Shown piece after piece: positions 1-61,922 of a stretch of DNA of 61,922 bases (the first letter of the stretch is position 1; every line of letters begins with the position of its first letter). The DNA is from a virus. Made by a program: the position numbers and the translations under genes. The notes beneath the pieces were generated by a model. That model made no database searches and was not told where the DNA came from. It was given only the letters and a program-made list of their open reading frames with translations. The DNA lies in IMG/VR virus record IMGVR_UViG_3300017952_001659, positions 1 to 61,922 of that record; one strand, written 5' to 3'.

Positions 1-371
1 CCTTCATTCCATAAAAAATAATATATGTAAGGATCGTTAGCATCTAGAGTAGCTTTTAAATAACGTGTAAAAATATTTCGTTGTTTATAGTCACCAAAAT
101 TAGTAGGTAATATTTTATTGCCTTCTATCTTAATAGGATTATCGTCTGGTAATGCTTGATATTCTTCCCATGCCTTGTATATAGGCTTCCAATTAATAGT
201 GTAACTACAATCTTTCCAATCAAACCCGGGTGCCATCCACGTGCCTTCTTTTGCATAATCTCGTGCTAGTGCAAATCCTCGACATATTTCAGGATGCAAA
301 TTTTTGAATCCTTCTATGTCTAAGTAAGGATCTAAGTTAATATACGGTTTTCCGCCAATTCCTCTTATCAT
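1..371 (-). CDS. Unknown protein, N-terminal part (runs off window)
   Basis: An open frame on the minus strand starts at an ATG whose complement is at 369-371 and stays open to base 1, giving about 123 codons with no stop. The product begins MIRGIGGKPYINLDPYLDIE and contains several aromatic-rich stretches (WMAPGFDW, YTINWKPIYKAWEEY, YIYYFLW). I recognise no catalytic motif. It is divergent from the gene at 399, with only 27 bases between the two start codons, and that gap holds a perfect inverted repeat. The position suggests it belongs to the same accessory region as the radical SAM genes. No clear Shine-Dalgarno sequence is visible and the frame stays open upstream of this ATG, so the start is uncertain. 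Confidence 0.6.
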   Translation of the reverse strand, partial: MIRGIGGKPYINLDPYLDIEGFKNLHPEICRGFALARDYAKEGTWMAPGFDWKDCSYTINWKPIYKAWEEYQALPDDNPIKIEGNKILPTNFGDYKQRNIFTRYLKATLDANDPYIYYFLWNE

Positions 372-374
372 ATA

Positions 375-395
375 ACTACTTATGCGGTAAGTAGT
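375..395. promoter_or_regulatory. Perfect 8-bp inverted repeat between divergent genes
   Basis: ACTACTTA at 375-382 and its exact complement TAAGTAGT at 388-395 are separated by the 5-base loop TGCGG. The repeat fills most of the 27-base gap between the divergent start codons at 371 and 399. It could be a repressor site controlling both genes or an RNA hairpin in the leader of either transcript. The sequence alone does not tell which. Confidence 0.4.
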
Positions 396-398
396 AGT

Positions 399-1091
399 AT
401 GAATACTAAGTTTGAGTATTATTTTAACGACATACCCGGAACTGGACTCTGTAGAAACAATTTAATTTATACAAGTCTTGTTGATTCTAATTTGACTACA
501 TTTGTACAATGGTATTATAATGACGGAGAATACCATAAAGGACAAAATCAAGTAGTTGATCCTAGTCTAATGCAAGAAAAATTTGATAGAGAAGTAAAAT
601 ACTTAACTCTAATGACTGAAAATTTTCCCGAGCTTGTTCCTAAAATAAAAGAGATTGATACTACAAACCGTAAAATTTATTTAGAAATTGACGGAAAAGA
701 TTTTTGGAATCGTGCAGGTTGCTTAACAGAAAATTATGATAATGTGTTACCGGACTGGCAAGATCAAATGATCGAAATAATTAATGCACATAAAAGTTTA
801 GGCCTTCACAAATATTCAATGCATCCTTCAAGTTATTTTGTAATAGATGGAAAACTAAAAAGTATTAATTACTTTTTTACATACCATAACACCGAACCTA
901 ACTTTAGTATTGCAGATGTAGAAAGTCACATATACAGTACACGTCAAGATAAAATGCGAGAGCATTTAGAAACTTTAGGTATTGAGTGGAATACTCCGCA
1001 GACATTCGAAACTATGGATAAATTATGCTGGAATAGTTTTAGAAATAATTATCCTATAGAGTTTATAGAAAGAGTTTTACAAAAAATATGA
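399..1091 (+). CDS. Kinase-like fold protein, probably a pseudokinase
   Basis: The 230-residue product has the layout of a small aminoglycoside-phosphotransferase/protein-kinase-like domain. A helix with a charged FDREVKYL (about 62-69) is followed by a strand pair around VPKIKEI and KIYLEIDG (80-99), then a segment resembling a catalytic loop, LHKYSMHPSSYFVIDGKL (136-153), then KSINYF (154-159) where a DFG-type motif would be. The aspartates expected in the catalytic loop and in DFG are absent: H-K-Y in place of H-x-D, and N-Y-F in place of D-F-G. I therefore read it as inactive or divergent. It overlaps the next gene by 4 bases (ATGA), so the two are probably translated together. The assignment is fold-level only, and an unrelated fold remains possible. 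Confidence 0.5.
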   Translation: MNTKFEYYFNDIPGTGLCRNNLIYTSLVDSNLTTFVQWYYNDGEYHKGQNQVVDPSLMQEKFDREVKYLTLMTENFPELVPKIKEIDTTNRKIYLEIDGKDFWNRAGCLTENYDNVLPDWQDQMIEIINAHKSLGLHKYSMHPSSYFVIDGKLKSINYFFTYHNTEPNFSIADVESHIYSTRQDKMREHLETLGIEWNTPQTFETMDKLCWNSFRNNYPIEFIERVLQKI

Positions 1092-1768
1092 ATTTATACT
1101 TAAATCCAAAATGGCAGAGAATTGGAATTAGTCTTAGTGGAGGAGCAGATAGTGCTTTATTAGCATACCTTATCTTAAAACAAACTAATGCCGAAATATT
1201 TTTTACTACACAAATACGTATGTGGAAGTCGAGACCTTGGCAAGGATATATTGCAAGACAAGTAGTACGTTGGTTTAAATTTAATTTTCCGCACACAATA
1301 CATCACATTGAAGGATTTATTCCTCCAGAAATGGAAGAACCGCATACTACAAATATAAAAGACGAATACGGTAAAATTAAACCTGGTAATAGAATTATAC
1401 TTAGGGCGCATAATGAATATATTGCACACGAACACAAATTAGATGCTTGGTTTGCAGGAGTAAATAAAAATCCAGACATAGAAATACCCGGAGCATTATC
1501 TGAAAGAGACGAAGGTACGTTACCTGTACATATGGAACATATGGGAGTTGACATTTATCATCCTTTCGTGTATACTAGTAAAGACTGGATTATAAAACAG
1601 TACTATGAAAATAAAATAGAAGATTTATTAAATTTAACTCGAAGTTGCGAAGGCGAGTTTGAAGGATTAGATTATACTACATGGACTCCGGGTAAAAATG
1701 TACCCACTTGCGGAGAATGTTTTTGGTGTAAAGAAAGAGAATGGGCTATTAACAAATGTCAAGATTAA
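1088..1768 (+). CDS. QueC-like PP-loop ATPase
   Basis: The protein has 226 residues, close to the usual QueC length. An N-terminal PP-loop SGGADS lies at residues 17-22, where ATP would be bound and the substrate adenylated. The C-terminus carries C187, C208, C211 and C214 in the context TRSCEG...CGECFWCKERE, matching the QueC zinc site (TxSC...CGxCxxCxxR). QueC converts 7-carboxy-7-deazaguanine to preQ0 using ATP and ammonia, and in phages preQ0 can serve DNA modification. The usual partners FolE, QueD and QueE are not in this window, so the substrate here may differ. It overlaps the upstream gene by 4 bases and the downstream SGNH gene by 13. The family call is firm and the exact reaction is not. 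Confidence 0.75.
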   Translation: MNLYLNPKWQRIGISLSGGADSALLAYLILKQTNAEIFFTTQIRMWKSRPWQGYIARQVVRWFKFNFPHTIHHIEGFIPPEMEEPHTTNIKDEYGKIKPGNRIILRAHNEYIAHEHKLDAWFAGVNKNPDIEIPGALSERDEGTLPVHMEHMGVDIYHPFVYTSKDWIIKQYYENKIEDLLNLTRSCEGEFEGLDYTTWTPGKNVPTCGECFWCKEREWAINKCQD

Positions 1769-2343
1769 TTACCTTCGGTTGTTCTTACACTTGGGGAGCC
1801 GGGTTACCTGGAGATGGTCTTTTTCCAAGCAAATTATCATGGCCAGTTTTAGTAGCTGAAGAATTAAACTTAGAGTTAATAAACAAAGGAGAACCTTCTG
1901 CTAGTAACACAGAAATATTATATGAGATTTTAACATTTGATTATAAACCAACAGATATTATTGTAATTATGTGGACACATACACATAGAGATTTAATTTT
2001 TAGTAAATGGGGTGCTAGATTTAAGTCATTAAGAAAAAGATTTAATGCTTCAAAAAAAGATAAATCTTGGCAAAAAATGATGAACAAAACAGATTATAAT
2101 ACAAAAAGTTGGTTGTGTATTCATCATGCAGATCTTTTTTTAAGATCAAAAAATTTAAAATATTTACACTATCCATTTTCTATACACGAGTTGTCTAAAT
2201 GCACAATTAAAGGATTAGAAATTTCAAATTTTTGCAAAGATGGTATGGTTTTGTTAGACAAAGGGACAGATAATTTACATCCTGGTATACGATCTCATAA
2301 AGCTACTAGTAAGAATATAGTTAAGGTATTAAATGAAAAATAA
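1756..2343 (+). CDS. SGNH/GDSL-like hydrolase
   Basis: A 195-residue protein with SGNH-type blocks: ITFGCSYTWGAG with the candidate nucleophile S10, a conserved-looking GEPSASNTEI stretch about 35 residues later (glycine and asparagine of the oxyanion hole), and DNLHPG near the C-terminus giving the D172-x-x-H175 pair. This family hydrolyses esters, often O-acetyl groups on glycans or lipid acyl chains. There is no signal peptide, so it should act in the cytoplasm or be carried on the virion. The start at 1756 overlaps the QueC-like gene by 13 bases, and the end overlaps the next gene by 11 bases, so it belongs to the plus-strand operon. Confidence 0.65.
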   Translation: MSRLITFGCSYTWGAGLPGDGLFPSKLSWPVLVAEELNLELINKGEPSASNTEILYEILTFDYKPTDIIVIMWTHTHRDLIFSKWGARFKSLRKRFNASKKDKSWQKMMNKTDYNTKSWLCIHHADLFLRSKNLKYLHYPFSIHELSKCTIKGLEISNFCKDGMVLLDKGTDNLHPGIRSHKATSKNIVKVLNEK

Positions 2344-3601
2344 ATCGTGTACATTTTGTATGCACCCGTTTACAGGGCTTGCTACACGAGAAGACGGAGC
2401 AATTAAGGTTTGTTGCCGTAGTGCTCCTATTGGATTTATACAAAATGAAACTCTAGAAGAAGCATGGAACAACGATACCATGCGAGAAGTACGCAGGCAA
2501 GTATTAAATAACGAGCGTCCAGAAGTTTGTAAGCCGTGCTTTGACCTAGAAGATCAGGGCGTACAGAGCTTACGACAGCGTCATATAGCAGGGGTTATAC
2601 CAGAAGCACGTATAAACTTGTATCCAGATGCACTAGACGCACTAGACGACAATTATACAATGCCATTTGAGCTTCCTACTATGGAAATTAAGCTCAATAA
2701 TCTCTGTAACCTCAAATGTCGTATGTGCAATCCTTTAGATAGTACACAATGGAAAGACTGGAGTGAGGTAAAACCTTTTTACGAAAAAGAGAATAATATT
2801 CTTATTCCAATTATAGACAAACTTACAGACACACCTGGAAAATATATTGGACCGTTTGACAACAGTGAAAACTGGTGGGCATCCTTTACTAAACTATTGC
2901 CGCACTTCCGCAGAGTAGAATTTGCGGGTGGGGAACCTTTGATGGATCCTTATCATTACAAGATACTTGACATGTTAGCACCTTACGGCGAAAACATAGA
3001 ACTAAAGTATGCTACAAACGGTACTACGCTAGGTATAAAAGGGGGACGCACTATACACGATTATTGGCCTAAGTTTAAATCAATCGCTGTAAACGTAAGT
3101 ATAGACGGTATACACGATGTCTACGAGTACATTAGAGGCAATGGTAAGTTTAGCGAAATAGAAGAAAACATCAAAGTGTTTAAGTCATTTCCTAATGTAA
3201 GTCGTGTAGTAGGTGCGTTTACTGTACAAGCAAACAATATTATGCAGATTGACAAAGTAATAGAATACTTTTTAGAAGAAATGGGTATTGTTTTTTACTC
3301 GCATCGTGTAAACTATCCCATGGCACTATCTGCTCAAGTTATTCCAAACTTTTTAAAAACAATTGTAATTAATAATCTTGAACAAATGAAACACAAAGTA
3401 TTAGGCTATAGTTTAGTTAAAGAGTATGATATAATAAAGCAAGTTACACTACAACAAATACAAGATAATATAAATTTCTTAGAAGCAAAAGACATGCATC
3501 CTACCCATTGGCAAGATTGTGTAAATTTTAATCGTGCGCTAGATAAAACACGTAATCAAGATTTTCTTACTGTAAACCCGGAGTTTGCTCCGTATGTATA
3601 G
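2333..3601 (+). CDS. Radical SAM protein with N-terminal Cys-rich (twitch/SPASM-like) region
   Basis: A 422-residue protein whose radical SAM cluster motif CNLKCRMC is at C125/C129/C132, binding the 4Fe-4S cluster that cleaves S-adenosylmethionine. A second cysteine set lies before it: C9, C27/C28, C66 and C69, in the pattern CMHPFTG...GAIKVCC...VCKPCF. This looks like an auxiliary cluster domain placed N-terminally rather than in the usual C-terminal SPASM/twitch position. After the cluster, EFAGGEPLMDP is the typical GGE motif that contacts SAM. The genes at 5457-6836 and 12159-13433 share this architecture. AAGG lies 8-9 bases before the ATG. The substrate is unknown. Confidence 0.85.
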   Translation: MKNKSCTFCMHPFTGLATREDGAIKVCCRSAPIGFIQNETLEEAWNNDTMREVRRQVLNNERPEVCKPCFDLEDQGVQSLRQRHIAGVIPEARINLYPDALDALDDNYTMPFELPTMEIKLNNLCNLKCRMCNPLDSTQWKDWSEVKPFYEKENNILIPIIDKLTDTPGKYIGPFDNSENWWASFTKLLPHFRRVEFAGGEPLMDPYHYKILDMLAPYGENIELKYATNGTTLGIKGGRTIHDYWPKFKSIAVNVSIDGIHDVYEYIRGNGKFSEIEENIKVFKSFPNVSRVVGAFTVQANNIMQIDKVIEYFLEEMGIVFYSHRVNYPMALSAQVIPNFLKTIVINNLEQMKHKVLGYSLVKEYDIIKQVTLQQIQDNINFLEAKDMHPTHWQDCVNFNRALDKTRNQDFLTVNPEFAPYV

Positions 3602-4505
3602 AATAGAAAGTAGATGGGGTCATCAAGATAGTATACATGTTGAATGGAATATTGGTAAACGCTGTAACCTAGACTGTGCGTATTGTCCTGCTGAAATACA
3701 CGACAATTTTTCACCACACACTGACTTAGATGTTATGGTTAACACAATATACGAATTAGAAAAAATAAACAAACCTATACGTTTAAGTTTAACTGGCGGT
3801 GAACCTACTGTGCATCCTAAAATTAATGATATATTAGAATGTGCTAGTGCTAGACTACAATGGCTAAGTGTTACAACTAATGCATTACGTTCCCCCGAAT
3901 GGTATATTAAACAGCCTGTGGACCAATGGGTGTTTAGTTTACATTTTGACAATGAACATTCTATAAGAGCAACAGAAAATGTTGTTAGATATACACAGTT
4001 GCTTGATATGGAGAGTAAGGATACTAAATTTCAAGTAAACTTAATGTGTCATCATGAATATATGGAAGATGTAAAGGCTGCTGCTATTTTGTTAGATTCT
4101 CATCATGTTCCGTATGTAACTAGACGTATACGCTGGACTAAAGCAGATGACAGAGATTACTTTGACGATATGCGTTATAAAGAAAAAGACCTAGAATGGA
4201 TACTTAGTAAAACTTCAACTGTTAAAGCAAATTGTGTTATCGACGGGGAACACAAAGTACATGCTAATGATATTATTAAGTACAAATGGAATCAATTTGA
4301 AAATTGGACTTGTAATGCAGGGCTAGAAAGTCTAATGATTAACTGGGACGGTGAAGTACATCGTGCTACATGTAGAGTAGGTGGGAGCTTAGGCAATATT
4401 TACGACGGTAGTTTTGAAATACCAAAAGAACCAATTGTTTGTACACGTAAATGGTGTACCTGTGCAGCAGACATTCCGTTGACTAAAGTAAACGTTGTTT
4501 CCTAG
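3594..4505 (+). CDS. Radical SAM protein with C-terminal SPASM-like cysteines
   Basis: I place the start at ATG 3594, giving 303 residues. A TTG at 3585 is in frame, but GGAG at 3580-3583 is spaced correctly only for 3594. The CNLDCAYC motif (C24/C28/C31) binds the SAM-cleaving cluster, and LTGGEPTVHP follows as the GGE motif. The C-terminus carries C240, C260, C283, C288 and C290 in a SPASM-like arrangement, including NWDGEVHRATC and CTRKWCTC. It overlaps the preceding radical SAM gene by 8 bases. Its last 23 bases overlap the end of the convergent radical SAM gene on the other strand. The family at 4483 and 7428 is closely similar in layout. The substrate is unknown. Confidence 0.85.
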   Translation: MYRIESRWGHQDSIHVEWNIGKRCNLDCAYCPAEIHDNFSPHTDLDVMVNTIYELEKINKPIRLSLTGGEPTVHPKINDILECASARLQWLSVTTNALRSPEWYIKQPVDQWVFSLHFDNEHSIRATENVVRYTQLLDMESKDTKFQVNLMCHHEYMEDVKAAAILLDSHHVPYVTRRIRWTKADDRDYFDDMRYKEKDLEWILSKTSTVKANCVIDGEHKVHANDIIKYKWNQFENWTCNAGLESLMINWDGEVHRATCRVGGSLGNIYDGSFEIPKEPIVCTRKWCTCAADIPLTKVNVVS

Positions 4506-5460
4506 CATTTGTTTCTGGTTGACAATCACACACTCCTTGTTTCCTGCAAATAGTAGGTATTATTGTTGGAGCAAACTTGTTAATAAAATCTTCATCATAA
4601 ATGTTATAGCATGTATCTAAATTATAAATTGGTTGTCCACAGCCTCCTCTAATATCACCAGTTTTATCAATAAAGAAAGTATCTATTCCAATATTACATT
4701 CCCAACCTGTAAAAATATTTTTATTGTTTAGCGATAGCCAGTTACGTGGAACTTCTTGTTCTGTTTTATCAGAAAAAATTACTGTAGGATTATTTCTAGG
4801 TAACTTCTCAGCACCGAGCCAATATTCTTTGTTAGGCCAACGCTTTAAAGAATTGCTAAGATAGTCTTTTTGTTCTTGTGTATATTTTTGTTTATCATTG
4901 TGTACTTCAAGTGCAGTAATTGGCCATTCATATTTGCTTTTCTTAAGTGCTTCAACTATAGAAACGCATTTGTCCCAAACAGTTGGATCCATTAATACCA
5001 TTCCATTCACAGTTTTATTTTTAGTGTATAAAATATCACCAACTTCTGCAATGTGTGCAGGATCAACTCTTTCGTGATGACAACTTAACATAGTATGGTC
5101 AACATAATCGCCATACTCGTTCCACCATCGTATAGTTCTACTTCCATTAGAACTCATACTAATAACACACTTATGTTCTTCGCTAAAATATTTTACAAAA
5201 GTGCCAAACTCTCTCCATAATGTAGGTTCACCGCCGATTATATGTAGATGTATTTCACGTTTATTTCCATTACTTTTATAATAATCAATAATATGACTAA
5301 GATTATCTTTTATTCTTTCAAACTTAGGCCATGGTGTATCACCTTCGTGATATCCTGGAAAACAATACCAGCAATTATAGTTACAAATATTACTTAAAAA
5401 TAATTCTATCCTTAAAATATCTTTAGGTATATTTGATTCTATTCTAATTATGTCTTTCAT
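4483..5460 (-). CDS. Radical SAM protein with C-terminal SPASM-like cysteines
   Basis: The 325-residue product has CNYNCWYC (C26/C30/C33) and IIGGEPTLW as the SAM cluster and GGE motifs. The C-terminal cysteines C255, C274, C284, C305, C311 and C313 resemble those of the convergent neighbour, with FIDKTGDIRGGC matching the SPASM entry pattern. Start and upstream stop overlap as ATGA at 5457-5460, so it is probably coupled to the longer radical SAM gene before it. It is the last gene of the minus-strand accessory operon and ends inside the convergent gene at 4505. The substrate is unknown. Confidence 0.85.
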   Translation of the reverse strand: MKDIIRIESNIPKDILRIELFLSNICNYNCWYCFPGYHEGDTPWPKFERIKDNLSHIIDYYKSNGNKREIHLHIIGGEPTLWREFGTFVKYFSEEHKCVISMSSNGSRTIRWWNEYGDYVDHTMLSCHHERVDPAHIAEVGDILYTKNKTVNGMVLMDPTVWDKCVSIVEALKKSKYEWPITALEVHNDKQKYTQEQKDYLSNSLKRWPNKEYWLGAEKLPRNNPTVIFSDKTEQEVPRNWLSLNNKNIFTGWECNIGIDTFFIDKTGDIRGGCGQPIYNLDTCYNIYDEDFINKFAPTIIPTICRKQGVCDCQPETNARKQRLL

Positions 5461-6836
5461 AGCAAATGCTCTAACTCTGGAAAAATACTTGAAGCTGATA
5501 AACCTCGTATATTGTCTAGTTTGTTTACATATTCTTTAAAACCTGATAACAACCGGCTGTTGTCATATTTGTGCATATAATTTAAAATGCCTTCCCACTG
5601 ATTCCAACCTTTTGGATTTTTAACCCAAAAATCATCATCTTGAGTATAATTGTCCCACAACCATTGTTTTAGTTCATCAAATTTTTGTTGTACTTCTTGT
5701 TTATCCTTTTCTGGAAGTATTGAAATATTAAGAAATGTTGGAATATGTACTAGGTGTGCATTAACTAGTCCGCCGCCCATTACGTGTCCGTCAATAGTTC
5801 CTATATTCATTTTTTTAAAATTACTGTTTACTTTCCATTTTATAAAATCAGGTATATGTTTTATATTAAAAATTTGTATAGCTGTTGCTATGCTAACATG
5901 AATATTATCAGGCGTATTATCAAGTAAGTGCAGTGTGCGTTCTACATCTTTAAAACTTGTTGGATATCTTATATACTCGTCTCTTTCAAAACAAGCATCT
6001 ATACTTACAGCAAATTTTACCTTTTTGAATTTACTCCAAATATTAATTAATTCTTCATCAACAAGTATACCATTTGAGTTATATCGAAGTAATATGTTTT
6101 GCGCATAGCCTTGACGTATGATTTCTTCTAAAAAAGTTTTATGTTCTTTAATCATTAACGGTTCGCCGCCTGCAAAGTACACTTGCTTTAGATTAGGTAT
6201 TTGTTCATACAACTCGTCCCAAAATTTTCCTTCTTCATACCATTTGTTGTTAAACCCCTTTTTGTCCCAAGTCATTTGATTTTTAACTTCGGGGTCTTGG
6301 AGCACTGGTATAAGTTTTTTCCAATCACCTACCCATTTGCTACTATCATGAGGTGAACACATTACACACTTAATATTACAAGTATGTCCTAAGCGTAAAT
6401 CTAAATATTGTAAACGACTAGGAACAGTACCATCTTCTTCTGTTTGTTGTATTAATTCTTCAACATCTAAACCTTCATCTTGTATCCAAAAGCCTGTTTC
6501 CCAAATACGTTTACTTACAATTCCTTGATCTTCTTCTTTAAAACATCCTGTACAACTTGCTGGTATATTACCTTCTAGCATAGTTTTACGAACACTACAC
6601 ATATACTTGTTATTAAATGCTTCTAACGGAGCAGTGTGTGCAAAGTTAGCAGGTTCTCCGTCCTCATTTTTAACCAATCCAATTTTATGATCAAAACCTG
6701 CTCCACTAGCATTTGATGTACAACACAATCTCATATCGCCGTTAGGGCGAGTGGCTAAATGTATCCACGGCAAAATACAAAATGTTGGTGAGCCTGTTAT
6801 ATCTTCAAGCTGTTTTTTATATTTTTCTATTGCCAT
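5457..6836 (-). CDS. Radical SAM protein with N-terminal Cys-rich (twitch/SPASM-like) region
   Basis: The 459-residue product starts with an auxiliary-cluster-like cysteine set: C20 in FCILPWIHLAT, C38/C39 in DMRLCC, and C95/C98 in SCTGCFKEED. The radical SAM motif CNIKCVMC follows at C153/C157/C160, then YFAGGEPLMI. This is the same permuted layout as the genes at 2333 and 12159, with the shared opening FCIxPWIHxAT and a (D/E)xGIVSKR-type stretch after the second CxxC. Start codon and upstream stop share one base (TAATG at 6836). It sits between a methyltransferase and a short radical SAM gene, suggesting work in one pathway. The substrate cannot be inferred. Confidence 0.85.
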   Translation of the reverse strand: MAIEKYKKQLEDITGSPTFCILPWIHLATRPNGDMRLCCTSNASGAGFDHKIGLVKNEDGEPANFAHTAPLEAFNNKYMCSVRKTMLEGNIPASCTGCFKEEDQGIVSKRIWETGFWIQDEGLDVEELIQQTEEDGTVPSRLQYLDLRLGHTCNIKCVMCSPHDSSKWVGDWKKLIPVLQDPEVKNQMTWDKKGFNNKWYEEGKFWDELYEQIPNLKQVYFAGGEPLMIKEHKTFLEEIIRQGYAQNILLRYNSNGILVDEELINIWSKFKKVKFAVSIDACFERDEYIRYPTSFKDVERTLHLLDNTPDNIHVSIATAIQIFNIKHIPDFIKWKVNSNFKKMNIGTIDGHVMGGGLVNAHLVHIPTFLNISILPEKDKQEVQQKFDELKQWLWDNYTQDDDFWVKNPKGWNQWEGILNYMHKYDNSRLLSGFKEYVNKLDNIRGLSASSIFPELEHLL

Positions 6837-7438
6837 TAGCTGCTTCTTTTTCCAATTATCATGTATCTATTATACAAAGGCAAAGATAATGTATCTTTGT
6901 ATATAGGATTTATTTTACTCATTCTTACAAAATCATCAATATCAAACGCACATCTAATGTGTTCTTCAATATCAGTAAAATTATTACTTTGTAATACAAT
7001 CAACGAATCTGCTGGTACTAAATCTAACCATGCTTCATACTGTTCTTGCGTTAAATGTTCGCAACTTGTATTAATAATAATATCCGCACCATAGTAATAT
7101 TTAGACATGTCAGCAGTAATAGCTTGAAACTTACCATCAATGTGATATCTTTTGTTTATAGTATTTGCAACTTCTTCACATTCAGGGTCTATATCAATAC
7201 TACTGATTGTAGTGATAGGAATGTTACTATTAAAAAGTAAACTAGCAAGTACACCATTCCAACCTGCACATATTTCAATAGAATTATCATCAAGTTCTAT
7301 ATGTTCTTGTAATTTTTCTATAAGCCATATTTTTGAATTTATTTGACCTTTCCAAAAACTTTCTAAGGTACGGTATCTGTCTTCGCTGTTTCGAATTGCG
7401 TCCATCCAAAATAATATGTCCTGTATGTCAACTTTCAT
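6836..7438 (-). CDS. Class I SAM-dependent methyltransferase-like protein
   Basis: The 200-residue protein has a Rossmann-type methyltransferase core: motif I at residues 54-64 (IEICAGWNGVL), an acidic strand end IDIDPE at 81-86 that would bind the SAM ribose, AITADM at about 106-111, and a motif IV-like INTSCEHLT at 122-130. The glycine loop has AGWNG in place of the usual GxGxG, so cofactor binding is likely but not certain. It lies inside the radical SAM operon, overlapping its upstream neighbour by 11 bases and its downstream neighbour by one. Its target is not evident. A spermidine-synthase-like or nucleobase methyltransferase role cannot be excluded. Confidence 0.6.
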   Translation of the reverse strand: MKVDIQDILFWMDAIRNSEDRYRTLESFWKGQINSKIWLIEKLQEHIELDDNSIEICAGWNGVLASLLFNSNIPITTISSIDIDPECEEVANTINKRYHIDGKFQAITADMSKYYYGADIIINTSCEHLTQEQYEAWLDLVPADSLIVLQSNNFTDIEEHIRCAFDIDDFVRMSKINPIYKDTLSLPLYNRYMIIGKRSS

Positions 7439-8435
7439 TTTTTACCTTTGGCAATTTTGAATCTGCACTACTAACACATGTTGGAGTAATACATTTACGC
7501 GGTTCTTTAAATATTTCAAATCCTTCACTAAGTGTTCCAATTGGCTCATCATGGCAACTATAGCTACGTTTAACTTCATTTTCACGTATTACAATACCTT
7601 GATAGCCTGCATTACAAGTCCATCCTTGAAACTTATTAAATCCAAACGCATTAAATCTTTCTGCTTGATCTATATAATATGTATTTCCTTTACTGTCTAA
7701 GAGTTCAACTTGTAACAAAGGAATTAACTTTTTGTATCTATCTGGGATTTGTTGTGGGAATCCTGTTTGCATTCTTCCAATTTGTTCAGTTGTGTATCCA
7801 GATACAACATAGGATGCAGTAGGATCGGACTGGGGTTTAAGTGTGACATTGATACCTCTATCGGCAAACCGCTCACAGCGTTCGTATAATTCGTCAAACA
7901 TTTCTGGAACCATAACTTGATTGATTGTGACAAACGTTTCATCGTTCATTAACTGGAGGCACTTGTCTCCAAACTCCTGTTCTTTTGCAAACTCTGCGTG
8001 GTAACTTGCTGTTATACTCCTACGCTCTAGAGTTTTAGTATTGTCTAACCATCTACTCCACCATTTGCTTCCTGGCGAAAGATTTGTAGTCATGTGTATA
8101 CTCTGATACCCGGGTGCTGTATCACTACAGTAATGATCTATGATCTCCCCAAAGTATTTATAGGCTGTTGGTTCACCACCGCTAAAACTGAAGTGGAAAT
8201 CTGTAAAACCATTTGCACGAGCCTGTGCTTTGATGCTGTCAAGGGTGTTTAAGTAAATTTTTAAATCTTGGTGGTCTGGGGTACTAGATCTAGCGTATGG
8301 CCAGCAATATGAGCAGTTATAATTACAAAATCTAGCCAGAATCCACGAAACTGTAAAAAGATGGCTCTTTAGGAGGGTTTTCTGCCCAAACTCTGTAATA
8401 TTATCCCACGGTATGTCTTGAAAATTATTGTTCAT
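7428..8435 (-). CDS. Radical SAM protein with C-terminal SPASM-like cysteines
   Basis: I place the start at the ATG ending at 8435 (335 residues, beginning MNNNFQDIPW), because it forms an ATGA overlap with the upstream stop and has AAAGAAA before it. An in-frame ATG 30 bases further up lies inside the neighbour. CNYNCSYC is at C37/C41/C44 and FSGGEPTAYK follows. The C-terminal cysteines C274, C294, C315 and C320 match the spacing of C240/C260/C283/C288 in the gene at 3594, so these are paralogues. GWTCNAG is shared almost letter for letter with NWTCNAG of that gene. Confidence 0.85.
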   Translation of the reverse strand: MNNNFQDIPWDNITEFGQKTLLKSHLFTVSWILARFCNYNCSYCWPYARSSTPDHQDLKIYLNTLDSIKAQARANGFTDFHFSFSGGEPTAYKYFGEIIDHYCSDTAPGYQSIHMTTNLSPGSKWWSRWLDNTKTLERRSITASYHAEFAKEQEFGDKCLQLMNDETFVTINQVMVPEMFDELYERCERFADRGINVTLKPQSDPTASYVVSGYTTEQIGRMQTGFPQQIPDRYKKLIPLLQVELLDSKGNTYYIDQAERFNAFGFNKFQGWTCNAGYQGIVIRENEVKRSYSCHDEPIGTLSEGFEIFKEPRKCITPTCVSSADSKLPKVKNES

Positions 8436-9478
8436 TTTCTTTGATCGTATACACTTTTTGAACACGACTTAACACAAGTCATGCACTTATCTTTTCCTTG
8501 CCAGTACTCTGGTAATAACTTAAATAATATTTTATCAGTATGCAAAACACCGTCTTGACAATTTGGTAAACCAACTCGTTGTATTATTTCCTTTGTATTG
8601 TCTACTGCTAAATTACGCAAAGTATGTATTGGTAATTTTTCTTCAATATGGTTTTCTAGATAATCACTTCCTAACCAACAACACGGAAAAATATTTCCGT
8701 AAGGATCTATATAAACACTTTGGTCTGTCTGACATAACGGGTTAATTGTTGCATTAGATAAAACGTTTTCTCTAATATTTTTATCAACTAGTTTATCTAA
8801 CTCTAAATTAGGAGTTTTTTTAAATTTTGAACGCTGTGCAGGTTCTAAATAATATATTACTTCACCATTATCGTTGTGTACTTCAAATTTATCTATATTA
8901 TAAAATCTCGAAGTACTAATAAAATTAATTTTTTCAACACCTAAATTTAATATATATTTTTCAAGTTCTTCTACGTCATGTTCGTTATGTGCAAACACAA
9001 GACTATCTACTCTTGCTTTTCCTCCTGCATCAACAAATGCACGTAAATTTTCAATTACTTTATCAAACTTTGTATTTTTACGATATAGTTCATGCTTACC
9101 CTTAAAGCCGTCTACAGCAAATATAACTTCGACATTTTGTTTTGCAAGTTTGCGCCACCATTCTGTATTACGCATACCTCCGTTAGTATGTATTGCAAGT
9201 CTAGCAGTTGGATTGCACTCTCGAACATAAGAATAAATTTCTAAACAATCTTTTGCAAATGCAGGATCACCGTAGTTGCCGCAACTGTAAAAATTATCTA
9301 GTTGTGCTAAAAAGTGTTTAGGAAACCATTCTTTAAATTGTTCAATACTAATATCGCCATTACGTATAAAAGGACGAGTTTTGCCACCATTAAAATTTCT
9401 AGCACACATTGGGCATTGTGCTTGACACTTATCTGTTAGTTCAATGTGAACTTGTTTTATCTTATATACTGGCTGCAT
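8432..9478 (-). CDS. Radical SAM/SPASM protein (classical order)
   Basis: The 348-residue product has the radical SAM motif CQAQCPMC at C18/C22/C25 right after a VHIELTDK strand. The C-terminal half carries a SPASM-type arrangement: PLCQTDQSVYIDPYGNIFPCCW, a cysteine at about 307, and C332-x2-C335-x3-C339. This is the usual order for maturases such as those of the sactipeptide and anaerobic sulfatase type, and it differs from its six neighbours. The GGE position reads YSCGNYGDPAF, which is GNYGDP-like rather than GGEP. It overlaps the upstream glycosyltransferase gene by 17 bases. The substrate is unknown. Confidence 0.85.
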   Translation of the reverse strand: MQPVYKIKQVHIELTDKCQAQCPMCARNFNGGKTRPFIRNGDISIEQFKEWFPKHFLAQLDNFYSCGNYGDPAFAKDCLEIYSYVRECNPTARLAIHTNGGMRNTEWWRKLAKQNVEVIFAVDGFKGKHELYRKNTKFDKVIENLRAFVDAGGKARVDSLVFAHNEHDVEELEKYILNLGVEKINFISTSRFYNIDKFEVHNDNGEVIYYLEPAQRSKFKKTPNLELDKLVDKNIRENVLSNATINPLCQTDQSVYIDPYGNIFPCCWLGSDYLENHIEEKLPIHTLRNLAVDNTKEIIQRVGLPNCQDGVLHTDKILFKLLPEYWQGKDKCMTCVKSCSKSVYDQRK

Positions 9479-10145
9479 TAAATTGTTCCTCTAGCCAGTC
9501 AAAGTCATTTATAAGTTTTAACGCAGCATCATTATTAGAATTTACTGTACCGTATTCTTTTCCAGCTAGTGCTCCGCTAATTGCCCATTTACCATTTTTA
9601 CGTTCTTCGCCTACACTACACCAAATTTTTAATCTAGATTCTGTTTCTTCGCTTACTTGTCCTTCAATTACTTTTGACGACAATTTAACACATTCTCTAA
9701 ATGCACTACGCCAAGAACTATAAGGGTCTGTATTAAAGGAGGTATAATTTGATATTTGTTCAACTACTTTAAACTTATCGCTTATACTAGTTGTCATATC
9801 AGTTTTACTAGTATCCATATTAATTGTTAATTTACGAGGTAATAACTTTACTCCGCCATAGCCGTAAATTAAATCGTTAACAGGATTTTGACTGCGCCAT
9901 ACGTGTACAGTATCTAAATCCCAGTCTGGAACTACATAATCAAAATTAAAGTTGTCTACAATGAGAGCATCAGCGTCTACTATCCAAACCATTTTTGTTA
10001 GGCATTTTTTAGCAGCAGCAATATGGGCTTGGTGTATTCCTTTTACTCCGTTAATACGTTTAGCAACAGGAAACCGTTTTTTTAGTTTTTCGTAATTTGT
10101 GTCTGCATAACGTTCATTATAACTTATAAAGACTATATCGTACAT
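9462..10145 (-). CDS. Glycosyltransferase-like protein (GT-A type)
   Basis: The 227-residue protein opens with a strand and FISYNE (nucleotide-sugar binding side of a GT-A fold) and has a candidate metal-binding D57-A-D59 in VWIVDADALIV. Later stretches include YGYGGVKLLPR and a WRSAFRECVKLSS helix. The gene at 14695-15624 is a paralogue, sharing the RxxGVKG motif, the DxD position, NGLRYGNGGLKCWPK and WRAGFREGVKLA. Families like this occur in marine T4-like phages, usually without known substrate. It lies two bases downstream of the nucleotide-sugar dehydrogenase gene, which may provide the donor. Confidence 0.6.
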   Translation of the reverse strand: MYDIVFISYNERYADTNYEKLKKRFPVAKRINGVKGIHQAHIAAAKKCLTKMVWIVDADALIVDNFNFDYVVPDWDLDTVHVWRSQNPVNDLIYGYGGVKLLPRKLTINMDTSKTDMTTSISDKFKVVEQISNYTSFNTDPYSSWRSAFRECVKLSSKVIEGQVSEETESRLKIWCSVGEERKNGKWAISGALAGKEYGTVNSNNDAALKLINDFDWLEEQFNAASI

Positions 10146-10147
10146 GT

Positions 10148-11374
10148 TTATTTTTTTCTAGTGTTGCCATAATGAACAACTTCTATACCTTCTAGTTTTG
10201 GCATAGTCCTCCAAGGATCAACAATTACACTACCTGTTGTAGGAGTGAAGTACATTTCATCATCAGTAACACTAACTCCTGTGCCTGAATAAGTTACTTT
10301 AGCATTATGTGCCATTAATACTACAGCAGGTTCATCATCAACAGTTGTATCTCCTGTAAGAGGATCTGCATATGTTAATTTTACGCCTGCGGCTTCTACA
10401 AAGTGTCCGACTAATTCACTATAACTTCCTATAGTGTACGGTACGTAAGGCTTATATGCTCTGCCATGAATTACTACAGGCAGATTCTTTTCTTGTGCGA
10501 TAGATATTAATTTTTCAGCCATGTTTTTTGCTTGCATATCTCTACTATGCATAATAGCATGGAATAAATCATAACCTAAATCTAGTTTTTCTGCTAGATA
10601 TCTTAGTGCAATGTTGTCTCTAGGATGACATGCACCTGCATCACCTAAACCAGCAGTTAAATAACGAGGACCTGTAATACGTTGTGTTGCTTTTTTAAGT
10701 GCATCTGTAACTACATCAACGTTTATATTACCATTACGTTCAGCAACGTCTTGAATCATATTAACTAAACCAATTTTAGCACTAATAAATGTATTATAAA
10801 AAACTTTAATTGCTTCTGCTTCGTCCCATGTTCCAATATTTACAATTGGATTGTTTTCCATTAGCGGCTGATAAAAATCTGTAAGTATTTTTGCATCGCC
10901 TGTTTCTGAACCATCATCCGTTCCAATAATTAAACATTCAGGATTTACCATATCCCATTTGACTGATCCCATAGCAATTAAATAAGGATTATAGATAAAT
11001 CTTGCATTTGTAATACAAGGACGTAAATGTTCTCTAACTGTGCCTGGTAAAACTGTACTAATAAGAACAACCAATTGCTGTTGTGTTACATATTTGTTAA
11101 TTTCAGTTAGAACATCTTGGACAATACTGTAATCAAAATCTTTTGTAGGTAAGTTAGCAATAGGTTTACTTCCACCGTATTCTTCACTGTGCGGAGTTGG
11201 CACAGCTACAAAAATTAAATCTGCATTTTGAACTGCTTCTTCAACGGTATTTAATAACGGAATTTTTGCACTAGGATCCTTTACAACATCATATCCAACA
11301 ACATTGTAATGATGACTCATAACCTCTGCACAAGGTAATCCTAATTTTCCGCATCCTATCATTGCTACGTTCAT
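10148..11374 (-). CDS. UDP-glucose/GDP-mannose dehydrogenase family protein
   Basis: The 408-residue protein starts with an NAD-binding MIGCGKLGLPCAE (GxGxxG at 7-12). It continues with DLIFVAVPTP, STVLPGTV and EAIKVFYNTFISAKIGLVN, all typical of nucleotide-sugar dehydrogenases. The catalytic cysteine is C249 in AGLGDAGACHPRD. The expected reaction is two-step NAD-dependent oxidation of a sugar nucleotide, such as UDP-glucose to UDP-glucuronate. Length is slightly under the family norm. AGAGGA lies just before the ATG, and an AT-rich TATAAAAATA stretch precedes it, a possible weak promoter. The gap to the upstream SGNH gene is 44 bases, the largest inside this operon. Confidence 0.85.
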   Translation of the reverse strand: MNVAMIGCGKLGLPCAEVMSHHYNVVGYDVVKDPSAKIPLLNTVEEAVQNADLIFVAVPTPHSEEYGGSKPIANLPTKDFDYSIVQDVLTEINKYVTQQQLVVLISTVLPGTVREHLRPCITNARFIYNPYLIAMGSVKWDMVNPECLIIGTDDGSETGDAKILTDFYQPLMENNPIVNIGTWDEAEAIKVFYNTFISAKIGLVNMIQDVAERNGNINVDVVTDALKKATQRITGPRYLTAGLGDAGACHPRDNIALRYLAEKLDLGYDLFHAIMHSRDMQAKNMAEKLISIAQEKNLPVVIHGRAYKPYVPYTIGSYSELVGHFVEAAGVKLTYADPLTGDTTVDDEPAVVLMAHNAKVTYSGTGVSVTDDEMYFTPTTGSVIVDPWRTMPKLEGIEVVHYGNTRKK

Positions 11375-11418
11375 ATTTTTTCCTCTTATATTTTTATAGT
11401 TATCTAAGTATTTTTAAT

Positions 11419-12159
11419 TTATTTTAGATTGTGAAGAATTTGTTGTGTCCAAAGATCAATACCTTTCCTAGAAGGATGGTTATCTGTATCATATCCAAAT
11501 ACATCTCCTTGAAATTTGCGTTGTAATCTTAGTTTTTGTCCAGAACCTGTGATTACTGCACTATTATCTTGGCTGTACGTTGGTATTGATTTTTCGTAAT
11601 CATAAGTTGCTGAAAAAATACTGCTCTTATAACTAGGATCTCTTAGTAGGTTATAAAACGACTCACACAAAACATTCAAATAAGGATATTGTTTTGTTAA
11701 ACTTAAATCAATGTCGCTACATCCGCCAATTAAATTTATTTTAGTTTTATATGTTTTTCCGATTTCGTTTAAGTTATAGTAAAAAAGATCTATTAAAGTT
11801 TTATTAAATTCTTTATAATTGCCATTTTTAAATATGTGACTAAAATTAGCTGTATTATGATTTATCTTAGATATAACACTTCTCATTGGTTCTGTTTGTA
11901 TTACTAATATACAAGTTTTAGGTTTTCTAAAAGATTTTACAGTGTAAGATTCTAATACACCTCTTAAGGATTCTAGTATAAATTCATTACTTACGCCACC
12001 TTGAGAAAAATTTTCAATTTCTGAAAAATATTCTAATAGTTTTTCGCTGAAATAATTGTCGCCATTGTCGATAAAAGATCCGTCAGGCGTTGTCCAAGCG
12101 CCTCTACCCCAGCTGTCTCCAAAAATTAAAGCTCTGTGATACTTTGATGCTTTCCACAT
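11419..12159 (-). CDS. SGNH-like hydrolase
   Basis: The 246-residue protein begins with ALIFGDSWGRGAW, the block-I pattern with candidate nucleophile S16, and has NFSQGGVSNEFI where the glycine and asparagine blocks are expected. Near the C-terminus TDNHPSRKG provides H228 and D226. The usual spacing is D-x-x-H, so the acid may be displaced here or come from D224. The start shares one base with the upstream stop (TAATG at 12159), so it is probably coupled to the radical SAM gene before it. The role could be deacylation of a glycan made by neighbouring enzymes, which is inference. Confidence 0.55.
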   Translation of the reverse strand: MWKASKYHRALIFGDSWGRGAWTTPDGSFIDNGDNYFSEKLLEYFSEIENFSQGGVSNEFILESLRGVLESYTVKSFRKPKTCILVIQTEPMRSVISKINHNTANFSHIFKNGNYKEFNKTLIDLFYYNLNEIGKTYKTKINLIGGCSDIDLSLTKQYPYLNVLCESFYNLLRDPSYKSSIFSATYDYEKSIPTYSQDNSAVITGSGQKLRLQRKFQGDVFGYDTDNHPSRKGIDLWTQQILHNLK

Positions 12160-13433
12160 TATATTAACTCATAAATTTCTGGAAATTTAACAGGACGCAT
12201 ATTGTCTAAGGTTTTTAAATAATCAAGTGTTTGGTCTAACTTATCACTCCAGTCTTCACTATTCATAAAATCTATTAATCCGCTCCATTGTTGTACTTCG
12301 CTGTTGTCTGGATATTTTGCCATAAAGTTTCTTAACTTTTCTTCTACTCGTTTTTTTGATTCAGCAGATAAAACCTTTGTACAAAGATATTGAGGCCAAT
12401 GTAGTGTAGCAGCGTGAAATAGTCCGTTACGTCTTGTTCTTTTTCCTATTTTTTTAAAGTTTTGCGACCAAAGCCATTCAGCAAATTCTGGTAGCCAATA
12501 GATGTTAAGTGCCTGAACAGTAGTGTTAATGTCTACAATAATGTCGCCGCCAGTAGTATTATCAAATGTTTTTAAATTCTTTACTACTTCATCCCACTTT
12601 GAAGGATATCTAATATAAGAATTTAAATCTTCGTGCGCATCTAAACTTACCATAATGTGTGTTTTCTTAAAGTGAGTCCAAAGCTCTAACAATTCTTCGT
12701 CTACAACAGTGGCATTTGTATGATAACGTATTTCTACATTTTTAGCATGATCAATTTCTACAAGATATTTTATTAAGTCTTTGTGTTGTTTAATTAGTAG
12801 AGGCTCTCCTCCTGCAAAAATAAGATCTCTAATATTATGTACATCTTTATAAAAGCTATCCCAAAACGCTTGGTTTCTATACCATTCGAACTGTTCAACA
12901 ACAATATTACTTTTATGTTCCCAATCCCACTTAGCTTCACTAGTTAAATTTTTTGCAAGTATTTTAGAATGATTAAGCCATTTACTGCTATCATGTGGTC
13001 TACACATTATACACTGTAAATTACAAGTATTGCCTAATCTAAAATCAACACTAACAATGCCGCTATCTATAGAACCGTCTTCATTTGTTTCTGCAACAAT
13101 TTGTCTTAGTTCATTTATTTTTATAGGGCTCCATTGATTTGCCCAAACATCGTTTTCGTTCTGTCTATGACTTCTGACTCCAGCAGCTTCTTCTTTATAA
13201 CAACTATTACAGTACTTGACAGGTTCATTGTTGAGCATCTTTTTGCGAACTTCTTTGTATTGCGGACTATTCCAAATTTCTTCCCAAGTCATATTATTAA
13301 GATTTAATTCGTGTATAGGAGAAGCAACACAACATAGTTGCACTGCGCCGTTTGTTTGTGTTGCACAATGTATCCACGGCATTATACAAAATTTTTCTGT
13401 GGATTTTAATCTATCAAAAAGTGGTTTTGTCAT
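12159..13433 (-). CDS. Radical SAM protein with N-terminal Cys-rich (twitch/SPASM-like) region
   Basis: The 424-residue product has C16 in FCIMPWIHCAT, C34/C35 in VQLCC, and C75/C78 in YCNSCYKEE. The radical SAM motif CNLQCIMC follows at C137/C141/C144 in RLGNTCNLQCIMCRPHDSSKW, then IFAGGEPLLIKQH. The match to the 5457-6836 protein extends across the whole length (RLGHTCNIKCVMCSPHDSSKW there), so the two are clear paralogues. It is separated from the other radical SAM genes by the dehydrogenase, one glycosyltransferase and an SGNH gene, which argues for one functional region rather than a chance insertion. Confidence 0.85.
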   Translation of the reverse strand: MTKPLFDRLKSTEKFCIMPWIHCATQTNGAVQLCCVASPIHELNLNNMTWEEIWNSPQYKEVRKKMLNNEPVKYCNSCYKEEAAGVRSHRQNENDVWANQWSPIKINELRQIVAETNEDGSIDSGIVSVDFRLGNTCNLQCIMCRPHDSSKWLNHSKILAKNLTSEAKWDWEHKSNIVVEQFEWYRNQAFWDSFYKDVHNIRDLIFAGGEPLLIKQHKDLIKYLVEIDHAKNVEIRYHTNATVVDEELLELWTHFKKTHIMVSLDAHEDLNSYIRYPSKWDEVVKNLKTFDNTTGGDIIVDINTTVQALNIYWLPEFAEWLWSQNFKKIGKRTRRNGLFHAATLHWPQYLCTKVLSAESKKRVEEKLRNFMAKYPDNSEVQQWSGLIDFMNSEDWSDKLDQTLDYLKTLDNMRPVKFPEIYELI

Positions 13434-13436
13434 TAT

Positions 13437-14693
13437 CTATTCCATAAGTGCATTCATTAAATCTTCTTTGAGATTTTTATATATTGTAACATCGTGTCTT
13501 TCTTTTAGCAATCTATAATTATGTTCAAATATAGGTTTCATTTCTATCATAAGTTTGTTTAATTCTTCATGAGTCCTGCTTATAAAAGTGTTTATACTAG
13601 TAATAGCCATTTTTAGTCTTGTTTTATCGTCTAGTACATCGTCGTAGGATTCGTCTATATAGTCTCCAAATGTTTTATAGCCTAACTCTTTAAGTAATTT
13701 TACTGTTCCAGGGCGAGCAATTGCAACAAAAGGTTGCATAAAAACAATAGGCTTAAACATTTTTTCACTTAAAAATAAAGTATCTTGTCCTTGAGCTTTG
13801 TTTTCAAAAAATGTTTCTGTTACAATATACAAATAACTATCATAATATTTTCTTATTTTTCCCCATTCGTTTGATGCAGGATTTTGAACTTCAGGATTTA
13901 TTCCATCATTGTATGTTAACGGAATTAACGGCTTTACTTCGTTGATATATTTTTCTTTTAGATCTGGATAGTCTTGGTAAAAACAATCTTCAACCCAATC
14001 AGTATAATCTTTGCCGTATCCTGCAGACTTAGCACAGGTTAAAATTCCTTGTTTTTTTACATCAAATAAACTCGTTACTGTTGCATATCTATGTATCGAA
14101 GGTCTTCTATTTAAACATATAAATTTATGTGTTCGAGGACGCTCTACAGCATTCATAAATGTGTTATAGTGTGTATCTCCGTTATAGTTTCCGTATATTT
14201 GCCGTTCCCAAGTATTAAAAGTTACTGTTTTTACAGTAGGATGAGGATTATAATTTCCTGATAAAAAAACAACATGTTTTTCTTTTAGGTCATATTTAGA
14301 TTTTAATATGTCTAAAAGACTATCCCACCAAGTCCATGTCCATCCTTCAAATGGACAAAGAAGCAATATTTTACAATTACCTTTTTTAATTTGTTCAATA
14401 ATTTCAGGTTCTATCTCAACTTGATCAAATACAGTTTCTATTGACCAAAGACTAAGTGGTATTGGATAATAAAATTTTGGTGCTTTTTTTGTAAACTTAT
14501 TACGCTTGGGTATTTTAGAAATAGGTTTATAAACAAGTTCAAAATCATTACCAAACACTGCATAAAGATGTGTTGTGTCTACTAAATCCACTTGAGGATT
14601 AGCTGTATGCTTCCGGTATAACTTTTTAGTAAATCCGTTAACATAAGGAAGTTTATTTTTTCGAGGTTTTATGTCTACATAAATTGGAATCAT
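13437..14693 (-). CDS. Putative glycosyltransferase-like protein
   Basis: The 418-residue protein lacks a motif I can assign with certainty. Two stretches recall a family common in marine and algal viruses: FICLNRRPSIHRYATVTSLF in the middle, and SEKMFKPIVFMQPFVAIA followed by LKELGYKTFGDYIDESYD towards the C-terminus. The second resembles the donor-binding region of fucosyltransferase-like and GT-B type enzymes (TEKxxxP pattern). No signal peptide or membrane segment is visible. It is tightly packed, with a 1-base gap upstream and a 3-base gap downstream, between a glycosyltransferase and a radical SAM gene. The function call rests on pattern memory and context. Confidence 0.45.
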   Translation of the reverse strand: MIPIYVDIKPRKNKLPYVNGFTKKLYRKHTANPQVDLVDTTHLYAVFGNDFELVYKPISKIPKRNKFTKKAPKFYYPIPLSLWSIETVFDQVEIEPEIIEQIKKGNCKILLLCPFEGWTWTWWDSLLDILKSKYDLKEKHVVFLSGNYNPHPTVKTVTFNTWERQIYGNYNGDTHYNTFMNAVERPRTHKFICLNRRPSIHRYATVTSLFDVKKQGILTCAKSAGYGKDYTDWVEDCFYQDYPDLKEKYINEVKPLIPLTYNDGINPEVQNPASNEWGKIRKYYDSYLYIVTETFFENKAQGQDTLFLSEKMFKPIVFMQPFVAIARPGTVKLLKELGYKTFGDYIDESYDDVLDDKTRLKMAITSINTFISRTHEELNKLMIEMKPIFEHNYRLLKERHDVTIYKNLKEDLMNALME

Positions 14694-14694
14694 A

Positions 14695-15624
14695 TTACAA
14701 CTTTTCTATAAATCTTTGATGGTCTGTTCTAGCAGGATGTTCATATACTTCTTTAAAAAATTTACTTTGATCTTTATCAAGTGGTGCTGCTGCTATAGGT
14801 AATTTGAGTTCACTTACTAGTTGCTGTCCTAATACTACAGTTTCTTCTAATAATGTATCATTGGTGATTTTCTTTGAAACAGTATTATCCCAATAATTAT
14901 TAAGATATTCAAAGTCACGAACATTAACATAATCCCAGTCTGTACACATAGTTTTATATAACCCTTCTCTAGCACCATATATAGCCCAAAGCCCGTTAGT
15001 AACATCAGAACCTACCATACTCCAAATGTACAGCCAATGTAGGCAACGCCAATGATTATTTTTAAATTCTTCTTTAGCAATTCTTACACCACGATCAGTG
15101 GCAAGTTTTACTCCTTCTCTAAATCCTGCTCTCCAAGCCTGTGCAGGTGTTTCATTATTATATACATCAGAATATGTACTGTTCATTTGTATGTAATGAG
15201 CGTCCCAACAAAAGTCTACTTGGGCATGAGCATTATTTGGATCTGCATTTTCATGAGTACGCATACGTAAAACATATTGTTTAGGCCAACATTTAAGTCC
15301 ACCATTGCCATAACGCAACCCGTTGATTTCGTTTCTGCCGCACCAACTTATTACAGCATTTTCTAAATCCATGTGTTCGTTAAAATCAATTTCTTGGTTT
15401 AAAAAATCTTCCCTAATCCTATTGTCGCCGTCAACAGTAATAAACCGCTCAGTTTCTGATAATTCAGCACAAGCCTTGTGTGCAGCATCTGAACCTTTTA
15501 CTCCGTGTACACGCTTTGCCCAGGGCACTTTTGAACACAAGTCTGCGTAATTTTTTTCTGCATTTGGTTCATCATAACTTAGATAAATTATGTCGTAGTC
15601 AATAGGTTTAAAAATTTTTGACAT
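14695..15624 (-). CDS. Glycosyltransferase-like protein (GT-A type)
   Basis: The 309-residue protein is a longer paralogue of the 9462-10145 product. It shares YDIIYLSYDE near the N-terminus, RVHGVKG, a D65-G-D67 metal-binding candidate in FITVDGDN, RYGNGGLKCWP and QAWRAGFREGVKLA. An extension of about 80 residues follows. Its ATG shares one base with the upstream stop (TAATG at 15624), coupling it to the modular protein gene. The donor and acceptor are unknown. A carbohydrate-transfer role is plausible because three further transferase-like genes are nearby. Confidence 0.6.
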   Translation of the reverse strand: MSKIFKPIDYDIIYLSYDEPNAEKNYADLCSKVPWAKRVHGVKGSDAAHKACAELSETERFITVDGDNRIREDFLNQEIDFNEHMDLENAVISWCGRNEINGLRYGNGGLKCWPKQYVLRMRTHENADPNNAHAQVDFCWDAHYIQMNSTYSDVYNNETPAQAWRAGFREGVKLATDRGVRIAKEEFKNNHWRCLHWLYIWSMVGSDVTNGLWAIYGAREGLYKTMCTDWDYVNVRDFEYLNNYWDNTVSKKITNDTLLEETVVLGQQLVSELKLPIAAAPLDKDQSKFFKEVYEHPARTDHQRFIEKL

Positions 15625-16928
15625 TACTCAAGTACCTCATGTGTATAATGATTAAAATACTTTGATGTATATACGCTTACTTCATCAGTTTCATAGTCTG
15701 ATTCAAAATCAAAAGAAACTGTAGATTCCAATATTTCTTTTAGTTTAAAAGACAAACTTCTATACAAAACATTAGGATTGCTAGGAGAAGTTACACTAAA
15801 ATAAAGCATAGAATTAGAATTAGCAAATGAAGTTTTTAAAAACTTTTTAGTTAATGGATGAAGTGCAATGTTCCACTTTTTGTTTATTTTATTTTGTGTT
15901 AGTACAATATCTACATCTATAGCCGACTGTATTCTATATAATTGTCTTTCTAATAAAACTAAACTTCCGTTTTTAAGTTCTTCAATGTTTGTAAATTTAA
16001 CATTATCTTTTAAATTTTCCCCGTGTACAATATTGTTGTTAGAGGTATAATAAAATTGTGTTATTCTATCAGTTGAGTAATTTTCAAATTCAGTAGTGCT
16101 ATCTTTTTCGACAAACATATAAAGACTATTATTATCTAAAAATAGTTCATAATTATCAACATTTTCAAATTCTAAGTCTTTGTTTTCGTCATCATATAAC
16201 TTTACATTTTTTTCGACTAAAGTAGCATTGTTTGTTCTAAACTTACTACCTTTGCGTTGATTCTTTTTAATTTTATAAACTTTGTTGTTTATAAAAATAT
16301 GCTGACCTTCGTAGTGTTCAACATCGTCGTACCAAACATCAACATTTACTCCTACATACTGCTGTTCTTTAACAATCATTTTACCAGTATTAATTTCGTG
16401 CGTAGGTGTAGGTACGTCTGGAATATATACATCTTTAATATATATTCTACTGATATTTTCTAAACTAGAAGCAGCCTTTACATCTACATTTAAAATGTAA
16501 ACATTATTGTCAAACCATACAAAATTACCTTTGTTATATTTTTCTCCTTGTTTCCAAATAAAAACATCAATACCTTTATACTCTTTTATAAACTTGTATA
16601 ACGGATTTATATTTGAAAACTCAATCTTAGGAAGTTCGTAACAAAAATTACCAAGAGAATTTGCTGCTAGTTCAGCATTTATTTTTTTCAAACGAGTTTG
16701 CTTTTCGACTATGTCGTAAATTACTGTATATTCGTCAATATTTGACTCACCATTTAAAATAGGTTTAGCATCATATATAGGAACAGCTAGTACATCATAT
16801 TCGCTATCTTCTTTTGTGCCACTAACTTTGTGTATTTTTCCAGTTGCTTGGTCATAATACACATATGCATCATTTGATGCTGCTTTTACTTTTAAATTAG
16901 TTATTAGTTCAGCTAGATTAGACGCCAT
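15624..16928 (-). CDS. Modular virion-like protein with CBM5/12-like repeats
   Basis: The 434-residue product shows repeats with the pattern W-x5-Y-x-G-x2-(I/V)-x4-x-VY: VFIWKQGEKYNKGNFVWFDN and VWYDDVEHYEGQHIFINN, each followed by a lysine-rich strand. These resemble the short beta modules of carbohydrate-binding family 5/12 that also occur several times in the giant protein at 30743-46204. I read it as a structural or adhesin-type protein rather than an enzyme. It overlaps the upstream glycosyltransferase gene by 11 bases and the downstream one by 1 base, so it sits in a glycosyltransferase operon and could be a substrate or partner. Confidence 0.4.
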   Translation of the reverse strand: MASNLAELITNLKVKAASNDAYVYYDQATGKIHKVSGTKEDSEYDVLAVPIYDAKPILNGESNIDEYTVIYDIVEKQTRLKKINAELAANSLGNFCYELPKIEFSNINPLYKFIKEYKGIDVFIWKQGEKYNKGNFVWFDNNVYILNVDVKAASSLENISRIYIKDVYIPDVPTPTHEINTGKMIVKEQQYVGVNVDVWYDDVEHYEGQHIFINNKVYKIKKNQRKGSKFRTNNATLVEKNVKLYDDENKDLEFENVDNYELFLDNNSLYMFVEKDSTTEFENYSTDRITQFYYTSNNNIVHGENLKDNVKFTNIEELKNGSLVLLERQLYRIQSAIDVDIVLTQNKINKKWNIALHPLTKKFLKTSFANSNSMLYFSVTSPSNPNVLYRSLSFKLKEILESTVSFDFESDYETDEVSVYTSKYFNHYTHEVLE

Positions 16929-17760
16929 TATAACTCCTATAACTTTTTAAAACCGGTGTTTTTTCAATAAAACTATTTTCTGTATAATGAAAAATTCCTG
17001 ATTGTATATAGTTGCCTATTTGTAATTCGCAGTTTTCTGTCGTATATACTGGTATCTTATCTTGCCAACTTGATTTAACTTGTTCCCATCCTTGACAATA
17101 TGGTTTCATATGTACAAATGTTGGAAAACTAGTTTTAGAATTTGTGATTTCAGTTTCACAGTCTAAAATTTTAGTAACAATTGCTGCACAAACATCGATA
17201 CTTACATGTTTGGGTCTAGTTTCTGGTGTAAGATTTTTTTCGTAAAATGCTTCCCAGTTTTGTATTACAAGTTCTAGCCATGTATAAAATTCTTGTGCAA
17301 AATCTGATTTTTTAAAGTAATGAAATCCTGCAAACAAATTAGGCAAATTATTATCAATAAATGTTTTTCTATAATAACTAGTGTTTGCAGTGTTTCCTCT
17401 ATAGTCTAGTACTTTGTTTGTAAAAAATAGCTCATAGTTCGATAAGAAGTCCCACCATCTATCAATGTTTTGTAAAACTAGCATATCAGTATCCATTACA
17501 ATAGTTTCATCATATGGACTAGCATGATAGATTTTCCAACGATTTTCTACTTTCCATTCACTTTCTTCAGCAGCGTCTCCAAAAGGGATCGGAATAATGT
17601 TATCAAAAAACTTTTGGTAATTTAAAGGAACATCGTCATCAGTAATAACTGAAATTTTAGTTTCTTTATTGTGTGTTTGTAAACTCATTGCTAACAAACA
17701 TGCTTGCATTACATAATCTGTTTCGCCGTTTTGTGCTAGAACAACTATACCTTTACTCAT
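16918..17760 (-). CDS. Glycosyltransferase-like protein (GT8-like GT-A fold)
   Basis: The 280-residue protein begins MSKGIVVLAQNGETDYVMQA, a strand with a nearby acidic residue, then ISVITDDD. The DxD motif is D90-T-D92 in SPYDETIVMDTDMLV, the arrangement found in GT8 and related retaining transferases, where it binds the metal and the sugar nucleotide. The gene at 17757-18608 is a paralogue sharing SPYDETIxMDTD. Start and upstream stop overlap as ATGA. A short C-terminal HYTENSFI-type segment has a histidine that could complete the metal site. Substrate unknown. Confidence 0.65.
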   Translation of the reverse strand: MSKGIVVLAQNGETDYVMQACLLAMSLQTHNKETKISVITDDDVPLNYQKFFDNIIPIPFGDAAEESEWKVENRWKIYHASPYDETIVMDTDMLVLQNIDRWWDFLSNYELFFTNKVLDYRGNTANTSYYRKTFIDNNLPNLFAGFHYFKKSDFAQEFYTWLELVIQNWEAFYEKNLTPETRPKHVSIDVCAAIVTKILDCETEITNSKTSFPTFVHMKPYCQGWEQVKSSWQDKIPVYTTENCELQIGNYIQSGIFHYTENSFIEKTPVLKSYRSYNGV

Positions 17761-18608
17761 AGAGGTACCTCATCAATAATTCTACCTAAACTAAATTTAT
17801 TCATTACATGAATGTTTTGTCCTTTGGTTTTGATTGCAGTGTATTCTCCTAAATAATCTTTCTTTTCAACTAAAAACATCATTTCGTCATCTTGTAGTTT
17901 CCAAAGGATATCTTTGTCGGTTGTGTAAAGCATAGAACCCGGTAACTGAGATGCAAAACTTCCTGATTCAAAACCATTCATAATATGAATAGCAATACTA
18001 AATGCAAAGTCATTTCTAAAAAGTGAAGAATTAATTTGGTATGTTCGTTTGTAATGTGTCCATTCTTGCTCTATGTGTTGTACTAAATCAAAGAATATTT
18101 TATTAGTTGGTGTTTTTCTAAAAAACACAACAGTTGCCCAATAAAAATCTACACTAGAATCAGTAATGTATTTGAATTCATTTTCATTTCTAACTTTTGC
18201 TATATCATTAGAATTTTTATAAAGAGCAAAATCTACATCTAGATCAAATACATTTGATAACATATTGTTAGACACAACATAATCAGTGTCCATTATAATA
18301 GTTTCGTCATAAGGAGAAAGTTCGTAGACACTTGCACGATTACTATTCTTAAAACTTGCAGTTCTTTGAGACATAGCACCATCATGGAACAGCCTAGAGT
18401 TTGTTCCATCTGTCCAATCTAGTTCAATTACAGTATCAAATATACTAGAATCAAAAGAACCTTTTAAATAGTCAACGCAATCTGTTGCTACTGTAGTAGG
18501 TAAATTTAAATATTTTTTTATTCTTTTTGCTAAAAAAACAGCCTGCTTAACATAGTCAATTTGTGAATTATTTTTGGCTATTAAAAATACACCTTTAGTC
18601 TTGCTCAT
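17757..18608 (-). CDS. Glycosyltransferase-like protein (GT8-like GT-A fold)
   Basis: The 283-residue protein is the paralogue of its downstream neighbour. It starts MSKTKGVFLIAKNNSQIDYV, and has TTVATD, then ELSPYDETIIMDTDYVV with D107-T-D109 as the metal-binding pair. Near the C-terminus NIHVMNK supplies a candidate histidine. The two genes overlap by 4 bases and are probably an old tandem duplication with diverged acceptor regions. It overlaps the small upstream gene by 14 bases. Confidence 0.65.
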   Translation of the reverse strand: MSKTKGVFLIAKNNSQIDYVKQAVFLAKRIKKYLNLPTTVATDCVDYLKGSFDSSIFDTVIELDWTDGTNSRLFHDGAMSQRTASFKNSNRASVYELSPYDETIIMDTDYVVSNNMLSNVFDLDVDFALYKNSNDIAKVRNENEFKYITDSSVDFYWATVVFFRKTPTNKIFFDLVQHIEQEWTHYKRTYQINSSLFRNDFAFSIAIHIMNGFESGSFASQLPGSMLYTTDKDILWKLQDDEMMFLVEKKDYLGEYTAIKTKGQNIHVMNKFSLGRIIDEVPL

Positions 18609-18951
18609 ATCCTACTAATTTTTCCACTTTTCTATTTTTCTTAAGATTACTATATTCTGAATAATAATCGTTAGATGCACTAGAATACTTTTCAACAATT
18701 TCTTCTAAAAAATCTTCTAAGTTATCAATAGAAGCAGGCAAGCCGTTGTCGTCAATTAATACCGTTGTATCTTGTCCTAGATTCAACATTGTACTACAAA
18801 AGGTTATAAGTTCTCTAGTTATGGTAAATTGACAGCCGCTAAAAAAATGTATCAAATCGTCATTGTATTTTTCTTTGAGGAGACGCTTTTGATTGTTGAG
18901 TGTAGTCATATAGTTGGAAAAGTCAAGTGCTTTTTCTAAACGTTCATCCAT
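18595..18951 (-). CDS. Small protein of unknown function, helical
   Basis: The 118-residue product is rich in charged and hydrophobic helix formers (LEKALDF, KRLLKEKYNDDL, LEDFLEEIVEKY) with no recognised enzyme motif. AGGAG lies a few bases before the ATG, a strong Shine-Dalgarno, and a TATAAATG box is found about 64 bases upstream. It is the first gene of the glycosyltransferase block after the 105-base gap. It may be a small structural or chaperone-type protein. Confidence 0.5.
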   Translation of the reverse strand: MDERLEKALDFSNYMTTLNNQKRLLKEKYNDDLIHFFSGCQFTITRELITFCSTMLNLGQDTTVLIDDNGLPASIDNLEDFLEEIVEKYSSASNDYYSEYSNLKKNRKVEKLVGYEQD

Positions 18952-18995
18952 AGATTTCTCCTGTGTGTATTATATATTGTGTGGAGCAGATTTTT

Positions 18996-19012
18996 AAAGT
19001 CAATCTGACTTT
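18996..19012. repeat. Perfect 7-bp inverted repeat in an intergenic gap
   Basis: AAAGTCA (18996-19002) and TGACTTT (19006-19012) flank the 3-base loop ATC in the 105-base gap between the Ig-array gene and the glycosyltransferase block. A hairpin at this site could limit read-through from the fibre genes, but no T-run follows the stem on the transcribed (minus) strand, so a classical terminator is not supported. Confidence 0.35.
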
Positions 19013-19014
19013 GC

Positions 19015-19022
19015 CATTTATA
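19015..19022 (-). promoter_or_regulatory. Candidate late-type promoter TATAAATG
   Basis: TATAAATG on the minus strand matches the T4 late promoter box TATAAATA at seven of eight positions and precedes the gene starting at 18951 by about 64 bases. It is farther from its gene than the other candidate boxes, so support is weaker. Confidence 0.25.
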
Positions 19023-19056
19023 TTATAATAACACAGGATTTAAGAAATGTCAAGGA

Positions 19057-22000
19057 TTAAGAAGCCCAATAAATTAAGGTACTTGCACTTACTGAATTTC
19101 CATCGTTGTGTGTATAAGTAACTGTTAAATTTTCGTAAAAGCCTTGAGATTTTGTACCGGCTCTCCAAGTTCCAGTTACAGTGCCGTCAGTAACTTGAGA
19201 TCCATTAACGCTAGTAAGTGTAGTATTTGCGCCGCTTTCGCTCCACGTTCCTACTCCATTAGATAATGCACTACCACCTGTGTCGTAGGCTGTGAGAGTA
19301 ATACTAAAGCTACTTCCGCTAGTTACTATAATATAACCAGAAGCAGGCAAGCCGCCGATACTACCAATTGTTGGTCCTGTTGCTGCATCAATTGTTGCAT
19401 TATCTGTATCTAATGTGTCAGTACCGTGTGCTAGTACTGCTGTAAGTGAACTGCCTGGGTAACCTGCTGTATCAAATACTAATTGACCTGATGTACCATT
19501 ACCCGATACAACCAATGTATTAAGATCACGATACATATATGCTGTTACTGTAGTAGTTGTATTTGATGTTGACCAAATTGCAACTGCTGAATCACCTTCT
19601 TGATAAGAACTAGCATCAAAGTATATCTGTCCGCTGACTGTAGGCGGTGGTGTTGCTGTAACTAGAACACTATCAGTTGCTAAAGTTCCGCTATCATCTA
19701 TTAATGAAAAACTCCAAGTACCTGCAGAACTAAGTGTTTGTGATAAACTTGACGGATTTAGCGTTGGGCTGAAGCTACCTTGAGATACTCCGTCTTTGAA
19801 ATATTCAATATAAACATTGTTAGCATTTGAATAACTCCATGCTACTGTAAACGTGGTAGAATTCGCAACACCAGAACTTGGCGAAACTTGAATCGATCCG
19901 CTTGGTGGAGGATATCTCACTTGTAGTGTGTTTGATGTTGTAGAGCCGCCAATTGAACTAGTTCCTGATAAAGTTATATAATAGTCAATCTCACCGGTAT
20001 GGACTTGATTAGATACGGTATAGTTTCCGCTCGAGTCAGCATTAAAAGTTACGCTAGTACCTGAAGTACTCCATGGCTGTCCACCTGGATACAATGTGCC
20101 ATATACAGTAAGGATGTATGTTCCGTTTGGTTCAGCGTTTGTTAATGATACTGTATATGGCTCGTTAACTTCTACAGAGCTAGGACTTATAGTTAGACTA
20201 GGAGCATATGTAACTGTTGTAGAAGCCGAATCACTGCCTGCACTGTCAGATATAGATGCTGACCATGTACCGACAACATTCAACGGTCCAACAACCGAAC
20301 CGGTGGCGTCTGTAGATTGTGCATGGAGGATGCCGTTTGGTTTATATAATGATGCAACAGTACCAGTACCATAAGAATTCCATGTAAGTGTAAAGTTATC
20401 TGAATTAATTGCGCCGCTGCTTGGTGATAAACTAATAGTCGGCGGGTCTGCTGCAGGTGGATTAATTGTTTGTACAACTGTTATTGAACTAGGAGATCCA
20501 ACTCCAAACGTAAATACATATGTAAACGTTCCCCAGTCAGTGTGTACTCCAGATCCAGAAGCTTCTCCATTTGAGTCTAAAATAACGTTATTGTTTCCAG
20601 TGAATGGGCCTCTATCGTAAGTCCAACTTATATTTACAGTATCTCCTGGAGTTCCCGAAACTGCTATAGTATATGTATCAGACTGCCCTGTTCCTGCTGC
20701 ACCTGTGAATCCAATAGGATTTGGTGTGATTGAAGCTGAGTTTGGTCTATATCCGATAGTTGTTTCAACAGTATTTGCTGCTACAGTTCCGCCTGCGCCA
20801 GTAGCAGTACCGGATATTGCTACCGTACCTACAGAATTTTGCGCAGGAATTGTTTGGGTTCCTGACGTAGCTGTTCCTGGAGAGGTTATTGAATTTCCGA
20901 GTACACCAACTATTACTCTAGTTGTAGATGTTGCATTTGTTGCCGACCAACTAAAATCAAATGGGTCACCTATATATGCCGATGACGGTGCTGTAATAGT
21001 CATAGTCGGTGATGGTGCTGCTGAGCCAACATTAACAGTTTGTGAAGTTGTTACACTTCCTGCTCCGTTAGTTGCAGTAAGCGTATATGTAGTATTTGTT
21101 GTAGGAGATATTGTTGTAGCACCACTTGAAGCATTAACTGATCCAATTCCTTGGTCAATAGTAACAGTATCAGCATATTGTACAACCCAGCTTAGTGTTG
21201 TACTATCTCCTGATGTGATAGAACTTGATCCTGCTGTAAAATATACTATTGAGGGAATATCAATAACAGTAGCACTATCGTTTATATTAACTCCGTCATA
21301 ACTAGCTGCTCCTGCAATGGAGCCTCTGCCTGAGACTGTAATCGATACACTATTAGATCCTGTTTTAGAACCAGATGTATTGTTGATAGGACTACCTACT
21401 AAAGAATATCCGACTGATGCATTTGTATCGTTTGGATCAAGTGTCCAATTAAATGTTGCTGTGTCACCTGAATTATATTGTGCTTGATCCCAACTAGCGG
21501 CAGTTAATACAGAAGCCTGAGATGTTACTACTATTGTGTCTTCTACGTATGTTGCACCTTTTACTGACGTTAGTCCATTAGGATATCCATTTGGTGAAAT
21601 TCTAACAGTCCATGTGCCTGTGAGTGCCGGAGTTGACGTAGCCGATCCTATTAAATCAGTACCATTTGGTACTCCGTACGTAATGCCATTAGAACCAATT
21701 ATACTAACTATTGAACTAGTATATCCTCCAGCATTCCACGAATAGGTAACACTATTGTTAACTTCTACTGTACTTGCAGCATATGATATTGACGGTGCTT
21801 GAACTCCTTCAAAAGTAGTCGAATACGATCCGTTGCCCCAAGAGTTAGACGTTGTAATATTTGCTGTGTATGTTCCTGTTCCTGTTGGTGTAATTGTTTC
21901 GTTGCCGGATGTAAGGTTACTACTAAAAATAGTAGTTCCGTTATGGTTAGTTACTGTAACTGTAGTTGTTGTGCCGCCGCCGGAAGTCCAAGAAAGTAAC

Positions 22001-23553
22001 GTTGAACTTCTTGTGTCAACACCACTATCATTAAAACTAATACTAGGCGTTGGAGGATCTTGTGTTGCTGCAACGTAGTGAGTTGCACTTACAGTGCCTG
22101 CCGCGTTTGATGCTGTTAGTGTATATGTAATGTTGTTTGAAATAGTTACATTTTCAGTACCTGTTGCGCCTGTAACTGTAACTGATGGCGATCCGTCATC
22201 TGCAGAAAGTATCAAAGTTGTTGCATTACTAACATTCCACGATAATCCTATACTACTTCCAATTGTAGCAGAGCTTGCGCCGCCAAACGAATTAATAACA
22301 GGGGGTTGTACAACACTAACTGTTGCTGTTGCTGAGTCTGTTCCGTCACTGTTTGTAGCTGTTAGAGTGTATGTTGTTGATGATGTAGGACCAACAACTG
22401 TACTTCCACTAGAAGAATTAACCGTTCCGATGCCTCTGTTGATACTTGCACTTGTTCCATTTAATATAGTCCAAGATAATGTAGAACTGCTTCCACTTGA
22501 AATGCTGCTAGGTAATGCTGTAAAACTTGTAATAGTTGGCGGAACTGGAATTGTATTACCTAAAGGAGTAAGTAATGATCCAACCGGCGGAGTTGAAATA
22601 ACCACAGTGTCATAATCAGTTCCATTAATGTTAACTTGTCCATTTGGTAGTGCAACTTCTGCTATACTACTAAAGTCTCCTAGTACAGTTTCGTCAATTC
22701 CCCATGTTGTATTATTTGGTGCATCGTCTGTAAATGATGCTTTAAATTGTATTGTAGTTGCATTAACTTCTCTAGCAAATAATTCATAATCATTTCTAGT
22801 ATAAACTGAGCCGCCTGTTTGACGGTATACTTTTTGATATGCAGAGCCAAGTTGATAGTTTCCTATACTATAACCTGTTCCTGCGCCTGTACTACTAGAA
22901 GTTGCATTTGCTTTAAACGAAATAGCACCCATAGCACTTAGTCTAGTTTGCCAGTCAACTGTTTTAGCTTGAGATCCTGTATATGCAACATTTGCACTAC
23001 ATCTAATTTGTCCGCCGGCATTAAAAAATTCTTGTCTTGCAATTGCACTTGCAAAAGTAACTTGGAAAATATGGTTAATTGTTCCATTCCAGTTACCACT
23101 TACTGTATTATATCTTGTACTAGTTATTACTGCATTTTGAGAATCTAGTAGTGCAGAAACACTTAGTTGTGTTGTTGCATCAACTAAAAATTTATCAGTA
23201 TCAATGTCTGTTGCAAGAGACTCTAAACCTTGCATATAAATTTCTTCAACTTTATCAGTATCTTCAAGATTTATATCGTAGTCGCCCACAACAAAGGGAT
23301 TTATAGTTACACTAGAAGCACCTAATTGGTGTGCTCTAATACGGATTAAATCAATATAAAGATTTTCGTAATCTTCTGCTGAAATTTTATCAGCATCTAA
23401 AGGATCAGTTACTGATCCTGTACCAGTAACACTTTGAGTAGTAAATGATTGTCCATAACCGTATGTAGGCGTAACAGATGTTGAACTACCAAGAATCAAA
23501 TTAACTTGATCTCTAAGAGTATTATATCTATTAGCTAGAATTACAGTTGGCAT
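19057..23553 (-). CDS. Large Ig-domain-array tail fibre or adhesin
   Basis: The 1498-residue protein has an N-terminal domain of about 320 residues that is paralogous to the whole 23618-24568 product (RYNTLRDQVNLILG compared with RINNLQSRVELILG, both followed by GYGQ). After it come roughly a dozen Ig/PKD-like modules of 80-100 residues, each entered by a P-rich linker (PPTITSF, PPVINSF, DPPTPSISF, PPTISLSPSSG) and carrying STLSWT or SFTLTW-type core strands. Two modules are near copies (SSTLSWTILNGTSASINRGIG and STTLSWVVQYADTVTIDQGIG). Such arrays make extended, sticky surface proteins on tailed phages. No signal peptide is present. An AATAAATA late box lies 26 bases before the ATG. Confidence 0.7.
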   Translation of the reverse strand: MPTVILANRYNTLRDQVNLILGSSTSVTPTYGYGQSFTTQSVTGTGSVTDPLDADKISAEDYENLYIDLIRIRAHQLGASSVTINPFVVGDYDINLEDTDKVEEIYMQGLESLATDIDTDKFLVDATTQLSVSALLDSQNAVITSTRYNTVSGNWNGTINHIFQVTFASAIARQEFFNAGGQIRCSANVAYTGSQAKTVDWQTRLSAMGAISFKANATSSSTGAGTGYSIGNYQLGSAYQKVYRQTGGSVYTRNDYELFAREVNATTIQFKASFTDDAPNNTTWGIDETVLGDFSSIAEVALPNGQVNINGTDYDTVVISTPPVGSLLTPLGNTIPVPPTITSFTALPSSISSGSSSTLSWTILNGTSASINRGIGTVNSSSGSTVVGPTSSTTYTLTATNSDGTDSATATVSVVQPPVINSFGGASSATIGSSIGLSWNVSNATTLILSADDGSPSVTVTGATGTENVTISNNITYTLTASNAAGTVSATHYVAATQDPPTPSISFNDSGVDTRSSTLLSWTSGGGTTTTVTVTNHNGTTIFSSNLTSGNETITPTGTGTYTANITTSNSWGNGSYSTTFEGVQAPSISYAASTVEVNNSVTYSWNAGGYTSSIVSIIGSNGITYGVPNGTDLIGSATSTPALTGTWTVRISPNGYPNGLTSVKGATYVEDTIVVTSQASVLTAASWDQAQYNSGDTATFNWTLDPNDTNASVGYSLVGSPINNTSGSKTGSNSVSITVSGRGSIAGAASYDGVNINDSATVIDIPSIVYFTAGSSSITSGDSTTLSWVVQYADTVTIDQGIGSVNASSGATTISPTTNTTYTLTATNGAGSVTTSQTVNVGSAAPSPTMTITAPSSAYIGDPFDFSWSATNATSTTRVIVGVLGNSITSPGTATSGTQTIPAQNSVGTVAISGTATGAGGTVAANTVETTIGYRPNSASITPNPIGFTGAAGTGQSDTYTIAVSGTPGDTVNISWTYDRGPFTGNNNVILDSNGEASGSGVHTDWGTFTYVFTFGVGSPSSITVVQTINPPAADPPTISLSPSSGAINSDNFTLTWNSYGTGTVASLYKPNGILHAQSTDATGSVVGPLNVVGTWSASISDSAGSDSASTTVTYAPSLTISPSSVEVNEPYTVSLTNAEPNGTYILTVYGTLYPGGQPWSTSGTSVTFNADSSGNYTVSNQVHTGEIDYYITLSGTSSIGGSTTSNTLQVRYPPPSGSIQVSPSSGVANSTTFTVAWSYSNANNVYIEYFKDGVSQGSFSPTLNPSSLSQTLSSAGTWSFSLIDDSGTLATDSVLVTATPPPTVSGQIYFDASSYQEGDSAVAIWSTSNTTTTVTAYMYRDLNTLVVSGNGTSGQLVFDTAGYPGSSLTAVLAHGTDTLDTDNATIDAATGPTIGSIGGLPASGYIIVTSGSSFSITLTAYDTGGSALSNGVGTWSESGANTTLTSVNGSQVTDGTVTGTWRAGTKSQGFYENLTVTYTHNDGNSVSASTLIYWAS

Positions 23554-23578
23554 CTACATCTCTCTTTTTTAATTATAG

Positions 23579-23586
23579 TATTTATT
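23579..23586 (-). promoter_or_regulatory. Candidate late promoter AATAAATA
   Basis: On the minus strand AATAAATA lies 26 bases before the ATG of the Ig-array gene, the same spacing as the boxes before 26065 and 49677. It matches T4's TATAAATA at seven positions and gp55 is encoded in this window. A 6-bp stem TTAGAA/TTCTAA with a T5 loop lies just upstream, after the previous gene. Confidence 0.45.
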
Positions 23587-23617
23587 TAGAAAAAAATTCT
23601 AATAAATTACTATAGGA

Positions 23618-24568
23618 TTATGCCAACTCGTGGTCGTTAAAATAAGTAGGAGCAGGAACAACTACGTCTGAGTCAGCTCTATAATGCTGAACAAAACTTT
23701 CAAGTCTTCCGTCTACATTGTTGTCAATATTATTATCAAATACAGTATCGTTAAATTCAACTCTAAAAATAATTCTATTTGCTATATCACTTCTAGCTTT
23801 AATAGTGTATAAGTTGCCTGCATATATACCACTGTATGTTCCTGCGCCAACTTTTTGGTAGATTGTTTGATAAGCACTAGTTAAACCATAATTACCAATT
23901 GCTTGTGTTACCGTATCTGCATTTGAACCAATTTTTTGATAAGTTTCGTTTGCTTTAAATTTAATAATTCCAACTTGCGAAGTTAGCTGCGTCCAATCTA
24001 ACCCTTTTGGCGTTGCTGCGTTAGTTACATTTGCTGTAAATCTAATTTCTCCGCCTGTGTTAAAAAAGAATCTTCTGTGATTTTCTGACGAAAAAGTAAC
24101 TGTAAATTCATGATATAATAGACCGTTCCAATTTGAAGCTCTAGCAGTAGCAATACCATATTCTAAAGATGCTTGTGTGCTATCCATTAACCTCTTATCA
24201 GCTTCTACTTGAGTCATTAAACGTTCAAAATCAGCAATACCTTTTTTATCACCGTCTGGATCTGTACTTGATACACCATCATCATTTACAAAAAAGCTAG
24301 TTTCTTCTGCAACTACGTTTAAATTTTGTATTACTTCAGCAATACCAGTATCGCCAGGTCCAACTTGGTGGACTCTTGCTTTAATAATATCAGTATAGAT
24401 GTTGTTTAAATCTTCGGCAGTGATAACATTATTATTATCACCCGGCGCACTAGATACTTGATTACTTGACAGTGTTTGTCCATAACCGTTTTGTCCCGAG
24501 CCTGTTCCTAAAATTAGTTCTACTCGAGATTGTAAGTTATTAATTCGTGCTGCTGTAATATCTGCCAT
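23618..24568 (-). CDS. Virion structural protein, short paralogue of the Ig-array protein N-terminus
   Basis: The 316-residue product is alignable along its full length with the first 320 residues of the next gene's product: MADITAARINNLQSRVELIL, GYGQTLSSNQV, AEDLNNIYTDIIKARVHQ, then WNGLLYHEFTVTFSSENHRRFFFNTGGEIRFTANV and AYQTIYQKVG. This is therefore probably a base domain that is present alone here and fused to an Ig array in the neighbour. The conserved FFNTGGxIR strand pattern suggests a beta-rich assembly domain. The gap to the upstream fibre gene is 9 bases. Confidence 0.6.
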   Translation of the reverse strand: MADITAARINNLQSRVELILGTGSGQNGYGQTLSSNQVSSAPGDNNNVITAEDLNNIYTDIIKARVHQVGPGDTGIAEVIQNLNVVAEETSFFVNDDGVSSTDPDGDKKGIADFERLMTQVEADKRLMDSTQASLEYGIATARASNWNGLLYHEFTVTFSSENHRRFFFNTGGEIRFTANVTNAATPKGLDWTQLTSQVGIIKFKANETYQKIGSNADTVTQAIGNYGLTSAYQTIYQKVGAGTYSGIYAGNLYTIKARSDIANRIIFRVEFNDTVFDNNIDNNVDGRLESFVQHYRADSDVVVPAPTYFNDHELA

Positions 24569-24577
24569 GACGATTCC

Positions 24578-26065
24578 TTATACCTTTAGCACACATTCTA
24601 CTAACTTTTCACCCTCGTCATGATTGCTTTCTAGTGCAATTCCAACCATTGATCCGCCATTAATTGCAGTACTTGCACAACCATTTTCGTCTACATATAC
24701 TGCATCACCTTTGCTTACTGGACCAATTACTCTAACCGGTAAGCGTCCTTTTAAACCAATGTATTGTCCTTCTGCATCACTGTTCATCATTACAGCAGGC
24801 TGAGTTGACACTACACCAATTGCTATACAACCTCTGCCAGCTGCTTCAACTTCATGATCATCATGTCTGCACACACATACTACTGTACCTGGTGCTAATT
24901 CTTCGCCTGTGCTGTATTTTTCTGCTAAGTCAGCATAACGTGCTGTTGTTGCTGTACCGTCAAATAAATTTGCTGCAATAGTTCCTGTCGCATCTCTAAC
25001 TGCAACTGTATCTGGATTTGCACTTGTACTTGCACTACGGAAATTTGTTCCTACTCTAAGTGTATTTGCCTTAGTAGCTTCACCAACAAATGATGTAGCG
25101 TATACATTTGCCCATGTTGCAGAACCTGAACCTAAATTAAATGTTGCATCTGCTCCAGGAATAAGCGATGTAGAGTTTATTGTTGCAACGTGGGTTAATG
25201 TGCCGCCGCTGTCTGTAGTTTTAAACTTAATTACACCATTATTTGTAACGTTTTGAATTACGCCATCAAATCCATTAGTATCAATTTTTATGTGTAAATC
25301 ATTACTATCTCCAACAAAGGCACCAGAGTCAGGTATTTCAATTGATTCTGTAAAGACAGTATTTTGTCCTTGTGAAATTTGTACAAAATCACTAGCAGGA
25401 ATACCTCCTAATTTTGCTGCGTTAGACGCTGTACCCCAGAAATAGTGATCAGTACTTGTTACACCATTAGTTGCTGCCTTTGTATTTTTAAGGGTAATAC
25501 CTTTTTTGATTCTATCAAATCCTTGAGCTCTTAAGTTAACTTCGCTTACATTTAAGTCAAATTCATTTGGGCTAGTTATAAATAGATATTCATCTTCAAT
25601 AATGGCTGTAATAATGCCTCTTGGAGTACTAGTAGTATCTAAAACTTCCATACTTTGCATTTGGGTTACGCCTTCGCCTGCATTCTGCGGGCCAATTAGT
25701 ATGAAGCTAGTTCCGTTGTATACATAAAGCTGATCGTTTGCACTATCCCACCAAAAATCTCCTACTGCAAGTCCGCTTGGCTCGCCTGTTGAAATTTCTG
25801 CGCCGCCTGTTGTTCGCCATTGTGCGCCGTCATAAAATTTTAATTTGCTATTTCCAGTATCAAACCAAATCTGTCCGCTGATTGGTCTTGCTGGCTGATT
25901 TGCTCCAGCAAAATTTTCTAGCAAAAACAGGAAGTTTTCATTCTGGATCTCACCGTAACCTGCATAGTTTTTACCTATAAATTTTAGGTCAGTGGTTTGA
26001 TCAACAGTTCCGTCTTCGACTGTTGTTAATAATGTATTGTTATATCTGTCTATTTGATAAGCCAT
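24578..26065 (-). CDS. Tail fibre-like protein with C-terminal adhesin/processing-like domain
   Basis: The 495-residue protein starts with the module shared by the next two genes: MAYQIDRYNNT, GYGE, NENFLFLLENFA, PISGQIWFDT, LKFYDG and GDFWWD...QLYVYNGTSFILIGPQ (about 1-130). A middle section is Gly/Thr/Asn-rich fibre sequence. The C-terminus RYADLAEKY...PGTVVCVC resembles a peptidase G2/IMC-type fibre tail, which I note cautiously. The segment ends GDAVYVDENGCAS...VGIALES, a compact beta domain. AGGGG precedes the start and a GATAAATA box lies 26 bases further up. Confidence 0.6.
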   Translation of the reverse strand: MAYQIDRYNNTLLTTVEDGTVDQTTDLKFIGKNYAGYGEIQNENFLFLLENFAGANQPARPISGQIWFDTGNSKLKFYDGAQWRTTGGAEISTGEPSGLAVGDFWWDSANDQLYVYNGTSFILIGPQNAGEGVTQMQSMEVLDTTSTPRGIITAIIEDEYLFITSPNEFDLNVSEVNLRAQGFDRIKKGITLKNTKAATNGVTSTDHYFWGTASNAAKLGGIPASDFVQISQGQNTVFTESIEIPDSGAFVGDSNDLHIKIDTNGFDGVIQNVTNNGVIKFKTTDSGGTLTHVATINSTSLIPGADATFNLGSGSATWANVYATSFVGEATKANTLRVGTNFRSASTSANPDTVAVRDATGTIAANLFDGTATTARYADLAEKYSTGEELAPGTVVCVCRHDDHEVEAAGRGCIAIGVVSTQPAVMMNSDAEGQYIGLKGRLPVRVIGPVSKGDAVYVDENGCASTAINGGSMVGIALESNHDEGEKLVECVLKV

Positions 26066-26081
26066 TCGTGTAACCCCTAAG

Positions 26082-26098
26082 CATTTATATTATTTATC
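26082..26098 (-). promoter_or_regulatory. Candidate late promoter (GATAAATA with overlapping-type TATAAATG)
   Basis: The minus strand reads GATAAATA (26098 to 26091) and then TATAAATG (26089 to 26082). Both match TATAAATA at seven positions. The upstream box is 26 bases from the ATG at 26065. The pair lies in the 37-base gap between two fibre genes. Confidence 0.45.
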
Positions 26099-26102
26099 GT
26101 TT

Positions 26103-28049
26103 TTATGGATATGCGGTTGTTGATACCCACTGCCAATTTGTTCCGTTACTTTCAAATGTCATTACAGATCTTACTGGCGATAGTACAACACTACCAGATG
26201 CACCAGCTGGATCAAATACTACATCTTGCGTAACAGTTTCGTTTAATGTTCCTCCTGCATCAACAGCAATATAACTTATTTGTTTTATTGATTCAATATC
26301 AACACCCGATACAGTTGCGCCTGAATATGATGTTGCATGTATTCTAGCTACCTTTCTGTTATGTGTTGTTGTTAAAGGATACAAATCATCTAAATATCCT
26401 GCTACAGCATTTTGTAATGCTGTACCAGAACCTAAACCTGTAATGTCCATAGAAAATACTATAGTTTCTGTTGCAATTTCTTCGTCTACATAGCCTTTGT
26501 TTGCAACTGTATCATCTGAATCTTCGCTAACTGATAAAATTGCTGCTTGTTTTTCACTAATTGCTTTGCCTGCACCAGTAATTTTTTGATTATCTGTTAT
26601 ATTAATGTCACCTAATGCAGTAATATTGATACCATTAGTACCAACAAGATTCATTGCTAACAGATTGTCAGATGCATCGCCTAGTGATATAGCTGCACCT
26701 ACTTTAATAGTAGTTCCGTCAAGTCTTATATTATCAACAGATAATGCTGATAGTGTACCAAGACTTGTTAATTGTGGAGCACTTGTAACATTAACTAAAC
26801 TGTTGTTTGTTAGTTTGTCTACGCCACCAATTTTATAAGTTAAATTTGTATTCAATAAGTCTATGTTTACGTTAGATGTGAAGGCATTTGTTGCAAATCT
26901 CCAAAGCAAATCTTTACTTCCACTTAGACTATTAACTCTTAATCCTGATTCGTCTGCTAATCCATCAGTTAAAGCAGTACTATCATTAAGTATACCAATC
27001 TCTATGAGTTTATCTTCTACTCTAAGTGTTTGTACATCAAGTGCTACACGGTCACCTTCAACAATTAAATCTCCGGTTACTCTCAAGTCACCTTCTACAT
27101 CTAGTGTATACTCTGGTAATCTATCAGTTGTAAAAATACCAACTCTTGCTGTACTTGCATCTACATAAACAGCATCAACTGTAACAGCACCAAAAACCGA
27201 CGACTTAACACGTAAACTTAAATCATGGTCTGTTAGCTGATTTTCAATGTAAAAACGTGGTCCTACAACTCTTTGAACATTGTTTTGAGATAATCCAATA
27301 GTTAAACCACCTGAGTTTTGTATAGTTAATGTTCCGGTTGTAACACCATTAGCAGTTGACGGGAGGAAACTATCAGCAGTTCTTACAACTCCTGAAGCAG
27401 TTACTAGTGCGTTTGCAGAATCAGCAGTTCCTCTATATTTAAAATTGCTTTTATCGATTATGTTATAGCCTTGATAGATAATACCGTCTGGATTAGTATC
27501 TGTAACAAGACTTAAAATTCTTTGACTGTATATCGGTGTAAATTCAATATTACTAATAACAGCAGACATTGTACCGCCTATATACAAATAAACAACTGTT
27601 CGAGAACGACTTTGTGTATCTAATATACTTCCAACTTCAAAACCACTTTTTCCTTGTGCTTCTGTATATTGAGGACCAACAAGTATTAAATCAACACCAT
27701 CAAAAGCATAAAGTTGATTTGCTAAATTATCAATCCATAAGTCTCCAGCAACCATCTGCGGTCTTGTATCTGTTACGCTAGGTCCGCCACTTGCTTTCCA
27801 TTGCGTTCCATCATAAACTTTTAAACGTTGCTCTGATGTATCCCACCATATTTGACCAATAATAGGATTGCTAGGAGCAGCAGTATTTGCAAAATTTTCT
27901 AAAAGTTTTACAAAGTTCTCGTTAAAGTATTCACCATATCCGCTATAGTTTCTACCAACAAGAGTAAGATTGGTGCTATTAGTGTCTAATTGCCCGTCTA
28001 TAAGATCTATTAGTAAAGTTCCATCTGTCTTGTTTATTTGGTAGCTCAT
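26103..28049 (-). CDS. Tail fibre-like virion protein
   Basis: The 648-residue product begins with the shared module MSYQINKTDGTLLIDLIDGQ, LVGRNYSGYGEYFNENF, GQIWWDTSEQRLKVYDG and GDLWID...LYAFDGVDLILVGPQ (1-130). Its middle contains VEGDLRVTGDLIVEGDRVAL, a repetitive beta-strand fibre motif, followed by long Asp/Asn/Thr-rich stretches. The last 120 residues (from FSMDITGLGSG) form a separate beta domain ending SNGTNWQWVSTTAYP. No enzyme motif is seen. It is probably one component of a distal tail-fibre or collar complex together with its two paralogues. Confidence 0.6.
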   Translation of the reverse strand: MSYQINKTDGTLLIDLIDGQLDTNSTNLTLVGRNYSGYGEYFNENFVKLLENFANTAAPSNPIIGQIWWDTSEQRLKVYDGTQWKASGGPSVTDTRPQMVAGDLWIDNLANQLYAFDGVDLILVGPQYTEAQGKSGFEVGSILDTQSRSRTVVYLYIGGTMSAVISNIEFTPIYSQRILSLVTDTNPDGIIYQGYNIIDKSNFKYRGTADSANALVTASGVVRTADSFLPSTANGVTTGTLTIQNSGGLTIGLSQNNVQRVVGPRFYIENQLTDHDLSLRVKSSVFGAVTVDAVYVDASTARVGIFTTDRLPEYTLDVEGDLRVTGDLIVEGDRVALDVQTLRVEDKLIEIGILNDSTALTDGLADESGLRVNSLSGSKDLLWRFATNAFTSNVNIDLLNTNLTYKIGGVDKLTNNSLVNVTSAPQLTSLGTLSALSVDNIRLDGTTIKVGAAISLGDASDNLLAMNLVGTNGINITALGDINITDNQKITGAGKAISEKQAAILSVSEDSDDTVANKGYVDEEIATETIVFSMDITGLGSGTALQNAVAGYLDDLYPLTTTHNRKVARIHATSYSGATVSGVDIESIKQISYIAVDAGGTLNETVTQDVVFDPAGASGSVVLSPVRSVMTFESNGTNWQWVSTTAYP

Positions 28050-28050
28050 G

Positions 28051-30108
28051 TTATTGTCCTGTATAAATTATGTAATTAACGGCTAAGTATGGGTTCATTA
28101 CATTTAATGCTTCGCCTATTGATGTATCAGTCTTAATACCTCCACTTGTCGCCAATCCTTGTGTTCCGCCGCCGCCTGGTTCAATAGGCAACGTAATAGC
28201 ATTACTGTCTGAAGCTTCTCCAGCAGCAACTCTAATACCATAGAATTGACCATTAGTAACATCGCCTTTTAAATCGTGTTCGTGTTCTGGTAAATTGTCT
28301 AATTCAATATTTACACCTTCAGAGCCTCCAGTGCCGCCCATGGAATCTGCTGCAATATCAGTTACTCTATTTGCGGTTGGGCCTCCCATGTTATCTAAGC
28401 CCATTGCAAATCTACCACGTAAGTCAGGTAGTGTAAATCTGTTAACTCCGTTGTCAGAAACTAGTGTCGGATCTTTAAAATTATGTTGGATTGCTAACCA
28501 CAACTCATTATAATCTGTTTTAAGAACTTCCGAACCATCGCACAATAACCATCCTTCTGGTGCTTCTTCGCCACCATATGGCATAATTGCTCCTGCAGGA
28601 ACTAATGGTATTGATTTTAAGAAGTTACGTTTTGTAATTCTGTAAACACCTGTTGTTCCAGTTGTTCTATTTAAAAGGATTTCGTCTGCATTACCTGCAT
28701 CATATGTAACATCTTTACTACTAATAAATCCATTGGAAATACTCACATTAAAAGTTTTGCTTGTTCCGCCAGTTTGTCCGTCGAATTCAAAACTATTATT
28801 TTCTACATCACCTGTAATATTAAATGTAGTTGAGCTTGCAAGTCTATCTGCTGAGCCTGCTCTCCCTGATACTGTACCGCTTACGTTACCTTGTAGGTTA
28901 CCAAAAAATGTTGTAGCATAAACTTCATCATATTTGTTGTTAGTTGTACCAATATTTCTAGCTGCATTTTCGTCTGGAACTACATTTCCAGTATATAAAA
29001 TTCCGCCAATATCTACATCGCCTCCGATGTAAGCGTTTAGTGAAACACCTAAGCCCCCTGTTGTTGTAATACTTCCTGTTCCTATCGATGTAGATTGTTC
29101 AGTACTAGCAACTTGAATTACTCCTGTTCCGGGTTCTCCAGTTTTTGGTGCAACTTTAATATTACCTTTAACATCTAATGATTCTTCTGGAGCACCATTG
29201 TTAATACCTACTGAACCTTCACTATTAATAGTTACTATTGTAGGAGACAAGTTACCATTACGCATTCTTACATCAATACTAGAACCATTTGTATTGTGTT
29301 GTATTACACCTGTTTCACCGTCAATACCAATAGTTAATTGTCCGCCAGTACCAATGCTAATTCCGTCATTTGATTTTACACTAAGTTGGTAGTTGGTTGT
29401 ACTTGCTGCATTGCCTTGTAAAAAATTACTTGCAGATACAACTTCACCGCCTACAACTAATGCTTCAGCTTTTTCAGCAATACCATAATACTTTAATGTT
29501 TGTGTGCCAACTATTGCCTCATTAGCAATGTTCATTCCTGCACTAATACCTTGTCTAAATCCTTTGATAGATGTTTTAGGTATAAATGATTGGCTACTAA
29601 TAATAATTGCAGGTTTGTCTTCAACTTTAATAGTAAGAACACTATACGTAACATCATCTGTTCCTACTATTGATTCTGCTTGTGCTCCAGTTAAAAGGCC
29701 GTCGCTGAAACTTGGGCCAACTAGCACCCAGCCTGCGCCAGTAAACAAATAAAGCTGTTGACTTTCTGTGTTTACCCAAAGATCACCGGCTGTTGAATTT
29801 GCTACAGCAGGTTGCGAAGTTGCTTTTTTAAGTCCGCCACTAGCAACCCAATTAGTACCATCATATACCTTTAATTGATCAATTCCTGCTGAAGTATCGT
29901 ACCATAATTGTCCTTCTACTGGACGAGCAGGTGCTGTATTATTTGCAAAGTTTTCTAATAGATGTAACAGGTCTTCTGCAATTGCTTGTCCGTAACCAGT
30001 AGTAAATCTACCAGGAATACTTAAACTAGTTTCTTGGTTGAGAGTATTGTCTTCAACGGTAATTGTACCTTTGTTTACAGTATCGGTATAGTTTATTGTG
30101 TATGCCAT
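28051..30108 (-). CDS. Tail fibre protein with C-terminal tail-collar domain
   Basis: The 685-residue protein opens with the same module as its two neighbours (MAYTINYTDTVN, LLHLLENFAN, RPVEGQLWYDTSA). The C-terminal 180 residues form a phage tail-collar domain as in T4 gp12: PAGAIMPYGGEEAPEGWLLCDGS, NRFTLPDLRGRFAMG, LPEHEHD and NPYLAVNYIIYTG. The HEH residues (EHEHD) are the likely metal-binding histidines known from gp12. It probably makes a receptor-binding short fibre. AAGGGG lies before the ATG. It overlaps no neighbour but is 1 base from the next fibre gene. Confidence 0.75.
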   Translation of the reverse strand: MAYTINYTDTVNKGTITVEDNTLNQETSLSIPGRFTTGYGQAIAEDLLHLLENFANNTAPARPVEGQLWYDTSAGIDQLKVYDGTNWVASGGLKKATSQPAVANSTAGDLWVNTESQQLYLFTGAGWVLVGPSFSDGLLTGAQAESIVGTDDVTYSVLTIKVEDKPAIIISSQSFIPKTSIKGFRQGISAGMNIANEAIVGTQTLKYYGIAEKAEALVVGGEVVSASNFLQGNAASTTNYQLSVKSNDGISIGTGGQLTIGIDGETGVIQHNTNGSSIDVRMRNGNLSPTIVTINSEGSVGINNGAPEESLDVKGNIKVAPKTGEPGTGVIQVASTEQSTSIGTGSITTTGGLGVSLNAYIGGDVDIGGILYTGNVVPDENAARNIGTTNNKYDEVYATTFFGNLQGNVSGTVSGRAGSADRLASSTTFNITGDVENNSFEFDGQTGGTSKTFNVSISNGFISSKDVTYDAGNADEILLNRTTGTTGVYRITKRNFLKSIPLVPAGAIMPYGGEEAPEGWLLCDGSEVLKTDYNELWLAIQHNFKDPTLVSDNGVNRFTLPDLRGRFAMGLDNMGGPTANRVTDIAADSMGGTGGSEGVNIELDNLPEHEHDLKGDVTNGQFYGIRVAAGEASDSNAITLPIEPGGGGTQGLATSGGIKTDTSIGEALNVMNPYLAVNYIIYTGQ

Positions 30109-30119
30109 TTATATACCCC

Positions 30120-30722
30120 TTACCCTGCTAAACTCTGAACTCTTACAGTATAGTCAATTTGTATTAAGCGGTTTAACGATTTTTGCACAGGGTGGAAAAT
30201 TACATGAGTGATTAATTTACCTTCTCCGTCCTGTGAATAACTACGTAACCCTAACTCGTCAAATACATATGGACTATCAGTTGCAGATGCAGTATCAAAC
30301 GCCTCTTGACCGTTTGGCTCGCCATAATCAAGCAAACAACTTACAACAATATCAGTATAATTTGTACCTGCAACGTGTCTTGTTTCTAACTTATTACGTG
30401 CAGGGTCTGTATTGTTTACGCTTCTGTCGTCTACAACTTTAGTGTAAGTTTGATTGTACAAACTTGCGTTTGTGCCAGTTGAATTTGGTGTTAGGTATGT
30501 AATAATACCAGTTGGATCGACGTTTGTACCGCCGTTACCAAAACTCATCTGGTAAATGAATCCTTGTCCTTCGTTTGCCAAACTTTCTGCAAGCGCAATA
30601 CTCATATTTTCATAATGAATTGCGTTGCGTTTGTCAACGTAGACTTTTTGAGATTCAGGGTCATATATTTTTATATGTCCTTGAACTAGTACTCCGTTTG
30701 TATCTTGCATAATGTCACTCAT
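30120..30722 (-). CDS. Small virion/baseplate-associated protein, unknown
   Basis: The 200-residue product has alternating beta-strand sequence (GHIKIYDPESQKVYVDKRNAIHY, FIYQMSFGNGG, IVVSCLLDYGEPNG, LIQIDYTVRVQSLAG) and no enzyme motif. It lies between the giant gp7-position gene and the tail-fibre genes, so a connector or baseplate outer protein is likely. In T4, gp8-gp11 occupy comparable positions, but I see no sequence similarity I could defend to any one of them. An AATAAATA box lies 18 bases before the ATG, and AGGA precedes it. Confidence 0.55.
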   Translation of the reverse strand: MSDIMQDTNGVLVQGHIKIYDPESQKVYVDKRNAIHYENMSIALAESLANEGQGFIYQMSFGNGGTNVDPTGIITYLTPNSTGTNASLYNQTYTKVVDDRSVNNTDPARNKLETRHVAGTNYTDIVVSCLLDYGEPNGQEAFDTASATDSPYVFDELGLRSYSQDGEGKLITHVIFHPVQKSLNRLIQIDYTVRVQSLAG

Positions 30723-30739
30723 CTATTTTTCCTATACTG

Positions 30740-30747
30740 TATTTATT
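30740..30747 (-). promoter_or_regulatory. Candidate late promoter AATAAATA
   Basis: AATAAATA on the minus strand overlaps the last codons and stop of the giant gene and stands 18 bases before the ATG at 30722. It would let the small protein and fibre genes be read independently of the 15 kb gene upstream. Confidence 0.4.
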
Positions 30748-33700
30748 CTGGTAGCTCAGATGTTCCTGCACGTAAGAATCTTGCAATTGAATTTTCTGTA
30801 TTTCCTAGTGTAGTTCCTTGTGTTGTCCACGCTCGACCTACTTTTTTAACAACTGTAATTCTAGAATTTTCTGCAGGAGTGTTTAATAAAGTAATACTAT
30901 TTGTATCTGCATCAAAACTAAAATCTGCACTAATTGTTACATCGCCTTCTGGACTATCTAACGCAAGCGTTGGATCAAAAACTTCAATTGTAGTTTTACG
31001 CTGTCTTGTGCCGCCAACAAATACTTCAATTTCATTTATAGAATTAACATCGTAATCTATTTCAAAATTGTTTGTATTTCCGTCAGCTATTGTGTTATAA
31101 GCTAAAGTTGTATCTCTGTATGGAACGGTTTTACTTATGTTTTGATCAAATACATTTGTTCCCGCTGAGTGTACTTCTTTAACTCCTGTTCCTAGTGTAC
31201 CTCTACGTAATTGACGTAATGTATTATCTTCTTTTACAAAGTACTCTATACGTTCGCCATTTATAAAAATTACACCCGGTAAATTTAAATCTTTGTTAGG
31301 GGTCGATAGCGTAGATCCGTCAACAACTTCTATACGTAAATCATAATAATTTAAATCTTGTGCAAGTGTAGTTGCTGCACTATCAAGTCGTTTAAAGTGT
31401 GTTCTGTTAAGCATATCTTTAAACTGTCTAAACGCAAATTTAGGAACACTTACATTAGCAGCAAAATGTAATATATCTATTACATCGTTTGCTTGTGGTG
31501 TAACTGTTAATCTAACTTTTTGTTTATCATCTGTTATATAATAATCTACACTCGGAGTTAACAATTCTCCATTTAAAGATACCCAAACATACTGTGCATC
31601 TACAGCAGGTTTACGTAGTTTTATTTCACCTAGTGTTAATCTGTTGTATGTTACATACTCTACTTCGCCTGCATATGTAGTAGTTCTTTCAACAACATCA
31701 TAATTTATTCTTTCTAATTTTAGAATGTCATGATTTGTCATTTGAATAATTTCAACAGTTTCTTGATCAGCTGGCGGTGTATCTAATATTACTGTTGATC
31801 CAATAACACGATATTCACCATCTGTTATAACATAGATATCTAATAAATCTCCAGGGGTACCAATATCATCTGGAAGTACAATACTACTGTTTGCAATATC
31901 AAATCTCCATTGTACCGGAGTTTCAATTAATTTTCCATTTAAATAAACACTAACATCAGAAACATCTAAACTTCCTTGTGGTTGTTGGAAAATTTCTAAA
32001 GCATATTCTCTTTGATTGTTTTCTGGAATTTCAAACTTTGTATTATAACCAGCGTTTAAAATTCTGTTTCCAACTTTTACAAGTATGTTATGTTGAGTTG
32101 GAGCAGCATAAAGAGGTGTTGACTGAATATCATACTCTATACTAACACCATCACCTACAAACATACTTGACGACATTTGACTATAATTTACAACATCGCT
32201 GTTTCCAAATAGCGTAAAATTAATTACACTATTAAGATTTGGTGGTGTGTCAAAACGTATAAACGCTCTTGTTGAATCATTAGTGTTATAAACTGTTACG
32301 TCTTGCTGTACTCCATTAATATTAGCATAGCCAGACATTCCTTCTACAAATTCAACATTAGTTTCAAAGTCTGTTTGTTCTCCGTCTCCAGTAAATTTAC
32401 CATAATCAAGTATACTTTGAACACCTTGTGCAACTGCAACTATGTTAAGTTCCTCACCTCCAATTAAAGACGGAATAGTTATAATATTTGAACTCCAGTT
32501 AATTGTAAACTCAGAATCTGCAAGTATTACATTGTCAACTTTTACAATTACTGCTGATATATTGTTAGGAATAACTCCTAGATTATAGTTAAGTGTTCCT
32601 GGAACTGCACGATAACTTTGAGAATATATTACGCCTTGTCCGTCGCTGTCTCTTGTATAAACTTTAATATCAAGTGTATCAAGAATTTGTCCAGGTACTA
32701 ATTCTTCAGGACCACCACTAGTTGTTGGCGTAACAAATCCATCGCCGTCAACAATTATATCCTCAGCATTAAGTCCTGTTGCTGTTGAATATTGTAAGTC
32801 GCCGCCTTCTAATTGCGTATCATAACTATCAGGGTCAATTTTAACACTGCCATCACTAGTAATTTTTCGAATAGCAAGTACGTCTCCGTCTAACATCAAA
32901 ATATCTCTTGATGCTAGATCAATTGTATCAGTTACTCCGTCGCCTGTAATGCTATTTGTAATAGCGTGTACATTTGTCGGTGTGCCTGCATCGTAGTCAG
33001 GATCATCAATTCTTACACCATTTTTATATAAGTTGTAAACAACTCCGTCTTCTAATGGTGCAGAAAGTTGAACCGAAACTGTTGAACCATCTGCTGTAAA
33101 AATTTCATCTTCAAATGTATTAACAAAAGAATCCCAATTATCAGTATACCAAGGTTGACTATCCCATCCTGCAGAACTTGTAAAGTCAAAACTTGTTACT
33201 TCAACTCCACCATAGTCAATACCTGTCATTAGCTGCGCTAAATCTTTACCATACATTCCTGCTGTTGGTGCATATGCTAAATTAATTCTGTCTTGTGCAG
33301 TTAGCATACTTAATGGTTTATAATATTCTACACGAATACTTGCTCCAAGTGCAGGAGGTGTAGTAAATATAATTTTTCCTTGATGTCTAGTATATGTCTT
33401 ACTATTGTCAATAATATTTTCGTATGAATATTTGCTTCTTAATTGTAATACATCATCAACATAAATTTTAACTTTCTTTTTATCAAGGTCCATTGGCCAT
33501 TCTAAGAAGAAACGTGTTTCAGAATTTGTTCCTACAAAAGTCTCGGTTTCTGCTAACGACTCTATAGTAAATGTTTTAGAAACACGGTCAAACTTAACTT
33601 TAACTCTTGTAGATCTTACAGATCCGTTGCCTAATACCGCAGTTGCTTTAGCAGGAGTTCCGGTATCTAGTTGTGAACCTTCAATTACTACTGTTGGTGC

Positions 33701-36700
33701 GCTTGTATAGCCTGTTCCAGGATTGGTGATTTCAATCTTTGTAATTTTTCCGTAACCTAAGTATGCCTTAGCTGTTGCGCCTGTACCATTGCCGCCTACA
33801 AATTTAATTATAGGTTCATAAGTATATCCGCTTCCTGTATCACCTATATCAACTTTGGTTATTTGATAACCTAAATTATTCTTCCAGTTGTTTCTTGGTG
33901 GAGTTTCTAAATCAAAGTTTACATCTTGCAAACTGCCATCAACAATAATAGCTTTACTCGGTTCTATTTTTCCAGTCAAACTATTATACTTAGGCGGTAA
34001 ATCAAAATCAGTTACTACACTGTTGGTTTCTTCAGTTACAGTATATTGACTTACAAATTCTCTTAATTTAGTTTTATAAGGTTTAAATTCTTCTACAAAA
34101 TCTTGATAGCTTTGTAAATTATCATTATTGAATGTAAGATCTTTTTGTCCTAGATCGCCTCGATTGTGTTTTGCTTTTACAAAACTAGTTTTAAATACCC
34201 AATCTGCTGCTGGCTGTTCAGCCAATACATAACGTAGTGTAGAAGCAAAAAGTTTATTATATTCTACTTCTAAATCACCAACAAATAATTTATCACGTAT
34301 AGTGTTAAGAATTATTCTTAGTTCAAATGCAGGATTGCTATCATAAAAATAATTGTCAAAACTTCTATTACTATAACCTATAGTATTTTTACTAAAATTA
34401 TACAATGACTCATTAAATTCTATGGTACCATTTTGTCTACCAATAGTTTTATAATTAACAGTATAATCTTCTGTATCTTGAGTATCTATTTTTTCAAGTA
34501 ATAACCAGCCGCCTGAGCCAATATTATTAATTTTAATAACATCGCCAATGCTATCAGATAGCGTAGGTAACTGATAAGAACCATCAATGTTATGTTTAAT
34601 GTTTGTAAACTGATTATAACCAGTAGCGTACCAATCTTTATAATCCCAATAAAGTTCTACGTTATATCCTTGAACTGATATTCTATTCCATGATTGGCTT
34701 TCTATATTCCAGCTATGTAGTGCCCATTTATCCTGAACTTCACTATCTGCTGTTACAAGTGCAGTAAATGGTCTAACTGTTATAGTAGTGTTATTATCAT
34801 ATCCATAACCGTCATTAGTTATTTTAACATTTGTTATTTGTCCTAAATTATTAAGAGTAATATCAAAATCTGCATCAAACCCTTTGCCGTTTATTTTAAA
34901 TGAAGGTGCTACTTTGTAACCTCTTCCAGAATTAATAATATTAATTCTTGTAATTCTTCCATTTACTATCACAGGCTCTAAAATTGCTTGTGTAATTTTA
35001 CTTGTACTAATATATTGTAATTCGCTAATAGAGTCAACTGATATATCGTATTTTTTACTAATTAGCGTTGGCGCTTCGTCTTTTGCTGTTAAATCAGATA
35101 TGTCATACTCATCAGTAATTAGACTATTGCCTAATACAAAATTAACTCTTTCAATTGTTTGTTTAAGAGCTTCGATTCTATTAACAAACATACTTTGTCT
35201 AGGACGACTTTGTACACCATAACGATTTTTTACTGTTATATCAGGATCTGGAACTAATCTAGAATTTTCATCAAAGCCAATTAAACTATCAAACCATTTG
35301 CGCTCAATATCAGCATCAGGTTTAGACGACTTGTCGTTTTCTGAAAGCAATTTATATTGACTATGTAGATTTTGATTTTCTTTTGGACCAGTTGAATATT
35401 TAATGTTAAGAACAACATCATCACCTTCAATAACATCGTCGCAGTTGTTTAAAACAAATTTGTTATTTGTTAGTAATGATAAAAACTTATAACCTTGTGT
35501 TCTAGGATTTGCAATAAGTGCTGCAATATCAAATATTGATAAGAATCTGTCTTCCATTACTGGAACTGTTCGTTTTGATTCTACCCAGTAGTAGTACTTG
35601 TTTTTAAAAGTTTTAGAAACATCATCATATATAATTCTTGTAGAGAATTTTTCATCTCCATACAAAGATGTACCACTTATATCTTGTGATGCACCTTCTG
35701 GAGTATCTGCAAGAGTATCCCAAGAACTTGGTAGGTAGTCACTTTCAACCCATTCATATATGTTAATAGTTGCGTTAGGTAATAATTTATTCCAGTTATT
35801 TTTTTGGAATGTAGTTGAACCTTGGTGTGCATTAGCAAATTTAGCTGTAGAAATATCCCACCAAACTTTACCAACATATTCGTCTGTCCACACTCTGTCA
35901 GGATCAACATTATTATCTGTAAGCTCTCCTGTGTTATAAAGCGCAGGATCGTATGGTGCTTTAAATGCTATTTCTTGATCAGCTACTCCTGGGATTTTTC
36001 CTTGTACAGGGTCTACATAATCAACATAAGTGATAATTTCATTCTTTCTTTTATTGTAAAGAAATGCTCCTCTAATTTTAGAAACATCTACAGGAATAAC
36101 ATTTTGACTTATTGCTTCCCAAGCAAATACACCATTACCTTTTCTAAAGTCTAACATAATGCCTTTGTAGTCGCCACTGTATTGTTGCGGCATTCCTACA
36201 TAAACATGATTGTTATTTGAATATACATTTTCGCCAAACATACGTTGTGACAACGAATATCTAAACTGTTCAGAATATATTAGTGTATCTTCTAAATTTT
36301 CGTAAACATAAACAACACCTTTATCAAGTATAATATTATTAAATGTAGTAAACTCAGCATCAAATGTTGTAGCAGTTCTTTCTTTAGATGTAGTATCTAA
36401 TGTATAAGAGTTTTCATCTACTCTATCTGTATATGTGTCGAAACGTGTTGGAATTTTTTGATCGCCATTTAAACTTGATATAACAAGATTGTCTTCACCA
36501 AAGTTTAAACTGTAACCAAACCCTTCGCTTTCTTCATTATTTGGCGGCGTTAATGTTTGTGTTTGTACAAATTTTCCGTTAACTTGACTATAGATATAAA
36601 CAATACCTTGATTAATCTTTTTGTCGTCATTATACGGTGCGCCTATAGCAATTTTTCTGCCATCTGGACTTAGACTAACAACATCTGCAAATCCTTCAGT

Positions 36701-39700
36701 ATTATTAGGAGAAGGTATAACTTGATCTACCATATACTTGTCATCTACTTCCCTGTAAACTACAATAGATTTGTGTATAGTACTGTCTGTTTCCATTTGC
36801 TTACTAGTAACAATTAAAACATTACCATCGTCACTAATATCGAACGCCTCACTAAATTGTTCAATATTTTGTATAGGATCAAATACTTCTTCATTATAAA
36901 AATGTGTTGATGTAAGATTCGGCAAGTAACCTAAGTAATCAATCTTAGTGCTTATTTCACTCCATGATGCATTTGAATTTGAAGGTACAGGTGCATTAAC
37001 ATCAATATTAGTATTAGCAGACCAAAGTTTGTTATCGTAAACAACTATATTACCAGATTTATAAGTATAAGAATTATCAAAATCTCCTCGATAATTTGTA
37101 TCTTGGCCGTAACGCCAACTAATGTTAGTCCAATATATAGAATCTTGTATTACATTTTGTGTTTCAAGAATTGCTTTGTTTGCACGGTAGTAATTATCTT
37201 TATAAATTACAATATCGCCTATGTCATATGCTGTTAACTGGTACTCTCCTTTGAAATTATCTGACGGTTTTGTACCGTGTCTAACTATTTCAATAGTTCC
37301 TGGATATGTGCGTCTGCCTATTGAATCGTCTAATAATTCTTCTGTTGTGTCAACGCCCTTAGAGCCAATCATTAATGTATAATAATTATTATTTTGAGTA
37401 ATTTTTACTAAATTACCAAACTGTCTACCAGCATGTCTATATTCTGATACAAATATATTTTGTAAACGATATTCACCTGCAACTCTTCTAAAAATAGCAA
37501 CTGCGCCTTCGTTTTCTAGTCCAGTTTTTGCAACTCCGTATTTGTCTGCAGGAATATTGTAAACTTGAGTATAATCTTTGTTTAGACTGTAAGGAGGATT
37601 AGCTAGACGTTGTATTCCAGATTCAGTATTTTCGTTGAAGAACCAATATTCTTCGTCAACAACTTCTGGTTGCGTAACAATATTTAAATTGCTATCATTT
37701 GCAAATACTAATAATTTACCTACTAAATTTGTACCTAGTACAATATCATTATTAATATCTTCAACTGTACCAATTACTCTGTCAACATCGTTAACACCTC
37801 TAATGTTTGGATTAACTGTGTTGTTAGTTCCTGCTTTTCTACGGATTTCGTATCTTCCAATATTTGATAATTCATTCCAATTTCCTGACAACACTTTTAC
37901 ATAAACTCTAATACTATTAAAGTTTCTTCTCATAAACACAACTTCGGCACTACTTGTTGTAGTTGAAGTTAGTGCTAGTCCGCCTTGTCCGTCTCTTGGA
38001 ATTTGTACATCTTCTAAAATATCACCAATTTGTGGTTCATATGGGAAGCCTTGGAAGTCAAATTCTGTAAGTTCAAAATCTATGTATCCATCCCAAATAT
38101 CAGTTATTGTATGTTTTTTGTTTAAAAATTCGTATGTGAAAGCAGTATTACTTAAATCAATATTTCTATTATCTAAATCATACAATCTAAATTCGTATTC
38201 TTCTCCAACTTGTACTATGTTACTAAATTCTTTTCCTACTCGAGCAATCCATCTATTATCAAGTTGCGGAGAACTAACTCCGCTAGTTCCGTCTGCGCCA
38301 GCCGGGTCACCAGTATACGAAAGACTTGACAAGAAGCTCGCTTGGTTTTTATTAGTAATGTATGGGCCAACGGCTGCAATTGTATTTTGAATATTGTAAT
38401 AATAGTTTACTGGACGTTGCGAGTCAGCAGGTCTAACATCTGCATAAACTAGACCTTTACCTGAATCATAATATCTTCCATTGTTTGAATATGTAAATCC
38501 AGTTTCAATATACCAGTAACCTGCAACAGCATCTGTTATAGAGTACGTTGATTCTTCTGTATAATCACCAATTAAATCGCCTTCGGCATTGTAAGCAGTA
38601 CCAGAAATATCAAATACACCATTTGTGTTTGAAACATAAATTACTGCACTATCACGCCTTGTTCCAACATATACAATTTCCGCTGCGCCGGTGTCTGTAG
38701 TAAATGTATCGCCTACGTTAGGCAATGTAACAAATGTCTCAAGGAAAAATACATGATCTACTTTTTTAGCAATAGTATGTTCTTGATTTAACCAATTAAC
38801 AGTTATTTCAGCAATTTCATTATCAAACGGATATTGAATGTCTGAAGTATTGAATGCATAACTTACTGTATTCCAATATAAGTTTACTAAATCGCCCACT
38901 GCTGTACCAAGGTACATATCTTTAGGAGCTCTTACTAGAATGTGATCAACAGTATTGTTAGGTAATCCAGGATCGCCTGCAACTAATAAATTTAAACTGG
39001 TACTATCAGCATCTTGCTGTGATGCAATATTAATATATGTATCAAATGTAGTAAACGGTTGATTGCCTATTTGTGGTAATATTTCTCTATTAGCTTTCCA
39101 TAGTGTTTCTCTATAACGAACAATATCACCTTTTACATAAGTCTTATCAGATTGAAAGTCAAAAGTTTGTTCATTTGTATTTGAATCTGTTTTATAAGCC
39201 AATTTAGTTTTAATATTACTTGCATTAGGAACACCTACTACTAAGTATTCACCATCTGGAGAAACATCTATACTTCTACTAAAGTCTAAATTATCTAATG
39301 CAAAATAATCATCATTGTCAAGTTCAATTTCTTGAGACAAGTTTAAATTAGATGCTTCTCTACTTCTACGGTAGAAATAGACTTTTCCGTTTACATCATT
39401 TGGAGAAGCTACAAATACATTGTTGTTATCTTTAGTTACAGCAAGACTATCTGTAAATCCATGAGTGGTACTATCGTACTCGCTAGGATTGACTATTGTT
39501 TGCTCATTATTGTAAACAGAATTATTTTCTAATACTGCCCAAGTGCTATTATAGTCATCTATCCATATTTTTTGATCTTGGTAAAATTCTTGGTTTGTTA
39601 AAGAATTAACTCCGTTAAGAGAATCTGTTCTAACAGTCCTTAACTTAACAACTGAAAAGTTTTCTTCTTCAAAATCTAAAACATCATCAGTTAGTTCATT

Positions 39701-42700
39701 ACCAGCAAACGGAACTTCAATTTTTATTTTATTAAGTTCTGCAGAAATAACTTTGTAAAATCCATTAAGTAAATATTCTTCTGCATGTTGTAATCCAATA
39801 TAGTCTCCTTCAGTAACAATAGAAGCAGACCATCTATCTAGTGTAAGTTCTCCAATTCCGTAACCTGGATCTGCATCTTCAATCAAAGAAACTGTAAATT
39901 CAGATGCATATGCTCCTGAACGAACTACTTGCATTACTGTCCAGTCATTAGACTCTGTGTTAGTAATCCAAATATTATCTCCTAAATTTAGTCCATTTAC
40001 ATTAACTAAAATTAAATTTGAAATATTACCTATAGTTGTTGCAACATCACTTTCTTTAACATATCCGCCTGTTTTAATATATTCAGATTCAATATTTTTT
40101 ACAGGAAGAGGTGCATGATCGTAATCTTCCGGTTTGTCATAAACTTCGTTTGGTAAAATTCTATATATCTTGTCATAGTTAGTAGCAGGTAATGTATTCA
40201 GCAATTCAAATGCTTGAGGCGATTCTTGAACTTTTTCTTCTTGAATAATGTATTCTACTTGTTTAATATCATCAACAGAACCATATCTTCCAACTTGTAA
40301 TGCCCACTCTTCATAAAATTCTAAATTATCTGTAGTCTTACCTAGAGCATCAAACAATTTAGTAAAGACATTCATAGTTCCTTTTTCTGCTATAGCTCCG
40401 CGATAAAACTTAAACTGACTTACATCGTCGTTAATAATGTTTGCAAGATACTGACGCTTTTGGTAACCAATTAGATGCTGAGCCATTCTTTGTTGTTCAA
40501 TATCAAAACTATCGCTATCTAAATCATAAAAGTCTGTAAACTGAGTAGTTCTGTAATCAAAGTTTGTTAACAACTGAGATTCTGGTTTCTCTGAAAGCAA
40601 GTACCAATCATTAGAATTAAAATTTTGTGATCCCGAAATATTTTTTGATGCAACATAATAATATTGTTTGTATTTTACTATGTCGCCAATTGTATAATCT
40701 TTCCATTGTGTCCAGTCAGTAAATGTTCCGTCGTCATACAAGAATCCCGGAATGTTTAATCCGCCATTCCAGTTATCTGATCTATAGCCACTAACTTTAA
40801 TTCTTTCTTGTCTATAACCAGTTGATGGTCTATATATGATATCATTAAACACTGTAGTATTATCTAATAACACAACATGTTCTTTTTGAATCAAAGGTAA
40901 TGATGCATGGAATAAACCCTCGTCGGTATTTGTAACTTCAACACCAAAACTGTTTTCGTTTCTAAGTAAACTATTAAATTCTGAATCTAAAAATAAACCG
41001 TCTGCTTTCAATATTGAATATCCATAAAACGGATCTTTAATATCGTCAACAACATAAAAATCTTTTTGGAATTCTAATATATTTGCAGCAGGACTTAGTG
41101 TAATAATACCTCCAGAAGCCCAACCTTGGGTTGTCCAGAACATAAATTCTTTTGCGCTTTGATTCCAATTGTTTACTTCTCCAAAGCCTTCACTCACATC
41201 GTCAAATATAAATCCAATATCTGTTAGTCTTTCGTTATACCCTAAAATAAAATCTACAACTTCTTGTACTGTTTTTAATCTAGTACCATATTCTAAAGTT
41301 TTTACAGATGTTTTATCAAAATTCTTTTTAAACTGTGCAACTCTGCCGCCTTCAATTGGCAAGGTTGGTAACTTAGAAAGATTTTCTAAAGTAAAACTTA
41401 CTCCAGTTTCGAAAGATTTTGTAACTCTATAATACGAATTATTGTGTATTATAATTTCGCCTGCTGTATAAAGTGTATTAGAATCCCAAGGAACAACTGC
41501 TTCGTTTATTCCTCCTACCGTTACAGTAGAAGAAGATGAACCTTCTCTAGCTTCATAATATTCAAAATAAGGTTTTTCTAAATTGTAACCTCTAAGTACA
41601 TAACCAACTTCGGCTTTTTCTACAATTAATCCACTGTATATTGCTAGTTGCGAAGGACTACTTGTGTTTAAGAAAATTTGGTAATTTTCTTGTGGTACAA
41701 AAATTCCATCTTGTGTAAGATTTTGTGTAGGTGATCTGCTATCAAGTATAAGATTGAATTTTGGTTTACTAGTAAAGCCTCCAATTTTTATACCAATTTG
41801 ATTTGATATATTTTTAAGATTAGTTTCATAACTTGAATAAAGTGTTAAAATATTACTTGCTACTAGATTGTAAACATAATTTACTAAACCAGAAGTTAAC
41901 ACTCTTGAATCTGAGTTGTAAGTATTTGGTAATAATAAATTTTTTGTTTCGATAGGTTTATTTGTTTCTTTATAAACCCATTGATTAGCTTTGTTTTTAT
42001 TAATTCTAGATATATCAAAACCTAAGCCCATTACTTTTGCAGGCTTGTTTAATAGATAAGATGTTAATAGTGCAAACGGATATTCTGAACTTCTTCTCCA
42101 TGCATTTTCTGTAGGAGAATAATCTCCAAAACTAAAGTTTCTAGACGTCTGCTGGATGTTAAATCCGTTAGCATATCCTATTCTAGTAGGAGTTACTAAT
42201 TTTCCATCACTACCAACAGGAATATGATTAGTTAGCCCAGGACGAGCATAATCTAAATTTATTCTAACGTTGCCGGGTTCTGCAATCTTACCGGCTTCTA
42301 AATCTTTCCACAACACCAAGTTATCACCAGTATACGGCGCAGGACCATATACTTCATCCCACCAACTTGGTTTTATTGTGATGCCTAACATTTCCCATGG
42401 GCATGTGTGCGGACGATCTGTATCAAACGCATAAACAAACAATGATCTCCAAAATCCTGGATTTTTATTTCCGTTTGGTGTTTTAGTATCGGAGTAATTA
42501 AATGTCCAAGCATTATTTCTATCGTAGAATGTATTGTTTGTATAACTTGTATTAGTTAAACTAGTAGTCAGCCATTGTTGGAAATCTCCAAGTAATGTTC
42601 TATTAATTTCATTTCTACTAAATTCAGTTTCTCTATGATCTCCTGGAATAAAATTATGAATGTCTAATCTATCTGTCGAATAATCAGCTTTAATGTTATT

Positions 42701-45700
42701 GAATATTCTTTTTTCTAATTCCAGTAATAGTTCGTCTCTGTAATCTTTGTATGCTTTAATAAAGCTACCGTCATGTCCTTTAACAAAAGCAACGCCTAAA
42801 GGATACTCGTTAATTTCAACATTATCATAATGTCCGTAAAAAGAACCGGTTGCAGGCATATAGAAAATTTTGTTTAAACCAACAAATGTAATTGTGTTAG
42901 CAGTATCATTTGCATCTGCATCTTTAGCAGCTTTTCTAGTTGTATATATAGGATAAAACCAGCCTCTAGTTCCTTTGTTGCTGCCTGATTCAGCTTGTCC
43001 GTAAATTTTAAATGGACCAGTTTCTGAAGGTTCATCTACTATAACTGTATCATCAATGTATAGTTCTGGTTCATATTTAGGATAAAGTCCTAACTTTGTA
43101 GGTGTTGGAGGAACAAATGATCCGTCAGTATTATCATACTCATAAATTTCTATCTTGTCATCTTCGACTTGTCCTGCATCAATACTTACATAACCTGTAG
43201 AGTCAAAATTATAATCTCTGCCATGTATTAATTGTTCTCCGTTCAAGTATACTAAAACACTTTTTACAGACAAACTAGATAGATTAAAAGGAGAACTTAA
43301 AGGATATTCTTTTGTTCTAGGATCTAAAACTGTATATTCTATAATATTAGTGTTGCTATATGATAGCATATCACTAAAGTAAAACGGCTGAGTTTTTACT
43401 TTATCTTTATTAATTTCTTCTAATAATTTATCAACATGTACTTTAGTAGTTCCGTCATACCCTAAACTTAGAGCACTTTCTAAAAATACTTTTTTAAATC
43501 TTGAATATTCATTTTTAGAATATTTTAAGGCTTTTATAATATTAGTTTCTTTATTTGTTATATGATATAAAGATAAATTTATCGGTCCGCTGTGTTTTAC
43601 AAAACGCTTACCAAATCTATCTAAGTTTCCTAAATCACGCAAATTACTTGAGCCTAAAAACACACCTTTAAAGTTTGGTAATTCTTCAAGCATAGTGTCA
43701 ACATGATCAACTACTTCACCTAAGGTAAACTCACTTACATCCTCGTTTAGTGGATTGCGTTCTAGGTTATGTGGGAACTCATAATGTCCATTACTATTTT
43801 TAGATGTTTTAGATCTTGTTTTTATTTTAACAATATCTCCAGAATTTAAATTATCATAAAATCTAACATATGCAATTTTGTTTATTCTGTCAAGTTCATA
43901 ATCTGTTAATTTAATTTGTATTTTATTATTAACATAAACTACAACATATAAATCATTTAAATCTCCAGAATTATTATAAACATCTATTGCAAAATTATTA
44001 TTTTTTATGTCTGTTACATCGTATTGTCTAACAACATATTGTTTACTTTCTGTAGGAATGTTACTGAAAGCATTTACATAAGTAAAGTCCGAAAGTGTTT
44101 TGTATTTTTTTAGGTAGCCAGAACTAATATCTTGAGATATAATTTCTGTTCCTTCTTGATATTCAAATGTATCGTTTAATAAATCAAAGTTAAAAAGTAT
44201 ATCACTCGAATTTTCAATAGTTCTGTAATTTAAAGGAAATCCTAGCTCTAAATCATTAGTACCTTCACCTAACTTATATGAAAATAATTTAGTTCCTTTA
44301 AAGGTAGTAGATTCATAATAAGTTTCGTCAGCAAAACTATTATCGTTTACATCACAAACTTCAAATAACGGAGACTGGTTTCTTTGAGTTTTTTCTTGTG
44401 CTTCTAGCCAGCTTCCGCCGTGATAGTGATAACTTTTTCCTGCATTTTTTACACCACTAGTTACTAGTATAGTTTCTAAATCTTGCGGTTCAGTATCATC
44501 AGTTTCAATTAATGCAATTTGTTTATTATTACCAATTTCAATAAATTTAACTTGATAAATTTTTCCAGATACTAAAATATCAGTATCTGCTACAAAAAGA
44601 ATGCGCATGCCTTCTGCTAAATCAATACCGTCGATATTATACCCTAATGCTCCTTCAATTGTACTAAAAACATCTTTTGTAAAAGTATCAATTAAATCAA
44701 CATCTTTTTTAGCAAAACTACCAAAGTTGTTTAATTTTAGTCCTGCTTCAAATTCAATAATCGGACGTTTAGCTCTTTTGCTTTCGTCAATATTTTCAGG
44801 TAAATTATTAAATTTAAAACTATCTTTTAAAACATCTTTATGGAACCATTTATTATAACGACTCCATGCGTTTCTATCTTTACTTGCTCTATTAATAATA
44901 ATATAATCTGGTTCAGTTGCTGAAGCAGTAGCATCAGAAAAAGGTAATGTATCAAATTCTTCACTATCAAATGGAACATAACGTGCTTCTGTATATGCAG
45001 CAGGAATAATTAAATCTTGATCTTTGATTAATTTAATATTTTCTCCTACACCTTCAACATACCAATTATTTTGAGCATAATAAGCAGGTTCAACATCGCC
45101 TTGGAACTTAATCTTCATACCGTTGGACAATTCAACTCCGTTTGCACTTAGATATGTTTTCTTTCCTAAGATTTCGTCAGTAACATTTAAGAAAGCATTT
45201 TCTTCAATGTCATAAATTTTAATTAATCCGCTAGTGTCAATTGAATTCTTGCTAACATAGTATAATCTATTAGGTGCGTTAAATGGAATTGTAAATTCAA
45301 TTGTACCTTTTTCAACATATGCAACTGCAACTTCTTCACCTTCTTCACCTAATTTGCGTATTCCGTCAGGATAAAGTGTTGAAACGTTTTCATCATCTTC
45401 AAAAGTAACACTGCCGCCGGAAGGAAGAACAATAAAGTCTCCTTGATCATATTCATTGCCATATAGATCTGCTCCAAATAGTCCGTCAGCTCTTATTCCT
45501 TCTGTTCCTGCTGTTAATATTGCACTACCTGGAGTAAAACTTCTAGTAATTGCAAATGCTATTGGATGTCCTGGAGTGTCAATATCAAAACGATAAGTTT
45601 GTCCTCTATAAAGTTTTAACGATGGATTTCTAGTCAATCCGTCATTAAAGACATATGCTTTATTATCTCCTTGATCTTCAATAGTTACAGAATACGTACT

Positions 45701-46204
45701 AACAACTTCTCTACTTTGTCCTCTAACAGGAATGCTAATAGGACCGTGCGGTAACCAATAATACTCACGGAAGTTTACAAACTTATCCCAATCTATACTT
45801 GGGTTCCAACTATAAGTTTCTTGATTATTTAATCTACTATGGTTTTCTATATTTGCACCAAAAACATTTAGTTGTCCAAGATAGTCATTATAGTCTTTAT
45901 AAAAAGTAACATTATCATACAGATCTTTAACTACTACGCTAGGTTCTAGTTGATAATCTTCTCTTGTTTTATTAACATCAGCAACATAATTGTCAGTTGA
46001 CTGATGTGCTTTTGCTGTCCTTCTACCATAATATCCATTTAATTTTTCAGCAACACCCGGTTGGATCATTTGATCCATTGTAGCTTGTAAAAACTTTTGG
46101 TTTGCCGTACTCCTAAAAAATCTAGGTAAAAAATCTGCAGAACTAATTTTATTATTTCCGCCTGGAATTGGCAAAGCCGAATCTTGTTGAGTTTTCTTAG
46201 CCAT
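30743..46204 (-). CDS. Giant 5153-residue virion protein in the gp7 position
   Basis: One uninterrupted frame of 15.5 kb, five times T4 gp7 (1032 residues). Its position directly after gp6 fits a baseplate wedge protein. The N-terminus (NGYYGRRTAKAHQ, WDKFVNFREYYWLP) is distinctive. CBM5/12-like modules recur around residues 1580, 1835, 2360, 3000 and 3055 (for example YTIGDIVKYKQYYYVASK). Propeller-like FG-GAP repeats occur near 2265 and 3120-3340 (LSPDGRKIAIGAPYND, SLNFGEDNLVISS). GxGYxxxP repeats with GNGTGATAKA are near 3760 and 4120-4175. The last 850 residues hold repeated strand pairs of the FxGDGxxTxF and VYVNGxxLxxxxDY kind. It probably forms a long peripheral baseplate or fibre component. 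The start shares one base with the gp6 stop. Confidence 0.7.
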   Translation of the reverse strand: MAKKTQQDSALPIPGGNNKISSADFLPRFFRSTANQKFLQATMDQMIQPGVAEKLNGYYGRRTAKAHQSTDNYVADVNKTREDYQLEPSVVVKDLYDNVTFYKDYNDYLGQLNVFGANIENHSRLNNQETYSWNPSIDWDKFVNFREYYWLPHGPISIPVRGQSREVVSTYSVTIEDQGDNKAYVFNDGLTRNPSLKLYRGQTYRFDIDTPGHPIAFAITRSFTPGSAILTAGTEGIRADGLFGADLYGNEYDQGDFIVLPSGGSVTFEDDENVSTLYPDGIRKLGEEGEEVAVAYVEKGTIEFTIPFNAPNRLYYVSKNSIDTSGLIKIYDIEENAFLNVTDEILGKKTYLSANGVELSNGMKIKFQGDVEPAYYAQNNWYVEGVGENIKLIKDQDLIIPAAYTEARYVPFDSEEFDTLPFSDATASATEPDYIIINRASKDRNAWSRYNKWFHKDVLKDSFKFNNLPENIDESKRAKRPIIEFEAGLKLNNFGSFAKKDVDLIDTFTKDVFSTIEGALGYNIDGIDLAEGMRILFVADTDILVSGKIYQVKFIEIGNNKQIALIETDDTEPQDLETILVTSGVKNAGKSYHYHGGSWLEAQEKTQRNQSPLFEVCDVNDNSFADETYYESTTFKGTKLFSYKLGEGTNDLELGFPLNYRTIENSSDILFNFDLLNDTFEYQEGTEIISQDISSGYLKKYKTLSDFTYVNAFSNIPTESKQYVVRQYDVTDIKNNNFAIDVYNNSGDLNDLYVVVYVNNKIQIKLTDYELDRINKIAYVRFYDNLNSGDIVKIKTRSKTSKNSNGHYEFPHNLERNPLNEDVSEFTLGEVVDHVDTMLEELPNFKGVFLGSSNLRDLGNLDRFGKRFVKHSGPINLSLYHITNKETNIIKALKYSKNEYSRFKKVFLESALSLGYDGTTKVHVDKLLEEINKDKVKTQPFYFSDMLSYSNTNIIEYTVLDPRTKEYPLSSPFNLSSLSVKSVLVYLNGEQLIHGRDYNFDSTGYVSIDAGQVEDDKIEIYEYDNTDGSFVPPTPTKLGLYPKYEPELYIDDTVIVDEPSETGPFKIYGQAESGSNKGTRGWFYPIYTTRKAAKDADANDTANTITFVGLNKIFYMPATGSFYGHYDNVEINEYPLGVAFVKGHDGSFIKAYKDYRDELLLELEKRIFNNIKADYSTDRLDIHNFIPGDHRETEFSRNEINRTLLGDFQQWLTTSLTNTSYTNNTFYDRNNAWTFNYSDTKTPNGNKNPGFWRSLFVYAFDTDRPHTCPWEMLGITIKPSWWDEVYGPAPYTGDNLVLWKDLEAGKIAEPGNVRINLDYARPGLTNHIPVGSDGKLVTPTRIGYANGFNIQQTSRNFSFGDYSPTENAWRRSSEYPFALLTSYLLNKPAKVMGLGFDISRINKNKANQWVYKETNKPIETKNLLLPNTYNSDSRVLTSGLVNYVYNLVASNILTLYSSYETNLKNISNQIGIKIGGFTSKPKFNLILDSRSPTQNLTQDGIFVPQENYQIFLNTSSPSQLAIYSGLIVEKAEVGYVLRGYNLEKPYFEYYEAREGSSSSTVTVGGINEAVVPWDSNTLYTAGEIIIHNNSYYRVTKSFETGVSFTLENLSKLPTLPIEGGRVAQFKKNFDKTSVKTLEYGTRLKTVQEVVDFILGYNERLTDIGFIFDDVSEGFGEVNNWNQSAKEFMFWTTQGWASGGIITLSPAANILEFQKDFYVVDDIKDPFYGYSILKADGLFLDSEFNSLLRNENSFGVEVTNTDEGLFHASLPLIQKEHVVLLDNTTVFNDIIYRPSTGYRQERIKVSGYRSDNWNGGLNIPGFLYDDGTFTDWTQWKDYTIGDIVKYKQYYYVASKNISGSQNFNSNDWYLLSEKPESQLLTNFDYRTTQFTDFYDLDSDSFDIEQQRMAQHLIGYQKRQYLANIINDDVSQFKFYRGAIAEKGTMNVFTKLFDALGKTTDNLEFYEEWALQVGRYGSVDDIKQVEYIIQEEKVQESPQAFELLNTLPATNYDKIYRILPNEVYDKPEDYDHAPLPVKNIESEYIKTGGYVKESDVATTIGNISNLILVNVNGLNLGDNIWITNTESNDWTVMQVVRSGAYASEFTVSLIEDADPGYGIGELTLDRWSASIVTEGDYIGLQHAEEYLLNGFYKVISAELNKIKIEVPFAGNELTDDVLDFEEENFSVVKLRTVRTDSLNGVNSLTNQEFYQDQKIWIDDYNSTWAVLENNSVYNNEQTIVNPSEYDSTTHGFTDSLAVTKDNNNVFVASPNDVNGKVYFYRRSREASNLNLSQEIELDNDDYFALDNLDFSRSIDVSPDGEYLVVGVPNASNIKTKLAYKTDSNTNEQTFDFQSDKTYVKGDIVRYRETLWKANREILPQIGNQPFTTFDTYINIASQQDADSTSLNLLVAGDPGLPNNTVDHILVRAPKDMYLGTAVGDLVNLYWNTVSYAFNTSDIQYPFDNEIAEITVNWLNQEHTIAKKVDHVFFLETFVTLPNVGDTFTTDTGAAEIVYVGTRRDSAVIYVSNTNGVFDISGTAYNAEGDLIGDYTEESTYSITDAVAGYWYIETGFTYSNNGRYYDSGKGLVYADVRPADSQRPVNYYYNIQNTIAAVGPYITNKNQASFLSSLSYTGDPAGADGTSGVSSPQLDNRWIARVGKEFSNIVQVGEEYEFRLYDLDNRNIDLSNTAFTYEFLNKKHTITDIWDGYIDFELTEFDFQGFPYEPQIGDILEDVQIPRDGQGGLALTSTTTSSAEVVFMRRNFNSIRVYVKVLSGNWNELSNIGRYEIRRKAGTNNTVNPNIRGVNDVDRVIGTVEDINNDIVLGTNLVGKLLVFANDSNLNIVTQPEVVDEEYWFFNENTESGIQRLANPPYSLNKDYTQVYNIPADKYGVAKTGLENEGAVAIFRRVAGEYRLQNIFVSEYRHAGRQFGNLVKITQNNNYYTLMIGSKGVDTTEELLDDSIGRRTYPGTIEIVRHGTKPSDNFKGEYQLTAYDIGDIVIYKDNYYRANKAILETQNVIQDSIYWTNISWRYGQDTNYRGDFDNSYTYKSGNIVVYDNKLWSANTNIDVNAPVPSNSNASWSEISTKIDYLGYLPNLTSTHFYNEEVFDPIQNIEQFSEAFDISDDGNVLIVTSKQMETDSTIHKSIVVYREVDDKYMVDQVIPSPNNTEGFADVVSLSPDGRKIAIGAPYNDDKKINQGIVYIYSQVNGKFVQTQTLTPPNNEESEGFGYSLNFGEDNLVISSLNGDQKIPTRFDTYTDRVDENSYTLDTTSKERTATTFDAEFTTFNNIILDKGVVYVYENLEDTLIYSEQFRYSLSQRMFGENVYSNNNHVYVGMPQQYSGDYKGIMLDFRKGNGVFAWEAISQNVIPVDVSKIRGAFLYNKRKNEIITYVDYVDPVQGKIPGVADQEIAFKAPYDPALYNTGELTDNNVDPDRVWTDEYVGKVWWDISTAKFANAHQGSTTFQKNNWNKLLPNATINIYEWVESDYLPSSWDTLADTPEGASQDISGTSLYGDEKFSTRIIYDDVSKTFKNKYYYWVESKRTVPVMEDRFLSIFDIAALIANPRTQGYKFLSLLTNNKFVLNNCDDVIEGDDVVLNIKYSTGPKENQNLHSQYKLLSENDKSSKPDADIERKWFDSLIGFDENSRLVPDPDITVKNRYGVQSRPRQSMFVNRIEALKQTIERVNFVLGNSLITDEYDISDLTAKDEAPTLISKKYDISVDSISELQYISTSKITQAILEPVIVNGRITRINIINSGRGYKVAPSFKINGKGFDADFDITLNNLGQITNVKITNDGYGYDNNTTITVRPFTALVTADSEVQDKWALHSWNIESQSWNRISVQGYNVELYWDYKDWYATGYNQFTNIKHNIDGSYQLPTLSDSIGDVIKINNIGSGGWLLLEKIDTQDTEDYTVNYKTIGRQNGTIEFNESLYNFSKNTIGYSNRSFDNYFYDSNPAFELRIILNTIRDKLFVGDLEVEYNKLFASTLRYVLAEQPAADWVFKTSFVKAKHNRGDLGQKDLTFNNDNLQSYQDFVEEFKPYKTKLREFVSQYTVTEETNSVVTDFDLPPKYNSLTGKIEPSKAIIVDGSLQDVNFDLETPPRNNWKNNLGYQITKVDIGDTGSGYTYEPIIKFVGGNGTGATAKAYLGYGKITKIEITNPGTGYTSAPTVVIEGSQLDTGTPAKATAVLGNGSVRSTRVKVKFDRVSKTFTIESLAETETFVGTNSETRFFLEWPMDLDKKKVKIYVDDVLQLRSKYSYENIIDNSKTYTRHQGKIIFTTPPALGASIRVEYYKPLSMLTAQDRINLAYAPTAGMYGKDLAQLMTGIDYGGVEVTSFDFTSSAGWDSQPWYTDNWDSFVNTFEDEIFTADGSTVSVQLSAPLEDGVVYNLYKNGVRIDDPDYDAGTPTNVHAITNSITGDGVTDTIDLASRDILMLDGDVLAIRKITSDGSVKIDPDSYDTQLEGGDLQYSTATGLNAEDIIVDGDGFVTPTTSGGPEELVPGQILDTLDIKVYTRDSDGQGVIYSQSYRAVPGTLNYNLGVIPNNISAVIVKVDNVILADSEFTINWSSNIITIPSLIGGEELNIVAVAQGVQSILDYGKFTGDGEQTDFETNVEFVEGMSGYANINGVQQDVTVYNTNDSTRAFIRFDTPPNLNSVINFTLFGNSDVVNYSQMSSSMFVGDGVSIEYDIQSTPLYAAPTQHNILVKVGNRILNAGYNTKFEIPENNQREYALEIFQQPQGSLDVSDVSVYLNGKLIETPVQWRFDIANSSIVLPDDIGTPGDLLDIYVITDGEYRVIGSTVILDTPPADQETVEIIQMTNHDILKLERINYDVVERTTTYAGEVEYVTYNRLTLGEIKLRKPAVDAQYVWVSLNGELLTPSVDYYITDDKQKVRLTVTPQANDVIDILHFAANVSVPKFAFRQFKDMLNRTHFKRLDSAATTLAQDLNYYDLRIEVVDGSTLSTPNKDLNLPGVIFINGERIEYFVKEDNTLRQLRRGTLGTGVKEVHSAGTNVFDQNISKTVPYRDTTLAYNTIADGNTNNFEIDYDVNSINEIEVFVGGTRQRKTTIEVFDPTLALDSPEGDVTISADFSFDADTNSITLLNTPAENSRITVVKKVGRAWTTQGTTLGNTENSIARFLRAGTSELPE

Positions 46205-49200
46205 TAGTAACTATAACCTCCGCCTGTAGAGCTTGATGTAGATGATGCACTACTTGTTATTTGATTAGATGTTGTGCTTGTTGAACTTGTAATTACATTG
46301 CCGCTTGCTTGTAAATTAGTTGCTGTAATTTCGTCTATTGTTTCTATGTCAGATACTTTTGCGCCGCTGGCAAAAATTTCATCTGCTTCAGATTTTATTT
46401 CAAATAAACTACCAAAACTTTGTGTAGTTTGTCTAGGTACAATTAATATACTAACTAATTTTGGCGATAACTGACTCATAATATAAGAACTTAGCTCTTG
46501 GAAATAAAATGTTTCACCAAAATCCCAATTTTCAATATCAAAGAAACGATTTATTGATTCAATAATATCAGATTTAAGTTCATTATCATTAATTACTAAG
46601 TTAGGATTTTTTACAATTTTAAATTTAACTTGTAAATCTGCAGGTGCTTTGTCGCCAAATAAAATTTTATATTTTACTGGATGATATATAATTTCATCAC
46701 TTATACTTTTAATTTCATTAATTGAACTTCCATAAGATCTAAAAAGCTCATCATTACTTGGCGGCATTGGTTTTACAGAAAGTGTTCCATCAATATATTG
46801 TTTGACTTGATCGTCATATGTTTTTGATAAAATATATGTATCAATAATATTTGATGCACTAGGATCTATTCTGTATCCACTGTCTGCAACATGAACATAA
46901 TGAAGTTTTAATCCTGCTCTACCATAGTATGCTTTGTAGTTTACATCAAGTGTAGTATTGTTTAATGTTTTATTAAGTTTCTTAAAAACACCTTCGTCTA
47001 TCAAGTAAAAAATTTGTCCGTTATTGTCCCATTGGGTATACGGAGCAATACTAGATTCATTTTGCACTAAAACAACTTCACTTGTTGAATTATCAAGATA
47101 TTTAAAATCTTCGACGCCATCTGTAGTAGTATATTTCTTTTGGAATATAATTTTTTCTTCTGTAGAAATTGAAGTATCTTCTTCTCCAACTATTTGTTCA
47201 AAGATATCCGGATCATCAACTACCCCGTCATCATCTAAATCAATAAATTGTACTTGTATTTTACGACTATCTAAGTAACCTTCAGAATCTTTATAAGCAT
47301 CAGTTATGGTCCAAGTAAAATCTTTTGTAAATGGTGTTAATTGTCCAGGTTGAGTATTGATGTTTAGCACATCAATTCTATCTCTAACAACTTGTCCAGT
47401 TGACGGATCGTAAATTTTATCAGCACTATCAAAGAAGAATCTTATTTCGTCTGCACTTTCAAAAACATATCTTAACTGTCTATATGTTATTGTGTATTTT
47501 TCACCGTCTGTTTTAAAATACAACATCCAACTAGAATCTAAGTTTTCTCCAGTTGTGTCTCCTGCTTTACCAGTTGCAAAATCGCTAATAGTATTAATAT
47601 CTTCTGCTAATACTATTTTCCAAATTCTGTCTGTTATATCGTATCTTAAAGCAAAATCTTTATATTCAAATGTTTGATCAATGATTTCTGTTTTAAGATC
47701 GTCTACTAATGATTTAGAATAGTTAGGAATAACTTGTGAAATTAATGCACCGTCAGGAATAATATCATTTAATATAACCGGACCAGTTCCGTCATCTTCA
47801 ACATCAACACCTGTGTTAGAAACTGCAATAACTTTTGCCCATTTATATGTAGATTGACCTTTTTTAATAGTTCCTGTTTCGTTCCATGTGCCGTTTGGCA
47901 TGAAGGTTTTTGTATCCGGAGACGTAAATTTAATTAAGGATCCAGGTTCTACAAAACGGAGTGCATTAACTGTAAAGTCACCTAAAGGATATGTTTGATT
48001 TGAAGAATCTTTAAACAAGCCTGTACAAATATTTGTGCCTTTAGTTGACTGTGTCCACGTTGCATTAAGGTCACTTACTATTGTTTTAGGATATTTTGCT
48101 AAAAAGAAATTTTTAGAATTTATATTACCAATAATACGCTCAACTGTATTGTAAATAATACCTTCAATGTCAGTTTGAGTTGTAAATGTAAAAGATTGTT
48201 TTTCTACAAATTCTTCTTTGTATAATATTCCGTCATCTGCAAACAAACTTGTATTTGAATATTTTCCACTAGCATCTTTTAAATCAAAAAATCTGCTTAT
48301 TCCGCTTGATATTCTATTTGAACTTTTTGTTTTAATAATATCTTGGCTTATAGCAAGAGGTCCAACATTGTAATCTTCGCCTGTAACTAGTCTATTTTGT
48401 GTATAATAAGTTGCTGGAGCATTTGCTTTTATTTCTTCATTAGATTCTGTTGCAGTTCCATTTGTTACTGTGTAATTTAATTTTAATCCAATTGTAAGTG
48501 TTTGCTTAGTACCATTTCTAGCTTGGTAAGGAATATCAATACTAACTGTATTAATTGCTCCAGGAGTTATAACACTTTTTAAACCATTACTAGTTCTATA
48601 ATATACTTTAAAATCTCCTGCTGGTAAATTACCAAAAACACCATCACTAAAAACTAAATTAATTCTATCACCTATTCTTGTAGTGACTGCAAAAACATCT
48701 CTTGTTTGATTAAACAAACTATTATAGATAACATTATTTCCTTCTGTAGAAGAAACTTTTGTCCACTGTTTATTTTCTATTCCTAAACTATTAACTTCAT
48801 ATAACCAAACATCGGTATCATTAATATTTCTTGAATCGATTGCCACTGATTGGTTTGGTATCGGATTTGACATGTTAAACGAGCCGTTTTCAAGACGTCC
48901 TTGACGGAAGTGCATAAAAAATCCTGTATTATTAGATCCTGCGCCTTGTCCATCATCACGGAAAAGAAATGCTGGACTATTGCCAGGCAACGGTGGTTCT
49001 TCTACAATACTTCCAGAAGAAATGTCTGAACTTACAATTTCAAATCTAGTTGTAACACCTTCTATTTGTTTTGTAAACGGATATACTGCACTACCTGTGT
49101 TTAGTGCGTTTATACGATATTTTTGAGTTTGTACATCTGCAACCTGTTCTGATTTTAGTGGATTTCCAATTGAGTTTGCAAGCGGCATTGCAGAATTTAA

Positions 49201-49677
49201 AATTTTAACAAATTGTTCAAAATAGTTTGTATTTGCTTGGTCATTCCATTTTACAGTAATGCCAGCTAGATTTAACCCGTTACTATCTATAATACTCTCA
49301 GTTGTTGATAATGTATCAATTTTTAATAATCCGTTGGCTGCTTGATTTCTGCGTGGATTATAAGAAAGCATACGTGCAAGACGTAAAACACTTTCTCTAC
49401 GTTCTGCTGTTTCAAGGAAGTTTTCACGAGCATTTAGATCTACACGGAATGATAAGTTTTGCCCAAGGAAAGCAATCATATCAATCAGTGCAAGATATTC
49501 GCTTGACTCAATGTAATCGTTAAAATCTTCTGGATAGTTTTGACGCAGATAATTAATCATTGTTCTGCGTAGGTTATCAAAATCATAGCTTTGGAAATCT
49601 GCGTTCCTAAAGCTCTGGTAAATTCTTTTCCAATCTTCGGCTACAAGTAGCCTAGACTGTCTATCGGTTGCAGCCAT
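46204..49677 (-). CDS. 6: Baseplate wedge protein gp6
   Basis: The 1157-residue protein begins with the conserved gp6 opening WKRIYQSFRNADFQSYDFD, LRQNYPEDFNDYIESSEYL, and DMIAFLGQNLSFRVDLNARENFLETAE, where a T4-type gp6 forms the ring of the wedge. It is longer than T4 gp6 (660 residues), mostly through beta-rich insertions in the middle. The C-terminal part (YKILFGDKAPADLQVKFKIV, INRFFDIENWDFGETFYFQEL) matches the J-like end of the family, and the last 60 residues are a Ser/Thr-rich tail. AAGGA lies before the ATG, and a GATAAATA box 25 bases upstream. Confidence 0.85.
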   Translation of the reverse strand: MAATDRQSRLLVAEDWKRIYQSFRNADFQSYDFDNLRRTMINYLRQNYPEDFNDYIESSEYLALIDMIAFLGQNLSFRVDLNARENFLETAERRESVLRLARMLSYNPRRNQAANGLLKIDTLSTTESIIDSNGLNLAGITVKWNDQANTNYFEQFVKILNSAMPLANSIGNPLKSEQVADVQTQKYRINALNTGSAVYPFTKQIEGVTTRFEIVSSDISSGSIVEEPPLPGNSPAFLFRDDGQGAGSNNTGFFMHFRQGRLENGSFNMSNPIPNQSVAIDSRNINDTDVWLYEVNSLGIENKQWTKVSSTEGNNVIYNSLFNQTRDVFAVTTRIGDRINLVFSDGVFGNLPAGDFKVYYRTSNGLKSVITPGAINTVSIDIPYQARNGTKQTLTIGLKLNYTVTNGTATESNEEIKANAPATYYTQNRLVTGEDYNVGPLAISQDIIKTKSSNRISSGISRFFDLKDASGKYSNTSLFADDGILYKEEFVEKQSFTFTTQTDIEGIIYNTVERIIGNINSKNFFLAKYPKTIVSDLNATWTQSTKGTNICTGLFKDSSNQTYPLGDFTVNALRFVEPGSLIKFTSPDTKTFMPNGTWNETGTIKKGQSTYKWAKVIAVSNTGVDVEDDGTGPVILNDIIPDGALISQVIPNYSKSLVDDLKTEIIDQTFEYKDFALRYDITDRIWKIVLAEDINTISDFATGKAGDTTGENLDSSWMLYFKTDGEKYTITYRQLRYVFESADEIRFFFDSADKIYDPSTGQVVRDRIDVLNINTQPGQLTPFTKDFTWTITDAYKDSEGYLDSRKIQVQFIDLDDDGVVDDPDIFEQIVGEEDTSISTEEKIIFQKKYTTTDGVEDFKYLDNSTSEVVLVQNESSIAPYTQWDNNGQIFYLIDEGVFKKLNKTLNNTTLDVNYKAYYGRAGLKLHYVHVADSGYRIDPSASNIIDTYILSKTYDDQVKQYIDGTLSVKPMPPSNDELFRSYGSSINEIKSISDEIIYHPVKYKILFGDKAPADLQVKFKIVKNPNLVINDNELKSDIIESINRFFDIENWDFGETFYFQELSSYIMSQLSPKLVSILIVPRQTTQSFGSLFEIKSEADEIFASGAKVSDIETIDEITATNLQASGNVITSSTSTTSNQITSSASSTSSSTGGGYSY

Positions 49678-49701
49678 ATTAGTATTCCTTGTTTACTATG
49701 A

Positions 49702-49709
49702 TATTTATC
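49702..49709 (-). promoter_or_regulatory. Candidate late promoter GATAAATA
   Basis: GATAAATA lies on the minus strand 25 bases before the gp6 ATG, in the 60-base gap after gp25. The spacing agrees with the boxes at 23579 and 26091. Confidence 0.45.
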
Positions 49710-49737
49710 TGATATTGAAAAGTGCGTGTTTAATTGT

Positions 49738-50175
49738 TTACGAAAGTAAACCGTTTTCTTTGTCAAATTTAAATCGTAATTGGTCTACAATTTGATATGG
49801 TAAAAATGTTATTGTACACTCTACTTGTAATCCTTGCTCATACGTGTCAACGATAATTTCTTCTGCACGTACTCTTGGATCATAGTTGATAATTGTAGTT
49901 ACATCTTCAATTACAAGTTCTTGTACTTCGTTTGTAAATGGCTCATATAATATATCCCATATTATTGTGCCAAATGTAGGATCACTAAGTTTTTCAGTTT
50001 GTCTAATATGAAAGTGGTTGATTATATCTTGTTTTATTAGATCGAAATCATATAAACTAAAACTTTTAGCGTCTGAGATCGTAGAAAAACCTCTATAAGC
50101 TCTGCCTGAAGAAGCATCACGCATTGTTTGTTTAACAGTTACACGTTTATATAAATTTTTTTCTAATTCGCTCAT
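49738..50175 (-). CDS. 25: Baseplate wedge protein gp25
   Basis: The 145-residue product has the gpW/gp25 fold signature: a DIINHFHIRQTEKLSDPTFG helix, IIWDILYEPF, then VIEDVTTIINYDPRVRAEEI and a final strand VECTITFLPY. The conserved P-x-x-G and L-x-E-P-F pattern of gp25 is present. T4 gp25 is 132 residues. It is the sheath-initiator part of the wedge and follows the gp5-like gene as in other T4-like phages. The gap to that upstream gene is 12 bases. Confidence 0.85.
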   Translation of the reverse strand: MSELEKNLYKRVTVKQTMRDASSGRAYRGFSTISDAKSFSLYDFDLIKQDIINHFHIRQTEKLSDPTFGTIIWDILYEPFTNEVQELVIEDVTTIINYDPRVRAEEIIVDTYEQGLQVECTITFLPYQIVDQLRFKFDKENGLLS

Positions 50176-50187
50176 ACTATATTTACC

Positions 50188-52662
50188 CTATTGTACTGTA
50201 CGTGGAACTTCTTCAACTGTTGAAACACTGTCTTTACCACTAATTGTTGGTGGTGTAGTTGTTTTTGACAATTCTTGTTCTAAACTTTTTAGAGCGTCAG
50301 CTTTTTCATTTTTAAATCTATTTACAACACCAGCTCTAACATTTGGTTTACTTTTTCCAAAATATCGTTGTCCATTGTTTGCACCACGTTCATCATATAC
50401 TGCACGAATTAATGCATCGTCGCTTGGATTAGAACTACCAGTACGCTCTACTGCTTTCTTAAATATTTTAGATGCTCCTCCGTTGCCGTGTTGAATAGCT
50501 GTGGACCATAAAACATCTTGTACAGTTTTAGATCTAGTAGTTACATCAATACCTGTATTACGTTTAACTTTAGCTGCTGCTGGAGTAAAATAAAGTTGTA
50601 CACCAAATCCGTGTTGTGCTTTATTTCCTGCTGCGGTACCCATTACACTTTTCCAAGTTTGCTTAAATGTATCAGTTCCTTGTTTAGCGGCTGCTGCGCC
50701 GCCTGCTGCTTGTAATTTACTGTGTATATCAGGATGTGCAGATTTAGCATAGTTCATAAAGTCGTCCATTGCACCTGTTTTTGCTGCAATTTGGTACGTA
50801 CCGTAACTCCAACCGCCTGTAGTATCATAACCAATAGCACCTGGATTTCCTCTAGACTCGTACTTTGAACTTAGCGATCCAAGTTCATCACTAAATTTAA
50901 AATTACTATTTTTTGGAGTAACATTTGGATCTGGTACTGCGCCTGTTCCTGTTGATGTTCCTCCTCCAGAGTTTATAACACCAGAATTTATTCCGCCGCC
51001 TGATCCTCCTACAAATGCGCTAGATTTCCTTCCTCCTAGATTTTTAAAGAAAGTATCAGGTGTTAACACTCTGTCTGCACTAGTTAATGCTCCTGGAGAT
51101 TCTCTATCAGTTTCACCTTTTTTAAATGCTAAAGGATCTAAGTTTTCATGATGTAACCAAGGTTCGTGCTGTGGTGCTCTTCCAAGTATAGTTTCAAACG
51201 GTTGAACTACGTTTCCTGGTTTTGTTTGAGGTAATGTAATTGTACTCAAAGGTGTAACTTCAGTTGCAGGATTTGCTAATGCTGCACCAGGTCCATTCAT
51301 ATGTATGTATTTTGCAGTTTCTCTATGCTCTGCTCCACTGTTAATGTGTGTATATTGTTTAGCAGTTAAAAAGTTATTTTGTCCTGTATTAACATGTAGA
51401 GATTTTGCTGTTTCAATATATTGTGATTCGTTAACTTTTGTATGTTGATTTTTTGCTACTGTAATTTTGCTATCTTTGCCAACATTTAAATTATAATTAA
51501 AAGCAGATTCAAATTGAATTCTACCAGATTCTAAACCTTCTTCGTCTGTTGCACCACCACTACTATAACGTGCTGATGCTTTCATATTAATATTACGCCC
51601 GGCTTCTACATTAAAGTCTCTATCAGCAGTAAAATTAATGTCAGCTTCAGATCTAACACTTATACTATCGTATCCATAAATGTCAATTTTTCCATCAGAC
51701 GATAGTTCTACCCAAGCAGTACCTCTTGAGTTGCTAATATAAATTAAATCTTCACTATTGTGTAAAAGTATCTGATGCCCGGTTCTAGTTCTAAGCCTCA
51801 TTAATTCATTTTGAGGAATAGTGTTATCGCCTGTTTCACCTTCTTTTATATTTTTATAAATTGGTGGACCGTCTTCTGCATGGGTTGATCTAACAAATCT
51901 ATCATCACCGTCGTCCATTACAAAACTAGAACCACCTAAACGGTTACTTGGAACATTTATTTTTTGACCTGCTGTACCGATCGGTGCTTGCGGTGCACCA
52001 GATCTGTAATCTTTTGGACCAGGTGTACTAATACCAAATACCATACTTGGTATTTCTCTTCTAGCACTCGAAGTTGTTGTTCCTCTAGCTTCGTCTCTTA
52101 AAAGTCCTTGGACTTCTAAAACTTCTGTAAAATCTTTATTGTAAGGTTTGTTAAACAACGTAGGATCAACTAACGAACCATCTTCAACAGTTTTGTTATA
52201 TTCTCCTACAGGAAGTTTATAACCTTTTAAGTTTTCCGGAGTATGGTCTGTTGTTTTTTCTGTTGATGCTCTACCATCTGGTACCATAAAATTCATATAA
52301 TCTGCAGGTACGCAACCTATCCAATATCCAAAGTTTGGATTTCCTTCAGCAAAAATTACAAGTACACGAGTTCCTATATCTGGAGGTACCATCCACATTC
52401 CATATGATTTTTGTGTATGTTCAAAACCGTCATTTGCTGTAAGAGCAGTTTGCGGTGTTATTCCATAAAATGGACTTAAATATCTTACATTTAATAATTG
52501 TCCTGTACGCTCCGGAGTGCCGCCTGCGCTAGTATATTTTAACAATTCTACCGTTAAGCCGCCCATATAACGTGTGTCTAAATTATTAACAACAATTGCT
52601 TCGTAGGGTCCCGAATCTTTAATGTTAGTAAGTGCGTCTCTAGTTCTAGTATAGTTTGCCAT
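50188..52662 (-). CDS. 5: gp5-like tail-puncturing hub protein with C-terminal lytic domain
   Basis: The 824-residue protein starts with an OB-fold-like domain (YEAIVVNNLDTRYMGGLTVEL, RVLVIFAEGNPNFGYWIGCV). Around residues 290-450 come the beta-prism repeats of gp5C (LRTRTGHQILLHNS, SSDGKIDIYGYDSISVRS, DFNVEAGRNINMKAS). T4 gp5 has its lysozyme between these two parts, while here the lytic part is C-terminal: about residues 595-790 with SSKYESRGNPGAIGYD, GGWSYGTYQIA and WSTAIQHG, a transglycosylase-like pattern with E near 600 as the candidate catalytic acid. It would perforate the envelope at injection. AAGGAG precedes the start. Confidence 0.75.
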   Translation of the reverse strand: MANYTRTRDALTNIKDSGPYEAIVVNNLDTRYMGGLTVELLKYTSAGGTPERTGQLLNVRYLSPFYGITPQTALTANDGFEHTQKSYGMWMVPPDIGTRVLVIFAEGNPNFGYWIGCVPADYMNFMVPDGRASTEKTTDHTPENLKGYKLPVGEYNKTVEDGSLVDPTLFNKPYNKDFTEVLEVQGLLRDEARGTTTSSARREIPSMVFGISTPGPKDYRSGAPQAPIGTAGQKINVPSNRLGGSSFVMDDGDDRFVRSTHAEDGPPIYKNIKEGETGDNTIPQNELMRLRTRTGHQILLHNSEDLIYISNSRGTAWVELSSDGKIDIYGYDSISVRSEADINFTADRDFNVEAGRNINMKASARYSSGGATDEEGLESGRIQFESAFNYNLNVGKDSKITVAKNQHTKVNESQYIETAKSLHVNTGQNNFLTAKQYTHINSGAEHRETAKYIHMNGPGAALANPATEVTPLSTITLPQTKPGNVVQPFETILGRAPQHEPWLHHENLDPLAFKKGETDRESPGALTSADRVLTPDTFFKNLGGRKSSAFVGGSGGGINSGVINSGGGTSTGTGAVPDPNVTPKNSNFKFSDELGSLSSKYESRGNPGAIGYDTTGGWSYGTYQIAAKTGAMDDFMNYAKSAHPDIHSKLQAAGGAAAAKQGTDTFKQTWKSVMGTAAGNKAQHGFGVQLYFTPAAAKVKRNTGIDVTTRSKTVQDVLWSTAIQHGNGGASKIFKKAVERTGSSNPSDDALIRAVYDERGANNGQRYFGKSKPNVRAGVVNRFKNEKADALKSLEQELSKTTTPPTISGKDSVSTVEEVPRTVQ

Positions 52663-52671
52663 TTTGACTCC

Positions 52672-53601
52672 TTACTGTGGTCCTACTCGATTTGGATCTC
52701 TTTCGCGATCTTGACGTTGTCTTAATAAACTAGGCCCTCCAGTTGTTGTACCAACAGCAATGCCGCCGTCAATTGCAGTTTTATTTGATTCTGCTACTTT
52801 TGCAGGAGGAGTAGGCTCATTGCTTCCTGCATATGTTTGCAAACTGCCGCCTGTGTCTGGTGTAAAAACTTTTTTACCTAAATTAAAATCGTATCTATCA
52901 AACCCAGGACGTATAGGTTCGTATACATATGCGTTACCTGTTGATTTAGTTGCAACTGGGTCTGTTCTAGATACAGTTTTTGGAGATACTTTGCTATCAG
53001 TTTTTGTTTTACTAATAACATCCTTGTCTGTTTTTGTAGAAGTGTTTTCTGTGTCTGTTGTACTTTCTGTTTTAGTTGTAGTTGAGTTCGATTTACTAGT
53101 TGTAGTTGTAGTTGTAACTCCGGTTGATTTGCTAACAGTTTTTCCTGTATTTGTACCTGGCTTTTCATTGCTACTTTTTGGATCAGCTTGAAAAATTGGA
53201 ACTCCTTGTAGTTCATCAATTTGAACTGCTCCTGGTGGAACAAAAGGTTTGCCGCCTGCTTCAATTCTTTGTTTGTTAGTAGCTGCTAAAGATTTAAAAG
53301 TAGTTTCACCTTCTGCTTCTGATGGACTGAATACTACCCAAAAGAAATTACTATCTGCATAATTTGGAGCACCATCAACTACTCTCACTAACTGTCCTGT
53401 AGGTGCCGGTTTACCTATATTATCTTTATCAGCTTCAAATTCTCCAAATGTTTCGTAAGTAAGAATTCCGTTTTCGTCTCGCCACGGTTTACCGTCTTCA
53501 ACAATTTCAGCAGACTGATCTGCGCCTCCTTGAGAGGCGCCAACTGAATCGTCTTCTATATCGTTGTCATCAAGTTTTGGATCTAAATCTTGAAATGGCA
53601 T
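52672..53601 (-). CDS. Baseplate-associated protein with Ser/Thr/Lys-rich middle
   Basis: The 309-residue product has an acidic start (MPFQDLDPKLDDNDIEDD), a folded-looking part (LVRVVDGAPNYADSNFFWVVF, GVPIFQADPKSSN), and a central low-complexity run of Thr, Ser and Lys (about 155-215). The C-terminus has PGFDRYDFNLGKKVFTPDTG and a Gly-rich tail. I recognise no family. It lies between the hub-like and gp5-like genes (9- and 13-base gaps), so it probably attaches to the hub. The long Thr/Ser stretch would be a natural site for modification, for instance glycosylation, which is inference. Confidence 0.6.
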   Translation of the reverse strand: MPFQDLDPKLDDNDIEDDSVGASQGGADQSAEIVEDGKPWRDENGILTYETFGEFEADKDNIGKPAPTGQLVRVVDGAPNYADSNFFWVVFSPSEAEGETTFKSLAATNKQRIEAGGKPFVPPGAVQIDELQGVPIFQADPKSSNEKPGTNTGKTVSKSTGVTTTTTTSKSNSTTTKTESTTDTENTSTKTDKDVISKTKTDSKVSPKTVSRTDPVATKSTGNAYVYEPIRPGFDRYDFNLGKKVFTPDTGGSLQTYAGSNEPTPPAKVAESNKTAIDGGIAVGTTTGGPSLLRQRQDRERDPNRVGPQ

Positions 53602-53614
53602 ATTTTAAAATCCT

Positions 53615-56599
53615 TTATCCAAATAAACTGTTTATTTTTGAACTTGCAGTTTTAGTAATGCTATCTATTTGCGCGGAAGCATCTGCTACTGCTGTATTTA
53701 ATTGTGTTTTTGCTCCAGCAAGATCACTTTCGAATTGTTTAACTGCACTTGCTGCTTGAGCATTAATTTTTGTAAGATCAGGCAATTTTGCTAGTCCTAT
53801 ATCAACTCCAGGTATAGAAAGTTTTATATCAGCTACTGCTGTATCAATAATATCTGGAATAATATTATCTACAGCAGGTAACAAATTTGTAATATCATCT
53901 TTAACTGTTTTTTCTAATGAGTTTGCATAATCTTTCCATTTAGAAGACATAGTATTCTTTGCTTGAGCTGCTGTTTGATTTGACGATCCGCTACCAACTG
54001 TTCCTTTTGAACTTTCTTGTTGTTTGTTAATTTTTGAATCTTCGTCTACCTTAATAAATGCATTTGAGTTTGTAGTTGGCGGATCATCTTGCCCTCTACG
54101 CCTGGTCATTTTTAATCTTTGAACAAACTGACCGTTTGAAAAAGAATTAGTAACTGCCCAGACACTATACAATCCACTAAAGCCTCTAACAATTGACGGC
54201 ATCTCCATTGTTGCTCCTTTAACTTGATAATCAAAAGGAGTTAAAAAGTTTACAACAATTAAAACTTGCGATTGTTGATATGTCATTGTTCCGTCAGCAG
54301 TAATTGTAGGCGTTGCTCCTCTTTTTGCAGCGTAGTTTCCTGTTTCTTGTGGTAAGAAATAAGGATCGCCAATTATTTCCATTTCTGCTGTAATCATATC
54401 AATGGGTAAATTAGTAATTCTATCATGAAACTGCTCAGCAATTCTTACTCTAATGTCTGAACTTCTAGATCCCGAAGAAACAAGATTATCTGTTTTAAAA
54501 TCTAGTGTTCCACCAGGTTCGCTCTTGTTAGCTAAATCATTAGTATCATCTGCTTTAGCACCTTGTGCTTGATTTTCAATTGCTGTTGCAGTTTTTTGCC
54601 CATCTAGTCCTGCTGCTTGACCACCGCTGTTCATACCAAAATTTGAAAGAGCTGTTGTTAAAAACGCTTGATTAAAATTAATATTAAAATCTAATACATC
54701 TTCATTTTTTCCAGTATAAATGTAATTGTATTCTTTTACGGCAGCGGCTTTTAATCCTTTCGTATTTCCTGCTTTTTGATTTGTACCTAGTGTTACTGCT
54801 TCATCTACTTCATACGGTACAACACTATACACATAAACTTTTGGAGGTCGTCCAGTTTGTGCTTCTGTTCCAGGATTTGGTTCTATAAAAACTTGAGTAT
54901 CAATTCTAAACCATTTGTTAAGTCCGTTTTTTGGACCTTCAGTAGATTTTTCAGCAGCATATTGACTTTCTAAAATAACTTTTTCAATTATTCTAGTAAT
55001 TTTTTCTTTTTGTGAAAATTGATAATCTCTAGCCTTTTCTGTTTGTTGAGTTTGTTTTGCTGTTGCATCAACTTTTCCTGTTCTTGGATCTATAACAGAA
55101 GAAGGTTCTGCTTCTGATGCATTACCGCCCGAATTCGTATCTACGTTAATTGCACTTAGTCCAATAGGATTCATTAAATTTTCATTTTCTGCAAAAGATT
55201 TTAGTACAGCATAAGTTGCAAACGTAGGCTTAACTACAACTTCTTTTACAGTTGTACCAAAGTCATAAACTTCTCCTGTTTTTCTAGCACCTTTTTGAAT
55301 AATTATTTCTTTGTCTGCTTCTGTTGTAAGTGCTTCATCAGTAACTACACCCGATTCAAGTGCTTCAACTAACGCTGTTCTTGATTTAGGAAAAGCAATT
55401 ACATATCTATCGTAAGGTGCCAGCGATCCACTTTCTTCTAGTTTTTCTATTTGCGAATTTACTCCTGCTGTAACCGAAGTTGCAGCAGTTTCAAGAACTT
55501 CATGAACTATAGTTCCTGTTGCTTTTATAGGTGTTTTTATTTTATTCACGTTATCCGCTAATCCTGATTCGCTCATAGGTATTGCTTTAACCTGATACTC
55601 GCTTCCGCCAGCGTTAACTTCAAATTCCATATTAATAAATTTAATTGGAATAAAAATTGGACGTTTAATAAAGTTTGCATTATATTGACCGTCTTCGTTC
55701 CATCCTTTAAAATCTATTCTTAAACAAAATGGTGCTTCAACATAATTTTTATATCCAGCAGTAGATGCTGCGCCAATTACTGCCTGTACAAAGTTTCCCA
55801 TGCTGTAAGGTTCAATCACTCTAAAACTAAGTGTAGTTCCTAGTGTAACTCCTGTATTTTTATTAGGAGCAATTACTGCATCTAAGTCAAGATCTTCAAT
55901 ATAATATTCTGCATCGCCGCCGCCAAAGCCGGTGCTTGAAGCTCCCATTTCATCAAGTGTTCTATACCTTTTAGCATATTCTCCGCCGCCACTGCGAATT
56001 ATATAATTTTTAAAACCGCCTGCGGCTCTATAAACTGCTGGATTGTTATATTCTTCAGGACTTAATACTCCAAGAGTAATAATATAGTTGTAACTGTTAT
56101 GGTTTCTTAAAGGATTAGGGATTTTACTCGATGATTTTCCAGCATGTTTTACAGTTCCAAAACTTGGGTATAAAACTGCGCCTGGTTGAAGCCAATCATC
56201 AAATGCACTATCTGCTGTTCTGTCTCTGTAGAGCTGTGTTACTTGAGAAAATTCTTCATCTGCTAGACCAAATAATTCAGCCGCTCCTTTTTCAATTAAA
56301 CGTAAAGGTTGATTAATTAAGCCTTGGATTTCTTCTGAGTTAGCTATTAATGCTCCAAGAGGTCCTAAACCTCTTATTTTGTTCGTAATCGAATATCTTA
56401 AAGAACCAGTAATTCCTGCTGTAATATTACCTAGTGCTCCTTGAGCTGCACTTCCTAACAATTGCGAATTAAATTTTCCTGAAGATAGTTGTTTAGAAGC
56501 ATCGTTTATAAATGAATTTGTTTCAGCTGAAACTTGTTTAAAAGTAGCCGTTGCCTGTGATGCTACAGATGACACTGCTTTTTTAAAGTTAAATGGCAT
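53615..56599 (-). CDS. Baseplate hub-like structural protein
   Basis: The 994-residue protein starts MPFNFKKAVSSVASQ and shares an amphipathic lead plus a GLGPLGALI stretch with the tube cap gene upstream (GGLGPLGKLAS there). The middle contains APFCLRIDFKGWNEDG, KFINMEFEVNAGGSEYQVKAIP and YNYIYTGKNEDVLDFNINFN, a pattern I know from hub proteins of marine T4-like phages, including DFNINFN before a long beta region. The C-terminal 120 residues form a coiled, Ala/Lys-rich stretch. It probably joins tube and spike as gp27-type proteins do, though I cannot align it to T4 gp27. AGGA precedes the ATG. Confidence 0.6.
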   Translation of the reverse strand: MPFNFKKAVSSVASQATATFKQVSAETNSFINDASKQLSSGKFNSQLLGSAAQGALGNITAGITGSLRYSITNKIRGLGPLGALIANSEEIQGLINQPLRLIEKGAAELFGLADEEFSQVTQLYRDRTADSAFDDWLQPGAVLYPSFGTVKHAGKSSSKIPNPLRNHNSYNYIITLGVLSPEEYNNPAVYRAAGGFKNYIIRSGGGEYAKRYRTLDEMGASSTGFGGGDAEYYIEDLDLDAVIAPNKNTGVTLGTTLSFRVIEPYSMGNFVQAVIGAASTAGYKNYVEAPFCLRIDFKGWNEDGQYNANFIKRPIFIPIKFINMEFEVNAGGSEYQVKAIPMSESGLADNVNKIKTPIKATGTIVHEVLETAATSVTAGVNSQIEKLEESGSLAPYDRYVIAFPKSRTALVEALESGVVTDEALTTEADKEIIIQKGARKTGEVYDFGTTVKEVVVKPTFATYAVLKSFAENENLMNPIGLSAINVDTNSGGNASEAEPSSVIDPRTGKVDATAKQTQQTEKARDYQFSQKEKITRIIEKVILESQYAAEKSTEGPKNGLNKWFRIDTQVFIEPNPGTEAQTGRPPKVYVYSVVPYEVDEAVTLGTNQKAGNTKGLKAAAVKEYNYIYTGKNEDVLDFNINFNQAFLTTALSNFGMNSGGQAAGLDGQKTATAIENQAQGAKADDTNDLANKSEPGGTLDFKTDNLVSSGSRSSDIRVRIAEQFHDRITNLPIDMITAEMEIIGDPYFLPQETGNYAAKRGATPTITADGTMTYQQSQVLIVVNFLTPFDYQVKGATMEMPSIVRGFSGLYSVWAVTNSFSNGQFVQRLKMTRRRGQDDPPTTNSNAFIKVDEDSKINKQQESSKGTVGSGSSNQTAAQAKNTMSSKWKDYANSLEKTVKDDITNLLPAVDNIIPDIIDTAVADIKLSIPGVDIGLAKLPDLTKINAQAASAVKQFESDLAGAKTQLNTAVADASAQIDSITKTASSKINSLFG

Positions 56600-56600
56600 T

Positions 56601-56900
56601 TTATGTTCCTAGCTGCTCTCGTAAATACTTTTCTTGCGGCAGATATATTTTTGTACCTGCAATAAAATCAAATACAGGATCTTTAAGTATATCCATATTC
56701 CTTTGTGCAAAAACCCACCATAACTCTCTGTTTCCATACATAATATGTGCTAACAAATCTGGTCTATATGTATATTCTGGTGTTATTTCAAAAAGTATAT
56801 CGTCTTTTGCAACTGGAATAGGACGAGGTTTTAGAATATCTAAATATCCTGCATTAGTAATTTGTGTATTTGCATAAGGACTTGAAATTGAAATTGACAT
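56601..56900 (-). CDS. 53: Baseplate wedge protein gp53
   Basis: The 99-residue protein shows the gp53 core: YRPDLLAHIMYGNRELWWVF followed by AQRNMDILKDPVFDFIAGTK and IYLP. That is a short LysM-like domain that T4 gp53 (196 residues) also uses to staple neighbouring wedges. It is about half the T4 length, as in marine relatives. It lies one base after the hub-like gene, and its start shares one base with the tube cap stop (TAATG at 56900). Confidence 0.8.
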   Translation of the reverse strand: MSISISSPYANTQITNAGYLDILKPRPIPVAKDDILFEITPEYTYRPDLLAHIMYGNRELWWVFAQRNMDILKDPVFDFIAGTKIYLPQEKYLREQLGT

Positions 56901-57724
56901 TAGATAAATCCTTCATCACCGCCTACGTGATTTCCTTTTGCAAAATCATTAAGACTAAATCTTGATTGTGAACGTCTTGCATACTGCGGTTGTACTGTAA
57001 CTGTAATTGTACTTTGTACTGGTACCATGTTAGTTTGTCCGTCTACTATACATTCTATGTAATCAACATCTGCCGGCATGTCTGTTGTAAAGTTTGTTAT
57101 AATAACTGGAACATTATTAATTACATGAGGACCATAACCATTTAACCGGCAAACAGGTGGCGGATTTCCTAACGGATCACTGTAACCATAAAACATTTTA
57201 GTAGCAGTTCTTAAAAAATGAATTGCTGCTATCCAATATTGTGCATCTCTATAGTTTTCTTGGAAGAATTCGCCAGTAATTGTCATTGCATCCACAACAC
57301 TGTTTTGGTAAGCATAATATGGATAATTAGTATGTGTAGGTTGTACAGAATTATAATTTGCACTATGACTAAAAAGTATTGTAGGGTTAAAAGGAAATAC
57401 TAATCTATTTCCAGTGTTAAATGCTGCACTTGATCCTTCTCTTAATGGATCTAATACAGGACCATTTAACAAAATTTCAGGAATGCTAATACTGACTCTC
57501 CAATCACTTGCATCTGATACGCTAATATCTTTAGATATTATTGCTCTTGTGATTGTTCTGTCATTAATAGCAGTAGTGCTAATAAATTTTGAAGCAAGTT
57601 TTCCAAGAGGACCTAAGCCGCCAAGTTTTTGTTGCACTACATCAAGTGCAGCATTCTTTAAGGCCTTCTTTCCGTCGTTTACTATGCTTTCTACAAAACT
57701 AGAAGCGTTAAATTTAAATGGCAT
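56900..57724 (-). CDS. Tail-tube cap/initiator protein (gp48/gp54-like)
   Basis: The 274-residue product has an amphipathic N-terminal helix region (FVESIVNDGKKALKNAALDVVQQ), GGLGPLGKLASK, then a beta-rich body with LVFPFNPTILFSHSANYNSVQPTHTNYPYYAYQNSVVDAMTITGEF. This matches the tube-assembly proteins gp48/gp54 in marine T4-like genomes, where a hydrophobic NPT/SHSANY stretch is typical. It begins the baseplate operon, starting 80 bases from the gp55 start, with a strong GGAG before the ATG. Whether it is the gp48 or gp54 equivalent I cannot say. Confidence 0.6.
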   Translation of the reverse strand: MPFKFNASSFVESIVNDGKKALKNAALDVVQQKLGGLGPLGKLASKFISTTAINDRTITRAIISKDISVSDASDWRVSISIPEILLNGPVLDPLREGSSAAFNTGNRLVFPFNPTILFSHSANYNSVQPTHTNYPYYAYQNSVVDAMTITGEFFQENYRDAQYWIAAIHFLRTATKMFYGYSDPLGNPPPVCRLNGYGPHVINNVPVIITNFTTDMPADVDYIECIVDGQTNMVPVQSTITVTVQPQYARRSQSRFSLNDFAKGNHVGGDEGFI

Positions 57725-57744
57725 AAATGTTTCTCCTACACTAC

Positions 57745-57752
57745 TATTTAGT
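57745..57752 (-). promoter_or_regulatory. Weak candidate late promoter ACTAAATA
   Basis: ACTAAATA on the minus strand lies 21 bases before the ATG of the tube cap gene and matches TATAAATA at six positions. The spacing agrees with the stronger boxes. It touches the -35 box of the gp55 promoter on the other strand. Confidence 0.25.
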
Positions 57753-57780
57753 TGACAAAATTATGTATGTATATTATAAT
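57752..57780 (+). promoter_or_regulatory. Consensus sigma70 promoter before gp55
   Basis: TTGACA at 57752-57757 and TATAAT at 57775-57780 are separated by exactly 17 bases, which is a perfect match to the bacterial housekeeping promoter. Transcription would start near 57787 and reach the gp55 ATG at 57805, with GGAG at 57795-57798. It would let host polymerase express the late sigma factor before phage factors are made. Confidence 0.8.
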
Positions 57781-57804
57781 AAATACAATTAACTGGAGCA
57801 ATAG

Positions 57805-58644
57805 ATGAGACCTAAGAACTATCTTAACAACAAAGACATTTTAAAAGAAATTCACAAATCAAAAAATACGTTTAATAGCTATGTTGAACAAGATTACGCA
57901 AATTATGATATCATACTAGATAGCGTAGAAAAAATCAATATAAGAACTATTGCAGATGCAAAAAGAAATAAAGCAAAAAAACTAAGTCAACAAGATTACG
58001 AACAAAGAAAACTTGCAGGCGAACGGGTAAAACAAGCAGACTGCGAAGTTGACTACAAAAAAATCACAAAAGAAGAACTAATCTTTCGTATTATGACGTT
58101 TGATCATATTCCAGACGAACCCGGACGCAAGAAAAATCCAAAAACAGTAGCAGATAAAAAAACTAAACTAAATTTTCCTCCTTTCCAACACTACAAGTTT
58201 AACGAAAACGACGAATTAGTTTGTGTAGGTAAAAGTCACTGGCAAGGTGGCATGGAAAATGGGTATTTTTCAAAAGATCACGGAAAGGCTACTAATAAAT
58301 TAGCAATGATGTGGCTAAAATTGGTAGATCGCTATGCAACTCGTGGAAATGTGAGAGGATATACTTACAATGACGAAATGAAAGGACAAGCAATACTGCA
58401 ACTTGCTCAAATTGGTTTACAGTTTGATGAATCGAAGAGCGACAACCCGTTTGCTTACTACACAGCGGCAGTTACAAACTCATTTGTACGTGTTATCAAC
58501 CTTGAAAAACGCAATCAAAACATTAGAGACGACATCCTTGAAATGAATGACTTAACACCAAGTTATACAAGACAACATCAAGGGGAATGGGAAGCTGCTA
58601 TTAGACGCAACGAGGAAGCCTCACAGTCACCTTATTCAAAATAA
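57805..58644 (+). CDS. 55: Late sigma factor gp55
   Basis: The 279-residue protein has the cyanophage/marine gp55 core: KKITKEELIFRIMTFDHIPD with EPGRKKN, TNKLAMMWLKLVDRYATRG with NVRGYTYNDEMKGQAILQ, and NPFAYYTAAVTNSFVRVINLEKRNQNIRDD, which corresponds to the sigma region 2 helices that bind the polymerase coiled coil and recognise TATAAATA. T4 gp55 is 185 residues, so this version has an extra N-terminal segment. It is divergent from the baseplate operon and lies behind a consensus sigma70 promoter, so it should be made early and turn on the (A/G)ATAAATA genes. The ATG follows GGAG. Confidence 0.85.
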   Translation: MRPKNYLNNKDILKEIHKSKNTFNSYVEQDYANYDIILDSVEKINIRTIADAKRNKAKKLSQQDYEQRKLAGERVKQADCEVDYKKITKEELIFRIMTFDHIPDEPGRKKNPKTVADKKTKLNFPPFQHYKFNENDELVCVGKSHWQGGMENGYFSKDHGKATNKLAMMWLKLVDRYATRGNVRGYTYNDEMKGQAILQLAQIGLQFDESKSDNPFAYYTAAVTNSFVRVINLEKRNQNIRDDILEMNDLTPSYTRQHQGEWEAAIRRNEEASQSPYSK

Positions 58645-58647
58645 CGG

Positions 58648-58684
58648 TTGACTAGTGTATATTTTTAGTATATACTTGTACAAG
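58648..58684 (+). promoter_or_regulatory. Near-consensus sigma70 promoter with palindrome before gp47/gp46
   Basis: TTGACT at 58648-58653 and TATACT at 58671-58676 have a 17-base spacer. The perfect 10-bp palindrome CTTGTACAAG (58675-58684) overlaps the last two bases of the -10 box and the expected start site, where a repressor or activator could act. The promoter lies in the 60 bases between gp55 and gp47 and should serve both nuclease genes. Confidence 0.7.
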
Positions 58685-58704
58685 TAACTATGAGGTAACT
58701 AGAC

Positions 58705-59727
58705 TTGTTTAAAAAAGCTGCCGTATTTACGGACATACACTTTGGCCTTAAAGGCAACAGTCGTGTACACAACGACGACTGTGAAGAATTTATAGATTGG
58801 TTTATTAATACTGCAAAAGAACACGGTTGTGAAACTGCTATCTTTTGTGGAGACTGGCATCACAACCGAAATTCGCTCAATCTTACCACAATGGACGCAA
58901 CTATCCGCAGTTTAGAAAAACTAGGTAAAGCGTTTGACAAATTTTATATGTTTGTAGGCAATCACGACTTGTATTACAAAGACAAGCGAGAAGTAAGTTC
59001 TACAATATTTGGTAAACATATTCCAGGTGTAACATTTGTTGACGAAATATATGAAGAAGAAGATGTAGCACTTGTTCCGTGGCTAGTAGGCGACGAATGG
59101 AAAAAAATGGGCAGTGTTAAGTCTAAATATTTGTTTGGTCACTTTGAACTTCCTAGTTTTTACATGAATGCTATGGTACAAATGCCAGATCATGGTGATT
59201 TAAAACCTGAACACTTTAAAAATCAAGAGTATGTATTCTCAGGACATTTCCATAAACGCCAAGTACAAGGTAAAATTCATTATATTGGTAATGCGTTTCC
59301 GCACAACTATGCAGATGCTTGGGACGACGAACGTGGTATGATGATTCTTGACAAAGAAAACAATGCGGAACCAGAGTATATCAACTGGTGGAACTGTCCT
59401 AAATATCGAACAGTTAAACTTTCTGAACTTTTAGACAAGACTGACGAACTTATTAAACCAAAAATGTATCTAAGAGTTACATTAGATTTGCCTATTTCAT
59501 ACGAAGAAGCAAATTTTATCAAAGAAACATTTATTACACAATATGGTTGTAGAGAAATTACACTAATTCCGCAAAAACAAATTGAAGAAATTACAACAGA
59601 TTTAGATATTGCACAATTTGAAAGTGTAGATCAAATTGTAGCCAGTGAAATTGCAGAATTAGACACAGAAAACTATAATAAAAAAACATTACTAGACATT
59701 TATAACGGGTTAGAACATCACACATGA
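58705..59727 (+). CDS. 47: Recombination endonuclease subunit gp47 (SbcD/Mre11-like)
   Basis: The 340-residue protein (T4 gp47 has 339) carries all metallophosphatase motifs: FTDIHFG (motif 1), FCGDWHHNR (2), FVGNHDLYY (3), FGHFELPSF and FSGHFHKRQ (GHxH, motif 5). It uses two metal ions to cut DNA ends together with gp46. The start is TTG at 58705, supported by GAGGTAAC just before it and by the immediate match of VFTDIHFG to the fold's first strand. It overlaps gp46 by 4 bases (ATGA). Confidence 0.9.
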   Translation: MFKKAAVFTDIHFGLKGNSRVHNDDCEEFIDWFINTAKEHGCETAIFCGDWHHNRNSLNLTTMDATIRSLEKLGKAFDKFYMFVGNHDLYYKDKREVSSTIFGKHIPGVTFVDEIYEEEDVALVPWLVGDEWKKMGSVKSKYLFGHFELPSFYMNAMVQMPDHGDLKPEHFKNQEYVFSGHFHKRQVQGKIHYIGNAFPHNYADAWDDERGMMILDKENNAEPEYINWWNCPKYRTVKLSELLDKTDELIKPKMYLRVTLDLPISYEEANFIKETFITQYGCREITLIPQKQIEEITTDLDIAQFESVDQIVASEIAELDTENYNKKTLLDIYNGLEHHT

Positions 59728-61496
59728 TAAAAATTAAAGATTTAACCGTAAAAAACTTTATGAGTGTGGGCAATCAAACCCAAGCTGTTGACTTTAACCG
59801 TGAACAGCTTACTTTAGTGCTTGGCGAAAACTTAGACCAAGGAGGTGACGATTCTGGATCACGCAACGGTACAGGCAAAACTACGATAATCAATGCATTA
59901 TCCTACGCTCTGTACGGTCAAGCACTGACCAACATTAAGAGAAACAATCTTATCAACAAGACAAACTCTAAAGGAATGTTGGTCACCTTACATTTTGAAA
60001 AAGACGGACAGGATTATAGGATCGAGCGTGGAAGATCTCCTAATATACTCAAGTTTTTTATCAATGATCACGAGCAAGAACTAACAGACGAAAGCCAAGG
60101 CGATAGTCGTAAGACACAAGAAAGCATTAGTGACTTACTTGGTATGAGTCATGATATGTTTAAGCATGTTGTTGCACTTAATACATACTCAGAACCTTTT
60201 TTAAGTATGCGAGCAAACGATCAACGTGCTATTATTGAACAGTTATTAGGTATAACACTTCTAACTGAAAAAGCGGAATTACTGAAAGAACAAGTTCGTG
60301 TTACTAAAGATTCTATTACAGAAGAAACATTAAAAATAGAAGCAATAAAAACTGCAAATAGTAAAATTGAAGAAAGCATTACTAGTTTAGAAAGTAGACA
60401 ACGTGCATGGCATGCTAAAAAAGAGCAAGATTGTGCTAAATTACAGCACGGTATTACAGAATTAGAACATTTAAACATTGATGAAGAACTAGAAAAACAC
60501 GAAGCGTTGTCTAATTGGACTGAAATGAACAATGCTATTTTGGCTCTTAATAAAGAAAAAAGTACACTAGAAGCAGCACTATTACGTGCTACTAAATCTG
60601 TTGAAAAGGCTGAAAAAGACATCGCAAATCTCGAAGATGCTACTTGTTATACTTGTGGTCAAGCACTACATGACGATAAAAAAGCAGAAATCGAAGCACG
60701 AAAAACTAAAGAATTAAATGATGCATTAGCATATCAGACTGAAGTTGCTGGAAAATTACAAGACGTTCTTGAAGGACTTGACGGAATTGGTAACATCAAC
60801 GGTAAACCTAATACATTTTATGAAACTGCTAAAGAAGCATACGATCATAGAAACAATGTAGATAATTTAAAGCAAGCATTGCTAAGTAAAGAGCAAGAAG
60901 ATGATCCATACCAAGCACAAATTGACGATTTAAAAACTACAGCATTACAAGAAATTGATTGGGAGCCAGTAAACGAACTTACTAGCTTAAAAGAACATCA
61001 AGAGTTTTTGTTAAAACTGCTAACAAACAAAGATTCGTTTATTCGTAAGAAGATTATTGATCAGAATCTTGCATATTTGAACAACAGGCTCACATATTAC
61101 CTTGATAAACTAGGCTTACCACACCAAGTAGTATTCCAAAACGACCTAAATGTAGAAATTACCCAACTAGGACAGGATTTAGACTTTGACAACTTGTCAA
61201 GAGGTGAACGCAACCGCTTGATACTTGGACTAAGTTTTGCATTCCGTGATGTTTGGGAAAGCCTATACCAAAATATCAACTTATTATTCATTGACGAATT
61301 GATTGATAGTGGTATGGACACTGCCGGTGTTGAAAATTCACTAGGCATTCTTAAGAAAATGGGTAGAGAACGTAATAAAAACATTTATTTGATTAGTCAC
61401 AAAGATGAATTAGTAGGTAGAGTTAATCATGTTCTTAAAGTTGTTAAAGAAAATGGCTTTACAAGCTATGCAAATGATATAGATGTGGTAGATTAA
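59724..61496 (+). CDS. 46: Recombination endonuclease subunit gp46 (SbcC/Rad50-like)
   Basis: The 590-residue protein (T4 gp46 has 560) has the Walker A motif GSRNGTGKT at 45-53, a central coiled coil, a zinc hook CYTCGQ with C308 and C311, an ABC signature NLSRGERNRL, and Walker B NLLFIDELID followed by SGMD. It is the ATPase of the gp46/47 complex that resects ends for recombination-dependent replication. It overlaps gp47 by 4 bases and the next gene by one base. Confidence 0.9.
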   Translation: MIKIKDLTVKNFMSVGNQTQAVDFNREQLTLVLGENLDQGGDDSGSRNGTGKTTIINALSYALYGQALTNIKRNNLINKTNSKGMLVTLHFEKDGQDYRIERGRSPNILKFFINDHEQELTDESQGDSRKTQESISDLLGMSHDMFKHVVALNTYSEPFLSMRANDQRAIIEQLLGITLLTEKAELLKEQVRVTKDSITEETLKIEAIKTANSKIEESITSLESRQRAWHAKKEQDCAKLQHGITELEHLNIDEELEKHEALSNWTEMNNAILALNKEKSTLEAALLRATKSVEKAEKDIANLEDATCYTCGQALHDDKKAEIEARKTKELNDALAYQTEVAGKLQDVLEGLDGIGNINGKPNTFYETAKEAYDHRNNVDNLKQALLSKEQEDDPYQAQIDDLKTTALQEIDWEPVNELTSLKEHQEFLLKLLTNKDSFIRKKIIDQNLAYLNNRLTYYLDKLGLPHQVVFQNDLNVEITQLGQDLDFDNLSRGERNRLILGLSFAFRDVWESLYQNINLLFIDELIDSGMDTAGVENSLGILKKMGRERNKNIYLISHKDELVGRVNHVLKVVKENGFTSYANDIDVVD

Positions 61497-61702
61497 TGGA
61501 AAGTGACGTACACGATCAGTTAGTTCAAGCATATTTAGAATATTTTAAGGCTAACGAAAAATTTGAAAGGCAAAATAGCGTTCGTACTCATAGGTATGTA
61601 CGCAAATGTTTACGAGATATTAGGCAACTAGCAAAAGATAGAGCTGACGAAATACATATTCATCATAACACAACAAGAACAACCAGAAAAGATAAAAAAT
61701 AA
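61496..61702 (+). CDS. Small basic helical protein, unknown
   Basis: The 68-residue product is lysine- and arginine-rich in the second half (VRTHRYVRKCLRDIRQLAKDRADE) with an acidic N-terminus, predicted helical. Its ATG shares one base with the gp46 stop (TAATG), so it is translationally coupled to the nuclease. A nucleic-acid-binding accessory role is possible but not shown. No family recognised. Confidence 0.6.
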   Translation: MESDVHDQLVQAYLEYFKANEKFERQNSVRTHRYVRKCLRDIRQLAKDRADEIHIHHNTTRTTRKDKK

Positions 61703-61725
61703 TATAGGCACCGGTAAGTAAGTTC

Positions 61726-61922
61726 ATGCAATGGACTTATGATGGGAAACAAATTGATACTATACCAGACGAGTATGAAGGATTTGTTTATCTCATAACC
61801 AATCTAAAGACTGGACAAAAGTATATAGGCAAGAAACTAGCAAAGTTTAAAACTACAAAGCCACCTTTAAAAGGCAAAAAGAACAAACGCAGAGGCTACA
61901 AAGAATCAGACTGGCGTGACTA
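61726..61922 (+). CDS. GIY-YIG-like nuclease domain protein, N-terminal part (runs off window)
   Basis: From ATG 61726 the frame is open to the window end (65 codons). The product begins MQWTYDGKQIDTIPDEYEGF and continues VYLITNLKTGQKYIGKK, the GIY-YIG pattern (here VYL...YIG), followed by a lysine-rich stretch. GIY-YIG enzymes in T4-like phages include homing endonucleases and DNA-processing nucleases. Only the first third is visible, so the subtype cannot be named. A TAAG-rich stretch precedes the start, a weak ribosome site. Confidence 0.6.
   Translation, partial: MQWTYDGKQIDTIPDEYEGFVYLITNLKTGQKYIGKKLAKFKTTKPPLKGKKNKRRGYKESDWRD

Follow-up and report, generated by a model that had tools for sequence, protein, structure and literature searches.

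A recurring island of radical SAM and glycosyltransferase genes behind the tail genes of marine T4-like phages

The window, that is, the whole 61,922-nucleotide stretch that was analysed (IMG/VR record IMGVR_UViG_3300017952_001659), carries seven radical SAM (rSAM) genes set among glycosyltransferase and other genes and next to virion genes. Group counts, in the list and below, refer to 27 phage groups seeded by the PP-loop gene and 13 seeded by rSAM 7428 (rB3), with co-occurrence scored within a radius of 8 kb.

3..371, minus strand: gene cut by the edge (relatives have about 271 aa); by motif reading a possible 2OG-Fe(II) oxygenase
399..1091, plus strand: pseudokinase, a protein-kinase fold without the catalytic Asp and DFG (loss read by eye)
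1088..1768, plus strand: QueC-like PP-loop ATPase with an invariant four-Cys C-terminal site; PHROG match at 4e-8
1756..2343, plus strand: SGNH-hydrolase-like (motif only), accessory; 4 of 27 PP-loop groups
2333..3601, plus strand: rA1, N_Twi_rSAM type, core; NF033640, 327 bits
3594..4505, plus strand: rB1, rSAM with C-terminal Cys cluster, core; PF04055; clade 99
4483..5460, minus strand: rB2, rSAM, core but fast-evolving; PF04055; clade 99
5457..6836, minus strand: rA2, N_Twi_rSAM type, core; NF033640, 388 bits; relatives in Bdellovibrionota
6836..7438, minus strand: class-I-methyltransferase-like (motif only), core
7428..8435, minus strand: rB3, rSAM with twitch-like C-terminal four-Cys site; PF04055, alignment A2
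8432..9478, minus strand: rC, rSAM without GGEP; SPASM-like C-terminal Cys
9462..10145, minus strand: GT1, GT-A-fold glycosyltransferase with VDADA motif, core
10148..11374, minus strand: UDP-glucose/GDP-mannose dehydrogenase, accessory; PF03721, PF00984; phrog_9148, 4e-91
11419..12159, minus strand: SGNH-hydrolase-like (motif only), accessory; 1 of 13 rB3 groups
12159..13433, minus strand: rA3, N_Twi_rSAM type, accessory; NF033640, 374 bits
13437..14693, minus strand: protein of a diverse family recurring near islands; glycosyltransferase as a guess only
14695..15624, minus strand: GT2, paralogue of GT1 (32% identity in alignment)
16918..17760 and 17757..18608, minus strand: two GT8-type glycosyltransferases (joint profile A7)
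18595..18951, minus strand: small protein in fixed order with the GT8 pair
19057..24568, minus strand: two related virion-type proteins (1498 and 316 aa) adjoining the island; candidate acceptors
24578..49677, minus strand: tail-fibre, giant virion and gp6-type genes (PHROG matches; for the giant gene, a piece matched), upstream of the island

From the starts given above, all seven rSAM reading frames pass PF04055, with 35.5 to 48.7 bits where the gathering score is 29.5, and each product has CX3CX2C, followed by GGEP in six, with 8432 as the exception; the 3594 frame is open from 3585. The three architectures mentioned in the preliminary description are recovered, with additional Cys either N-terminal (2333, 5457, 12159) or C-terminal (3594, 4483, 7428) to the rSAM core, or with a weak C-terminal SPASM match (8432; 16.9 bits, under the 21.5 cut-off). 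A profile search had been proposed for placing all seven in subfamilies, and it placed three: 2333, 5457 and 12159 are by score members of NF033640 (N_Twi_rSAM; cut-off 170 bits), a model whose name is domain-based and not functional, whereas 4483, 7428 and 8432 reach at most 44.3 bits and 3594 18.1 bits, and these four fit no named subfamily. Prokaryotic viperin (NF038283) was rejected, the best score being 47.8 bits (4483) against the at least 180 required. Structure comparison did not separate peptide- from sugar-directed rSAM enzymes, with BlsE, SkfB, anSME, MoaA and viperin falling within about 1 Z. The most conserved rSAM member is rB3 (model pLDDT 81), which in 25 aligned relatives is 62–84% identical to the window's copy, above GT1 and 6836; the best relative of rA3 is 41% identical (A-type set of 387 proteins, reduced to 88 rows). 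Adjacent genes from 399 to 14693 overlap or nearly abut (gaps of −23 to +44 bp).

The labels originally attached to the neighbouring genes fared unequally. The nucleotide-sugar dehydrogenase (3 of 13 rB3 groups) is confirmed by its Pfam matches. The PP-loop ATPase also stands: S17, G18, G19, D21 and S22 and C187, C208, C211 and C214 of 1088 are invariant in 29 rows, a PP-loop SGGxDS with a C-terminal four-Cys metal site being typical of QueC, and the Pfam QueC score is 19.9 bits, under the cut-off of 22. The glycosyltransferase label holds for GT1, whose model (pLDDT 91.6) has a GT-A fold, although Pfam gave no match; its best PDB match is B4GALNT1 (Z 11.5, 2.8 Å over 135 residues), and nucleotidyltransferases such as IspD and MobA likewise score 10–11. 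By contrast, the methyltransferase (6836) and SGNH (1756, 11419) labels agree with motifs read by eye but matched no Pfam family, and the 6836 profile had no PDB match either. The 13437 protein, without a match in Pfam, PHROG or PDB, is possibly a glycosyltransferase. Profile A7 matches glycogenin at 1.4e-7, and the GT8 pair and the 18595 protein keep the same order in loci L079, L084, L214 and L240. At the other end, profile A5 of the 399 pseudokinase (22 of 27 PP-loop groups) matches the kinase TTK in PDB at 3e-5, and the 3..371 family (21 of 27) has invariant H178, D180, H237 and R250, an H-x-D with a later H and R (alignment A9, 20 relatives); a relative of it gave no Pfam match, and no PDB match was found.

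The seven rSAM genes belong to one recurring island. At least four of them occur together within 8 kb in 21 of the 27 PP-loop groups and 9 of the 13 rB3 groups, which is the recurrence that had been put forward as support for one pathway. rA1 and rB1 are present in all 27 PP-loop groups (and in 6 and 8 rB3 groups, respectively), rA2 in 21 and 10, rB2 in 19 and 9 (threshold at least 30%) and rC in 15 and 11 (at least 33%). All 13 rB3 groups contain GT1 and 6836; near the PP-loop gene, 6836 is found in just 12 groups and rB3 in just 9. rA3 occurs in a single rB3 group, the window's own. Gene order recurs among islands of different loci, the two half-operons can be separated by about 26 kb (L107 and L065, single contig), and accessory genes vary widely, with many families in few groups. 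Co-occurrence, together with the distinct groups that 3594, 4483 and 7428 form in the tree, supports a co-inherited multi-enzyme system; the earlier idea of one multistep pathway is weakened by the confinement of 12159, the distance between half-operons and the accessory variation. Moreover, some Bdellovibrionota carry a chromosomal version of the island: rB3 has chromosomal relatives there, and rA2 is common to this group, clade 99 including chromosomal rows.

Among 16 longer records, some of them near-duplicates, all have PF04055 genes (7–25 per record), and in one 201 kb record all 13 lie within 143–169 kb. A gp6-type protein was detected in 12 of the 16, and in all 12, among the matches listed, the main island is downstream, beyond the tail genes. 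PF05118 hydroxylase-like genes are found in 15 of the 16 records (12 above cut-off), with no match in the window itself. PHROG matches to baseplate, late-sigma and SbcCD-type genes bear out the T4-like label, whereas the window's gp6-type protein, among the matches listed, is nearest to jumbo phages (34–37%); gp6 and other T4 gene numbers denote presumed equivalents. As in T4-like host-recognition clusters, the region is variable, lies downstream of baseplate and tail-fibre genes and contains glycosyltransferases.

The virion-type protein at 23618 has relatives in 14 of the 16 longer records; in the five whose rSAM lists are complete, they lie 4–5 kb from the closest rSAM gene. A bacterial contig also has such a protein together with island genes, next to pheST. 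This virion-type protein is missing in 14 of 16 tested cell genomes with the 7428 family; one of the two positive cases is a phage contig. The relative of the 19057..24568 proteins in PA5oct, gp360, is annotated 'ESI-MS/MS'. The gene order of 24578..49677 is repeated in PA5oct and Atu_ph07, and two cultured jumbo phages, Atu_ph07 and Phosso, have rSAM genes after the same succession of gp6, giant virion gene and fibre gene. PA5oct has the same tail genes and no rSAM gene in the 41 kb examined, which indicates that the tail has no need of the island. In Atu_ph07 and Phosso the rSAM genes flank a shared protein, 42% identical overall, with 14 of the last 16 residues identical (CHxSCHASCHxSRSRR). 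Atu_ph07 differs from the marine loci in its four CX3CX2C genes, weakly matched by the marine profiles (2.7e-13 at best), in the lack of a GT1 or GT8 profile match beside them and in this CXXX-tailed protein; no protein with a CXXX tail appeared among predicted proteins of at least 60 aa in the marine loci. As to a RiPP-type precursor the signs are mixed: none was recognised in that same set, and no gap between the window's island genes is large enough for one, yet the CXXX-tailed protein of Atu_ph07 and Phosso has the corresponding position.

Phages with many rSAM genes were already in print in 2010, 2017 and 2020, as far as the accessible parts of these sources go, so that 'isolated' rSAM genes, as first described, understates the record. 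The T4-like Campylobacter phages CP220/CPt10 have 11/12 rSAM proteins and a swappable block of five with a glycine amidinotransferase (Timms 2010, PMC2853527, in part). That module also has two genes with a nucleotide-sugar transferase note and lies within a few kb of a possible baseplate gene, and its amidinotransferase is 30% identical to that of locus L161; however, its rSAM proteins are 22–34% identical to the window's, and a BLAST comparison over 24.7 kb gave no relative of the PP-loop gene, GT1 or 6836. TARA_ERS488813_N000010, a marine T4-like genome of 183 kb likened here by description only, has 12 rSAM genes framed as Fe-S metabolism (PMC5332604, in part); an A-type carrier family occurs in just 1 of our 16 longer records. 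Pelagimyophages and cyanomyophages have a hypervariable host-recognition cluster at the tail fibres, which includes rSAM cassettes as well as glycosyltransferases and UDP-glucose dehydrogenase, but the portions of that report available describe no conserved multi-rSAM core (PMC7029224).

What the island decorates is probably produced inside the infected cell. By hydropathy, none of the 21 window genes in 1–18951 and one of 1221 proteins in 65 groups has at least two predicted membrane segments (controls: PAP2, three; two annotated two-span proteins scored one and two, one being undercalled). This near absence of multi-span proteins suggests that the acceptor is probably cytosolic. Serotype conversion of the GtrABC or Wzx/Wzy type was rejected, the hydropathy scan finding no multi-span carrier, flippase or polymerase genes among the 21 window genes and a single multi-span protein among the 1221. 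A related proposal is that during infection the island alters the host surface, at the core or O-chain of lipopolysaccharide, and so shuts out competing phages, the part of the rSAM enzymes being to tailor sugars. The same scarcity of flippase-, polymerase- and polyprenyl-phosphate-transferase-like proteins and the co-direction of the late virion genes with the minus-strand half of the island make this unlikely, although core sugars may be transferred at the inner face. PF05118, which also includes the lipid A hydroxylase LpxO, speaks for such remodelling, as do a pagP-annotated gene 3–6 kb from the rSAM cluster of Vibrio phage K566 and the role in O-chain change ascribed to pelagimyophage glycosyltransferases, chiefly GT8, and to UDP-glucose 6-dehydrogenase (PMC7029224, in part).

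The confinement of 12159, the divergence of rB2, the patchy accessory families, the separated half-operons and the interchangeable rSAM modules of CP220/CPt10 (PMC2853527, in part) would also fit a recombination hot spot collecting unrelated rSAM and sugar genes, with no single pathway; given the constant company of rA1 and rB1 with the PP-loop gene and of GT1 and 6836 with rB3, and the strong conservation of rB3, we consider this distinctly unlikely. It is quite improbable that the product is a soluble small molecule, such as an inhibitor of guanidino-aminocyclitol or peptide-like type that takes effect within the cell or once it has lysed. Aminoglycoside pathways include rSAM enzymes, the closest PDB match of L161:438-1493 is inosamine-phosphate amidinotransferase (1bwd, presumably StrB1; 7.6e-95), and locus L017 has a tryptophan halogenase (PF04820, 7.5e-93) and a second amidinotransferase; but such clusters occur in at most 5 of 65 groups, and the window genes include no multi-span exporter by hydropathy and leave no room for a separate precursor gene. 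Hypermodification of phage DNA or nucleotides by a QueE/QueC-like route appears highly improbable: the PP-loop gene is QueC-like and PHROG gives weak QueE-like matches for 3594, 4483 and 12159 (2.7e-6 to 3.3e-5), yet no NCBIfam QueE or QueC model passes its own cut-off among the matches listed, the core is also found in Bdellovibrionota chromosomes, and the island adjoins tail genes.

The reading we favour, plausible though just short of probable, is that the seven genes form part of a single island, conserved and inherited together behind the tail-fibre genes of a large family of marine T4-like phages, and that its enzymes modify distal virion proteins, most likely the host-binding tail parts. 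The island would work in the cytosol on a soluble acceptor, most likely tail-fibre-type proteins before assembly. There, rSAM enzymes and iron-dependent oxygenases would alter unreactive C–H positions, either in the acceptor itself or in its sugars; the PP-loop enzyme would activate a carboxylate, and soluble GT-A and GT8 glycosyltransferases would add sugars. A small core would perform the invariant steps, and swappable cassettes (dehydrogenase, SGNH proteins, further rSAM enzymes such as 12159, halogenase, amidinotransferase) would vary the decoration, as expected of a trait under host-recognition pressure. Speaking for this reading are the recurrence and order of the genes, their tail-side place, the nearby virion-type proteins, the scarcity of membrane proteins, the glycosyltransferase matches, the PF05118 genes and the arrangement in Atu_ph07 and Phosso. 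Against it speak the missing CXXX tails in the marine loci, the weak profile matches in Atu_ph07, the tail genes of PA5oct with no rSAM gene in the 41 kb examined, the cell genomes that lack the 23618-type protein, the undecided structure comparison, the lack of a PF05118 match in the window and the low counts of rB3 and 6836 near the PP-loop gene. The genes, their recurrence and place, the membrane-protein scarcity and the GT fold are observed; the acceptor, the individual reactions and the choice between protein and sugar as rSAM substrate are inferred. In a bolder and rather unlikely version, these enzymes would rebuild host-binding proteins post-translationally, so that receptor binding would rely on chemistry outside the twenty amino acids, varied by cassette swapping, and predatory Bdellovibrionota would apply this core to those of their proteins that face the prey.

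Reports of phages rich in rSAM genes go back to 2010, with no tested explanation in the accessible parts of that literature, which likewise do not describe the conserved core, the tail-side place, the missing membrane step or the Bdellovibrionota counterpart. A defined core, order and tail-side place turn an odd gene list into a single testable system, and the Bdellovibrionota chromosomes offer a second, cellular setting for finding the product. If the acceptor is the tail fibre, host recognition would involve rSAM-installed modifications invisible to structure prediction from sequence, and C–H-modifying catalysts would gain a new source in these enzymes.

All seven genes that the preliminary description read as radical SAM (rSAM) genes, here named by their starts (2333, 3594 with its frame open from 3585, 4483, 5457, 7428, 8432 and 12159), pass the PF04055 cut-off and encode CX3CX2C, and all except 8432 (6/7) also encode GGEP, so these genes are real. 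Subfamily profiles place part of the set: 2333, 5457 and 12159 belong to N_Twi_rSAM by NCBIfam score, whereas 3594, 4483, 7428 and 8432 exceed no NCBIfam cut-off among the matches listed. Membership in the viperin, QueC and QueE families was rejected on scores. Comparison with proteins of annotated phages gave no match for 7428, the PP-loop gene 1088 or the GT2 gene 14695, and the relatives of 5457, 8432 and 2333 are weak (22-25% identity). The predicted model of 7428 scores BlsE, SkfB, anSME, MoaA and viperin all within about 1 Z and cannot tell what the substrate is, a side chain or a sugar. In a tree of B-type proteins (n = 127, reduced from 508), the 3594, 4483 and 7428 groups are separate (support 99, 99 and 100), next to two more phage groups. 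Judged by this separation, the three appear to be distinct enzymes of old origin and not recent duplicates.

Other enzymes and proteins of the island
399-1091: kinase-fold protein (profile match); catalytic Asp and DFG motif gone by eye
1088: PP-loop gene, QueC-like
9462: glycosyltransferase GT1, no Pfam match
10148: UDP-glucose/GDP-mannose dehydrogenase, by family match
16918 and 17757: GT8-type pair, glycogenin match of 1.4e-7 with a joint profile

The nucleotide-sugar dehydrogenase named earlier is thus borne out, and the model of 9462 has a confident predicted GT-A fold in keeping with the proposed glycosyltransferase. For the methyltransferase-like 6836 and the SGNH genes 1756 and 11419, the motifs are visible by eye, but no family match was found. 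Profile searches of PDB with GT1, the 6836 protein, the 13437 family and the w3 family (edge gene 3..371, minus strand) returned nothing, and the PP-loop profile returned a single unrelated match (E 0.35). Adjacent island genes overlap or almost abut and therefore leave no space for a separate precursor peptide gene.

To follow recurrence of the island, relatives were fetched via 7428, where 80 loci were retained from at least 598, and via the PP-loop gene alone (80 of 231). Loci sharing a 200-base stretch were merged, giving 65 groups from 181 loci. Co-occurrence was counted in one locus per group, up to 8 kb from the seed gene and at identity cut-offs of our own setting, among loci extending 8 kb on both sides (22/80 in 13 groups for 7428; 44/80 in 27 groups for the PP-loop gene). 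The 27 PP-loop groups all contain 2333-type and 3594-type genes, followed by 5457-type (21), 4483-type (19), 8432-type (15), 6836-type (12) and 7428-type (9) genes; the pseudokinase 399-1091 is conserved in 22. Around 7428, 9462-type and 6836-type genes occur in 13 of 13 groups, 8432-type in 11, 5457-type in 10, 4483-type in 9, 3594-type in 8, 2333-type in 6 and the PP-loop gene in 4. At least four rSAM genes are present in 27/27 and 10/13 groups, respectively, these counts being lower bounds because some rSAM genes (B12-type) fall outside the three profiles used, including examples in loci L051 and L103 that pass PF04055. Two large genes uncounted by the profiles, L050:14042-15589 and L050:2837-4798, also look B12-type by eye.

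At least four of the window's own seven recur together in 21/27 PP-loop groups and 9/13 groups around 7428, the co-occurrence that was expected of a single multistep pathway. Several observations nevertheless speak against one fixed pathway: 12159-type genes occur in only 1/13 and the dehydrogenase in 3/13 of the 7428 groups, and in the contig carrying L107 and L065 the half-operons lie ~26 kb apart. The low counts in the PP-loop set (GT1 6/27; dehydrogenase, 11419 and 12159 each 0/27) say little, because all four are over 8 kb away from the seed in the window itself. The proposal of a single pathway is partly supported.

Scale and position were assessed in 16 longer virus records, picked for length and not independent: shared groups or identical matches mark G001/G011, G002/G009 and G005/G006 as pairs of near-duplicates, and G016 is nearly a copy of the window's phage. 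The window stood in for G011 in the sets for A-type carrier, PF05118, gp6 and the virion-type protein 23618. The records, near-duplicates included, hold 7 to 25 PF04055 genes. Where the lists are complete (five records), the principal rSAM run covers ~26, 37, 37, 56 and 62 kb, with one or two strays outside it in two of them; the record with the ~26-kb run has all 13 rSAM genes within 143-169 kb of 201 kb. The baseplate gp6-type protein is found in 12/16 records. In the window and the four other complete-list records, 26-33 kb separate it from the start of the main island on its downstream side; in the remaining seven, partial-list records, the distance downstream to the closest rSAM gene listed is 29-43 kb. 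Relatives of 23618 are present in 14/16 records, with the nearest rSAM gene 4-5 kb off in the five complete-list records; the relative in the Pseudomonas jumbo phage PA5oct, annotated 'ESI-MS/MS', lies amid tail-fibre and baseplate genes. By these distances and this context, the island is tail-side. Its minus-strand half runs in the same direction as the late virion genes. Across the whole window, TATAAATA, the core of the T4 late promoter, is rarer than expected by chance (2 found versus 13.1 expected), so T4-type late control is unsupported. The 5153-aa gene at 30743-46204 is related to jumbo-phage giant virion proteins (~30% identity in the best records, across 76% of a 1400-aa query piece). 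A regular-expression search for GxxTG-repeat fibres found them in 0/65 groups.

Predicted membrane proteins are scarce. By hydropathy, no window gene in 1-18951 has two or more membrane segments, and across one locus for each of the 65 groups only 1/1221 proteins does; the scan undercalls somewhat, since a PAP2 control scored 3 but two annotated two-span controls scored 2 and 1. In Bdellovibrionota loci such proteins number 4/227 inside rSAM spans versus 25/191 outside, a count that takes L188/L210-L211 and L203/L214 twice. This scarcity speaks for an acceptor in the cytosol and against export of a surface polymer, although lipopolysaccharide core sugars may still be added on the inner face.

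A protein acceptor is hinted at most directly by two cultured jumbo phages, Atu_ph07 and Phosso, in which gp6, a giant gene and a fibre-type gene are followed by rSAM genes (four CX3CX2C proteins in the Atu_ph07 block, five in the Phosso stretch). Flanked by rSAM genes on either side is a protein (L243:11119-12009 and L244:25415-26335, respectively) that is 42% identical overall between the two, with 14 of the last 16 residues identical, CHxSCHASCHxSRSRR. CXXX-repeat tails are reminiscent of rSAM-modified peptide systems, and by analogy rSAM enzymes at a tail-side position may act on a protein tail. For the marine island the hint is only indirect, because marine loci yielded no CXXX-type tail among predicted proteins of at least 60 aa and PA5oct has the same tail genes but no rSAM gene was found nearby. 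Matches to the CXXX-tailed protein occur in 3/50,697 records, all Atu_ph07 or Phosso. By eye, a cupin-like gene also flanks it in both phages. The open literature returned nothing for the term CXXX-repeat tail, and the paper on Atu_ph07 (PMC6102473) does not mention radical SAM in its main text.

Accessory chemistry varies. PF05118 hydroxylase-like genes are found in 15/16 records (12 over the cut-off) versus 0/14 controls, and none in the window. Reading rSAM activity from Fe-S supply genes was rejected, an A-type carrier being present in only 1/16 records. Some islands add a tryptophan halogenase or amidinotransferases. At L017:14872-19678, a cassette with both (halogenase PF04820) is inserted amid core genes; the phage amidinotransferase L161:438-1493 has an inosamine-phosphate amidinotransferase as its nearest PDB entry (1bwd, E 7.6e-95) and shares 30% identity with its counterpart in Campylobacter phage CP220.

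A chromosomal counterpart exists in Bdellovibrionota. A genome scan with exact short peptides of the 7428 family, which may miss other phyla, confirmed 20 loci, titled with 18 Bdellovibrionota names, one unspecified and one 'Rickettsiales' (L198). The last was rejected as a Rickettsiales locus, its gene order being that of a phage contig in the bin. Such a contig in a 'Rickettsiales' bin (L240-L241, G019:C6) carries, by eye, a carbamoyltransferase-like gene and tripartite tricarboxylate transporter-like parts. The 20 loci include 5457-like (at least 40% identity; 17), 8432-like (17, counting L198), 9462/14695-like (10) and 6836-like (8) genes. The 7428 family occurs in 17 of 290 sampled Bdellovibrionota genomes and is thus a minority trait. 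N_Twi_rSAM matches number 5-20 in four tested genomes, one being the mis-binned phage case, versus 0/14 controls; one chromosome has 13 such genes in ~30 kb (L208-L209, G020:C1:738000-777999). Chromosomal neighbours include family-2 glycosyltransferases (11/82) and QueC-like proteins (3/82). In a quick tree of the A family, which contains 5457, phage and chromosomal rows are intermixed in the 5457 group, which suggests exchange of these genes between phages and chromosomes. One bacterial contig adjoining pheS/pheT (L214, G017:C21:120000-139884) holds a 7428-type gene together with 23618-, 18595-, 17757-, 16918- and GT2-type genes, these five in phage order; the contig end cuts the locus. Of 16 genomes tested that have the 7428 family (G119 and G212, two of the 17, were left out), 14 lack the 23618-type virion protein, one of the two positives being the phage contig; so do 16/16 genomes without the family. 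The virion-type protein is therefore no general partner of the family.

Phages with many rSAM genes are already known, the literature covered being PMC2853527, PMC3322345, PMC5332604, PMC7029224, PMC7150976, PMC12619734 and PMC6102473, and virion glycosylation is cited for mycobacteriophages in PMC12619734. Among the papers listed from the open literature, a scope excluding subscription papers and preprints, no title or abstract opening describes this core or its function. Tentatively, and at slightly short of an even chance, we regard the island as a modification system that works in the cytosol, chiefly on distal virion proteins. Its enzymes, the core, its place and the scarcity of predicted membrane proteins are observed; distal virion proteins would be the acceptor, and the putative chemistry of each enzyme could include rSAM action on side chains or on sugars.
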